A stretch of DNA of 37,231 nucleotides, taken from the NCBI GenBank assembly GCA_963169165.1, contig CAUJFL010000369.1, positions 1 through 37,231 on the forward strand. The letters are read 5' to 3'. This document shows, one piece after another, positions 1 through 37,231 of the stretch. The notes under the pieces are model-generated. The model did no database searches. It had not been told where the DNA came from and saw only the letters and a program-made list of their open reading frames with translations. Each line of letters starts with the position of its first letter. Positions within the stretch are counted from its first letter, which is position 1. This DNA comes from Myxococcota bacterium (lineage in GTDB: Bacteria; Myxococcota_A; Polyangia; Polyangiales; Polyangiaceae). A program made the position numbers and the translations under genes.

Positions 1-1617
1 TTGCTCCGCGCCATCGCCATCGCCACCGAGACGAGCGACGTCGTCGGCACCGTAGAGCTCGCGAGCGAGCCCCGCGGCCTCGTGCTCGCGTTCGTGCGGG
101 CGAGCGGCTACGCGGTCGCGCACGCGCCCACTCCACCCGCCCGCGGCCGCGCGATCGTCGTGCCGTGGGAGCACGTCAAAGAGCTCTCCGACGATGGCGA
201 GGCGCTCCGCGTCCACCTCGACTCGCCGACCGTTCCTCACCACCGCCTGATCCTTACACATCTAACGCGTGACCAGGGCCTCACCCACGAGTCGGTCGCG
301 CGCCGCCGCGGGCTCCGAGAGACCGGGGTCGCGGCCACGGCGGCCGTCGCGGTGGGGGCGCTGACGCTCGCGGGGTCTGCGCTCGGACCAGTGACCACCG
401 CGCTGTTCGCGGCGCTGACCACGTTCTCGGCGGTGACCGCGGCGGTGCTCGTGGGGCAGGGGGTCGCGCGCCGGGCGTTGCTCGGCGGCGACGCGGCGGC
501 CAACGAGCGTCGGTTGTTCGTCGCGCGTGCTCGGAGCTTTGTCAGGACCGAGCTGGTCGCGGCCGACGTCGCGCTCTCGCCACCGATAGACGCGCCGACG
601 TCCGCGCAGCCGCGTGCGCTTGCCGCCAGCGGCCCCGAACGAGAGCGCGGCGGGATGCCGGGCTGGCCCTTGCTGGCCGCGGGCGCGGCGGCGGCGGTGG
701 GCTTCGCGGCGCTCTTCGCGCTGCGCGGGCTCTCCAGCGGGCCGCCAAGCGCGCCGGCGCCCGCCGCGATCGCCCCCGAGCCGCGCGCGCAGGAGGTGCC
801 TGTCGTCGACGAGGCGCGCGACGCGTGCACCTGTCAGACCCCCTGGTCACCTGCTATCCCGCGCAAGGTCCCGAAGGTGTCGCTGCTCACGTCCGTCGCG
901 CGACGCTCTGGCGACGCGCGGCGCCCGTCGATGGTCGTGGAGGTCGCGGCGGTCAACAACGGGCAGGCGCCGCTGCGAGACGTGACCGGCGCGGTGACCT
1001 TCCTCGCGCCCGGCCCGCGCGCCGGGGAGCCGCCCCGGGTGACACGCGATCGGGGTGTATTCTATCCCGGTCCCCTCGCCGCGGGCGCCGCCATCAAGTG
1101 GCGCGTCGGCGCGCGTGGCACGACGTACCGCGTGGCGGTGCTCGGCGCAGACGCGCCGCTGGCCGACGACGAGCTCGCGCCGTCCGACGCGTTCGAGAAG
1201 CTGCTCGGCGCCCGGACACGCGCTGTGCGGGTGCACGGCGCGACGATGCTGGCGCGCGCCAGGGATCCGAGGGCGCAGCACGCGATCGAACGCCTCCGCG
1301 AGGACGCACGAGACGACGAGGCGCTGACGCTCGACGCGCTCGCGCGGGCGGTCGCGCCCGTGTTCGCGTGCGATCTCGAGCTGCGCGGCAAGCCCGCGAC
1401 CTGCGTGATGAACACCTCCGACGAGGCCATCACACCGCACCCCACGCTCATCGTGCGCGTTGGAAACGAACACGCGGTCGCGGCGCGCGTCTCGCTCACG
1501 GGGCCCGCCGTGCTGCCGCCGAGGACGGGCGCTCGCTACACGGGGGCGGAGGCCGTCGAGGCGGCGGCGATCGACGGCGCGACCACCGAGATCTCGCTCG
1601 AGGACGCGGCTCCGTGA
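1..1617 (+). CDS. Membrane-anchored protein of unknown function, possibly 5'-truncated
   Basis: I do not recognise this 538-residue protein. The frame is open from the first base of the window (TTG), so the true start may lie upstream. Residues about 110-160 form an Ala/Val/Gly-rich hydrophobic hairpin, probably two membrane segments. Another membrane segment lies at about 218-245, followed by a Pro/Ala-rich linker. Residues about 290-400 are rich in beta-prone stretches and contain phrases such as NNGQAPLRD, typical of extracytoplasmic beta-sandwich domains. Two further cysteines occur late in the protein (FACDLEL, ATCVMN). The stop overlaps the exonuclease III start by 4 nt (GTGA), so the two are probably co-translated. 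Function is not inferred; the coding call rests on the long open frame, the coupling and domain-like organisation. Confidence 0.72.
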   Translation: MLRAIAIATETSDVVGTVELASEPRGLVLAFVRASGYAVAHAPTPPARGRAIVVPWEHVKELSDDGEALRVHLDSPTVPHHRLILTHLTRDQGLTHESVARRRGLRETGVAATAAVAVGALTLAGSALGPVTTALFAALTTFSAVTAAVLVGQGVARRALLGGDAAANERRLFVARARSFVRTELVAADVALSPPIDAPTSAQPRALAASGPERERGGMPGWPLLAAGAAAAVGFAALFALRGLSSGPPSAPAPAAIAPEPRAQEVPVVDEARDACTCQTPWSPAIPRKVPKVSLLTSVARRSGDARRPSMVVEVAAVNNGQAPLRDVTGAVTFLAPGPRAGEPPRVTRDRGVFYPGPLAAGAAIKWRVGARGTTYRVAVLGADAPLADDELAPSDAFEKLLGARTRAVRVHGATMLARARDPRAQHAIERLREDARDDEALTLDALARAVAPVFACDLELRGKPATCVMNTSDEAITPHPTLIVRVGNEHAVAARVSLTGPAVLPPRTGARYTGAEAVEAAAIDGATTEISLEDAAP

Positions 1618-2375
1618 AGGTCGTCAGCTGGAACATCAACGGCATCAAGGCGCGCCACGACCGGCTGCTCGCCCTGCTCGATCGCGGGGCGCCCGACGTC
1701 GTCTGCCTGCAGGAGCTGAAATCCGAGGACGCGACCTTCCCGGGCGATGGCATCAGGGCGCGGGGCTACGAGCTCCACACGTACGGACAGAAGGCCTACA
1801 ACGGCGTGGCGCTGCTCTCGCGCGTGCCCGTGTCCGACGTCCGGCGCGGGCTCGAGGACGGCGTCGACGATCCGCAGGCGAGGCTCATCTCGGGGATCGT
1901 CGATGGCGTGCGTTTCGCGAGCCTCTATGCGCCCAACGGTGAGCGGGTCGGCTCGGACAAGTTCGCCTACAAGCTCCGGTTCTACGAGCGGCTGACGTCG
2001 TGGGCGCGCGCGCGGGTGGCCGACGGACCGCTCGTCGTCGGCGGGGACTACAACATCGCGCCGTCCGATCTCGACGTGCACGATCCCTTCGCGTGGGCAG
2101 GCGCCGCGCTCTGTACGGACGAGGAGCGCGCCGCGTTCACCACGCTCGCCAAGGTCGGCCTGCACGACGCCCTGCGCGCGCTCGAGCCGTCGCGCGTCGC
2201 GTTCACGTGGTGGGACTACCGCATGCTCGGCTTCCAGAAGAACCGCGGCCTCCGGATCGATCACTTCCTGGTGACGGCCGATGTCCGCGCGCGCCTCGTC
2301 TCGTTCGAGGTCGATCGCGCCGAGCGCAAGGGTCAACAGCCCAGCGACCACGCGCCGATCGTGCTCACCATCTGA
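1614..2375 (+). CDS. xthA: Exodeoxyribonuclease III (AP endonuclease)
   Basis: A 253-residue ExoIII/EEP-superfamily nuclease that cuts 5' of abasic sites and degrades the 3' strand of duplex DNA in base-excision repair. The conserved motifs appear in order: SWNINGIKAR at the N-terminus, CLQELK with the metal-binding Glu, GDYNIAPSDLD with the catalytic Asp/Asn, NRGLRID near residue 213, and the C-terminal SDHAP with the catalytic His. Length is close to the family norm (E. coli, 268). The GTG start at 1614 is chosen because it opens exactly at the conserved N-terminus (VKVVSWNING) and overlaps the upstream stop by 4 nt. The longer in-frame extension upstream is only antisense-like translation of the preceding gene. 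It is convergent with the sensor kinase gene, with 4 bases between them. Confidence 0.95.
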   Translation: MKVVSWNINGIKARHDRLLALLDRGAPDVVCLQELKSEDATFPGDGIRARGYELHTYGQKAYNGVALLSRVPVSDVRRGLEDGVDDPQARLISGIVDGVRFASLYAPNGERVGSDKFAYKLRFYERLTSWARARVADGPLVVGGDYNIAPSDLDVHDPFAWAGAALCTDEERAAFTTLAKVGLHDALRALEPSRVAFTWWDYRMLGFQKNRGLRIDHFLVTADVRARLVSFEVDRAERKGQQPSDHAPIVLTI

Positions 2376-2379
2376 CCGC

Positions 2380-3942
2380 TCACGCGGGCTCTCGGTGAGA
2401 GAGCGCCGCGTCGCTCGCCGGGGAGCCGAGCCTCGGCAAGCGCACCCTGAGGCGCGCGCCGCCGAGCGGGCTCGTGGACGCCTCGACCACGCCGCCGTGC
2501 TCGACGACGATCTTCTTCGCGATGGCGAGGCCGAGCCCGGTGCCATCCTCCTTGGTGGTGACGTAGGGATCGAAGACGCGCACGCGCGCCTCGCGCGGGA
2601 TCCCGGGACCGTCGTCGTCGACGTCGAGCGTGAACCCGTCGTCGTCCTCACGCAGCGAGACCGCGACGCGCCCGCCCTCGCCGTCGCGCCCGCGGATCGC
2701 TTGCACAGCGTTGCTCACGAGGTTCGCGAGCACGCGGCCGAGCATCTCAGGATCGAACGCGACGCGCGCGACCTCCGGCGTGATGTCCCACGAGATCGAG
2801 ACGCCGCGGCGCAGCTCGTCGGCCTCTGCGCCGTCCTCGAGGAGCTCACGGCGGGCGCGCGCGTCCCGGAGGTACGCGGCGAGGTCGCCGGGGCTGAGCT
2901 CGGCGCGGGGCAGCCTCGCGAAGCTCGAGAATTCGGTGACGAGGCGCCCGAGCGTGCCGACCTCTTCCTTGACGATCTCGACGGTGGTCTCGAGCAAGCG
3001 GGCGAACTGCGGCTCATCGCCGGGGTATCGTCGATGGCACTCCTCGACCGCGAGCACGATCGGCGTGAGCGGGTTCTTGATCTCGTGGGCCAGCCTCCGC
3101 GCCATCTCTTGCCACGAGCCCATCCGCTGCAAGAAATCGATGCGCGCGCGGCTGCCCTCGACCTCGCCGAGCATGCGGTTGAACGCGCGCGCGAGCGCGG
3201 TGAGCTCGTCGTCGCCGCGCTCCGCGACGCGCACCGAGAGATCGCCCACCGCCACGCGCCCCGTGGCCCGGCCGAGCTCGTCGAGGCGATCGGTCACGCG
3301 TCGCGCGGCGAGCCGCCCCAGGAAGAACGAGAGCACGACCGTGGCGAGCGCGACGACCGCGAACACCGTGACGACTACGCGATCGACGAGCGCGCGCTTG
3401 GCCTCTATCGCCTTGTACGACGTGACGAGCTCGGCCGCCCGGTCGACCTCGTCGAGGCGCGCGCGCGGCGCGGCAAAGGTCGCGACGAGGCGCGGCGCCT
3501 CCTCTCGTTCGGCGAGCGGTCGCTCGACGCGCAGGCTCCGCTCCTTCGCCTCGTCCAGCGGCCGCCCCCGGTCGCGGTACCCGATGCGGTCGCCCTGGCT
3601 CGTCAGCACCTCGACGCTGACGAGATCGGGATAGTGCCCGAACAGCGGCGCGAGCTCCTGCGCCACGCTCGGGCCGTGCGCGAGGATCGCGGCGGCCCGC
3701 AGGGGCTCGCGCTCGGCGATGGCGTCTGCGCGCGCGCGCATCGCGTCCTTCATCGAGCGCGCGAGATCGGCGTAGACGCCCAGCGAGCGCTCGAGCGCGA
3801 CGCCGACCTTCTGGTTGTAGAAGATGCCCGCCGTGTAGTCGACGGCCACCCGCGCGAGCAGGATGGACGCGACCAGCGGCAGCGACGCGACGAGCAAGAA
3901 CGACAGCACCAGCCTCCGCTGGGTGCGACCGGGCAGGCGCAT
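2380..3942 (-). CDS. NtrY-like membrane sensor histidine kinase
   Basis: A 520-residue sensor kinase. It has a membrane segment at about 10-31, an extracytoplasmic sensor region to about 185, a second membrane segment at about 186-208, and a HAMP-like linker at about 210-262 (DDELTALARAFNRM). The HisKA domain carries HEIKNPLTPI with phospho-acceptor His286, the arrangement seen in NtrY-type kinases. The ATPase domain is intact: N-box NLVSNAVQAI (Asn411), G1 DDDGPGIP (443-449) and G2 GTGLGLAIAK (467-476). There is no receiver domain and no adjacent response regulator, so the partner is encoded elsewhere. It lies 20 bases downstream of the polysaccharide-export lipoprotein gene and is the last gene of that minus-strand unit. 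A role in controlling export is possible but inferred only from position. Confidence 0.9.
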   Translation of the reverse strand: MRLPGRTQRRLVLSFLLVASLPLVASILLARVAVDYTAGIFYNQKVGVALERSLGVYADLARSMKDAMRARADAIAEREPLRAAAILAHGPSVAQELAPLFGHYPDLVSVEVLTSQGDRIGYRDRGRPLDEAKERSLRVERPLAEREEAPRLVATFAAPRARLDEVDRAAELVTSYKAIEAKRALVDRVVVTVFAVVALATVVLSFFLGRLAARRVTDRLDELGRATGRVAVGDLSVRVAERGDDELTALARAFNRMLGEVEGSRARIDFLQRMGSWQEMARRLAHEIKNPLTPIVLAVEECHRRYPGDEPQFARLLETTVEIVKEEVGTLGRLVTEFSSFARLPRAELSPGDLAAYLRDARARRELLEDGAEADELRRGVSISWDITPEVARVAFDPEMLGRVLANLVSNAVQAIRGRDGEGGRVAVSLREDDDGFTLDVDDDGPGIPREARVRVFDPYVTTKEDGTGLGLAIAKKIVVEHGGVVEASTSPLGGARLRVRLPRLGSPASDAALSHREPA

Positions 3943-3962
3943 CAGCGGAGCCTACCCGCAGG

Positions 3963-4559
3963 TCAGAAGGCGCGCTCGTTCGCGTAGATGTTGTCGCCCG
4001 CCTGCAGCGGCACGTCGGCCGCGCGCCCCTCGGCGATGTCCTCGTAGTTGAACGCCGCGCGCCTGCGCTCTCCCCTCGCGGTCGTGCGGATGATCAGCAC
4101 CGCCCCGCGGTCTGCCCCCGCAGCGAAGCCGCCGATCGCCGAGACGGCGCGCAGCAGCGTGAGCCCAGGCGTGAAGGGGATCTCTCCGGCCTTCGAGAAC
4201 GCGCCCGAGAACGTGATGCGCTTCGAGTTGAACTCCTTCACGGTCACCGTGACGAGCGGATCCTTCAAGATCTCGCGCGCGACGAAGAGATCGTGGAGCT
4301 TCTGCTGCAGCACGAGCGGCTCGAGCCCCGCCGCCTCGACCTTGCCGATCCAGGGGATCTGCACCGTGCCGTCGCCAGCGACGATGTACTCCTTCGGGAG
4401 CTTCTCCTCGCCGAAGACCGACATTTCGAACTTGTCGCCAGGGCCCAGCGTGAGCGTGTTGTCCGGCGGCGGGAGCCCCGCGCTGCGCACGCGCTTGGGC
4501 TTGCACGCGCCGACCGAGAGCGCCGCGACGAGCGCGACGGTGACGGCTGCGCGGTTCAT
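3963..4559 (-). CDS. Short OPX polysaccharide-export lipoprotein (Wza family)
   Basis: A 198-residue secreted lipoprotein. The signal peptide ends in a lipobox (SVGAC, Cys19). Residues about 33-115 fit the Poly_export domain (LGPGDKFEMSVFGEE..., GDGTVQIPWIGKVEAAG, PLVTVTVKE), followed by an SLBB-like segment at about 117-195 (FSGAFSKAGEIPF..., LLRAVSAIGGF). Classical Wza is about 380 residues and ends with an amphipathic helix that spans the outer membrane. This protein stops after the SLBB domain, so it lacks that helix. In Myxococcus xanthus such short OPX proteins (EpsY type) work with separate beta-barrel porins, and the next gene upstream (10-base gap) encodes a barrel. It is therefore probably the periplasmic half of a composite exporter. 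No polysaccharide synthesis gene is visible nearby. Confidence 0.9.
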   Translation of the reverse strand: MNRAAVTVALVAALSVGACKPKRVRSAGLPPPDNTLTLGPGDKFEMSVFGEEKLPKEYIVAGDGTVQIPWIGKVEAAGLEPLVLQQKLHDLFVAREILKDPLVTVTVKEFNSKRITFSGAFSKAGEIPFTPGLTLLRAVSAIGGFAAGADRGAVLIIRTTARGERRRAAFNYEDIAEGRAADVPLQAGDNIYANERAF

Positions 4560-4569
4560 GGCAGCCCGC

Positions 4570-5946
4570 TCAGAAGAGGTAGCGCGCGCCCAGCGTGGCC
4601 TGGATGCGGGTCCACTTCTGATCGTCGACCTCGTTGGGATCGGTCGCGTTCGTGCGGAGCTTCTTGTCGCTGACCATCTGCGTGTACTGCACGGCCGCGT
4701 TGATGCCGACGTGAGGCGTCACGCGGTACTCGAGGAAGCCAGCCGCATCGAGGGCGAGGTTGCTGTACGCGGTGTCGCGCGGCGCGCCGTTGTCGAAGAC
4801 GGTCGGGGGAAAGTGGATGCGCGACACGCCGGCCGTCGCGTTGGCCAGCACCTTGCCGTTGAAGAAATACGCCAGGCTCGCGTAGCCGCGATCGCGCTGA
4901 TAGAAGTTGCCGATGTAGCTCTGCGTCCAGTCGCGGACGTAACCGAGCACGAACGACGACGGGTAGTTGCCGGGCGTGTCGTTCTTGGGGGGCGCCGACA
5001 GGTAGAACCGCGCCTCGGCCTGCGCGATGAACGAGTCGAAGTCTTGCTGGCCGCCCTTGTCGTTGAAGAAGGTCGAAGCCCAGCCCGCCGCCGCGAGGAA
5101 GCCGAAGCCGCTCGTGACGAGACCGTTCACGCCGACCACCGTCGACACCGCGTCGCCGTCGGTCTGCGTCGTCGTGCCCGCGGTGTAGCGGAGCATCGTG
5201 TAGGTCGACTGTGAGAAGATCGACGTGCGCGGCAAGAAGCGCCACGTGCTGGTCGTCGCGAGCTGGTGATTGAAGCTGTTCAGCGGGCGGAAGCGCTCTG
5301 CCTCGAAGTAGGAGTAGGCGACGTCGTAGCCGAACTTCCAGGCAAAGAGCCCGCCCCCCGGCGCCCACTGAAGCGCGGCGCCCGCGGTCGGGACGGTGCG
5401 GTTGTACGTCGCCGAGGGATCGCCGAGCGACGACGGCTGAATCGACCGACCGAGCGCGGCGTGCACGTCGCCGCTCCAGCGACGCCCTGGGCTGATCGCG
5501 AGCTTGGAGGCCGCGGTGATGCCGACGTTTCGAAACTTGCTGGGATCGTCGCCCGCCGCGGTGTTGAACCCCTTCATGTACTCGAAGTAGGTCGCGGCCA
5601 GCGTCGCGGAGAAGACGTAGGTCGGCGGGATCGGCGTCTGGCGTGGCGTCACCGTCAAGAACGGTGACAAAGTGAACACGAACGCGTCGCTGACCGGCTC
5701 GGACGGCGTGGTCGAGCCCGAGCGCAAGAAGAGGTTCGAGTCGTAGCCCACGCTCGCCGCGACGCCAGGGCTGAGCTTGTAGCGGTCGGTGTCGTAGCCC
5801 TGCCCGCTCGTGTAGCGGCTGTCCCGCATCCAGGGCTGGCTGAACGGGGGCGTCGCGAGCCCCTTCATGTCCTGCGCGGCGGCCGTTCCCCCGGTGAGGA
5901 GGGCACCTAGCCCAAACAGCGCACAGTGCGTCGCTCGTCGATTCAT
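4570..5946 (-). CDS. Outer-membrane beta-barrel, probable partner of the OPX lipoprotein
   Basis: A 458-residue protein with a signal peptide (cleavage probably after TAAAQ, about residue 25) and many alternating amphipathic strands with aromatic girdles. The mature part contains the VGYDSNLFLR phrase common in myxobacterial exopolysaccharide-locus barrels, and it ends in GARYLF with a C-terminal Phe, the usual beta-signal for outer-membrane insertion. The OPX lipoprotein gene starts 10 bases downstream. In M. xanthus, pairs of this kind (EpsX/EpsY type) form the outer-membrane channel for polysaccharide. I infer the same job here from family style and gene adjacency. The substrate cannot be read from this locus. 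A general porin is the alternative. Confidence 0.82.
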   Translation of the reverse strand: MNRRATHCALFGLGALLTGGTAAAQDMKGLATPPFSQPWMRDSRYTSGQGYDTDRYKLSPGVAASVGYDSNLFLRSGSTTPSEPVSDAFVFTLSPFLTVTPRQTPIPPTYVFSATLAATYFEYMKGFNTAAGDDPSKFRNVGITAASKLAISPGRRWSGDVHAALGRSIQPSSLGDPSATYNRTVPTAGAALQWAPGGGLFAWKFGYDVAYSYFEAERFRPLNSFNHQLATTSTWRFLPRTSIFSQSTYTMLRYTAGTTTQTDGDAVSTVVGVNGLVTSGFGFLAAAGWASTFFNDKGGQQDFDSFIAQAEARFYLSAPPKNDTPGNYPSSFVLGYVRDWTQSYIGNFYQRDRGYASLAYFFNGKVLANATAGVSRIHFPPTVFDNGAPRDTAYSNLALDAAGFLEYRVTPHVGINAAVQYTQMVSDKKLRTNATDPNEVDDQKWTRIQATLGARYLF

Positions 5947-5976
5947 CGTATTTCGCCTGGCCTAAAAGATCTGGGC

Positions 5977-6567
5977 TCAGGTGGCCGGGCTCACCGGCGC
6001 CGGAGGCGGCACGATGACGGGCATGTACGGGGTGGTGGGGACGCCGGTGTAGTCGTCGGGGATGCCAGGATCGACGGTGGGCGTGACCGTCGTGTCTCCG
6101 ATCGTTCCCACGTCGGTGCCGACGCACTGGTTGGCCTCGGAGAACAAACGATCGGCGCGCTGCTTGAAGACACCGAGGATCACGAACTCGTGGCCCGAGA
6201 GATCGGTGTCGCGGCGCGCGATCGCGGCCTCGAGGCCCACCTTGCGCTCGCGCGCGGACCGCAGCGTGACGTCGAGCTGGTTGAGCTTGTCGTTGAGGCA
6301 GAGCGTCTTGACGACGTCGCGATCGGTGCGAGCCTTCTCGAGCATCCGCCGGACGGTGGTGGCGTTCATCTCGACGCGGCCGACCGCCTTGTCGCCTTCC
6401 TTGTTCATGTCCTCGAGCGACAGGGTCACCGGCTTGCGCAGCTCGGCGGAGGTGCCCCCGACGGCGGCTGCTGCGCCTTGCTGGGCGCGGGCCACGCCGA
6501 ACGTGAAGACGCCGAGGCACGCGACGGCGAGAGACGAGACGGCGACGATGCGAGCTCGAAGCTTCAT
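5977..6567 (-). CDS. Secreted protein of unknown function, first gene of the OPX/barrel unit
   Basis: A 196-residue protein. The ATG at 6567 is preferred over an in-frame start 33 bases upstream because it directly begins a signal peptide (MKLRARIVAVSSLAVACLG, cleavage near ARAQQ) and has a strong GGGAGG Shine-Dalgarno 8 bases before it. The mature part has a mostly helical, charged central region (about 50-145) with two cysteines (TLCLND, NQCVGT) that could form a disulfide. It ends in a Pro/Thr-rich tail of about 40 residues. I do not recognise the family. Its place at the head of a unit with a beta-barrel, an OPX lipoprotein and a sensor kinase suggests a periplasmic accessory of the export machine. 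That role is inference only. Confidence 0.8.
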   Translation of the reverse strand: MKLRARIVAVSSLAVACLGVFTFGVARAQQGAAAAVGGTSAELRKPVTLSLEDMNKEGDKAVGRVEMNATTVRRMLEKARTDRDVVKTLCLNDKLNQLDVTLRSARERKVGLEAAIARRDTDLSGHEFVILGVFKQRADRLFSEANQCVGTDVGTIGDTTVTPTVDPGIPDDYTGVPTTPYMPVIVPPPAPVSPAT

Positions 6568-6598
6568 GAAAGGACCCTCCCAGGGCAGAGGCGGGCGC

Positions 6599-6628
6599 AA
6601 TCTAGCTCGCAGTCGGCTCGGGTGTCAA
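6599..6628 (-). promoter_or_regulatory. Sigma70-like promoter of the OPX/barrel operon
   Basis: On the minus strand a perfect -35 TTGACA (6623-6628) is followed by an 18-base spacer and a -10 TAGATT (6599-6604, 4/6 matches to consensus). The predicted start of transcription is near 6590, about 25 bases before the ATG at 6567. It is the best sigma70-like match I noticed in the window and sits where a promoter for the four-gene unit is expected. Confidence 0.6.
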
Positions 6629-6739
6629 CGCAGCATCCCGTTGGGGGTTTGGCGGCGGTTTTCATGCGTCCGCGGGTCGGGTGCGGGGGCGCGACGCCAC
6701 ATTCATCGAGAGCCGCCACGAGAAAGTTGCGGCAGCGGT

Positions 6740-8131
6740 TCACTCGCTCACCACCGCGCGCAGACGTCCGTCGTGCAGGACCACGTCGAGCTGGTCCCCC
6801 TCGGCGGCGTCCGTGGCGCGCACGATCGCCCTCCCGTCGCGCCCGAGCACCACGGCGTACCCACGGGCCAGCACCGACAGCGGAGACAAGGCGTCGAGGC
6901 GCGACGCCAGCGCCGCGAGCGCCTGGCGACGGTCCGACACCAGGCGCGTCGGGGTCGCGTCCAGCCGCGCGCCGAGGGCGTCGAGGCCATGACGCTCGGA
7001 AGCGAGCCTGGCGGACATCGCGGCAGCGAGGCGGATCGTCGCGCCGTCGACCGCTCCTCGCTCGGACGCCAGCGCGGCGCGGGGGTGACGCTCGGCGAGG
7101 CGCGCCGAGAGCTGGAGCGAGGCCCGACGACGTGTCGACAGCGCGCCTCGCGTCTCCGACTCGAGCCTCGACGAGAGCTCGTCCACGAGCTGGCGAGCGT
7201 CGGCGAGCCTGGCGTGAGGGTCGCCCAGGCGTCGGCGGTTCTCGTCGGCGTGGGCCCAGCACTCGTCGAGGTATCCGCGCATCGCGCGCGTCAGCGCCTC
7301 GGTCGCGCGCCGCGCCTCGTCGCGCTGGCTGCGACGCTCGGGGACGACCAGCTCGGCGGCCTGGGACGGCGTCGCCGCGCGGACGTCGGCGGCGAGATCG
7401 GCCAGCGTGACGTCGATCTCGTGACCGACGGCCGACACGACGGGGACCCGCGCGCGCGCGATGCGCCGCACCACCCGCTCGTCCTGGAACGCCGCGAGAT
7501 CGTCGGTCGCGCCCCCGCCGCGGCCGACGATGATCACGTCGAGGTCGGGCACGCGCTCGAGCAGATCGATGGCGCGCTCGATCTCGCGCGGCGCGCTAGG
7601 GCCCTGCACGCTCGCGCGCGCGACGAGCAGCCGGGCTCCCCCTCGACGGAACGCGACCCGCGCGATGTCGTGCACGGCGGCCCCGGCGGGGCTCGTGACG
7701 ACGCCGATGACGCGGGGACGCGTCGGCAGCGGGCGCTTCCTCTCGGCGCGGAACAGCCCCTCGGCGGCGAGCTTCTGCTTCAGCGCCTCGAGCGCCTCGA
7801 GCAGCGCGCCACGCCCCCGCGGTCGCGCGACGTCGGCGGTCAGCTGGACACGCCCGCGCGGCACGAAGAACGAGGCGGAGCCGCGCACCTCGATCCGCGC
7901 GCCGTCGGTGACCTCGCGCGCGAAGCGCATGGCCGCGACGCGGTACATCACGCACTCGAGCAGCGCGTCCTCACGCTCGTCCTTCAGCGAGAAATACAGG
8001 TGCCCCGACGCGGCGAGCTTGGCCCCGGTCACCTCACCCTGCACCCACACGCGCGCGCCGGACGCCTCTATCGCGCGGCGGAGGCGGCGCGAGAGATCGG
8101 CGACCGACAGGACGTCGCCGCCGTCGGTCAC
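6740..8131 (-). CDS. xseA: Exodeoxyribonuclease VII large subunit
   Basis: A 463-residue XseA (E. coli, 456). It is the catalytic subunit of ExoVII, which degrades single-stranded DNA from both ends. The N-terminal OB-fold (about 8-105) begins with LSVADLSRRLRRAIE and contains VWVQGEVTGAK and GHLYFSLKDE. The catalytic domain (about 120-320) contains VIGVVTSPAGAAVHDI, the Gly-rich IIVGRGGGATDDLAAF and SAVGHEIDVTLADLAAD. The Arg/Ala-rich C-terminal half is the family coiled coil, ending in LARGYAVVL. The GTG start at 8131 overlaps the folA stop (GTGA). The small-subunit gene xseB, often next door, is not seen in this window. Confidence 0.95.
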   Translation of the reverse strand: MTDGGDVLSVADLSRRLRRAIEASGARVWVQGEVTGAKLAASGHLYFSLKDEREDALLECVMYRVAAMRFAREVTDGARIEVRGSASFFVPRGRVQLTADVARPRGRGALLEALEALKQKLAAEGLFRAERKRPLPTRPRVIGVVTSPAGAAVHDIARVAFRRGGARLLVARASVQGPSAPREIERAIDLLERVPDLDVIIVGRGGGATDDLAAFQDERVVRRIARARVPVVSAVGHEIDVTLADLAADVRAATPSQAAELVVPERRSQRDEARRATEALTRAMRGYLDECWAHADENRRRLGDPHARLADARQLVDELSSRLESETRGALSTRRRASLQLSARLAERHPRAALASERGAVDGATIRLAAAMSARLASERHGLDALGARLDATPTRLVSDRRQALAALASRLDALSPLSVLARGYAVVLGRDGRAIVRATDAAEGDQLDVVLHDGRLRAVVSE

Positions 8132-8607
8132 GTTCCCTCGCGGCGCAGCGTGACGAACGTGACGTCGGGCGTCTCTCCCTCGCGCCGCGAGACCTCGACG
8201 AAGCCCCGACGGTCGAGCTCGAAGAAGGTGTCGGCCTCGACGTCGCGGTCGATCTCGGTGAGCTCGACGCGCGTCGCGTGGGGCAGGGCGAGCCGGTAGA
8301 GCTCGGCGCCGCCGATGACGCACGGCTCGGGATCGGTGTCGCGGGCGCGGGCGATCGCCTCGTCGAGCGAGGCGCACACCGTCGCGCCGTCGAGCGAGAG
8401 CGCGCGGTCACGTGACACGACGAGGTTGCGTCGCTCCGGCAGGGGCTTCTTCACCTCGTCCCACGTGCGCCGCCCCATGATGACCGCGTGGCCGCGCGTG
8501 ACCGCGCGAAAGTGACGCAAGTCTTCGGGGATATGCCACGGCAGCCCCCCGTCCTTGCCGAGGGCGCCGCGACGCGCGAGCGCGAGCACCAGCGCGAGCG
8601 GCTTCAC
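8128..8607 (-). CDS. folA: Dihydrofolate reductase
   Basis: A 159-residue DHFR that reduces dihydrofolate to tetrahydrofolate with NADPH. Conserved features include [18 protein letters not shown] (substrate pocket with the acidic residue in PEDL), [13 protein letters not shown] (NADPH binding) and [12 protein letters not shown] (the Gly-Gly cofactor loop). The GTG start at 8607 overlaps the thyA stop by 4 nt, and its stop overlaps the xseA start by 4 nt. Linkage to thyA makes metabolic sense because thymidylate synthase converts its folate cofactor to dihydrofolate, which this enzyme recycles. The frame stays open far upstream on this strand, but that part is shadow translation. Confidence 0.95.
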
Positions 8608-9446
8608 ACGCTGACCTCGGCCTTGATGGCGGGGTGAGGCTCGTAGCCCTCGAGCGTGAAGTCCTCTGCGACGAACGAGAAGAGCTCGCTCACGCCCGGG
8701 CGCAGCCGCAACGTCGGCAGCGGGCGGGGCGCGCGTGTGAGCTGCAGGCGGGCCTGCTCGAGGTGGTTGAGGTAGAGGTGTACGTCTCCGAACGTGTGAA
8801 CGAACTCGCCCGGCTCGAGCCCGGTCACCGCCGCGAGCATCGTCGTCAACAGCGCGTAGCTCGCGATGTTGAACGGCACGCCCAGGAAGACGTCGGCGCT
8901 GCGCTGGTAGAGCTGGCACGACAGGCGCCCTCGATCGACATACAGCTGAAAGAGCGTGTGGCACGGCGGCAGCGCGACCTCGGTCGCCTCCTTGGGGTTC
9001 CACCCGGTGACCAGGTGGCGGCGCCCGTTCGGGTCGCGGCGGAGCCCGTCGACGAGCCGCGCGAGCTGATCGACGCCGTCGTCCTCGTAGCCGCCGTCGT
9101 GCCTCCGCGTCGCGCCGAAGCGACGCCACTGGTGCCCGTACACGGGGCCGAGCTCGCCAGGCGGGCGCCCGAACCGCGCGGTCTGTTCGGGCGTCGCCCA
9201 CTCGTCCCAGATCGACACGCCCGCGGCCTGCAGCGACGCGACGTGCGTCTCGCCGCGCACGAACCACAAGAGCTCGTGGAGGACCGAGCGAAAATGCACC
9301 TTCTTCGTCGTGACGAGCGGGAACCCGTCGGCGAGATCGACGCGGAGCTGGTGGCCGAAGACCCCGAGCGTGCCGGTGCCGGTGCGATCGCTCCGCTCGT
9401 GTCCCTCGTCGAGGATGCGGCGGACGAGCTCGAGGTACTGGCGCAC
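8604..9446 (-). CDS. thyA: Thymidylate synthase (ThyA type)
   Basis: A 280-residue ThyA (E. coli, 264) that converts dUMP and methylene-THF to dTMP and DHF. It begins [15 protein letters not shown] and has the early [16 protein letters not shown] phosphate-binding region. The catalytic Cys is in [12 protein letters not shown]. The nucleotide-binding [24 protein letters not shown] and the C-terminal [16 protein letters not shown] are also present. Extra length relative to E. coli comes from short insertions around residues 87-125 ([16 protein letters not shown] and [11 protein letters not shown]). It is followed without a gap by folA and xseA and preceded by a transpeptidase gene 33 bases upstream. 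Confidence 0.97.
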
Positions 9447-9479
9447 GCGGCGCCGGGTAGCGCGCTCGGTCGGCGGCCG

Positions 9480-10583
9480 CTACTTCTTGTGCGCGACGTA
9501 GGCCTCGAGCATGTCGCGCGCGACCTCGTTGCCCTTCTTCCACCATTTCACGTCGTTCGCGAGGAGCACGCTCAGCGCGATCTCGGGGTGACGAGACGGC
9601 GCGAAGCCCGCGAACCACGAGTACATCCGCCTGGGCGAGCCGCCGATCAGCGTGCCTGTCTTGCCCGCGACGCTCATGTGCGGAAACACGCGCGTGCCGT
9701 CCTCGTGACGAAAGACCTTGGCGCTCGTGCCGGTGCGCGTCGTCACCTCGAGCATGCGCACGAGCGCGTTGGCGGTGGACGGCGACATCGCGCGGCCGAG
9801 CGGCTCGCGCGCCTCGGGCTGGGCGTCGAGGACGCTGAGCCCGACGCGCTCGCCGCGGTTCGCGATCGTCTGCATCAAGAACAGCGCCGAGAGCGGGGAC
9901 ATCTTGCCGTTCCAGAAGCCGGCCGCCGCCCGCGCGAAGCCGAGCCGATCCTCTGGCACGCGCAGCGTCGACGACGGGACGCGCACGTCGATCGGGATCT
10001 CGGAGCCGATGCCGAGCTCGGCCGCCTCGTCGCGGAGCAGCGTGGGTGACAGGTGCTTCAAGGCCATCCGCGCGAACACGAGGTTCACGCTGTGGCCGAG
10101 CGCGTCCCCGAGCGTGGTGCAGCGATCGTCGCGGCCGCGGTCGTCGTCGAGATCGTCGGCCTCGATCGCGCGCTCGCCGCCCGAGTAGCACTGGCGCGTG
10201 CCGCGTGACACGCGCCCCGTCTCGAGCAGCGCGGCCGCGGTGACGACCTTGAAGACGCTCGCGGACGGCGCCATCGGCGTGGAGACGAGATCGGTGCCGC
10301 CGCCGCGCGTCGCCCACACGAGCACCCGCCCGGTGCGGACGTCGCTCATCACGATCGCGCCGGCGTGCGCCTTCGCGCCGGCGAGCAGCTCGTTCGCCGC
10401 GCGCTGCAGGTCTGGATCGAGCGTCAACGCCACGTTCGCCCCGGTCGCCGGATCGTGCACGACGAGCTTGCCGTGCGCCGCTCGCGCGCGCCGGAGATCG
10501 AGGCGCGGCCCCGCGGCCCCCGCCGCTCCGGTGGAGAGCAGCGCCGCGATGGTCGCGACGGTCCCGAATGATCCAGCTCGCAC
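9480..10583 (-). CDS. Secreted penicillin-binding-protein transpeptidase domain protein
   Basis: A 367-residue protein from the GTG at 10583. The three active-site motifs of penicillin-binding transpeptidases are present in order: SVFK (nucleophile Ser, in MAPSASVFKVVTAAALL), SVN (in LGHSVNLVFARMALK) and KTGT (in MSVAGKTGTLIGG). Unlike FtsI or PBP2 it lacks the N-terminal dimerisation domain. The transpeptidase part starts about 55 residues after the signal peptide, and ALTLDPDLQRAANELL is the usual lead-in phrase. The start is chosen because it immediately precedes a hydrophobic export signal (GTVATIAALLSTGAAGAAG). A longer version from 10640 adds 19 unlikely residues. It probably crosslinks or edits peptidoglycan in the periplasm. 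A penicillin-interacting sensor or class D beta-lactamase-like role is an alternative. Confidence 0.85.
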   Translation of the reverse strand: MRAGSFGTVATIAALLSTGAAGAAGPRLDLRRARAAHGKLVVHDPATGANVALTLDPDLQRAANELLAGAKAHAGAIVMSDVRTGRVLVWATRGGGTDLVSTPMAPSASVFKVVTAAALLETGRVSRGTRQCYSGGERAIEADDLDDDRGRDDRCTTLGDALGHSVNLVFARMALKHLSPTLLRDEAAELGIGSEIPIDVRVPSSTLRVPEDRLGFARAAAGFWNGKMSPLSALFLMQTIANRGERVGLSVLDAQPEAREPLGRAMSPSTANALVRMLEVTTRTGTSAKVFRHEDGTRVFPHMSVAGKTGTLIGGSPRRMYSWFAGFAPSRHPEIALSVLLANDVKWWKKGNEVARDMLEAYVAHKK

Positions 10584-10641
10584 GCGCGGACCGTAGGAAG
10601 CGAGAGGCCCGCAGGCCAACTTTCTGGTAGGCAGGAGCACG

Positions 10642-11376
10642 GTGCGCGAGAGCTACCGACCGATCGCGGAGAAGGGCGCCGAGCGCCGGGTGCTCATCGT
10701 GACGCCGACCTACGACGAGCGCGACAACCTCGAGTGGTTCGTCTCGGGCGTGTTCGGTGTGCTGCCGCGCGCCGACGTGCTCGTCGTCGACGACGCGTCG
10801 CCCGACGGCACCGGGAAGCTGGCCGACGATCTCGCGCTCGCCGACCCACGCGTCCATGTGCTGCATCGCGCGTCCAAGCAGGGGCTCGGCACCGCGTACG
10901 CCGAGGGCTTCCGGTGGGCGCTCGAGCGTCAATACGATCTGGTCTTCGAGATGGACGCGGATCTGTCGCACGATCCCGCGCACCTGCCCGCGTTCCTCGA
11001 GGCGTTCGAGGGCGGCGCCGACGTCGTGGTCGGTTCGCGCAACGTCGACGGCGGGCGCGTCGTGGGGTGGGGGCCAGGGCGCACGCTGCTGTCGCGCGGC
11101 GGATCTTTGTACGCGCGGCTCGTGCTCGGCGTCGACGTGCGCGACCTCACGACCGGCTTCAAGGGTTACACGCGGCGCGCGCTGCTCTCGATCGATCCCG
11201 CGACGCTGCGGTCCAACGGGTACTCGTTCCAGATCGAGACGACCTACCGCGCGCTCCGCGCGGGGCTGCGCGTGGTCGAGGTGCCCATCACCTTCGTCGA
11301 TCGGCGGGCGGGCGAGTCGAAGATGAGCCGCGCGATCTTCGCCGAGGCGATGCGCGTCGTCTGGCGGCTGCGCTGA
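10642..11376 (+). CDS. Polyprenol-phosphate mannosyltransferase-like GT2 enzyme
   Basis: A 244-residue family 2 glycosyltransferase close to dolichyl/polyprenyl-phosphate mannose synthases. Diagnostic phrases are LIVTPTYDERDNLEW, VLVVDDASPDGTG, the metal-binding FEMDADLSHDPAHLP, VVGSRNVDGG, DLTTGFKGYTRRAL and VEVPITFVDRRAGESKMS. There is no C-terminal membrane domain, as in the soluble DPM1 and Ppm1 catalytic forms. It probably makes a lipid-linked sugar (mannose by analogy) at the inner face of the cytoplasmic membrane for later transfer to proteins or glycans. The GTG start has AGGAG 6 bases upstream. It is divergent from the transpeptidase gene with a gap of about 60 bases. Confidence 0.9.
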   Translation: MRESYRPIAEKGAERRVLIVTPTYDERDNLEWFVSGVFGVLPRADVLVVDDASPDGTGKLADDLALADPRVHVLHRASKQGLGTAYAEGFRWALERQYDLVFEMDADLSHDPAHLPAFLEAFEGGADVVVGSRNVDGGRVVGWGPGRTLLSRGGSLYARLVLGVDVRDLTTGFKGYTRRALLSIDPATLRSNGYSFQIETTYRALRAGLRVVEVPITFVDRRAGESKMSRAIFAEAMRVVWRLR

Positions 11377-11390
11377 CCCACGAAACCTCC

Positions 11391-11419
11391 TTGGCGTGCG
11401 TCTCCGTTTGGGGTGTGAT
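11391..11419 (+). promoter_or_regulatory. Possible sigma70-like promoter before the hybrid kinase gene
   Basis: TTGGCG (11391-11396), a 17-base spacer and TGTGAT (11414-11419) lie just before the GGGAGG ribosome-binding site of the next gene. Each box matches 4 of 6 consensus bases. In such GC-rich DNA this is weak evidence. Confidence 0.3.
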
Positions 11420-11436
11420 GCGGCGGGAGGTGCTCG

Positions 11437-13341
11437 ATGGTGGGGAACGATGGCGGGACGAACGAGGTGGAGGCGTTGCTCGGCGCGCTCCCGCTCGTGG
11501 TGTTCGCCACCGACGCGAGCGGCGTGTTCACGATGTGCGAGGGCGCCGGGCTCGCGGCGATGGGGCTGTCGCGGGGCGAGGTCGACGGTCGGAGCGCGTT
11601 CGAGGTGTACGCGGACAACGGGCCGCTCGTGGCGGCGCTGCGCTGCGCGCTCGCGGGCGAGGCCGTGTCGGACGCGCTGACGATCGGGCCGCGCGCGTTC
11701 GACGTGCGCATCTTCCCTCGCAGGGCGCACGACGGTCGCGTCCAGGCGCTGCTCGGCGTGCTGCTCGACGTCACCGAGCGCGAGCAGGCCAAGGCGCGCC
11801 TCGCGGCGGCCGATCGGATGGCCGCGCTCGGCGCGCTCGCGGGCGGAATCGCGCACGAGGTCAACAACCCGCTCACGTACGTGCTGCTCAACCTCGGCCG
11901 CGCGTCGCGCGAGATCGGGCGCGCCGGCGAGGGGCTCCCGCCCACGTCTCGCGAGGCGCTCGCGCGCGCCGACAGGGCGCTCGGTGTCGTCCGCGACGGC
12001 GTCGAGAAGGTGGCCCGCAGCGTCCGGGATCTTCGCAGCTTCGTCCGCACCGACGGCTCGGCCCGCACCCCCCTCGATCTCCGGCCCGTGCTCGAGACCG
12101 CCATCGCCCTCGCCGGCAACGAGGTGCGCCACCGCGCGCGGCTCGTGCGCGAGATCGACGACGTCCCGCTCGTCGCGGCCGACGAGGCCAGCCTCGGACA
12201 GCTGTTCTTGAACCTGTTGCTCCAGGCCGCGCGCGCGATCCCCGACGGCGACGCCTCGTCGAACGAGGTGCGGGTGAGCGTGCGCCGCGCTCCTGGCGGC
12301 GTGGTGGTCGAGGTCAGCGACACCGGCGCGCCGCTGGTCGAGGCGCGCGCGTTCGAACCGTTCGCGGTGACGCGGGCCGACGGCGTCGACGCGGGGCTGA
12401 GCCTGTCCGTGTGTCACGGCGTCGTCTCGGCGCTGGGCGGGACGATCACCGCCGAGCGGCGGACGCCTCGCGGCGCGCGGTTCGCCGTCCTGCTCCCCGT
12501 TTATGAGGGGCGCCGGAGCGAACCTCCGCGCGCGACGACCCCTCCGCCGTCGTCGTCCTCGCGGCGGGCGCGCGTGCTGTTCGTCGACGACGACGAAGAC
12601 GTCGCGCGCGCCGTCTCCGAGCACCTGATCAACCTCGCGGAGGTCGTGTGCGTCACGAGCGGGCGGGCGGCGATCGAGCTGCTGCTCCGTGATCAGTCGT
12701 TCGATCTCGTGCTGTGCGACGTGATGATGCCGGACATCGGCGGGATGGACGTCTTCGAGTCCGTGCGGCGCGCGCGCCCCGAGCTCGAGCCCCGCTTCGC
12801 GTTCGTCACCGGCGGCGCTTTCACGCGGCGCGCCAGGGGCTTCCTGGCGAGCGTCGAGCTGCCCTGCCTGGACAAACCGCTCGACCTCGCCGCGCTCGAG
12901 GCGCTCGTCCATCGCGCGGCCGCGCGGCCGAGAGCCCGCTTACCCGAGTCTTCCTGGCAGGCTGGCCGCGGGCGGACGATCGACGCTGGCGTCTCGGGGG
13001 CGCGTGGCTACCATGGCGTCGTGCTCGACGAACGCTCCCGCACCCGCCCCGAGAGCCGCTGGGTCGACGTCGTCGACGATCGCCGCGAGCGAGATCGAGA
13101 GCTGTTCGATCGCATCGCGTACGCCTCCGCGCTCGTCCGCATCCTGAGGCCACGCTTCACCATCGCGATCTGTCCGGGGACATCGTCGCTGAAGGTCGAG
13201 CGGGGCGCGTCGCCGTGGGCGCTGCTCTCGATCCCCGAAGACGCGTCGCGCGCGCACATCGCCGAGGCGGTGGCCAAGCTGGCTGGCCGCGAGCGCGATC
13301 CTTACGTGATGAACGTGCTGCTCGCCGCGCGCCCGGCGTGA
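11437..13341 (+). CDS. PAS / histidine-kinase-like / receiver protein with degenerate ATPase motifs
   Basis: A 634-residue protein without membrane segments. Residues about 10-115 form a PAS domain (PLVVFATDASGVFTMCEG). HisKA follows with GIAHEVNNPLTYVLLNL (His140). The ATPase domain keeps the overall fold signature, but its motifs are altered: the N-box reads NLLLQAARAI (usual Asn is Gln263), G1 reads DTGAP instead of DxGxG, and G2 reads VDAGLSLS instead of GxGLGLS. The receiver domain (about 377-495) is canonical, with acidic FVDDDED, phospho-acceptor Asp428 in LCDVMMPD, Thr458 and Lys480. After a linker, residues about 529-634 form an unrecognised tail that could be a separate gene starting at GTG 13021. 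ATG 11437 has GGGAGG 6 bases upstream. Confidence 0.85.
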   Translation: MVGNDGGTNEVEALLGALPLVVFATDASGVFTMCEGAGLAAMGLSRGEVDGRSAFEVYADNGPLVAALRCALAGEAVSDALTIGPRAFDVRIFPRRAHDGRVQALLGVLLDVTEREQAKARLAAADRMAALGALAGGIAHEVNNPLTYVLLNLGRASREIGRAGEGLPPTSREALARADRALGVVRDGVEKVARSVRDLRSFVRTDGSARTPLDLRPVLETAIALAGNEVRHRARLVREIDDVPLVAADEASLGQLFLNLLLQAARAIPDGDASSNEVRVSVRRAPGGVVVEVSDTGAPLVEARAFEPFAVTRADGVDAGLSLSVCHGVVSALGGTITAERRTPRGARFAVLLPVYEGRRSEPPRATTPPPSSSSRRARVLFVDDDEDVARAVSEHLINLAEVVCVTSGRAAIELLLRDQSFDLVLCDVMMPDIGGMDVFESVRRARPELEPRFAFVTGGAFTRRARGFLASVELPCLDKPLDLAALEALVHRAAARPRARLPESSWQAGRGRTIDAGVSGARGYHGVVLDERSRTRPESRWVDVVDDRRERDRELFDRIAYASALVRILRPRFTIAICPGTSSLKVERGASPWALLSIPEDASRAHIAEAVAKLAGRERDPYVMNVLLAARPA

Positions 13342-13441
13342 CGCGCCCGCCGCGAGGTGTGCCAGTCGCGCGGCACAGTCACCCGAGGTTCTTCGCGCGC
13401 CCGCGCTGGCACGTGAGATGCTGGTGCGAGCACCTGGATCC

Positions 13442-14488
13442 ATGCGGCTCGGCACCTCGCTCGCGCTCGCGTCGCTGCTCGGCGCGCTCGGTTGTGGCTT
13501 GAACCCACAGCCCGAGCCTCCGTCCGAGGAGCTGGTCGACGGCGCGGCCGGGAAGTTCGGCGGCGGCGGTCAGCCCGGCGCGCCCGCAGGAGGCTCGACC
13601 TCGGCGGGGCGCGGCGGCGCGACCTCGAGCGGCGGCGGCGGCGCTTCGTGGGGCGGCGGAGCTGGAGGAGCCGGAGGAGCCGTCGGCGCTGGGGGAGCCG
13701 CGTTGCCCGACTCGCCCACACCCTACTGCACCGGCGAGGACGGCACCGGGACCGCGTGCGCCCCGAGCGGCGCGAAGACGGGCGAGGACGGCGCGTTCCA
13801 GGGGCCCGTCTCGACCTTCGTCGACGAGGGCGATCGCCTGCGCGACACCTTGACCCAGCTCGAGTGGCAGAAGCTCGCGGTGGGGCCGCTCCCCGTGGCG
13901 GACGCCCCTGCCGTGGTCTGCCCTGTCGGCGCGCGGGCGCCGAGCTTGCTCGAGGTGCTGACGCTCGCGGACTTCGGGCGCGCCGACGGGATGCTCCCGC
14001 CGTTCGGCGTGGTGGCCCCGCACTTCGGCGTGACGCCTGGCGGGTTCGCGTCGCTCGCGCTGCCGTCGGGCGCGTCGACCCACACGCCGATGGCGTCGGG
14101 GGTGGTGCGGTGCGTGTCGGGACCGTCGTTCAAGGTGAGCTTCGTGGTGGACCCAGGAGGAGCCACCGTGACGAGCTCGCTCGGCCTGCGCTTCGAGCGC
14201 GGCGACGCGGGCGCCGAGCTCTCGTGGGCGGCGGCGCTCGATGCCTGCCACGCCAAGGGGGTCGGCGCGCGGCTCCCGACGGTGAAGGAGCTGTTTACGC
14301 TGGTCGACGACGTCGCGTACCCGGGCGCGAGCGCGGCCTTCGACGCGCCGGTCGCGGGGGGGCCTTCGTTCTGGTCGAGCACCGCCGATCCGACCGGTCC
14401 GCGCGCGTTCGTCGTGTCGTTCGCGACGGGAGACCTGCTCTCCGACGCGCAGGCCGCGCTGCACCACGTCCGCTGCGTGGTCCCTTGA
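13442..14488 (+). CDS. Lipoprotein with two Lcl/DUF1566-like domains
   Basis: A 348-residue exported lipoprotein. The signal peptide MRLGTSLALASLLGALGC ends in a lipobox (Cys18). Residues about 38-87 are a Gly/Ala/Ser-rich linker of the kind common in myxobacterial surface lipoproteins. Residues about 242-348 match the Lcl/DUF1566 domain: LSWAAALDAC, GARLPTVKELFTLVD, PSFWSSTADP, VSFATGD and HHVRCV. Residues about 126-225 look like a weaker first copy (DTLTQLEWQKLA, GARAPSLLEVLTLADFGR, VVRCVSGP). DUF1566 is found in secreted surface proteins whose function is often unknown. The start at 13442 is preferred to 13418 because it begins directly at the signal peptide. It stands alone between the hybrid kinase and prs. 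Confidence 0.85.
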   Translation: MRLGTSLALASLLGALGCGLNPQPEPPSEELVDGAAGKFGGGGQPGAPAGGSTSAGRGGATSSGGGGASWGGGAGGAGGAVGAGGAALPDSPTPYCTGEDGTGTACAPSGAKTGEDGAFQGPVSTFVDEGDRLRDTLTQLEWQKLAVGPLPVADAPAVVCPVGARAPSLLEVLTLADFGRADGMLPPFGVVAPHFGVTPGGFASLALPSGASTHTPMASGVVRCVSGPSFKVSFVVDPGGATVTSSLGLRFERGDAGAELSWAAALDACHAKGVGARLPTVKELFTLVDDVAYPGASAAFDAPVAGGPSFWSSTADPTGPRAFVVSFATGDLLSDAQAALHHVRCVVP

Positions 14489-14519
14489 CCTCGAGCGGCG
14501 CGTGGTCGTCAGCGCCGCG

Positions 14520-14548
14520 TTGACGCTCGCGAGGGCGGCTGGTAGTCC
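14520..14548 (+). promoter_or_regulatory. Possible sigma70-like promoter of prs
   Basis: TTGACG (14520-14525, 5/6 to the -35 consensus), a 17-base spacer and TAGTCC (14543-14548, a weak -10) lie about 40 bases before the prs start. Position and spacing are right. The -10 box is poor. Confidence 0.35.
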
Positions 14549-14586
14549 GCGCGCGTCCGGGCCAAAGGGGCCGTGTCGGAGGTGCC

Positions 14587-15531
14587 ATGAACAACCGTGT
14601 TTGCATCTTTTCCGGGACCGCGAACCCAGAGCTCTCGGAGGAGATCGTCAGCGTGCTCGGGCTGCGCCTCGGCGCGTGCCGAGTCTCGCACTTCGCGGAC
14701 GGCGAGACCTTCGTCGAGATCAAGGAGAACGTGCGCGGCGTCGACGCCTACGTGATCCAGCCCACCAGCAAGCCCGTCAACCAAATGATGATGGAGCTGC
14801 TCATCATGGTCGACGCGCTGAAGCGCGCGTCGGCCGCGTCGATCACCGCCGTCATGCCGTACTACGGGTACGCGCGCCAGGACCGCAAGGTCGCGCCGCG
14901 CACGCCGATCAGCGCGAAGCTCGTCGCAGATCTGCTCTCGACGAGCGGCGTCACGCGCGTGCTGTCGGTCGATCTCCACGCGGGGCAGATCCAGGGCTTC
15001 TTCAACATCCCGTTCGACAACCTCTTCGCGATGTCGGTGATGCTCGACGGCTACCTGCGCGGTCGCTACGGCGAGGACTCGGTGTTCGTGTCGCCGGACG
15101 CCGGCGGCGTCGAGCGCGCGCGCGCCTACTCGAAGCGGGTCGGCGCGACGGTCGCGATCATCGACAAGCGGCGCGAGCGCGCCAACGTCTCCGAGGTGAT
15201 GAACATCATCGGCGACGTGAAGGACAAGCACTGCGTGATCGTCGACGATCTCATCGACACGGCGGGCACCGTCTGCAACGCGGCCAAGGCGCTGACCGAG
15301 CAGGGTGCCGCCTCCGTGGTCGTCTGCGCGACGCACGGCGTGCTGTCGGGGCCAGCGATCTCGCGCATCATCGAGTCGCCCATCAAAGAGGTGGTGGTGA
15401 CCAACACCGTACAGCTGACCGCCGAGGCGAAGGCCAGCGGCAAGATCCGCCAGCTGAGCGTCGCGGGGATCATCGCCGAGGCGATCCGTCGCATCCACCA
15501 CGGCGAGTCGCTCTCGTCGCTGTTCGCCTGA
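14587..15531 (+). CDS. prs: Ribose-phosphate pyrophosphokinase (PRPP synthetase)
   Basis: A 314-residue class I PRPP synthetase that transfers pyrophosphate from ATP to ribose 5-phosphate, supplying nucleotide, histidine and tryptophan synthesis. Signature stretches are FADGETFVEIKENVRG, the flexible-loop/ATP motif VMPYYGYARQDRKVAPR, SVDLHAGQIQGFFNIPFDNL, VSPDAGGVERAR and the PRPP-binding VIVDDLIDTAGTVCNAA. Length is typical. The ATG follows a strong GGAGGTG ribosome-binding site 3 bases upstream. It appears to be a single-gene unit, convergent with the thioredoxin-like gene and only 15 bases from its end. Confidence 0.98.
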   Translation: MNNRVCIFSGTANPELSEEIVSVLGLRLGACRVSHFADGETFVEIKENVRGVDAYVIQPTSKPVNQMMMELLIMVDALKRASAASITAVMPYYGYARQDRKVAPRTPISAKLVADLLSTSGVTRVLSVDLHAGQIQGFFNIPFDNLFAMSVMLDGYLRGRYGEDSVFVSPDAGGVERARAYSKRVGATVAIIDKRRERANVSEVMNIIGDVKDKHCVIVDDLIDTAGTVCNAAKALTEQGAASVVVCATHGVLSGPAISRIIESPIKEVVVTNTVQLTAEAKASGKIRQLSVAGIIAEAIRRIHHGESLSSLFA

Positions 15532-15546
15532 CCGACCGCCTGGCGC

Positions 15547-16464
15547 TCAGAGCCACGTCGGCGCGGGCTTCTTCGACGACGGTGAGCCCGGCCTCTTGGG
15601 CAGCGGCACGAACGGCTCCTTGCGCTTCACCGCGGGGAGCTTCTTGCGAACGAACGCGGAGAGCACCGGCGCGGCGTTCGCGGAGGTGTCGTCGTCCCAC
15701 TCGGCGCCGGTGATGCCGTCCTCCGCCTCGAACGTGGGCCCGAGCAAGTAGAAGCCGGGGATCTTTCCGGTGGGCACGCGCAGCGCTTCGACCTCTTCGC
15801 GCAGCTCGGAGACGTCGACGCGCACGAGGCGCACGCGCTCGAGCGCCGCTTGCATCTGCGGCTCGGGCAGCACCGCGGCGATGCTGAGGCACGGGCGGCA
15901 GTACGCGTCGTCGACCGCTGGCGTGTGGCCTCGCGTGGTGAAGAGGACGAGCGTCTGCTTCTCGCGGAGCGCGGCCTCGCGCTGGGCCTGGAGCGCGGTC
16001 GCGAGCGACTCGACCTTCGCCGGGACGTCGACGAGCGTGACCTTCCCCACGCGCACCTCGGTGACCTCGGTGTGTACGGTCATCTGGCCGCCCTCGCCGC
16101 CCGGGGGAGGCGTCGGCGAAGGGCGCGCCACCGGCGGCAGGGGGGCGAGCGGCGGCGCCGCGACGACCACCGGAGGCGAGGCGGGCTGATCGGCGCGGAT
16201 CACGAACGCGACCAGCAACGCCGCGCTCGCGACGAGGTTCAGCGCGCCGAGCACGACCGCCGCGAGCCCCAGCGCCGCGCCGCTGACCCGCCCCTCTGCG
16301 CGTCGCACCTCGCGCACGGCGCCCACGCCGAGCGCGATCGCCGCGACGGCCGCGATGGGTCCGAACGCGCAGAGGACGTACGAGCCGACGGCGAGGACGA
16401 GGGCCGTGACCGCCGAGCGGGCCATCCGCGGCGGGGGGCCGGGTGCGTGGGGGTCGCCTCTCAA
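15547..16464 (-). CDS. Membrane-anchored thioredoxin-like protein
   Basis: About 305 residues. The N-terminal part (about 15-95) resembles DUF4190-type membrane domains: two hydrophobic segments around a short basic loop (GAVREVRRAEG). A Pro-rich linker (about 100-125) leads to a soluble domain. That domain has TLVLFTTRGH, a CxxC pair in DAYCRPCLS, RLVRVDVSELREEV and KIPGFYLLGP with a Pro where thioredoxins have cis-Pro. This pattern suggests a thioredoxin-like fold with a redox CRPC site, probably facing the periplasm. The TTG at 16464 is chosen because it overlaps the upstream stop as TTGA, as neighbouring genes do. GTG 16485 and ATG 16425 are alternatives. It ends a tiled operon, and its redox partner is unknown. 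Confidence 0.7.
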   Translation of the reverse strand: MRGDPHAPGPPPRMARSAVTALVLAVGSYVLCAFGPIAAVAAIALGVGAVREVRRAEGRVSGAALGLAAVVLGALNLVASAALLVAFVIRADQPASPPVVVAAPPLAPLPPVARPSPTPPPGGEGGQMTVHTEVTEVRVGKVTLVDVPAKVESLATALQAQREAALREKQTLVLFTTRGHTPAVDDAYCRPCLSIAAVLPEPQMQAALERVRLVRVDVSELREEVEALRVPTGKIPGFYLLGPTFEAEDGITGAEWDDDTSANAAPVLSAFVRKKLPAVKRKEPFVPLPKRPGSPSSKKPAPTWL

Positions 16465-17066
16465 GTGACCGGAGTGATACCACACGGGCTCGGGGCCGCG
16501 ACGCGCGCGACGAACGCGGCGATCGCCGAGCGCACGCGCGCGTCCGAGTCGGCCTGCGGGCCGTCGCGCCGCCGGACCTCCAGCGAGTGATCACCGCCGT
16601 CGACGATCAGCAGCTCGACCGGCGCGCGCATCCTCGCCAAGGTGGCCTCGAGCAGCTCGACCGGCGCGAGCGGATCGCGCGTCCCCTGAACGAACAGCGC
16701 GGGCGTCGTCATCGTGAGCAGCACCTCGTCGCGGATCGGCCGGGATTTCCCCTGTCCCACGAGCGGGTAGCCGAGGCACACGAGCCCCGCGACGGGTTCG
16801 ACGAGCGACGCGTGACAGCCGACGCGTGAGCCCATCGATTTTCCCACCAGCACCGCGGGCTCGCCGTCGCGTCGATGCTCACGGAGCGCCGCACGATGCG
16901 CGTCGATGAGCGTTGGCAGTCGGTCGGGGCGCTTCTGGCCCGCGAGCTGGTACGGGTAGTCGAAGCGCGCGACGCGTCCGACGCCCGCGAGGCGCTCGGC
17001 CCAGGCGGTCATCCACGTCGACGTCGACGGGGCGCCCGCGCCTGGCGCGAGGAGCAGCAGGCTCAT
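16461..17066 (-). CDS. Small alpha/beta hydrolase (TEX30/KANL3-like)
   Basis: A 201-residue alpha/beta hydrolase without a signal peptide. LLLLAPGAGAPSTSTWM opens the fold with an oxyanion loop. GKSMGSR holds the nucleophile Ser77, GTRDPLAP the acid Asp131, and GGDHSLEV the catalytic His160, so the triad is complete. The compact size and the DYPYQLAGQKRPDR segment fit the small bacterial proteins related to TEX30/KANL3. The substrate is unknown. ATG 17066 overlaps the stop of the upstream lipoprotein gene by 4 nt, and its own stop overlaps the next start (TTGA), so it is co-expressed with the hisC-containing series. Confidence 0.85.
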   Translation of the reverse strand: MSLLLLAPGAGAPSTSTWMTAWAERLAGVGRVARFDYPYQLAGQKRPDRLPTLIDAHRAALREHRRDGEPAVLVGKSMGSRVGCHASLVEPVAGLVCLGYPLVGQGKSRPIRDEVLLTMTTPALFVQGTRDPLAPVELLEATLARMRAPVELLIVDGGDHSLEVRRRDGPQADSDARVRSAIAAFVARVAAPSPCGITPVT

Positions 17067-17980
17067 TGGTCGGCCTCGAGCGCGCGGATCAGCGGATCGT
17101 CCGACGGCGGCCGAGGCAGCGCCGCGGCCGCGTCTCCGAGCCCGCGGCGCGCGAACGTCTGTCTCAGCAGCGCGAGCGCGAGCGCCGACGCGCCCTCGAG
17201 CGAGGCAGGCATCCCTGGTCCGGTCGGATCCGCCGCGTAGAGCGCGACGCGCGCGTCGACCGATTCAGGCGTGAGCGCCGCCAGCTCGCGGGCGAACGTG
17301 AGCCTCCCGAGGGCCGCGGCCCGCAGCGCGAGGGTGGAGGTGTCGAGGCCCGCCGCGCGCGCCGCCGCCCGCGCGTCGTCGTAGCGCCCGCGGAGCAGCG
17401 CGCCGTCGACGCGGCGCCGATCGGGTGTCTCGGCGCGCCGAGGGGAGGCGGCCAACCCGAGCGCGCGCGCCCCCAGCGTGAGCCTCGTGACCTCGTCCGC
17501 GTCGCCTCTGCGCTTCGCGAGCTCGATCAGCAGCTCGCTCGCGGCGGGCGACGTGGGCTCGAGGGCGAACGCGCGGGACGCCGAGTCGTTGGCGGCCTGG
17601 AGCTCGCCTCGCGAGAGCTGACAGCGCGCGAGACGCGCCCACATCGGCGAAAAATTGGGCTCGGCGCGCCGCGCCCTGGCGAACGCGTCGTCGACGTGGG
17701 CCCGCCCCACGCCGCGGCGGCACCGCGTGGCGGCGAGGCGCGACCACGCGTCGGCGCTGGCTGGATCGAGGCGCGTCAGGAGCGCGTAGCGGCCCTCGGC
17801 CTGCTCGAGGCGCCCGGCCGCGTCGTCGAGCGCCGCGGTCAACGCGACCTCGTAGGCGATCTCGTCGACGAAGCGACCGGGCGACGTCTCGCCGCGCACG
17901 CGTCGATCGACCACGGTCGGATCGCCGAGCGACGCGCACGACGGCAGCAGCAGCAGCGACGCCGCGATCAGCCCCCGCAT
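17063..17980 (-). CDS. TPR-like outer-membrane or periplasmic lipoprotein
   Basis: A 305-residue protein with a lipoprotein signal MRGLIAASLLLLPSCASLG (lipobox Cys15). The mature protein is almost wholly helical. It contains degenerate tetratricopeptide-like units, for example ARLEPAS-type turns in YALLTRLDPASADAWSRLAATRC, FARARRAEPNFSPMWARLARC and ASRAFALEPTSPAASELLIEL. Such lipoproteins usually act as scaffolds for envelope complexes. No specific partner is visible. The start overlaps the end of hisC by 13 bases, and its stop overlaps the hydrolase start (ATGA). The function and any link to histidine synthesis are unknown. Confidence 0.83.
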   Translation of the reverse strand: MRGLIAASLLLLPSCASLGDPTVVDRRVRGETSPGRFVDEIAYEVALTAALDDAAGRLEQAEGRYALLTRLDPASADAWSRLAATRCRRGVGRAHVDDAFARARRAEPNFSPMWARLARCQLSRGELQAANDSASRAFALEPTSPAASELLIELAKRRGDADEVTRLTLGARALGLAASPRRAETPDRRRVDGALLRGRYDDARAAARAAGLDTSTLALRAAALGRLTFARELAALTPESVDARVALYAADPTGPGMPASLEGASALALALLRQTFARRGLGDAAAALPRPPSDDPLIRALEADQ

Positions 17981-19062
17981 GACGCGAGCGCGCTGAGGAG
18001 GCGATCGTTGTCGCTCGGTCGCCCGATGGTGATGCGCAGGTGCGAGGCCATGCGGCCGCCGCGCTGGTGAAAGCTGCGGACGAGCACCGAGCGCGCCGCG
18101 AGCGCCTCGAACACCTCGGCCGCGGGCCTCGCCGTCTTGACCCAGAGAAAATTGGCCGCGCTCGGCGTCACCGCGTGACCGAGCCGCTCGAGCTCGAGCG
18201 TCAGGCGTGTGCGCTCCTCGCGCACCAGCGACACGATCCCGTCGAGCTCGCCCGACAGCTCGTCGAGGGCGACCGTGGCCATCCGCTGCGTCACCGCCGG
18301 CACGTTGTACGGCTGCCGCACCTTGTCGAGCTCGGCGACCAGCTCGGGGTGGGCGCGCAGCCAGCCGATGCGCAGCGCGGCGAGTCCGATCTTCGAGAGC
18401 GTGCCCAGGAAGGCGAGGTTCGGCGCCGAGTCGAACAGCTCGCCGAGCGACTCGTCCGCGAACGGCGCGTACGCCTCGTCGATCACGACGAGCGAGTCCT
18501 TCGCGGCGGCGGCGAGCGCCAGCACGTCGTCGCGGGACATCGTCGTCCCGGTCGGGTTGTTCGGCGTGGCGACGAACACGATGTTGGCCTCGACCATGCC
18601 GACCGCGTGCACGAGCGAGGGCAGGCTGGGCCGCCAGCGCGCGTCGAGCGGCACCTCGACGACGACGTACCCGCGGGCCTTGGCGGAGACGCGGTACATC
18701 ACGAACGTCGGCGTGCTGGTGACGATCGCGGGCGGCTGGCCCTTCTTTCGTGGGCGATCGAGCGCCGTCAGCAGCAGCGCGATCACCTCGTCGCTGCCGA
18801 CGCCGACCAGCAGCTCCTCGGGCCTCGCGCCCGTGCGGCGCGCGATCGCGTCCTTCAGCGCCCGCGCTCGCACGTCGGGGTAGCGAGCGAGGCCGTGCTC
18901 GAGCGCGGCCCGCGACAAGCGCGCGTGAGCGTCGGCGGAGAACAGGTCCGGCGCCTCGTTCGCGTCGAGCCGGACCTCGAAGGCGCCCTCGTGGGGCGCG
19001 TACGCCTCGAGCTCGGCCAGATCCTCGCGGACGAGCGCGCGCAGCGGCGGCGACAGGGTCAT
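17968..19062 (-). CDS. hisC: Histidinol-phosphate aminotransferase-like PLP enzyme
   Basis: A 364-residue fold-type I aminotransferase. It has the HisC-type N-terminus (FEVRLDANEAPDLFS), LARYPDVRARALKDAIA, the PLP-phosphate region GVGSDEVIALLL, ATPNNPTGTTMSRDDV, VIDEAYAPFAD (the Asp that contacts the PLP nitrogen) and GTLSKIGLAALRIGWL with the Schiff-base Lys. The C-terminal Arg is in HLRITIGRPSDNDRLL. HisC makes histidinol phosphate from imidazole-acetol phosphate, but related enzymes accept aromatic or other amino acids. No other his genes are here. The start overlaps the glycosyltransferase stop by 4 nt. The unusual company leaves the physiological substrate open. Confidence 0.9.
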   Translation of the reverse strand: MTLSPPLRALVREDLAELEAYAPHEGAFEVRLDANEAPDLFSADAHARLSRAALEHGLARYPDVRARALKDAIARRTGARPEELLVGVGSDEVIALLLTALDRPRKKGQPPAIVTSTPTFVMYRVSAKARGYVVVEVPLDARWRPSLPSLVHAVGMVEANIVFVATPNNPTGTTMSRDDVLALAAAAKDSLVVIDEAYAPFADESLGELFDSAPNLAFLGTLSKIGLAALRIGWLRAHPELVAELDKVRQPYNVPAVTQRMATVALDELSGELDGIVSLVREERTRLTLELERLGHAVTPSAANFLWVKTARPAAEVFEALAARSVLVRSFHQRGGRMASHLRITIGRPSDNDRLLSALASCGG

Positions 19063-20138
19063 CGCGCCCCGCGCCCCGCCGCGACGTCGTCGAGCATCCG
19101 ATCGAGCGCGCCGAAGAGCAGGGCGTTGCCGTCCTGGCGGTGACGCGCGACGTTCGCGGCGAACTTGTCCCGCTCGCGCAAGAACGCGCCGACGACGTCC
19201 CCGTCGACGCGCGGCGCGCCGAGGCCGTAGCCGAGCTTCTCGACATACCGGGCGTTCATCTCCTGCTCGAACTGGTGGCGCACCGGCACGCTGAGGATCG
19301 GCTTGCCGAGGTACACGGCCTCGTTGATGAGCGACTGGCCCCCGTTGGCGATGACCGCCTTCGACGTGGCCAGATCACGGATGAACCCGTCCTCGCTGAA
19401 GTCCTTCAAGGTGACGTTGCCGAGCTGGGCGTCGCGGCGGAGCCCGTACACGACGAAGCGATGGTCGGAGAGCCCCTGCAGCGTCGGCACCAGCGTGTCG
19501 TCGGACAGGCTCGTCTGGTAGACGAGCACGTGGTCGCCGACGGCGCGCTCGGCGTCGACCACCGCCCGGCGGAGGATCGGCGGCACGAGCGTCGTCACCG
19601 CGGCGTACTTCTCGCGCACGGGAGGGAAGAAGAACGTGGTCGCGAAGTAGTGGTGGCAGCCCGGTAGCTTCGCCTTGATGAACGCCCGGGTCGCCTCGAA
19701 GTCGGCGCGCACGCCCGAGACGATGTCGTCGTCGTGGTCGCACTTGTGGATGATCTGCTGGTTGTCGATGCTGATCACGGGCACGCCGTGGTGCTTGCCG
19801 TAGACCCACGAGTACGACTCGAAATCGCTGATCACGACGTCGGGCGCGAACGCGTCGACCTCGGTGAAATAGCTCTTGGCGTTCTCGAGCAGCATCGACG
19901 GCGAGAGCACGACGTTCTTCAGGACGGACAGATCTCGGTCCATCGCGCCGTCGCGGTAGTGGATCGTGAGCCCCTTGATCTCGACGCAGTCGGAGAAATG
20001 CCTGGACAAGAACCCGTGCGCTCGCCCCGACACGACGATCTTGGGCTGGTGACCGCGCGCGACCAGGTGCTCGAGCACGACCTTGCTCCGGGTCGCGTGC
20101 CCCATGCCTTCGCCGACCACGCCGTAGAGGATGCGCAT
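19059..20138 (-). CDS. MJ1255-type glycosyltransferase (GT-B fold)
   Basis: A 359-residue protein opening with MRILYGVVGEGMGHATRS, the hallmark of the MJ1255/VC2487 family of putative glycosyltransferases related to MurG and UDP-sugar transferases. Further features are PDVVISDFESYSWVYG in the N-terminal domain and the donor-site region VIANGGQSLINEAVYLGKPILSVPV, followed by HQFEQEMNARYVEKLGYG. It has no membrane segment and probably acts peripherally at the inner membrane. Substrate and product are unknown. It sits 28 bases downstream of the ferredoxin gene and overlaps hisC by 4 nt, so these could share a transcript starting near the palindromic operator at 20417. Confidence 0.87.
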   Translation of the reverse strand: MRILYGVVGEGMGHATRSKVVLEHLVARGHQPKIVVSGRAHGFLSRHFSDCVEIKGLTIHYRDGAMDRDLSVLKNVVLSPSMLLENAKSYFTEVDAFAPDVVISDFESYSWVYGKHHGVPVISIDNQQIIHKCDHDDDIVSGVRADFEATRAFIKAKLPGCHHYFATTFFFPPVREKYAAVTTLVPPILRRAVVDAERAVGDHVLVYQTSLSDDTLVPTLQGLSDHRFVVYGLRRDAQLGNVTLKDFSEDGFIRDLATSKAVIANGGQSLINEAVYLGKPILSVPVRHQFEQEMNARYVEKLGYGLGAPRVDGDVVGAFLRERDKFAANVARHRQDGNALLFGALDRMLDDVAAGRGAR

Positions 20139-20166
20139 GGCGCGGCAGCGTAGCCCAGATCGCCGG

Positions 20167-20376
20167 TCAGCCCTCGGGCGCGTCGTCGTCGACGAGCGAG
20201 AGCGCGTGGCGCGGGCAGCGCACGACGGCGACCCGCGCGCGCTCGAGCGCCTCGCCCTCGGGCCGCTCGACCAGCACGTGCATCATGTCGTCTTCGTCGA
20301 CCCGGAAGACGTCGGGGGCGGCCCGCACGCAGATCGCGTTCCCTTCGCAGCGGTCCCAGTTCACGAGGATCTTCAT
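20167..20376 (-). CDS. P450-type [3Fe-4S] ferredoxin
   Basis: A 69-residue single-cluster ferredoxin. The cluster motif is C10-E-G-N13-A-I-C16 ... C54-P, with Asn at the position where four-iron ferredoxins carry the second Cys. Three Cys plus a non-Cys residue there is the pattern of the small [3Fe-4S] ferredoxins that feed electrons to bacterial cytochromes P450. Other family marks are APDVFRVDEDD and RCPRHALSL. FdxD (Rv3503c) in the mycobacterial cholesterol cluster is of this type. The ATG at 20376 starts at the conserved MKILVNWDRC; sequence upstream is not coding. A KstR-like palindrome lies 43-56 bases upstream. No P450 or ferredoxin reductase is in the window, so the partner is elsewhere. 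Confidence 0.92.
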   Translation of the reverse strand: MKILVNWDRCEGNAICVRAAPDVFRVDEDDMMHVLVERPEGEALERARVAVVRCPRHALSLVDDDAPEG

Positions 20377-20416
20377 CGCGTCACCCGCCGCCCTCGATAG
20401 CACCTCCGACGAGAAA

Positions 20417-20434
20417 TTTGAAACGCGTTTCAAA
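20417..20434. promoter_or_regulatory. 18-bp perfect palindrome, KstR-like operator
   Basis: TTTGAAACGCGTTTCAAA is a perfect inverted repeat. Its core 20419-20432 fits TnnAACnnGTTnnA, the KstR operator consensus, and also resembles GAAAC/GTTTC sites of other TetR lipid regulators such as PsrA. It lies in the divergent gap between the ferredoxin gene (start 20376) and the lipoprotein/FadL-like operon (start 20513), within a locally AT-richer stretch. The likely binder is the TetR protein encoded at 34866-35510. Confidence 0.72.
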
Positions 20435-20512
20435 ATTCCATGACGCGGCGCATTCTTTTCGTCGCCTTGACCTTTCGCAGTTCCATATTGCGCGATTTTC
20501 CCGATAACTTCT

Positions 20513-21748
20513 GTGGTCGTGCGGCGCTTCAGCTTGGGACGTTTCTTCATCGGAGGGGCCGCGCTCGCGTGGGGGCTAGGCGCGCTCGGGCTGCCGTCGT
20601 GCGCCGAGGACCAGGCGCTGCACGGCGCGTCGAAATGTGGCGACGGCGTCCGTCAGCCCGAAGAAGAGTGCGACGTCCTCGCGGGCGCGCTCGTCGACCC
20701 CGACGGCAACCCGCTGAAACCCAAGGACACCGGCTGCGTCCAGTGCAAGGAGGCCCCCGGCTGGCGCTGCCGCGACAACGTCTGCAAGGAGTTCTGTGGA
20801 GACGGCAAGATCGTCGGCGACGAAGAGTGTGATCCACCCAACGGAGACGACTGCAACACCTCGTGTCGGCTGTCGGTGGTCAAGAAGGATCCGTGCAGCC
20901 TCGCGGGGCACTGGATCCTGCGCCAGACCGACTTCTCCGTCGCCAACATCGGCACGAAGGGCGTGCAGACGTCGAGCAACTGGTTCTACTGGGAGGTCGC
21001 GCAGAAGGGAGACGAGTGGGAGGTCGTCAACAGCCTCTTCTGCGGCATCGTCGTCACCGGCAACGCCAACGTGAAGCTGAGCGACATCGGCACCCGAGGG
21101 CTCATGCACAAGAACCGCCAGGATCAGTCGAACCCGCGGGGCGGACGCAAGGGCGTGATGCGCGTGCAGGGGGACGGCTGCTACATGAAATCGTCACGCC
21201 ACTATTTCATCCGCGGCGGCAAGGATGACTTGTTGCCAGCGTCGTTCGCCGCCGAGCCCGACCTGGAGACGCTCGGCCCGCTGCCGGTCGCCAACGACGT
21301 CTACGATCCCTCGAAGGGCGGGATGCTCGAGCTCGCCGACGATCCAGACGGCGACGGCCTGCTCGGGGTCCCGTTCGAGGTGACGGGGCTCATCAACGGC
21401 ACGCGCAGCGCGGTGCAGCGCGACTGGAGCGCGTACGAGTCCGACGCGACGCACGCGATCGCGCAATTCTCCGCCGAGTTCGTCGCGCGCTCCGACTTCA
21501 AGAACCAGGAGAAGATCCTGCATTTGCAGTGTGGGTCTGGCGGTACGTGCCCGCTGCTCGAGGCGGGCTCGACGCCGTCGCTCGACCGGCCGGGGCGGGT
21601 GCTGTTCCGCTACCTGGGGGACAAGCTCGACTCTCCCGCGGTCCGCGCGCTGGTCGTCGAGTTTCCGGGCGGCGGCAGCGACGACGACGACTTCGAGACC
21701 TGCTCGCGCATCCGCGCCGCCCTGCCCCACGACCCTGCCTCCAAATGA
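20513..21748 (+). CDS. Cys-rich myxobacterial lipoprotein
   Basis: A 411-residue exported lipoprotein. The signal peptide ends in LGALGLPSC (Cys30). Two Cys-rich repeats of the myxobacterial disulfide type (DUF4215-like) follow: CGDGVRQPEEECD at about 42-54 and CGDGKIVGDEECDPPNGDDCNTSC at about 95-118 (listed here as landmark, first and last Cys 95 and 118). The C-terminal 290 residues look like a beta-rich extracytoplasmic domain (HWILRQTDFSV, NWFYWEVAQKGDEWEVV) that I cannot assign. Start GTG 20513 has no clear ribosome-binding site; GTG 20519 is equally possible. Its stop overlaps the start of the FadL-like barrel gene (ATGA), so the two probably act together at the outer membrane. The KstR-like palindrome lies about 80 bases upstream. 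Confidence 0.85.
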   Translation: MVVRRFSLGRFFIGGAALAWGLGALGLPSCAEDQALHGASKCGDGVRQPEEECDVLAGALVDPDGNPLKPKDTGCVQCKEAPGWRCRDNVCKEFCGDGKIVGDEECDPPNGDDCNTSCRLSVVKKDPCSLAGHWILRQTDFSVANIGTKGVQTSSNWFYWEVAQKGDEWEVVNSLFCGIVVTGNANVKLSDIGTRGLMHKNRQDQSNPRGGRKGVMRVQGDGCYMKSSRHYFIRGGKDDLLPASFAAEPDLETLGPLPVANDVYDPSKGGMLELADDPDGDGLLGVPFEVTGLINGTRSAVQRDWSAYESDATHAIAQFSAEFVARSDFKNQEKILHLQCGSGGTCPLLEAGSTPSLDRPGRVLFRYLGDKLDSPAVRALVVEFPGGGSDDDDFETCSRIRAALPHDPASK

Positions 21749-23238
21749 GCGCCCGCACCCACCTCCGCCTCACGCTGCTCGCGGCGACGCTCTGGTCCTC
21801 CCACGCGGCCGCGTCTCCGCTGTTCGAGCTGGCCGGCGGCACCTCGAGCGGCGGTGGGCTCGCGCCGCGGGTGACCGGCGCGGGCGCGCCCTCCACCTAC
21901 TTCAACCCGGCCCTGTTGCCGCACGCGAAGCAAGGCTTCGAGCTCGGCGTCCTCGTCCTCTCGGATCACATCGGCATCACCGTCGACGGTCGCGGGCGCG
22001 GCGACGTCCCTGACATCGTGGGCGATCGCGAGCTGGTCGATCAGAACGGCAGCCCAATCTCCAACCAGACGGTGCCGACGCGCTGGCTGGTGCGCGGGTG
22101 CCCCGCGGACGAGTGCAAGGGCGGCGGCTTCGGGGCGAGGCCTCGCCAGGCCGCGGGCTCGAGCGGCAACACGCGCGCCTACCAGATCATCGGGCTCGTC
22201 AACAAGATCGCGGGCGAGCGGGTGGTGCTGGGGTTCTACGCGCTCGTGCCGCTCGGCACGTTCACCACTGCCAACTCATTCTACAACGACGAGCGCGAGC
22301 AGTTCTTCTCCAACAGTCTTCACCCGGAGCTGTACTCGGACCGGATGACGGCGACCTCGGTGTCGTTCGGCGGAGCGTCCAAGCTGTCGCGCACGCTGTC
22401 GGTTGGCCTGAGCTTCACGCTCAACCTGCGAAACTCGGCCGCCGCGGGCACCTACGTGCGCGACGCCAACGACTACAACCAGCTCCTGCTCTCCACCCAG
22501 GTCGACGTCGACGCCTCCGTCTCGCCGCACCTCGGCGTCAACTGGCGGCCGTCCGACGTGCTGTCGCTGTCGGCGACGGTCCACTCGAAGCAGCAGCTCT
22601 CGATCGACACGACGTTCAGCGCGCTGTTGCCCTCGGGGCTCGAGTCGAAGACCACGCGTCGCGCGGTGCATGACTTCGTGCCCTGGACGTTCGGCGCGGG
22701 CGGCGAGCTCGAGCTGTCTCGCGGCGCGAACAGCCGCCTGACCGGCGTCGTGTCGGCGTCGTACGCCCTCTGGTCCTACTACCTCGACCGCCACGGAGAG
22801 TCGCCCGCGACCTACGGCTCGTACCTGAAATGGAAGAACACCGCGTCCGGCGCGGTCGGCGCGCGCTACGAGCGAGGGGCCACGCGCCTGCTCGCCGATC
22901 TCAGCTACGTGCCGACCCCCGTCCCTCCGCAGACCGGGCGCTCCAACTACGTCGACAACGACCGGGCCGGGGTCGCGCTCGGCGTCGACCACTCGTTCGA
23001 GTTCATCGGGCTCAGGCTCCGCGCCGGGGTGATGGGGCAGGTGCAGACGCTGTTCAAGCGAGACCAGAAGAAGGTCGACGGTCAGATCCAGGACGAGCTG
23101 CCCGACGACGCCCGCACGCGGACGGGCGCCCCGGTGGCGGGCCGCGCGGGGCTCCAGACCAACAACCCCGGCTGGCCCGGGTTCAGCAGCCAGGGCACAA
23201 TCATCGGCGGCGCGTTCACGCTCGGGATCCTTTACTGA
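21745..23238 (+). CDS. FadL/OmpP1-like outer-membrane transport barrel
   Basis: A 497-residue outer-membrane protein. A signal peptide (about 1-25, ending AAASP) is followed by a FadL-like opening: GGTSSGGGLAPRVTGAGAPSTYFNPALLPHAKQGFELGV, here with key parts TGAGAPSTYFNPALL corresponding to the N-terminal hatch of FadL. Long stretches of alternating beta strands with aromatic belts continue to the end (GGAFTLGILY). FadL-family barrels move hydrophobic compounds such as fatty acids and aromatic hydrocarbons across the outer membrane. The family call is moderate because overall similarity is inferred from pattern. It overlaps the preceding lipoprotein stop and the next lipoprotein start (TGATG), so three gene products are translationally coupled. 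Confidence 0.78.
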   Translation: MSARTHLRLTLLAATLWSSHAAASPLFELAGGTSSGGGLAPRVTGAGAPSTYFNPALLPHAKQGFELGVLVLSDHIGITVDGRGRGDVPDIVGDRELVDQNGSPISNQTVPTRWLVRGCPADECKGGGFGARPRQAAGSSGNTRAYQIIGLVNKIAGERVVLGFYALVPLGTFTTANSFYNDEREQFFSNSLHPELYSDRMTATSVSFGGASKLSRTLSVGLSFTLNLRNSAAAGTYVRDANDYNQLLLSTQVDVDASVSPHLGVNWRPSDVLSLSATVHSKQQLSIDTTFSALLPSGLESKTTRRAVHDFVPWTFGAGGELELSRGANSRLTGVVSASYALWSYYLDRHGESPATYGSYLKWKNTASGAVGARYERGATRLLADLSYVPTPVPPQTGRSNYVDNDRAGVALGVDHSFEFIGLRLRAGVMGQVQTLFKRDQKKVDGQIQDELPDDARTRTGAPVAGRAGLQTNNPGWPGFSSQGTIIGGAFTLGILY

Positions 23239-23978
23239 TGACAAGCACTCGTTGGCTCACGCTCACCTTGCTCGGCCTCTCCGCGTGCGAGCCCGAGCTC
23301 CCCGCGCCGACCAACGCGGCCCACAACGTGAGAGAGCCCGTCGAGGGCGGCGCCGCGGGGGCGGGCGGCGCGAGCGCCGGAGCGGCGGGGCTGAGCGGGG
23401 GCAAGGGCGGCGCCAGCGGGGGCGCAGGCGGCGCGAGCGGCGCGGCGAGCGCGGGCGCGCCGTCGGGCGGCGGCGGCGGCGCCAGGAGCTCGGTCGGCGA
23501 CGCGTGCAAGGTCGACGCCGATTGCAAGGGCTACGCGAAGGCGTCGTGCGTGACCTCGATCGCGCCGCTCAAGGGGAAGATCACGGATCCTACCCACCCG
23601 CAGGCCAGCAAATTCGAGAACGAGCTGGTCATGCCGTTTCCCAACGGATACTGCGCGACCACCATCGAGAACTCGTGCAAGAGCGACGCTGACTGCGGCG
23701 TCGGCGCCGGGTGCTTTCGTGGCCTCGACGGCGTCGACAAGGCGGTGCTCGCCGATCTCGACATGCAGAAGACCGCGGACGGCATGCACCCGTTCTTGCC
23801 GTTCAGCACGGTGGCGTTCGCGGACGTCGGCATCTGCCTCGAGCCTTGCAGCACCAACGCCGATTGCAGGCAGTCGGAGGGCTACACCTGCGCCGTGCCG
23901 ATGGGCACCCTCATCGGGGTCATCAACTCTTCGTACACCCGCACGTTCTGCGTCGGACCCTTCACCTTCATGTTGTGA
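23238..23978 (+). CDS. Cys-rich lipoprotein with Gly/Ala/Ser linker
   Basis: A 246-residue exported lipoprotein. The signal peptide MTSTRWLTLTLLGLSAC has its lipobox Cys at 17. A Gly/Ala/Ser linker spans about residues 33-83. The folded part has paired cysteines in phrases such as GDACKVDADCKGYAKASCV, NSCKSDADCGVGAGCF and EPCSTNADCRQSEGYTCAVP, which look like three related CxxDADC-type units forming disulfides outside the cytoplasm. Function is unknown. The start codon overlaps the stop of the FadL-like gene (TGATG), which suggests a surface partner of that barrel. Confidence 0.83.
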   Translation: MTSTRWLTLTLLGLSACEPELPAPTNAAHNVREPVEGGAAGAGGASAGAAGLSGGKGGASGGAGGASGAASAGAPSGGGGGARSSVGDACKVDADCKGYAKASCVTSIAPLKGKITDPTHPQASKFENELVMPFPNGYCATTIENSCKSDADCGVGAGCFRGLDGVDKAVLADLDMQKTADGMHPFLPFSTVAFADVGICLEPCSTNADCRQSEGYTCAVPMGTLIGVINSSYTRTFCVGPFTFML

Positions 23979-24005
23979 CACTTTTGCCATCGAGGAGACA
24001 GAGCC

Positions 24006-25541
24006 ATGACGAATCGCAGCCTCCGTACACCATCCGTCCGCACCGTCGCCGCGTGGCTCGTCTCGAGCGCCGCGCTCGTGGCCGCCTGCTCCAACACGGG
24101 TGAGACGCCGCCGAGCGACGACATGGACACCGGCGCGGCCGGCACACCAGGGGCCGCTGGGGCCTCTGGCAAGGGCGGAAAATCCGGCGTCGGCGGGGCC
24201 TCGAGCGGCGGCGCCTCGGCGGGCGGCAAGGCCTCCACCGCCGGCACGTCCAGCGGAGGCTCCCCCGCCGGGGGATCCTCGGCCGCGGGGTCACCCGCCG
24301 GGGGTTCGCCTGCTGGCGGCTCGTCCGGCGGGACGGCGGGCACCTGTCCTCCCTCCAAGTTCTTTGGCCTCCCCGAGTGCGCGGCGCCGGGGAAGCACCC
24401 GTGCCTGACGTGCGCTTGCAACGATCTCTCGTCCACGCTGTGCTCTGCCAAGTATGGCGCGTGCAAGGGAGACGAGGGGTGCGCGAAGACCGTCGAGTGC
24501 GTGCTCAGCGGCTGCCCCGTCTCCGCGTGCGAGCAGTTCGTCGGCAACAGCCTTCAGAAGTTGCTCGATCTCGAGCCTTGCCTGCAGACCACGTGCAAGG
24601 CCGAGTGCGCCGATCTCTTCGGCGGGAGCGGCGGCGCGGGCGGCGCGGGCGGCGGGAGCACGTCGGGCGGCGCGGCGGGGTCCACCTCGGGCGGCAGCGG
24701 TGGCGCCGCGACGGTCTGCGCACCCAACAGCTTTCGCTGCACCGGCGCCAAGCTCGAGAAGTGTGACGCCGCGGGCTCGGGCTTCTCGCTCTCCCAGGAT
24801 TGCGGGGCGATGGTGTGCGACGCATCCGCGGGCAAGTGTACGGCGGGCGGCTGCGGCGACGGGTGGACGATCACGTACGCCATCACCGGCGGCTTCACGA
24901 TCACGGAGACCACCCTCGGCGCGGGAGACAAGAGCAACCTGCCGATCGGCACGGGCGAGCTGCAGATCCGCTTCGACGACGTCGGCGGCGCCCCCGGCGG
25001 GACGGCGCGGCTCCTGTCGTACAAGATGCCGATGAAGTTCGAGGTGACGACCTCGGGGCTCACGGTCGCGACCGACGTGGTCACCTCCGCGGCCTACGCC
25101 GACTGCGGCGTGGCGAAGGGCGCCTTCGCGAGCGGCGTTCTGAAGTGGGATTCGTGCAAGTACGGCCCCACGTGGAACATCGACAAGAACTCGTGGAAGC
25201 CCGCGCCCGACGCGGCCACCGGCCCAGGCTGTGTCAACGGGTACTCGAGCGTCGGCAACGTGAAGTGTACCGACAAGTCGCTGTTCGCGAAATGCAGCGA
25301 CGGCAACCTGAAGGACGGCGACAACCCGCAGAATTCCACGTGGAATCAGCCGCTCAATTCGTTCGAGTTCTCCTCCGATCTGAAGAGCGTGTCGATGGTC
25401 AAGCTGGACCAGCCCTCGCCCGGCGGCGGAGGTGACAAGGGCGTGGAGACCCCCAACACTTCGCCGAGCCGGACCTGGTTCACCATCAAGGGCAGCGAGA
25501 CGGGCCGCGTGAAGGCCGCGAAGCCCTGCAGCTGCAACTGA
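24006..25541 (+). CDS. Large Gly-rich, Cys-rich surface lipoprotein
   Basis: A 511-residue lipoprotein with a signal peptide ending LVAAC (Cys28). A 70-residue Gly/Ser/Ala linker (about 43-112) contains repeated SPAGG units. A Cys-rich helical domain follows (about 114-203: CPPSKFFGLPEC, LTCACNDLSSTLC, CLQTTCKAEC), reminiscent of Cys-rich modules in other myxobacterial lipoproteins. A second Gly/Ser linker lies at about 206-235, then CAPNSFRCTGAKLEKCD and a beta-rich C-terminal domain (about 284-511) ending CSCN. The start has a GAGGAG ribosome-binding site about 10 bases upstream. It lies 27 bases after the preceding lipoprotein gene and 12 bases before the acyltransferase gene. No function is assigned. 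Confidence 0.85.
   Translation: MTNRSLRTPSVRTVAAWLVSSAALVAACSNTGETPPSDDMDTGAAGTPGAAGASGKGGKSGVGGASSGGASAGGKASTAGTSSGGSPAGGSSAAGSPAGGSPAGGSSGGTAGTCPPSKFFGLPECAAPGKHPCLTCACNDLSSTLCSAKYGACKGDEGCAKTVECVLSGCPVSACEQFVGNSLQKLLDLEPCLQTTCKAECADLFGGSGGAGGAGGGSTSGGAAGSTSGGSGGAATVCAPNSFRCTGAKLEKCDAAGSGFSLSQDCGAMVCDASAGKCTAGGCGDGWTITYAITGGFTITETTLGAGDKSNLPIGTGELQIRFDDVGGAPGGTARLLSYKMPMKFEVTTSGLTVATDVVTSAAYADCGVAKGAFASGVLKWDSCKYGPTWNIDKNSWKPAPDAATGPGCVNGYSSVGNVKCTDKSLFAKCSDGNLKDGDNPQNSTWNQPLNSFEFSSDLKSVSMVKLDQPSPGGGGDKGVETPNTSPSRTWFTIKGSETGRVKAAKPCSCN
24132..24341 (+). repeat. Gly/Ser/Ala-rich low-complexity coding repeat
   Basis: This stretch codes for the first linker of the large lipoprotein, including several SPAGG(S) units around residues 86-107. 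It is a coding low-complexity tract, probably an extended, flexible stalk on the cell surface, and a place where length variation between strains is likely. Confidence 0.7.
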
Positions 25542-25553
25542 GCGCGGCGAGCG

Positions 25554-26942
25554 ATGGAACGGCTCTCTGGTCTCGACGCGAGCTTCCTCTACCTCGAGAC
25601 GGCGCGCATGCACATGCACGTCTCGATCGTCGCCGTGCTCGATCCCACCGAGACGCCCGGGGGCTACTCCTTCGACAGGATCCAGGAGCTGATCGCCGAG
25701 CGCATCCACCTGTTGCCGCCGTTCCGGCGGAGGCTGGTGCGGGTGCCGTTCGACCTTCACCACCCCGTCTGGGTCGAGGACCCCGAGTTCGACATCATCC
25801 ACCACGTCCGGCGGGTCTCGGCGCCCGCGCCAGGCGGGCGGCGTGAGCTCGCGGCGCTCGTCGGCCGCATCACGTCGAGCCCGCTCGATCGTGGCCGGCC
25901 GCTGTGGGAAGTGTGGGTCATCGAGGGCTTGAAGCACGGGAGGATCGCGCTCGTCACCAAGGTCCACCACGCGGCCGTCGACGGCGTGACCGGCGCCAGC
26001 CTGCTGGTTCACCTGTTCGATCTGACGCGCGACGCGGGACCCCGCCCCAAGCCCCCGCCCGCGCCGCCCGATCCGATCCCGACCGATCGCGAGCTGGTGC
26101 AGCACGCGCTCCTCTCACGCGCGCGGCAACCAGTGGGCATGTGGAAGCTGGCCGCCAGGACGGTGAAGGCCGCGCGCGACGTCGTGCGCGTCAGGCGCGA
26201 TCCCGAGACGCCGGTCGGCGCGACCCCGCTGACGGCCCCGCGCACGCGCTTCAACGGCTCGCTCGGCGCCCAGCGCGCGGTCGCCTTCTCGCGCGTGCCG
26301 CTGCCGGCCATCAAGGACGTCAAGAAGCGCGCGGGCACCACCGTCAACGACGTCGTGCTGGCGGTCTGCGCGGGGGCCCTCCGCAAGTATCTCGACTCGC
26401 ACGGCGAGCTGCCGGCTGATCCGCTCGTCGCGACCTGCCCCATCTCGGTGCACGGCGCCACGACCGGGCCGTCCAGCAACAAGGTCTCCGCCATGTTCAC
26501 GTCGCTCGCCACGAACATCGACGATCCCAGAGCGCGGCTGCTGGCGATCTCGGCGACCACGCGCGGCGCGAAGGAGGAGCACAACGCCGTCGGCGCCGAC
26601 ATGCTGCAGAACTGGGCGGAGTTCGCCGCGCCGACGACGATCAGCCTCGCGGCGCGCTTCTACAGCGCGATGAACCTCGCGGATCGTCACCGCCCCATTC
26701 ATAATCTTGTCATTTCCAACGTTCCCGGGCCTCCGTTCCCGCTCTACCTCGCGGGCGCCGATCTGGTCGCGATCTACCCGATGGGCCCCGTGATGGAGGG
26801 CGCGGGCCTCAACGTCACCGTGCTCAGCTACCGCGACGCCGTCGACTTCGGGTTCAACGCGAGCCAGGCGATGGCGCCCGATCTGTGGGCGCTGGCGGAG
26901 GCGGTGCCGCCCGCTTTCGACGAGCTGCGCCGGGCGCTGTGA
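25554..26942 (+). CDS. Wax ester synthase / diacylglycerol acyltransferase (WS/DGAT)
   Basis: A 462-residue WS/DGAT family enzyme that joins acyl-CoA to a fatty alcohol or diacylglycerol, making storage wax ester or triacylglycerol. The condensation-type active site is KVHHAAVDGVTG (HHxxxDG). Other family marks are the N-terminal ERLSGLDASFLYLET, PLDRGRPLWEVWVIEGL (PLW motif), GTTVNDVVLAVCAGALRKYL (NDVVLA), and HNLVISNVPGPPFPLYLAGA near the C-terminus. No signal or membrane anchor; it probably sits at the membrane or lipid-body surface. It follows the lipoprotein genes by 12 bases and ends convergent to the acyl-CoA ligase gene. Its presence next to an acyl-CoA catabolism locus suggests coupling of lipid uptake to storage. 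Confidence 0.95.
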   Translation: MERLSGLDASFLYLETARMHMHVSIVAVLDPTETPGGYSFDRIQELIAERIHLLPPFRRRLVRVPFDLHHPVWVEDPEFDIIHHVRRVSAPAPGGRRELAALVGRITSSPLDRGRPLWEVWVIEGLKHGRIALVTKVHHAAVDGVTGASLLVHLFDLTRDAGPRPKPPPAPPDPIPTDRELVQHALLSRARQPVGMWKLAARTVKAARDVVRVRRDPETPVGATPLTAPRTRFNGSLGAQRAVAFSRVPLPAIKDVKKRAGTTVNDVVLAVCAGALRKYLDSHGELPADPLVATCPISVHGATTGPSSNKVSAMFTSLATNIDDPRARLLAISATTRGAKEEHNAVGADMLQNWAEFAAPTTISLAARFYSAMNLADRHRPIHNLVISNVPGPPFPLYLAGADLVAIYPMGPVMEGAGLNVTVLSYRDAVDFGFNASQAMAPDLWALAEAVPPAFDELRRAL

Positions 26943-26997
26943 GTCGAGTGGGTCCGCGGCTCGTCGCCGAGAGAGGCCCGCGACCTCGCGGTCGGCC

Positions 26998-27020
26998 CCC
27001 GCGCGATCAGATCGCGCGGG
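26998..27020. terminator. GC-rich hairpin between convergent genes
   Basis: CCCGCGCGATC, one A, then GATCGCGCGGG form an almost perfect inverted repeat, folding as a 9-10 bp stem with a 3-5 base loop. It lies between the convergent WS/DGAT and acyl-CoA ligase genes, overlapping the last codons of the ligase. There is no T-run on either side, so intrinsic termination is uncertain. Confidence 0.4.
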
Positions 27021-28554
27021 CTCTCCCCTGCCAGTAGGGATCGCGCAGCTTGCGCTTGTAGAGCTTGCCGTTGGGATCTCGCGGCATCTCGGTCGTGAAG
27101 TCGATGCTCTTCGGCACCTTGAACCTCGCGATCCTGTCGGCCAGGAACGCCGTCAGCTCGGCGGCCACCTCGGCGCTCGGCGCGACGCCCTCGGCCAGCT
27201 CGACGACGGCCTTGATCTCCTCGCCCCAGTCATCATTTGGCACGCCGAAGACGGCCGCGTCGAGCACCCTGGGGTGCGCGAGGATCGCGGCCTCGATCTC
27301 GGCCGGGTAGATGTTGACGCCGCCCGAGATGATCATGTCACTCTTGCGATCGACCAGGAACAGGAACCCCTCTCCGTCGAGGTAGCCGGCGTCGCCCACG
27401 GTGAAGAAGTCGCCCGACCACGACGAGTCGGTCTTCTGCTTGTCCTTGTGGTACTCGAATTTGTGCGCGCCCATCGACATGTAGACGGTGCCCACCTCGC
27501 CCGGAGCGCAGACGCTGCCGTCGTCTGCGCGGATCTCGAGCCGCGAGATCGGCCACGCCTTGCCGACCGTGCCAGGGTGCGCGCGCCAGTCGCCGGGGCT
27601 CGCGAGCGTTCCGCCGCCCTCGGACGCCGCGTAGTACTCCCAGATCGAGTCACCCCACCAATCCAACATGGCTTGTTTGACGTCGACCGGGCAGGGCGCG
27701 GCGCTGTGGATCGCGTGTCGAAACGACGAGACGTCGTGGCGCGCGCGCTCGGCGGGCGACAGCGACAGCAGCCGACGAAACTGCGTCGGCACCATGTGGG
27801 TCGCGGTGACCTTGTGCTTCGCCACCAGCTCCAGCATCCCCTCGGGGGTCCACTTGTCCATCAACACGACCGTGTGGCCGTTGTGCAGGTGGTTGGTGCA
27901 GAAGTTGAGGACGGCCGTGTGGTACAGCGGCGAGACGACCAGGTGGACGCCGTCGTGCGGGACGATGCCAAACAAACTCAAGAACTGAGCCTGCATCGTC
28001 GCGACGACCTCGGGCGCGACCTGCGCGAGCGGGCGGCGAACGCCCTTGGGTTTGCCCGTCGTGCCGGACGTGTAGGTCATCGGCGCGCCGGCCTGACGGT
28101 CGTCGGGCGCCGCCTCGGGTTGACCGTCGAGCAGCGCCTCGAGCGGGGCGAAGCCTGGGCAGGCTCCGGTCGCGAACCTGCGGTCGGTCGCCAGCCCCGC
28201 CTCGTCGGCCGCCTTGCCGACCGTGTCCGCGACGGGCGGCGACGCGATCACCAGCTTCGCCTCCGAGTCGGCGAGGATGTACGCGATCTCGGGCGCGGCG
28301 AGGTTGACGTTGATCGGCGTGTAGTAGACGCCGATCTGCGCGGTCGCCATGAAGAGCTCGACCACCGCGGCCTCGTTCTTCAGCACGACCGCGACGCTGT
28401 CGCCCCGCCCGACGCCGCGCGCGCGCAGGCCGTGAGCCAGGCGGTTGACCCGCGCGAGCAGGGCGCCGGCGGTCTGCGCCCGACCCTTCGCGTCGATGAG
28501 CGCCACGTGATCGGGGCGCTCGGCGGCGACCCTCCAGAAGCCGAGGTGGGACAT
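27007..28554 (-). CDS. Acyl-CoA synthetase (FadD-like, adenylate-forming)
   Basis: A 515-residue ANL-superfamily ligase that activates a carboxylic acid to its CoA thioester through an acyl-adenylate. The P-loop is MTYTSGTTGKPKGVRR; further core motifs are WEYYAASEGGGT, VGDAGYLDGEGFLFLVDRKSDMIISGGVNIYPAEIE (motifs VGDAGY and DRKSDMI with the hinge Asp/Lys) and PRDPNGKLYKRKLRDPYW with the catalytic C-terminal Lys. The YAASEGGG form and the DPYW ending recall actinobacterial FadD enzymes such as those acting on branched or steroid side chains; that substrate guess is inference. The ATG follows a GAGGAGCG ribosome-binding site. It is the last gene of the SCP2-MlaE-SDR-FadD series. Confidence 0.93.
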   Translation of the reverse strand: MSHLGFWRVAAERPDHVALIDAKGRAQTAGALLARVNRLAHGLRARGVGRGDSVAVVLKNEAAVVELFMATAQIGVYYTPINVNLAAPEIAYILADSEAKLVIASPPVADTVGKAADEAGLATDRRFATGACPGFAPLEALLDGQPEAAPDDRQAGAPMTYTSGTTGKPKGVRRPLAQVAPEVVATMQAQFLSLFGIVPHDGVHLVVSPLYHTAVLNFCTNHLHNGHTVVLMDKWTPEGMLELVAKHKVTATHMVPTQFRRLLSLSPAERARHDVSSFRHAIHSAAPCPVDVKQAMLDWWGDSIWEYYAASEGGGTLASPGDWRAHPGTVGKAWPISRLEIRADDGSVCAPGEVGTVYMSMGAHKFEYHKDKQKTDSSWSGDFFTVGDAGYLDGEGFLFLVDRKSDMIISGGVNIYPAEIEAAILAHPRVLDAAVFGVPNDDWGEEIKAVVELAEGVAPSAEVAAELTAFLADRIARFKVPKSIDFTTEMPRDPNGKLYKRKLRDPYWQGRARAI

Positions 28555-28566
28555 CGCTCGCTCCTC

Positions 28567-29319
28567 TCAGACCGACATCGCCATGTCGACGACGAGCGCC
28601 GTGCCGCTGATGTAGCTCGCGTCCGGGGACGCGAGGAACGCGATGGCGCCCGCGACCTCGTCGGGTGACGCGTAGTTGTCGACGATCGGCGCGATGCGCA
28701 CGAGCTGCCGCTGGCTGCCGCCCGGGGGCAGCGAGAACTGCCCGAGCATCGGCGTCTCGACGCCGCCGGGGCACACGCAGTTGATGCGGACGCCCTTGCG
28801 CGCGTACTCGACCGCGAGCGCCTTCGTCATCTGCACCACGCCGCCCTTCGACGCGCAGTACGCCGCGCTGTACGGGTGCGATTTCAGCCCCGCGATCGAC
28901 GCGGTGAGGATGATCGCGCCCTTCGTCGCGATCACGTGCGGCAAGGCGGCCTGCGCCATCAAGAACGAGCCGGTGAGGTTGATGGCGATCATCCGGCTCC
29001 ACTGCTCGAAGGTCACGTCCAGCGTGCGGTGAAAGCCGCCGACGCCTGCGACGTTGGCGAGCGCGTCGAGCTTGCCGAAGCTGGCGACGGCGAGATCGAT
29101 CGCCGCCCTCGCGGACGCGGGATCGGAGACGTCGCAGCGCGAGCTCGCGGCGTCGCCGCCCGCGTCGGTGATCTGCTTCACCGTCTCGGCCGCGCCGTCG
29201 ACGTTGACGTCGGTGACGAGCACCCTCGCGCCCTCGCTCGCGAACCTCTTCGCCGTCGCGCGCCCGATGCCAGAGCCCGCGCCGGTGACGACGACCGATT
29301 TGCCTTCGAATCGCTTCAT
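28567..29319 (-). CDS. Short-chain dehydrogenase/reductase (SDR)
   Basis: A 250-residue classical SDR. The nucleotide site is TGAGSGIGRATA, with VTDVNVDGA suggesting NAD preference because an Asp ends strand 2. The NVAG motif, the catalytic Ser in LTASIAG, and Tyr/Lys in YSAAYCASKGG are present, as is the substrate loop NCVCPGGVETPM. It probably oxidises or reduces a hydroxyl/keto group on a lipid or steroid-like acyl-CoA. The start at 29319 has GAGG 7 bases upstream and begins at the conserved MKRFEGKSVVVTG. It lies 71 bases after the permease gene and 12 bases before the acyl-CoA ligase gene, in a probable four-gene operon. Confidence 0.93.
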   Translation of the reverse strand: MKRFEGKSVVVTGAGSGIGRATAKRFASEGARVLVTDVNVDGAAETVKQITDAGGDAASSRCDVSDPASARAAIDLAVASFGKLDALANVAGVGGFHRTLDVTFEQWSRMIAINLTGSFLMAQAALPHVIATKGAIILTASIAGLKSHPYSAAYCASKGGVVQMTKALAVEYARKGVRINCVCPGGVETPMLGQFSLPPGGSQRQLVRIAPIVDNYASPDEVAGAIAFLASPDASYISGTALVVDMAMSV

Positions 29320-29390
29320 GGAAAACCTCGATGGTGTCCGCGCGATGACGCGCGGAGGTGCTGAGAAGTTGGGGGAGCGGGGCGCGCGGC

Positions 29391-30224
29391 TCAGGCCGGG
29401 AAGATGATGACGCCGGCGCCCGAGATGAAGAAGTTCAGCATGATGACCGCGAGCGAGCAGCTGACGACCGCGCGCGTGGTCGCCCAGCCGACGCCCTCGC
29501 TGCCGCCGTACGTCGACAGCCCGCAGTAGCCCGCGACCACGGGGATGGCCGTCGAGTAGGCGAGGCACTTGGTCGCGCCGACCGCGATGTCGCCCCAGTC
29601 GACCAGCGCCGCGTTGAGGAACGTGCGCGGCGCGACGTCGAAGTACGTCGCCGCGACGAGCGTGCCGGAGGCGGTGGCCATCGCGCCGCCGCAGATGATC
29701 ACCGCCGTCGACATGACGATGCTCGCGAGCATCCGCGGCTTGATCAGGTAGTCGATCGGATCGGCGCCGCACATCCTGAGCGCGTCGACCTGCTCGGTCA
29801 CCATCATCGCGCCGATCTCGGCGGCGATGCCGGCGCCGACGCGCGTGGCGATCATCAGCGACGCGATCGACGCCGCGAGGTCGCGCACGAGCAGCTCGAG
29901 GTACATCGCGCCGAGCATCGTGAGATCGGGCACCACGCGGCTCGCCTGGATGCCGGCCTGGAACACGATGATGCCGCCGAAGAACCCCATCACGATGCAG
30001 ATGAAGAACAGCGATTTGTTGCCGATCTCGTACATGTAATGGGCGAGCGCGCCGGGCTCCTTCCGCCCGCGCACGACGTAGTAGAGCGTGCGGACGAACA
30101 CGCCGTAGATGCCGGCGAAATCGGCCCACACCTCGAGGCCAGCCTGACCGATCGCGCCGAGAGAAGCGGTGACGAAGCCCGCCTCGGGCTCGGCTCGGTC
30201 GATCGTGCTGGCGCTGTCGCTCAT
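29391..30224 (-). CDS. MlaE/YrbE-family ABC transporter permease, without adjacent partners
   Basis: A 277-residue permease of the MlaE/YrbE (Mce-associated) family with about five membrane segments. The family signature ATRVGAGIAAEIGAMMVTEQVDALRMCGADP is clear (key part GAGIAAEIGAMMVTEQVDAL), followed by DYLIKPRMLASIV. In lipid importers this subunit works with an MlaF ATPase and an MCE-domain (MlaD/Mce) protein. Neither is encoded here. The start overlaps the SCP2-like stop by 4 nt (ATGA), so the permease is co-translated with a lipid-carrier protein. In Mycobacterium the equivalent YrbE4A/B serve the Mce4 sterol importer. A lipid or sterol substrate is inferred from family and context. Confidence 0.92.
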   Translation of the reverse strand: MSDSASTIDRAEPEAGFVTASLGAIGQAGLEVWADFAGIYGVFVRTLYYVVRGRKEPGALAHYMYEIGNKSLFFICIVMGFFGGIIVFQAGIQASRVVPDLTMLGAMYLELLVRDLAASIASLMIATRVGAGIAAEIGAMMVTEQVDALRMCGADPIDYLIKPRMLASIVMSTAVIICGGAMATASGTLVAATYFDVAPRTFLNAALVDWGDIAVGATKCLAYSTAIPVVAGYCGLSTYGGSEGVGWATTRAVVSCSLAVIMLNFFISGAGVIIFPA

Positions 30225-30565
30225 TTTCCTGAGTTGGGCGGCAAGAAGGCTTGCATCTTCTGCGCGAGCATCACGTTACCCGAAACCTTGAGCAGGCCGC
30301 GCATGAACGCCATCGTGCCCCCGAGATCGCCGTTGACCATCTTGACGTAGTTCGGCGCGTCCATCTTGATGGTCGTGGTCGGCGACGCCGTCGTGCCCTC
30401 GTTGACCTTCATCGTGCCGTCGTCGAACTCGACGAACCAGCTGCCGCCGCCCTCGCCGGTCAGCTCGAATTGGAACGTCGCCTTCACGCCCTTCGCGGCG
30501 CTCGGGATGAAGCGCTCGTTCAACGTCTCGAAGTAGTGCTGCACGCTGTTGACCCGGATTCCCAT
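30221..30565 (-). CDS. SCP2-like sterol/lipid carrier domain protein
   Basis: A 114-residue single-domain SCP2 protein. The pattern is typical: N-terminal helices (VQHYFETLNERFIPSAAKG), then beta strands ATFQFELTGEGGGSWFVEFDDGTMKVNEG, TTTIKMDAPNYVKMVNGDLGGTMAFMRGLLKVSGNVMLAQKM, where the LLKVSGNVMLA segment is the standard SCP2 C-terminal signature. Such domains bind sterols, fatty acids or acyl-CoAs. The ATG at 30565 has AGGAG 9 bases upstream; the longer frame to 30640 would run through the operator and is rejected. It heads the minus-strand operon 49 bases from a KstR-like site, and is coupled to the permease gene. Confidence 0.9.
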   Translation of the reverse strand: MGIRVNSVQHYFETLNERFIPSAAKGVKATFQFELTGEGGGSWFVEFDDGTMKVNEGTTASPTTTIKMDAPNYVKMVNGDLGGTMAFMRGLLKVSGNVMLAQKMQAFLPPNSGK

Positions 30566-30613
30566 CGCTATTTCTCCTGTTCGGTGGCTGCTCGCCGACC
30601 CTGTGGCCCCAGA

Positions 30614-30627
30614 TAGAACATGTTTCA
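30614..30627. promoter_or_regulatory. KstR-like operator, site near the SCP2-like gene
   Basis: TAGAACATGTTTCA fits TnnAACnnGTTnnA at every specified base. It lies 49 bases upstream of the SCP2-like start, nearly the same distance as the palindrome before the ferredoxin gene (43 bases). The identical 14-mer recurs 45 bases away. Confidence 0.72.
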
Positions 30628-30658
30628 CTCCGACGGACAAGCCGGTTGACCGACGAAG

Positions 30659-30672
30659 TAGAACATGTTTCA
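30659..30672. promoter_or_regulatory. KstR-like operator overlapping the hydratase start
   Basis: A second copy of TAGAACATGTTTCA, identical to the site at 30614-30627 and 45 bases from it centre to centre (about four helical turns). It contains the ATG at 30665, so either that start is leaderless or the true start is GTG 30683 or GTG 30719. The pair could let two repressor dimers control both divergent promoters. Confidence 0.72.
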
Positions 30673-32707
30673 GTCACGCCCCGTGAGCGACGCCGAACGA
30701 GCCGAGCCCGAGCCCCTGGTGCTCGTCGAGCGCGAGGGCGCCGTCGCCGTCGTGACGATGAACCGGCCGCGCTACCGCAACGCGCAGAACATGGCCATGA
30801 CGTACGCGCTCGACGACGCCTTCGCGGCGCTCGTCGCCGACGACGCCGTCAAGGTGATCCTGCTCGCGGGGGCGGGCGATCACTTCTCGGCCGGGCACGA
30901 CATCGGCACGCCCGAGCGCGACATCCACAGGCCGTTCGACGCGCGCGCCACGGTCAAGTGGGAGCACGCCGAGCGCCAGGGCGCCGAGGGCATGTTCGTG
31001 CGCGAGGCCGAGGCCTACCTGGGGATGTGCCGGCGCTGGCGCGAGCTGCCGAAGCCCACTGTCGCGGTCGTGCAGGGCGCGTGCGTCGCCGGCGGGCTGA
31101 TGCTCGCGTGGTGCTGCGATCTGGTCGTCGCGGCCGACGACGCGTTCTTCGCGGACCCGGTCGTCAAGATGGGCATCCCCGGCGTCGAGTACTTCGCGCA
31201 CCCCTATGTGATGGGGCCGCGCTTCGCGAAGGAGCTATTGTTCACCGGCGAGCGCGTCGGGGCCGACCGCGCGCTCGCGATGGGGATGATCAACCGCGTC
31301 GTGCCCCGCGCGAGCCTGCGCGAAGAGGCGATGAAGCTCGCGGGCAAGATCGCCGAGATGCCCCGCTTCGGCTTGATGCTCACGAAGCGCGCCGTGAACC
31401 AGGCCGAGGACCGCATGGGCCTGCGCGACACGATGGACGCGACGTTCGGGCTGCACCACCTCGCGCACGCGCACAACGCGCTCTCGTCGCCCGACCACCT
31501 GCAGGGGCAAGACGCGAAGAGCATGGCGAAGGGGCTCAAGTTAGCGATGGACCTCGAGCTGTCGCCGAGCGAGCGCGCCTTCCGCGACGACGCGCGGCGG
31601 TGGCTCGCCGACAACGTGCCCGACGGCCGCCTCTCGGGCGACACGCCCGAGGGCTTTCGCGCGCTCCGCGCCTGGGAGAGGCTCCTGTTCGACGCGCGCT
31701 GGGCGGTCGTCTCGTGGCCTGAACAGTACGGCGGGCGCGGCGCGTCGGCGGTCGAGTGGCTGCTGTTCGAAGAGGAGTACTACCGCGCGGGCGCGCCGCA
31801 GCGCATCGCGCAGAACGGCATCTTCCTGCTCGCGCCGACGCTGTTCGAGTTCGGCTCCGACGAGCAGAAGGCGCGCGTGCTGCCGCGGATGGCGGCCGGG
31901 CTCGACGTGTGGGCGCAGGGCTGGAGCGAGCCGGGCGCGGGGAGCGATCTGGCGGGCGTCGCGAGCCGCGGCGCGCGCGACGACGCGCGAGGAGGCTGGC
32001 GCCTCACCGGCCAGAAGACCTGGTGCACGCGCGGCGCCTTCTGCGACTACCTGTTCGGATTGTTTCGTACGGATCCCAAGGCCGAGCGCCACAAGGGGCT
32101 CACGTACCTGATGGTGCCGCTCGACGCGCCGGGCGTCACGGTGCGGCCGGTCGGGCGGCTCGACGGCGAGCCAGGGTTCGCCGACGTCTTCCTCGACGAC
32201 GTGTTCGTCCCCGACGCCGACGTGATCGGCGAGCCCCACGAGGGCTGGACGGTCGCGATGACCACGGCGTCGTCCGAGCGTGGGCTCACGCTGCGGAGCC
32301 CCGGTCGCTACGTCGCCGCCGCCGCGCGCCTCGTCGAGCTCGTCCGCCGGCATCCCGGGGCGCACCCGTCGCTCCGCGACGCGGTCGCGCGTGTCCACAT
32401 GGAGGCCGAGGCCAACCACCTCTACACGCTGCAGACCGTGACGCGCGTGCAGAGCGGCGAGGCGCTCGGCGCGAGCGCGAGCATCAACAAGATCCTCTGG
32501 TCCGAGCTCGACGTCGCCTTGCACGACGCGGCGCTCGCGCTGCTCGGCGATCGCGCCGAGCTCATCGCCGGCGCGGGCCTCGCCGAGGACGACGGCGCGT
32601 GGATGAAGGGCTTTCAGTTCGCGCTCGCGGGCCCCATCTACGCCGGCACCAACGAGATCCAGCGCAACGTGATCGCCGAGCGACTGCTGGGGTTGCCGCG
32701 CAAATGA
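30665..32707 (+). CDS. Enoyl-CoA hydratase fused to acyl-CoA dehydrogenase
   Basis: One 680-residue frame. Residues about 18-292 form an enoyl-CoA hydratase/isomerase (crotonase): VVTMNRPRYRNAQN, oxyanion loop GDHFSAGHDIG, and GACVAGGLMLAWCCDLVVA. Residues 295-680 form an acyl-CoA dehydrogenase: N-terminal MDLELSPSERAFRDDARRWL, WSEPGAGSDLAGV (FAD/substrate loop), GQKTWCTRGAFCDY, and YAGTNEIQRNVIAERLLGLPR. The dehydrogenase part is of the FadE26/28-like subunit type that pairs with a second subunit, encoded next. The junction reads AAG TTA GCG ATG; an out-of-frame TAG (31542-31544) lies just before ATG 31547, so a single extra base could have joined two genes. The exact start is uncertain (30665, 30683 or 30719). 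Confidence 0.88.
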   Translation: MFQSRPVSDAERAEPEPLVLVEREGAVAVVTMNRPRYRNAQNMAMTYALDDAFAALVADDAVKVILLAGAGDHFSAGHDIGTPERDIHRPFDARATVKWEHAERQGAEGMFVREAEAYLGMCRRWRELPKPTVAVVQGACVAGGLMLAWCCDLVVAADDAFFADPVVKMGIPGVEYFAHPYVMGPRFAKELLFTGERVGADRALAMGMINRVVPRASLREEAMKLAGKIAEMPRFGLMLTKRAVNQAEDRMGLRDTMDATFGLHHLAHAHNALSSPDHLQGQDAKSMAKGLKLAMDLELSPSERAFRDDARRWLADNVPDGRLSGDTPEGFRALRAWERLLFDARWAVVSWPEQYGGRGASAVEWLLFEEEYYRAGAPQRIAQNGIFLLAPTLFEFGSDEQKARVLPRMAAGLDVWAQGWSEPGAGSDLAGVASRGARDDARGGWRLTGQKTWCTRGAFCDYLFGLFRTDPKAERHKGLTYLMVPLDAPGVTVRPVGRLDGEPGFADVFLDDVFVPDADVIGEPHEGWTVAMTTASSERGLTLRSPGRYVAAAARLVELVRRHPGAHPSLRDAVARVHMEAEANHLYTLQTVTRVQSGEALGASASINKILWSELDVALHDAALALLGDRAELIAGAGLAEDDGAWMKGFQFALAGPIYAGTNEIQRNVIAERLLGLPRK

Positions 32708-33696
32708 GGTTCGCGCTCTCCGACGAGCAGGTGCAGGCCGCGGCGTCGCTGCGCGGGCTGCTCGCGCGCGATTTCCCCGCGACGGCGCTGCGCGCGCGCT
32801 GGGACGGCGCGCCCGACGACGGCGCGCTCTGGTCGAGCCTCTGCGAGATGGGCCTGCCGTCGATGCTCGTGCCCGAGGCGCACGGCGGCCTCGGCGGCGA
32901 CGAGCTCGATCTCGTGTCGTTGCTCGAGGAGTGCGGGCGCGCCGCGGTCCCCGGTCCGATCGTCGAGACGTGCTGGGTCGCGCCGCGCTCGTTGTCCGCC
33001 GCGCGGCTCGGGGCGCTCGCGGCCGGCTCGCTGAGGGTCGCGTGCGGAGACGGCGAGGCGCCGCTGGTCGCCGACGCAGGCGAGGCCGACGTGCTCCTGC
33101 TGTGCCGCGGCGACGAGGCGTTCGCGCTCGACCGCGCCAGGGTAGAGCTGTCGGCGCGTCAGCCGTCGGTCGACGGCGCGCGCGCTCTCTTCGAGGTGCG
33201 CTGGGACCCGCGTGACGGCGAGGCGATCTGCTCGGCGGACGAGCTGCGCGCGCGGATGGCGTCGGGCCTCGCGGCCGTCTTGCTCGGGCTGTCGCGGCGG
33301 ATGCTCGACATGACGTCCGAGTATGTGCAGGTGCGCCGGCAGTTCGGCGTGCCGGTGGGCTCGTTCCAGGCGGTGAAGCACCCGCTCGCGACCGCGCTCG
33401 TGCGGCTGTCGGTCGCGCGCCCGGTGCTCCTGCGCGCGGCGTACTCGCTCGCGCGGCGCGATCCCGCCCGCGCCCGCCACGCGTCGATGGCGAAGGCGCT
33501 CGCGGCCGAGTCGGCGCTGCTCTCCGCCCGCGTCGCGCTGCAGGCGCACGGCGCGATCGGCTACTCGTTCGAGCACGATCTCCACCTGTTCATGAAGCGA
33601 GCTTGGGCCCTCTCGGCCGCGTTCGGCGGCCCGCTCGAGCACCGCGCGAAGATCGCGGCGCACCTGTTCGATCCACCCCCCACGGAGAACCCCTGA
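32704..33696 (+). CDS. Acyl-CoA dehydrogenase, second subunit (FadE27/29-like)
   Basis: A 330-residue acyl-CoA dehydrogenase-like protein, shorter than the usual 380. It keeps MRFALSDEQVQAAASLRGLL, the N-terminal helical domain, a compact middle domain, and the FAD-contacting RRQFGVPVGSFQAVKHPLA, then HGAIGYSFEHDLHLFMKRA at the C-terminus. It lacks the TNEIQRN motif that its neighbour carries. This split of features matches the alpha2-beta2 dehydrogenases of mycobacterial steroid side-chain degradation (FadE26-27, FadE28-29), where each active site is built from both subunits. The start overlaps the upstream stop (ATGA), in keeping with a stoichiometric complex. A steroid substrate is not proven. 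Confidence 0.9.
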   Translation: MRFALSDEQVQAAASLRGLLARDFPATALRARWDGAPDDGALWSSLCEMGLPSMLVPEAHGGLGGDELDLVSLLEECGRAAVPGPIVETCWVAPRSLSAARLGALAAGSLRVACGDGEAPLVADAGEADVLLLCRGDEAFALDRARVELSARQPSVDGARALFEVRWDPRDGEAICSADELRARMASGLAAVLLGLSRRMLDMTSEYVQVRRQFGVPVGSFQAVKHPLATALVRLSVARPVLLRAAYSLARRDPARARHASMAKALAAESALLSARVALQAHGAIGYSFEHDLHLFMKRAWALSAAFGGPLEHRAKIAAHLFDPPPTENP

Positions 33697-33698
33697 CC

Positions 33699-34850
33699 AT
33701 GGCCCAGGCCTACATCATCGACGCCGTCCGTACGCCGGTCGGCAAGCGCAACGGCTCGCTCGCGAAGATCCACCCGATCGATCTCGGCGCGCACGTCCTC
33801 TCTGCGCTGATGGAGCGCACCAAGGTCGATCCCGCCGCCGTCGAGGACGTCGTGATGGGCTGCGTCGACACGATCGGCCCGCAGGCGGGCGACATCGCGC
33901 GCAACTGCTGGCTCGCGGCGGGGCTGCCCGACGAGGTGCCGGGCGTCACGGTCGATCGCCAGTGCGGCTCGTCGCAGCAGGCGCTGCACTTCGCGGCGCA
34001 AGGTGTGCTGAGCGGCACGCAAGAGCTCGTCGTCGCGGCCGGCGTGCAGAACATGAGCATGGTGCCGATCGGCGCCGCGATGATCACCGGCAAGGAGTTC
34101 AACCTGCCCGAGCGCCTCTCCGGCTCGACCGGCTGGGTCAAGCGCTACGGCGACGGCCCCGTGTCGCAGTTTCGGTCGGCCGAGATGATCGCCGAGAAGT
34201 GGAACCTCTCGCGCGAGGACATGGAGCGCTTCGCCTTCGACAGCCACCAGCGCGCGGCACGCGCGGGCGACGAGGGGCGTTTCGCGCGGGAGATCGTGCC
34301 GATCGCGGGGCTGGCGGCCGACGAGGGTCCGCGCCGCGACACGACCCTCGAGAAGATGGCGACGCTGAAGACCATCGAGCCCGGCGGCAGGCTCACGGCC
34401 GCGCTCTCCAGCCAGATCTCCGACGGCGCGTCCGCCGTGCTGCTCGCGTCCGAGGCGGCGGTGAAGACCCATGGCCTGAAGCCGCGCGCGCGGGTGCACC
34501 ACCTGTCGGTCCGCGGGGCCGATCCCATCTGGATGCTGACCGCGCCGATCCCCGCGACGGCGTACGCGCTGAAGAAGGCCGGCATGACCATCGACCAGAT
34601 AGATCTCGTCGAGATCAACGAGGCCTTCGCGTCGGTCGTGATGGCCTGGGAGAAGGAGGCCGGCATCTCGCACGACAAGGTCAACGTCAACGGCGGCGCG
34701 ATCTCGCTCGGTCACCCGCTCGGCGCGACCGGCCTGCGCCTGATGTCGACCCTGCTCTGCGAGCTCGAGCGCAGCGGCGGACGCTACGGCCTGCAGACGA
34801 TGTGCGAGGGCGGCGGTCAGGCCAACGTGACGATCATCGAGCGACTGTGA
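33699..34850 (+). CDS. Acetyl-CoA acetyltransferase (thiolase, FadA5/FadA6-like)
   Basis: A 383-residue thiolase that cleaves 3-ketoacyl-CoA with CoA in the last step of beta-oxidation. The nucleophile is Cys89 in TVDRQCGSSQQALHFA. The NEAFASV segment, the His in GHPLGATGLRLM and the second Cys in TMCEGGGQANVTII complete the active site. The start ATG 33699 follows the dehydrogenase stop by 2 bases and has GGAG about 11 bases upstream; the longer frame starting at 33603 is within the previous gene. Length and the CEGGGQAN form fit the degradative thiolases found with FadE pairs in actinobacteria. Confidence 0.96.
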   Translation: MAQAYIIDAVRTPVGKRNGSLAKIHPIDLGAHVLSALMERTKVDPAAVEDVVMGCVDTIGPQAGDIARNCWLAAGLPDEVPGVTVDRQCGSSQQALHFAAQGVLSGTQELVVAAGVQNMSMVPIGAAMITGKEFNLPERLSGSTGWVKRYGDGPVSQFRSAEMIAEKWNLSREDMERFAFDSHQRAARAGDEGRFAREIVPIAGLAADEGPRRDTTLEKMATLKTIEPGGRLTAALSSQISDGASAVLLASEAAVKTHGLKPRARVHHLSVRGADPIWMLTAPIPATAYALKKAGMTIDQIDLVEINEAFASVVMAWEKEAGISHDKVNVNGGAISLGHPLGATGLRLMSTLLCELERSGGRYGLQTMCEGGGQANVTIIERL

Positions 34851-34865
34851 GATAAGAGGCGGCGC

Positions 34866-35510
34866 ATGCCTGAGCCTCGACAGACCCGGCGCAGCGCGAC
34901 CAAGGGCAAGGTCAGCCGCCGCGACACCATCATGGACGTCGGCATCGCGCTCGCCGAGGCTGGCGGCTACGACAACGTGCGGCAGCGCGAGGTCGCCGAG
35001 CGCGCCGGGATCGCGCTCGGCACGCTGTACAAGAGCTTCCGCAGCAAGGAGGACATCCTCGTCGCGGCGCTCGAGCGCGGCGCGAAGGATCTCGAGACCC
35101 GCCTCGCGAAGCAACCGTCGAAGGGGCGCACGCCCGAGGCCCGCGCGAGCGCGCTGTTCGCGACGATGACCGCCGGGCTCATGGCGCGCCCCAATTTCGC
35201 GCGGGCCGTGCTGCGCGCCATGGCGTCGGGCGAGCCCGAGGTCGCCGGCAACATCGCGTCCTACTATGGCCGGATGAGCGGCCTCGTCATCGCGGCGCTG
35301 CGGGGCAAGGGCGTGCTCGACGACACCGACGGCGCGCCGACCGACGCCGAGACGACGCTGTCGTCGCTGCTCCTGCAGATCTGGTTCGCGTCGCTCGTGG
35401 GCTGGTCCGCGGGGCTGACCGACGAGGCGGGCGTCGCGTCCCGCGTCGAGGGCGCGGCGCAGCTGCTCGCGAAGGCGCTGTCAGACAAACCAAAGAAGAG
35501 GGACACATGA
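34866..35510 (+). CDS. TetR-family regulator, KstR-like
   Basis: A 214-residue TetR regulator. The N-terminal helix-turn-helix (about 20-66) reads RRDTIMDVGIALAEAGGYDN, VRQREVAERAGIALGTLYKSF, RSKEDILVAAL. From memory, this resembles mycobacterial KstR (GGY, VADRA, VGTLYRYF, SK..LLVSAL) more than generic TetR proteins. The C-terminal ligand domain (about 90-205) is helical and hydrophobic. It is preceded by AAGAGG 6 bases before the ATG and overlaps the next gene by 4 nt. As part of the operon whose promoter carries two KstR-like sites it is probably autoregulated. KstR responds to a cholesterol-derived CoA thioester; a CoA ligand here is an inference. Confidence 0.92.
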   Translation: MPEPRQTRRSATKGKVSRRDTIMDVGIALAEAGGYDNVRQREVAERAGIALGTLYKSFRSKEDILVAALERGAKDLETRLAKQPSKGRTPEARASALFATMTAGLMARPNFARAVLRAMASGEPEVAGNIASYYGRMSGLVIAALRGKGVLDDTDGAPTDAETTLSSLLLQIWFASLVGWSAGLTDEAGVASRVEGAAQLLAKALSDKPKKRDT

Positions 35511-36538
35511 AGCTCGGCCTGATGATGGGGTACTCCGGTGCCCAGGTTTCGATCGACATCGAGATGATCAAGGAGGCCGAGCGCCTCGGCTACGACTCGG
35601 TCTGGACCGCCGAGGCGTGGGGCTCCGACGCGGTCTCGCCCCTCGCGTGGGTAGCGGCGCAGACCACCAAGATCCGCCTCGGCACCGGCATCATGCAGCT
35701 GCCCGGGCGCTCGCCCGCCAACACCGCGATGACCGCGATGACGATGGACGCCCTGTCGAAGGGCAGGTTCATCCTCGGGCTCGGCACGTCGGGGCCGCAG
35801 GTGGTCGAGGGCTGGCACGGCGTGCCGTTCGGCAAGCCGCTCACGTGGCTCAAGGAGTACGTCGCCATCGTGAAGCAGATCCTCGCGCGCGAGGCGCCGC
35901 TCACGTTCGACGGCGAGCGCTACCAGATCCCGTATCGTGGCCCGGGCGCGACGGGCCTCGGCAAGCCGCTGAAGAGCATCCTCCACGGTAGCAAGAGCAT
36001 CCCTATCTACACGGGCTCGATGGCGCCGAAGAGCCAGGCGTTCGCGGCCGAGCACGTCGACGGCTTGTTGCTGACCTGCATGCACCCCGAGCGCTTCGAC
36101 GTGCTGAAGCCCAACCTCGACGCGGGCTTCGCCGCGAGCGGCGGCAAGAAGAGCCTCGCGAACTTCGACGTCGCGCCGACGGTGGCGGTGATCATCGGCG
36201 ACGATCTCGACGCTTGCCGCGGCCCGCTGAAGGCGAGCCTGTCGCTCTGCATCGGCGGCATGGGCGCGAAGGACAAGAACTTCTACGCCGACTACATCCG
36301 CAAGATCGGCTTCGAGGCCGAGGCCAACAAGATCCAGGAGCTGTACCTCTCCGGCAAGAAGGGCGAGGCGATGGCCGCCGTCCCCGACGCGCTCGTCGAC
36401 GCGCTGCACCTCGTCGGCCCGAAAGAGCGCATCCGCGATCGTTTCCAGGCGTGGAAGGCGTCGCCGGTCGGCACGATGATCATCGGCGCGATGCAGCCCG
36501 AGGCGATCCGCCTCGCGGCAGAGCTGGCCGCGGGATAG
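35507..36538 (+). CDS. LLM-family oxidoreductase (Rv3520c-like, F420-type)
   Basis: A 343-residue luciferase-like monooxygenase family protein. It begins MKLGLMMGYSGAQ and has WTAEAWGSDAVSPLAW, IRLGTGIMQLPGRSPANTAM, GRFILGLGTSGPQVVEGWHG, and a GATGLGKPLKSI loop. This combination closely resembles the actinobacterial group annotated as F420-dependent, including Rv3520c in the mycobacterial cholesterol cluster. Whether this enzyme uses F420 or FMN cannot be told from sequence; F420 synthesis genes are not in the window. The start overlaps the TetR stop (ATGA), so it is the last gene of the plus-strand acyl-CoA operon. The reaction is unknown. Confidence 0.92.
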   Translation: MKLGLMMGYSGAQVSIDIEMIKEAERLGYDSVWTAEAWGSDAVSPLAWVAAQTTKIRLGTGIMQLPGRSPANTAMTAMTMDALSKGRFILGLGTSGPQVVEGWHGVPFGKPLTWLKEYVAIVKQILAREAPLTFDGERYQIPYRGPGATGLGKPLKSILHGSKSIPIYTGSMAPKSQAFAAEHVDGLLLTCMHPERFDVLKPNLDAGFAASGGKKSLANFDVAPTVAVIIGDDLDACRGPLKASLSLCIGGMGAKDKNFYADYIRKIGFEAEANKIQELYLSGKKGEAMAAVPDALVDALHLVGPKERIRDRFQAWKASPVGTMIIGAMQPEAIRLAAELAAG

Positions 36539-37231
36539 GCGCTCGGTGCGGCTGGCTCACCAGGTGTGATCGCCGATCGGGGCGACGCCGGCGTCGCGGG
36601 CGTACGACCCCGGGACCCCCCCGCGCACGCCGCGCAGCCCGGCACCGCTGGAGATGCATGGGCGGCTCACGCGAACTCGTCGGCGTCAGGCGGTGTCGCA
36701 GCGCGCGCAGTCTTGCCGATGCCAGGTGCGCCCGAGCGAGACCCGCGTCTCCGCCAGCGCCGGTGTGCTGGCGCCAGGGCTCCCTCGACCCCGAGGCTCG
36801 CGATGGCGTTGTGGCAACCCGAGCCGGGCCTGTGGTCGGTGAGCAACAACCCGTTCGGGGCGCTCGAGCAGCTCGACTGCTACTACGGTGCGCCGGGCGA
36901 TCTTCCCATCGGCGGGATCGGCGGGCTGAACCTGGCGCCCATCACGGGGACCGGGTATCGGTTCTCTGACCTTGGCATCGATCGAAACGGTGGACTCGCG
37001 ACAGCCCCCCTCACCCCGGGCCTCGGCTGCGTGTTTCGAGAGCCCGTTGCCAGCGTGCCATCGAACTACGCAGGCGTGCTGCTTGAGGGTGATCCACTTT
37101 GGTGGACACCCCGACACCGCGCGGAGTCTCTCTGATGCCGATCGCCCCCGTCTTCGCACCTGGGTGCAGATCCTACATTACCACACACTTCCGCACACTC
37201 CAGACCGCTACGCTCACGTGCCCTCACGCGG
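36539..37231. other. About 690 bases without a confident gene
   Basis: No well-formed gene is seen here. The first 260 bases look non-coding. A possible decayed reading frame lies at 36803-37135. The last 100 bases are less GC-rich and AC-rich, unlike the rest of the window. A short inverted repeat TCCACTTTGGTGGA (37093-37106) lies near the change. The region could be a decayed gene or mobile-element remnant, cut by the window end. Confidence 0.5.
36803..37135 (+). pseudogene. Possible fragment of a W-P-G-W repeat surface protein
   Basis: A 110-codon frame from ATG 36803. The opening LWQPEPGLWSVSNN and YGAPGDLPIGG loosely resemble one unit of the extracellular VWRPSxGxWYV...YGxPGDIPVxGDxDGDG repeats (VCBS/FG-GAP-like), but the Asp-rich calcium loop is missing. 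There is no ribosome-binding site, signal peptide or neighbour in the same direction to support expression. I treat it as a probable fragment; it may also be chance. Confidence 0.25.

Follow-up and report, generated by a model that had tools for sequence, protein, structure and literature searches.

The closest described counterpart of the locus analyzed here is the KstR regulon of Mycobacterium tuberculosis and Mycobacterium smegmatis, in which the TetR-family repressor KstR (Rv3574) acts at operators that follow the rule TNNAACNNGTTNNA, are often located between divergent genes, and have enzymes of steroid ring and side-chain degradation among their targets. In M. tuberculosis, the available text of PMC1995591 places two such operators at Rv3503c/Rv3504 and at Rv3520c/Rv3521, the first of which was bound by KstR in vitro. 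For Gram-negative bacteria, the passage of steroids across the outer membrane has been called elusive, and a FadL-like protein has been proposed to take up sterols in the anaerobic degrader Sterolibacterium denitrificans; no regulator comparable to the one described below appears in the available text of that review (PMC6678751).

The window (the whole 37,231-nucleotide stretch of DNA analyzed here, from a Myxococcota assembly of 5.8 Mb that is 84.6% complete) carries the perfect 18-bp palindrome TTTGAAACGCGTTTCAAA at 20417-20434, which an earlier note on this DNA had pointed out as a KstR-like site; its core fits a rule identical to the one published for KstR (PMC1995591). Very probably, this palindrome is the operator of a KstR-related TetR regulator encoded in the same window, which would repress both flanking divergent units, be released by a steroid-CoA, and coordinate the uptake, electron transfer, and steroid genes. 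The palindrome is the sole match to its sequence in the window, even when up to three mismatches are allowed, and occurs once in the genome. Rarity of the palindrome was considered as an argument and dropped: a first-order model predicts ∼1.2 perfect palindromes of at least 18 bp per window, and one was observed. Palindromy alone therefore proves nothing, and the operator core has to carry the argument. The same expectation is what could speak for a chance inverted repeat with no regulatory role, a reading that we regard as extremely improbable given the behavior of the core. The rule has exactly three matches in the window (at 20419, 30614, and 30659), compared with 0.04 expected from shuffling. 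A position weight matrix (PWM) trained on 41 sites from three genomes, with the source genome left out, assigns the 20417 site 22.5 bits, a score expected 0.0005 times per window and 0.08 times per genome; furthermore, the core is kept in place even though 27% of the intergenic columns differ within the genus, and upstream sites are found in other genera. By the same matrix, the 20417 site has the lowest score among the three sites of the window; the other two reach 29.0 bits and the next best place 1.3.

The site is located 40 bp upstream of the ferredoxin ATG on the minus strand and 78 bp upstream of the lipoprotein GTG at 20513 on the plus strand, and therefore within a shared divergent intergenic region (Table 1). 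Gene order, the Pfam and PDB matches, and the FadL fold discussed below agree with the earlier assignment of these neighbors as a P450-type ferredoxin and a lipoprotein/FadL-like barrel operon. A scan of the 20417 site for consensus sigma-70 promoters and terminators found none, such consensus sequences being uninformative for the host lineage. A stretch of ∼28 bases immediately to the right of the operator (window 20435-20465, AATTCCATGACGCGGCGCATTCTTTTCG) is identical in a genome of the same genus and may represent the promoter from which the lipoprotein-barrel operon is transcribed.

Table 1. Predicted operators and genes of the window, with the basis of each assignment
Feature	Position	Strand	Basis or remark
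Ferredoxin, single-cluster, 69 aa	20167-20376	-	Pfam Fer4_15, Fer4_13, and Fer4_19 above cut-offs
KstR-like operator (predicted)	20417-20434	.	14-bp core 20419-20432, TGAAACGCGTTTCA; arms extend it to a perfect 18-bp palindrome
Lipoprotein, partner gene of the barrel	20513-21748	+	Lipobox LPSC, DUF4215 repeat; start GTG 20513 or 20519
FadL/TodX-fold outer-membrane barrel (predicted)	21745-23238	+	NPA motif at residues 54-56; fold matches
Third gene of the run	23199-23978	+	Translation; lipoprotein signal MTSTRWLTLTLLGLSACEP in frame, true start inside the stretch
Cysteine-rich, Gly/Ala-rich lipoprotein, fourth gene	24006-25541	+	Translation
Wax ester synthase/acyltransferase (WS/DGAT), last of the co-directed run	25554-26942	+	TIGR02946, 513.9 bits (cut-off 309.95)
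Divergent unit (SCP2, MlaE permease, SDR, acyl-CoA ligase)	27007-30640	-	Pfam/NCBIfam
Acyl-CoA ligase	27007-28554	-	Pfam/NCBIfam
SDR (open reading frame)	28567-30129	-	Pfam/NCBIfam
MlaE permease	29391-30224	-	Pfam/NCBIfam
SCP2 (frame)	30221-30640	-	Pfam/NCBIfam
Operator core, distal of pair (predicted)	30614-30627	.	TAGAACATGTTTCA; rule match, 29.0 bits
Operator core, proximal of pair (predicted)	30659-30672	.	TAGAACATGTTTCA; rule match, 29.0 bits
Enoyl-CoA hydratase fused to acyl-CoA dehydrogenase	30665-32707	+	Profile matches
Second acyl-CoA dehydrogenase, IpdE2-like	32707-33696	+	Profile matches
Thiolase	33603-34850	+	Profile matches
TetR-family regulator, KstR-related; proposed operator binder	34866-35510	+	PDB, NCBIfam
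Rv3520c-family F420-dependent oxidoreductase, behind TetR	35507-36538	+	TIGR03559, 374.5 bits (cut-off 335)

The other two sites of the window share one 14-mer sequence and are spaced 45 bp apart within a single divergent intergenic region, 10.2 kb from the 20417 site. They precede the beta-oxidation run that contains the TetR gene, so that a predicted operator pair lies upstream of the regulator's own operon, and behind the TetR gene this run has a member of the Rv3520c family, whose namesake has a KstR site in M. tuberculosis. A similar pair, 46 bp apart, precedes Rieske/Hsa genes elsewhere in the genome (L079, positions 5034 and 5080). Two features of the reading frames around the window pair are worth recording: the hydratase and dehydrogenase domains occupy a single 680-aa open frame, an apparent fusion, and the SDR frame on the opposite strand overlaps the MlaE frame by more than 700 bases, its true start probably lying well inside the frame.

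The TetR protein has M. tuberculosis KstR structures as its best PDB relatives (1.8e-18), followed by an unnamed TetR (8.7e-13) and Mce3R (1.7e-10). Its best NCBIfam family is likewise KstR, with 105.5 bits (105.2 in the genome search), ahead of MftR (36.7) and the FadR family (30.4), and it is the sole match at E ≤ 1e-10 when the source genome is searched with the KstR model. The score falls below the curated cut-off of 280 bits of the KstR equivalog NF033703. The protein is labeled here as KstR-related, and not as KstR, because KstR is its nearest relative but the equivalog cut-off is missed. A TetR above that cut-off (331 bits) was found in another genome, G037 (C303:961-1515, L034), with an operator-class site alongside; its short contig (3.5 kb, from an assembly that is 77% complete) may stem from actinobacterial contamination or from a transfer. 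In a tree of TetR proteins, which has long branches and only four outgroup rows and from which 13 of 37 sequences are absent, the G037 protein groups tentatively with the myxobacterial TetRs (96/91), itself on a long branch.

The operators of the window belong to a much larger set. Searched with a tighter pattern, TNRAACRYGTTYNA, and with a reversed control, the source genome contains 19 sites and one control match; 18 of the 19 are built solely of TGAAAC and TAGAAC halves. The assignment of the palindrome to one motif class with the two sites about 10 kb away holds, and members of this class are far more frequent in the genome than in the control. The 16 sites other than those of the window are distributed over 15 contig stretches, where enzyme identities come from selected genes and the genes at the site itself were read in stretches other than L083, L086, and L091; the site in L088, which falls inside an ORF, is probably a chance match. 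Three Rieske oxygenases at these sites are KshA-like by eye. The Rieske oxygenase of L077 is nearest to KshA structures (PDB 4qdc, 2.9e-52), and that of L079 has a weak match to the 4beta-methylsterol monooxygenase model only. Another site adjoins a CYP125/142-like P450 (C85; best PDB match, 2.9e-96). A KstD-like dehydrogenase reaches 617 bits, below its cut-off of 788, and one operon combines HsaC-, HsaD-, HsaE-, and HsaG-like genes, of which only the HsaG-like stretch exceeds a cut-off, one set for a subfamily model. Further genes at the sites encode an HsaA-like protein, an ECH-CoA-transferase protein, and an aldehyde dehydrogenase. As judged from these sequence matches, the sites mark an actinobacterial-type steroid catabolic regulon that comprises, besides the CYP125/142-like P450, an almost complete set of ring A/B genes. 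The earlier note had proposed that one regulator joins outer-membrane uptake, electron transfer, and beta-oxidation; comparative genomics supports the joining, with the amendment that the regulon concerns steroid catabolism rather than beta-oxidation in general.

On the right side of the palindrome, the lipoprotein is kept as the partner of the barrel in seven other genomes, at 24 to 78% identity; its predicted structure (mean pLDDT, 53.9) is too poor for a fold search. The window barrel itself yields no match at 0.1 against Pfam, including Toluene_X; an orthologue in L156 clears the Toluene_X cut-off (32.6 versus 29.7 bits). With the predicted model of the window barrel (pLDDT, 74.7; pTM, 0.75), the top 22 Foldseek rows all belong to the FadL/TodX family (best E, 1.2e-16), and VIA-align superimposes it on FadL with a Z score of 27.8 (rmsd, 5.8; 326 aligned). 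In alignments, N54-P55-A56 are invariant or nearly so. According to the predicted model, the barrel thus has the FadL/TodX fold despite the null result with Pfam. It shares this fold and the NPA motif with the described FadL/TodX channels and differs from them in its placement, in a run with dedicated lipoproteins under a steroid-type predicted operator. The FadL-like protein of S. denitrificans, which belongs to another phylum, offers a parallel in that it, too, has been proposed to carry sterols through a Gram-negative outer membrane. Behind the barrel, the product of the third gene has a weak WAP-like match only, and that of the fourth matches no Pfam family. The spacing of the genes suggests that the WS/DGAT gene belongs to the lipoprotein-barrel operon as well.

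The ferredoxin on the left side matches a single-cluster Fer4 profile, and its cluster pattern, CEGNAIC...CP (CxxxxxC...CP), lacks one of the usual four cysteines. Among the PDB entries that it matches are a ferredoxin-CYP143 entry and a chain labeled cytochrome P450 51, and it is 80% identical to the same-genus copy. By sequence, it is a putative redox partner of the CYP125/142-like P450 of the regulon. The operator could, alternatively, be real but one-sided, most likely serving the lipoprotein-barrel operon, with the ferredoxin a passenger that shares the intergenic region. We consider this possible, if doubtful: the divergent partner does vary among relatives, being an Rv3520c-like oxidoreductase in G073 and another lipoprotein-like ORF (by eye) in L149 and L160, but relatives of the ferredoxin recur in operator-led gene runs of three other lineages, within a set of fetched loci that is biased toward this system. 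Specifically, a ferredoxin relative follows TetR and a KshA-like ORF in G035 (L020), an aldehyde-dehydrogenase-like ORF in G073 (L154), and thiolase- and FadJ-like ORFs in L170, all of these leading ORFs being named by eye. The arrangement also has a parallel in M. tuberculosis, where Rv3503c is presumably the ferredoxin FdxD. The site at Rv3503c/Rv3504, which bound KstR in vitro according to the available text of PMC1995591, likewise argues against a passenger role and for the two-sided operator.

The site is conserved in place. In G001, a genome of the same genus, it is found between the same two genes and reads AGTGAAACACGTTCCAAA; this site, TGAAACACGTTCCA, is an imperfect palindrome with the AC spacer of the KstR-like set. 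Both substitutions inside the 14-mer are at degenerate positions of the rule, whose eight fixed positions are all unchanged. The palindrome has lost part of its outer arms, and the whole intergenic alignment of the two species is 73% identical. Conservation of the palindrome in related genomes, which the earlier note had named as a check, is therefore a split result, with the operator core kept in place and the perfect palindrome lost in the same-genus copy. G073 and G035 likewise have sites in the matching position ahead of the lipoprotein-barrel pair, and five further metagenome-assembled genomes have a site upstream of the barrel.

Across genera, the presence of the site follows the presence of the regulator. 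The comparison used 41 of 79 barrel loci, from 40 genomes, and PWM scoring covered 45 of the 79. A site no more than 2 kb upstream of the barrel occurs in 8 of the 10 genomes with a TetR at E < 1e-50 and in none of the 30 others (Fisher test, 5.9e-7); with a looser threshold of E ≤ 1e-15 (14 genomes), the counts are 8/14 versus 0/26 (3.9e-5), and both P values serve as guides only because the genomes are related and independence is overstated. Three of the eight positive loci are on the same contigs as those of G001, G035, and G073 mentioned above. Four of the six misses at the looser threshold rest on short or partial evidence, with less than 1.7 kb upstream in L143, L163, and L170 and a partial TetR in L162. 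L141 was counted as a miss with a site 3.5 kb upstream that heads an ACAD-ACAD-lipoprotein-barrel run (named by eye), and no site was found in the 16.6-kb barrel locus L140 of G098, a genome with the TetR. The retention of a site ahead of the lipoprotein-barrel operon among other TetR-bearing genera is well borne out by the contrast at the stricter threshold, and in four loci (L149, L156, L160, and L166) the TetR gene itself neighbors the barrel operon.

Whole-genome counts point in the same direction. Among 97 relatives, the median is 19 sites in the 7 genomes with a TetR at E < 1e-50 versus 2 in the remaining 90. Against this, site numbers are low in six genomes of the wider TetR clade (G045, 2; G067, 1; G074, 5; G077, 1; G081, 1; G095, 3). 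G035 has 66 operator-class sites versus 1 control, the most among the 97 genomes. Four genomes of another family of the order (G063, G072, G082, and G092) have 12 to 18 operator-class sites each and 0 to 2 controls, with a TetR that is only 40 to 44% identical; regulator and operator seem to have stayed matched there over a long divergence.

The same survey bears on what the regulon is for. HsaC is present in 10 of the 97 relatives, and 8 of these 10 also carry the TetR at E < 1e-30. Conversely, G006, G035, and G051 combine the TetR and many sites with no HsaC match at E ≤ 1e-30; therefore, the regulon is not one of ring degradation everywhere, and its content varies. These three genomes, together with the description of mycobacterial KstR itself as controlling a wider lipid regulon (PMC1995591, available text), lend some weight to the view that the regulon serves other lipids, with the steroid enzymes as part of a wider set. 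For the source genome, we find this view rather unlikely, with its sites adjoining the near-complete ring A/B set and the CYP125/142-like P450.

Many matches occur in some genomes with no close TetR relative (G050, 22; G015, 11; G080, 11; and G059, 11, with a control count of 13), and those of G050, G015, and G080 are mostly of other half-site classes. In G050, of the same family as the source genome, the 22 sites consist of TCAAAC/TAGAAC halves, mostly with a GC spacer, and an HsaC-like gene is present; this genome possibly has a second steroid-type regulon under another repressor. Regulators of the PsrA/FadR fatty-acid type are TetR proteins with similar inverted repeats before beta-oxidation genes, and we take PsrA-type half-sites to resemble the 20417 operator. 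A repressor of the PsrA or another fatty-acid type could accordingly bind the 20417 site, its KstR-like resemblance being incidental. The site is the only one in the source genome with a GC spacer, and the operator class of G050, with no close TetR relative, implies that other regulators with similar operators may exist in the family. We nevertheless judge binding by another repressor to be quite unlikely: the source genome has no second GC-spacer site, the same-genus site has the AC spacer of the KstR-like set, and across genomes the presence of a site here goes with that of the KstR-like TetR, whose gene is beside the operon in four of them. As to the fatty-acid type in particular, the window TetR is nearer to KstR than to the FadR family, and the other sites flank steroid-type enzymes.

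With the KstR-related TetR as the preferred binder, the locus would work as follows. A TetR dimer at the 20417 site would block both divergent promoters and thereby silence the ferredoxin on the left and the lipoprotein-FadL-barrel run on the right. When sterol is encountered, the repressor would be freed here and at the other genomic sites by a steroid-CoA intermediate, in the manner of mycobacterial KstR. The genes for steroid passage across the outer membrane, for electron delivery to the P450, and for side-chain and ring degradation would then be switched on together. Sterol uptake would be the task of the barrel and its lipoproteins, and the side-chain P450 would be the partner of the ferredoxin. 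The sequence analysis establishes the site and its motif class, the genomic enrichment, the conserved placement, the association with the TetR gene, and the steroid-type enzymes at the other sites; we infer binding, repression, the ligand, and sterol transport by the barrel.

At the time of the earlier RefSeq analysis of steroid degradation, Myxococcota were classed within Proteobacteria. According to the survey PMC5790920, that analysis detected the 9,10-seco steroid pathway in Actinobacteria and Proteobacteria only; the words "deltaproteobacteria" and "myxo" are absent from both PMC5790920 and PMC4810484. None of the open-access papers searched describes a KstR-type regulon from Myxococcota, which is weak evidence of novelty given that most subscription papers fall outside this scope. 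Relative to the mycobacterial regulon, the one described here has a Gram-negative host, a regulator at ∼105 bits against the 280-bit equivalog cut-off, TGAAAC beside TAGAAC half-sites with a mostly AT spacer, and a lipoprotein-FadL-barrel module among its targets. On balance, we favor the view that uncultured Polyangia-type Myxococcota have a full KstR-type steroid regulon that follows the mycobacterial operator rule and is rewired for a Gram-negative cell, with a lipoprotein-FadL-lipoprotein sterol importer and a P450 ferredoxin on one bidirectional operator. The operator of the mycobacterial cholesterol regulator would thereby be placed in a distant phylum, which suggests either a long-standing match between regulator and operator or their joint transfer. 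A KstR-type regulon in Myxococcota with a FadL-fold barrel and its dedicated lipoproteins among the targets would provide a concrete candidate for an outer-membrane steroid importer.

Follow-up and report, generated by a model that had tools for sequence, protein, structure and literature searches.

The stretch of DNA analysed here (the window, 37,231 nucleotides) carries, in the promoter region between two divergent sets of lipid and acyl-CoA genes, a palindrome that occurs twice, and the question raised by this locus is whether the two copies belong to a circuit of the type of KstR, the cholesterol-catabolism repressor known from mycobacteria. The preliminary description had proposed such a circuit and had supposed the host to be a myxobacterium; the host assignment held, with Polyangiaceae bacterium SJ398 as the nearest named relative. 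We consider it highly probable (about 0.88) that both copies are operators of the KstR-type repressor encoded at 34866..35510 (plus strand) and that this repressor governs a steroid catabolic regulon.

Both copies read TAGAACATGTTTCA on the plus strand, operator A at 30614..30627 and operator B at 30659..30672, and the start-to-start distance of 45 bp and the fit to TnnAACnnGTTnnA at 8 of 8 fixed positions are as previously described. The consensus had also been quoted correctly, the same core TnnAACnnGTTnnA being given by Kendall et al. 2007 (PMC1995591), where the motif of the kstR promoter is TAGAAC(N2)GTTCTA. Three sites of this type were found in the window in comparison to a mean of 0.04 in shuffled sequence; the third, TGAAACGCGTTTCA at 20419..20432, had not been listed before and stands 42 bp ahead of a short gene (20167..20376, minus strand) for a 69-aa protein, which no family model matched and which was judged ferredoxin-like from its sequence and the 49% match of its counterpart in genome G035. 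When all window positions were ranked with a weight matrix built from the 47 mycobacterial KstR sites listed in PMC1995591, operators A and B came first and the 20419 site third; A and B scored 25.1, a higher score than that of 12 among the 16 M. tuberculosis sites of the list, in comparison to 5.7 for the next window position after the three sites. In a sister species of the same genus (G001), both operators are conserved at 14 of 14 positions and the 45-bp spacing is kept, with diverged intergenic flanks.

The operators had been placed between the SCP2-like gene and the hydratase-dehydrogenase gene, a location that stands except for the start of the latter, since the ATG at 30665 chosen by the ORF finder is overlapped by operator B and the in-frame GTG at 30683 is thus the likelier start. 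Two -35-like hexamers sit between the operators and face outwards. The leftward one, TTGTCC at 30635..30640 (minus strand), starts 13 nt before operator A and is a weak match to the consensus, and the rightward one, TTGACC at 30646..30651 (plus strand), starts 13 nt before operator B, is conserved in G001, and is followed after 17 nt by a predicted -10, TTCAGT at 30669..30674 (plus strand), which overlaps operator B. These putative boxes were placed by positional enrichment only, and no promoter was recovered when the divergent region was scanned with the sigma-70 consensus. The enrichment was calculated for 22 operator-gene pairs of the window genome and G001 in which the operator ends no more than 14 bp from the start of the gene; some of these pairs are orthologous between the two species, so that the 22 are not independent. 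TTG was found at positions -14 to -12 in 9 of the 22, compared with a background of 1.6%, and a T two bases past the operator in 17 of the 22, while the window genome alone has TTG at 4 of the 10 promoters counted. The simplest reading is that of two back-to-back promoters, each with an operator that lies between the -35 and the -10 and overlaps the -10, which would account for both the operator pair and its 45-bp spacing. The same layout, with a spacing of 46 bp, was found at the KshA2/EchA19 promoter of the same genome (locus L007), and an operator between -35 and -10, overlapping the -10, was reported for the kstR promoter (Kendall et al., PMC1995591). Many operators of the promoter-proximal set end 3 to 12 bp ahead of the start codon, with no Shine-Dalgarno sequence to be seen there, suggesting that the genes of the regulon are likely to have leaderless messages, as far as can be judged from sequence.

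Operator A is assigned by its position to the leftward set on the minus strand, which comprises an SCP2 sterol-carrier-like protein (30221..30565, ATG at 30565, Pfam PF02036), a MlaE/YrbE-type lipid ABC permease (29391..30224, TIGR00056), a short-chain dehydrogenase (28567..29319), and a FadD4-like acyl-CoA synthetase (27007..28554). The permease stands alone, with no adjoining Mce proteins, and four MlaD/Mce-domain genes were found on other contigs, so that sterol import may be encoded elsewhere. The rightward operon on the plus strand consists of an enoyl-CoA hydratase/acyl-CoA dehydrogenase fusion (30665..32707, or from GTG 30683), an IpdE2-like acyl-CoA dehydrogenase (32704..33696, NF050027), a thiolase (33699..34850, above the cut-off of PRK07801), the KstR-like TetR repressor that is proposed to bind the operators (34866..35510), and an F420-dependent oxidoreductase of the Rv3520c family (35507..36538, above the cut-off of TIGR03559). 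The TetR gene is thus the fourth gene of the operon, as had been noted; in the window genus it has no operator of its own and depends on the operon promoter. The hydratase-dehydrogenase fusion is a single 680-aa frame, which the G001 counterpart matches at 91% identity over 680 aa.

To place the operator in the rest of the genome, which is an incomplete MAG, we searched it by pattern with the reversed pattern as control, and the tight form TRRAACRYGTTYYA was found 18 times in comparison to 1 for the control, and the loose pattern 38 times in comparison to 12. The sites are spread over some fifteen contigs, and according to gene calls from our own script (a gene finder seeded with amino-acid frequencies) no site in the window genome or G001 is farther than about 125 bp from a gene start. 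Nearly all copies stand at the starts of steroid-catabolism genes, for the rings as well as the side chain, among them KshA, recognised by its KshA_C domain, and the target promoters carry TnnAACnnGTTnnA. One operator lies between KshA1 and a divergent alpha/beta-hydrolase gene that is followed by CofG and CofH of F420 synthesis (locus L005, contig C33, 2937-5311, both above the NCBIfam cut-offs), so one operator serves both the hydrolase and KshA1; the regulon further contains F420-dependent enzymes. Another, in locus L007, stands between KshA2-HsaA-HsaC-HsaD-HsaE-HsaG-HsaF and the divergent EchA19. Further sites were found at KshA3; at KstD, a second KstD-like flavoprotein, and a KshB-like reductase; at a short-chain dehydrogenase (PRK07831) with two MaoC-type proteins and an F420H2 quinone reductase; at another short-chain dehydrogenase (PRK07856) with a P450, and at a second P450; at a GMC oxidoreductase and an aldehyde dehydrogenase; at EchA20-IpdA, IpdB, and an IpdC-like protein; and at DUF35-like proteins, two lipid-transfer thiolases (Ltp), FadD, and FadE. 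The window itself adds the ferredoxin-like gene 20167-20376 and the locus of operators A and B. The names IpdB, IpdC, and DUF35 come from operon order and a reading of the sequence, as no family model named these proteins, and the label ACAD for two proteins of these loci was rejected, L005_4 being CofG and L007_7 being MutY. The sole site with no evident link to the pathway is on contig C289. In G001 the same genes stand behind the same sites, with 75% to 94% identity, and the 53 sites of G035 were found at KshA, KshB-like, KstD-like, SCP2, FadD, lipid-transfer, and DUF35-like genes. In locus L017 (1096-2658), EchA20 and IpdA are fused into one frame of 520 aa followed by IpdB, and the fusion is kept in G001. 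At position 5690 of locus L024, a looser site, TGTAACGTGTTCCA, stands 9 bp before a 550-aa gene that is followed by an acyl-CoA dehydrogenase-like gene, and the 550-aa gene is likely to belong to the regulon as well, although the tight pattern does not capture it.

The preliminary description had called the TetR protein KstR-like, and by profile, PDB sequence, and fold KstR is indeed its nearest characterised relative. Its best NCBIfam match is KstR with 105.5 bits in comparison to 36.7 for the next family, and its best PDB sequences are those of KstR (E about 2e-18). The AF2 model of the protein (pLDDT 92) has the KstR fold, with Z scores of 22.6 to 24.5 to eight KstR entries, 22.0 to the Rhodococcus TetR 3bjb, and at most 16.2 to all others. 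The identity to M. tuberculosis KstR is about 27%, with 23 of 49 positions identical in the helix-turn-helix and 26 of 131 elsewhere in the protein. The score of 105.5 bits is far under the curated equivalog cut-off of 280 of the KstR model NF033703, so that KstR-type is the right term while the name KstR is not established. An unlikely alternative is that the protein is a general fatty-acyl-CoA sensor, similar to FadR or PsrA, with the steroid genes being incidental members in some genomes. The window operon would agree with this, as it encodes general beta-oxidation enzymes, and the PsrA box C/GAAAC(N2-4)GTTTG/C overlaps TGAAACATGTTTCA, which we counted in its favour. Genome G006 points the same way, since it has a TetR gene with an operator upstream and 24 tight sites in comparison to 2 in the control but neither KshA nor HsaA; none of its sites adjoins a steroid gene, and about eight are within genes and few at gene starts. 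In addition, the first description of M. tuberculosis KstR itself presented it as controlling a broad lipid regulon (PMC1995591). The TetR-type FadR of Bacillus and Thermus does share with this system the TetR fold, an acyl-CoA ligand (predicted for the present protein), and beta-oxidation targets, but FadR folds gave Z scores of only 15 to 16 in comparison to 23 to 24 for KstR, the Bacillus FadR model NF053878 gave 30.4 bits, below its curated cut-off of 200 and far less than the 105 bits for KstR, and most of the regulated promoters drive the steroid-specific genes KshA, KstD, HsaACDEGF, and IpdAB.

The phylogeny bears on a second alternative, a very improbable one, according to which the entire system was recently acquired from an actinobacterium or sits on a contig that contaminates the MAG. 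Many of the enzymes do exceed the cut-offs of models named after or seeded with M. tuberculosis proteins (F420_Rv3520c, PRK07799), but the sites lie on many contigs and recur at the same genes in G001 as well as in other families of the order. In a tree made with a quick method and no sure root, the actinobacterial KstR and its kin are split from the myxobacterial proteins by a branch with 99% support and a length of 0.69, which argues for a deep sister lineage and against a recent transfer of KstR. On its sequence, the window TetR is a member of this deep sister lineage and not a certified KstR; an old transfer from actinobacteria may have taken place.

A third and very improbable alternative is that the operators are real and bound by another regulator of the genome. 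Other TetR genes are present, one of which (locus L017, 324-950) adjoins an operator, and some TetR-positive genomes have no sites, but in G001 the same promoter lacks this neighbour, and the KstR-like TetR, the sole TetR examined in this respect, tracks the motif across genomes. The protein was found in 12 of 59 related genomes, and at least 8 tight sites were found in 8 of these 12 in comparison to 0 of the other 47 (Fisher p = 2.2e-7), which have 0 to 2 sites each; the four TetR-positive genomes with few or no sites have TetRs that are 38% to 45% identical. In 80 TetR loci (835 kb), which were found with the TetR alignment and come nearly all from myxobacterial MAGs, 80 tight sites were counted and none for the reversed pattern, and in 36 of the 80 a tight site stands at most 160 bp directly upstream of the TetR match, the corresponding operator in the window being that of the operon promoter. 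Four actinobacterial homologues that exceed the KstR cut-off NF033703 have the upstream operators TAGAACGTGTTCTA, TAGAACATGTTCTA, or TAGAACATGTTTCA, the last of which, at one KstR gene, is letter-identical to that of the window. A KstR-type circuit in a myxobacterium, which had been called unexpected, is thus supported by operators at the steroid genes, operators upstream of the TetR genes in relatives, and a site abundance that tracks the presence of the TetR. A chance or compositional origin of the repeated 14-bp palindrome is refuted, as AT-rich palindromes can recur between genes but the shuffle and reversed-pattern controls were near zero and the copies are conserved between species.

Regulation by the KstR-type repressor therefore remains our preferred reading, and from the computed operators, their genome-wide placement and conservation, the joint occurrence of operators and TetR gene, and a protein fold like that of KstR, we infer the following mechanism. 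The repressor would bind physically to one box at each of the two back-to-back promoters, and as the box overlaps the predicted -10, the bound repressor would exclude RNA polymerase; with its own gene in the rightward operon, it would also repress itself. The same operator would control about 17 promoters in the genome, which would make up a regulon for steroid, probably sterol, catabolism, and a steroid-derived acyl-CoA would most likely release the repressor. The known KstR was solved with 3-oxo-4-cholesten-26-oyl-CoA. Similar to KstR (Rv3574) of M. tuberculosis and M. smegmatis (PMC1995591), the present system has an operator TnnAACnnGTTnnA with the half-site variants TAGAAC and TGAAAC, an operator over the (here predicted) -10, predicted autoregulation, a divergent promoter with two operator copies, a regulon for ring and side chain, and a regulator for which KstR is the nearest PDB fold. 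The key differences are that the present regulator is distant in sequence and below the NCBIfam cut-off, that its gene is inside a beta-oxidation operon, that the regulated genes are scattered over many loci, and that the same operator stands on KstR2-type and F420 biosynthesis genes. In mycobacteria the last-ring genes are under KstR2 (PMC3068626), and their counterparts EchA20 and IpdA/IpdB also occur here, but they stand behind a KstR-type operator. No separate KstR2-type regulon was detected at the last-ring genes, EchA20-IpdA having a KstR-type site, and the KstR2-type motif ANCAAGNNCTTGNT, an approximate consensus, gave 3 matches in comparison to 2 for reversed controls, which is no excess.

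We advance more tentatively, at slightly less than even odds, that steroid catabolism under a KstR-type operator code is ancient and common to Actinobacteriota and Myxococcota, that the 14-bp operator was retained as the repressors drifted to about 27% identity, and that one myxobacterial repressor combines the roles of KstR and KstR2 with control of F420 synthesis; if so, the F420 cofactor needed by some of the pathway enzymes would be made under the same repressor as these enzymes. KstR has been described as a regulator of actinomycetes, and the open-literature papers searched report KstR-type systems only from actinobacteria. Surveys of the 9,10-seco pathway detected it in Actinobacteria and Proteobacteria only, with myxobacteria unmentioned (PMC5790920; PMC4810484), and our search of open-licence PMC papers for the degradation of steroids or cholesterol by Myxococcota returned nothing relevant, which is not proof of novelty. 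The present results indicate that several families of uncultured myxobacteria hold a complete-looking steroid pathway with a KstR-type regulon. In Myxococcota, steroid regulons and unknown genes of the pathway can be sought simply by searching for the operator, and the system allows one to test directly how an operator code persists while its repressor diverges.

Some individual records may be mentioned. MAGs assigned to Acidimicrobiia (L150) and Chloroflexi (L151) encode KstR-like proteins with 171 and 188 bits, respectively, with no operator within the fetched flanks. The TetR of locus L139, from a MAG record titled Klebsiella pneumoniae, groups with the myxobacterial ones, and the record name is probably wrong. 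Genome G050 has two KstR-like TetR genes (loci L038 and L046), each with its own operator 27 to 79 bp upstream, and two HsaA genes.
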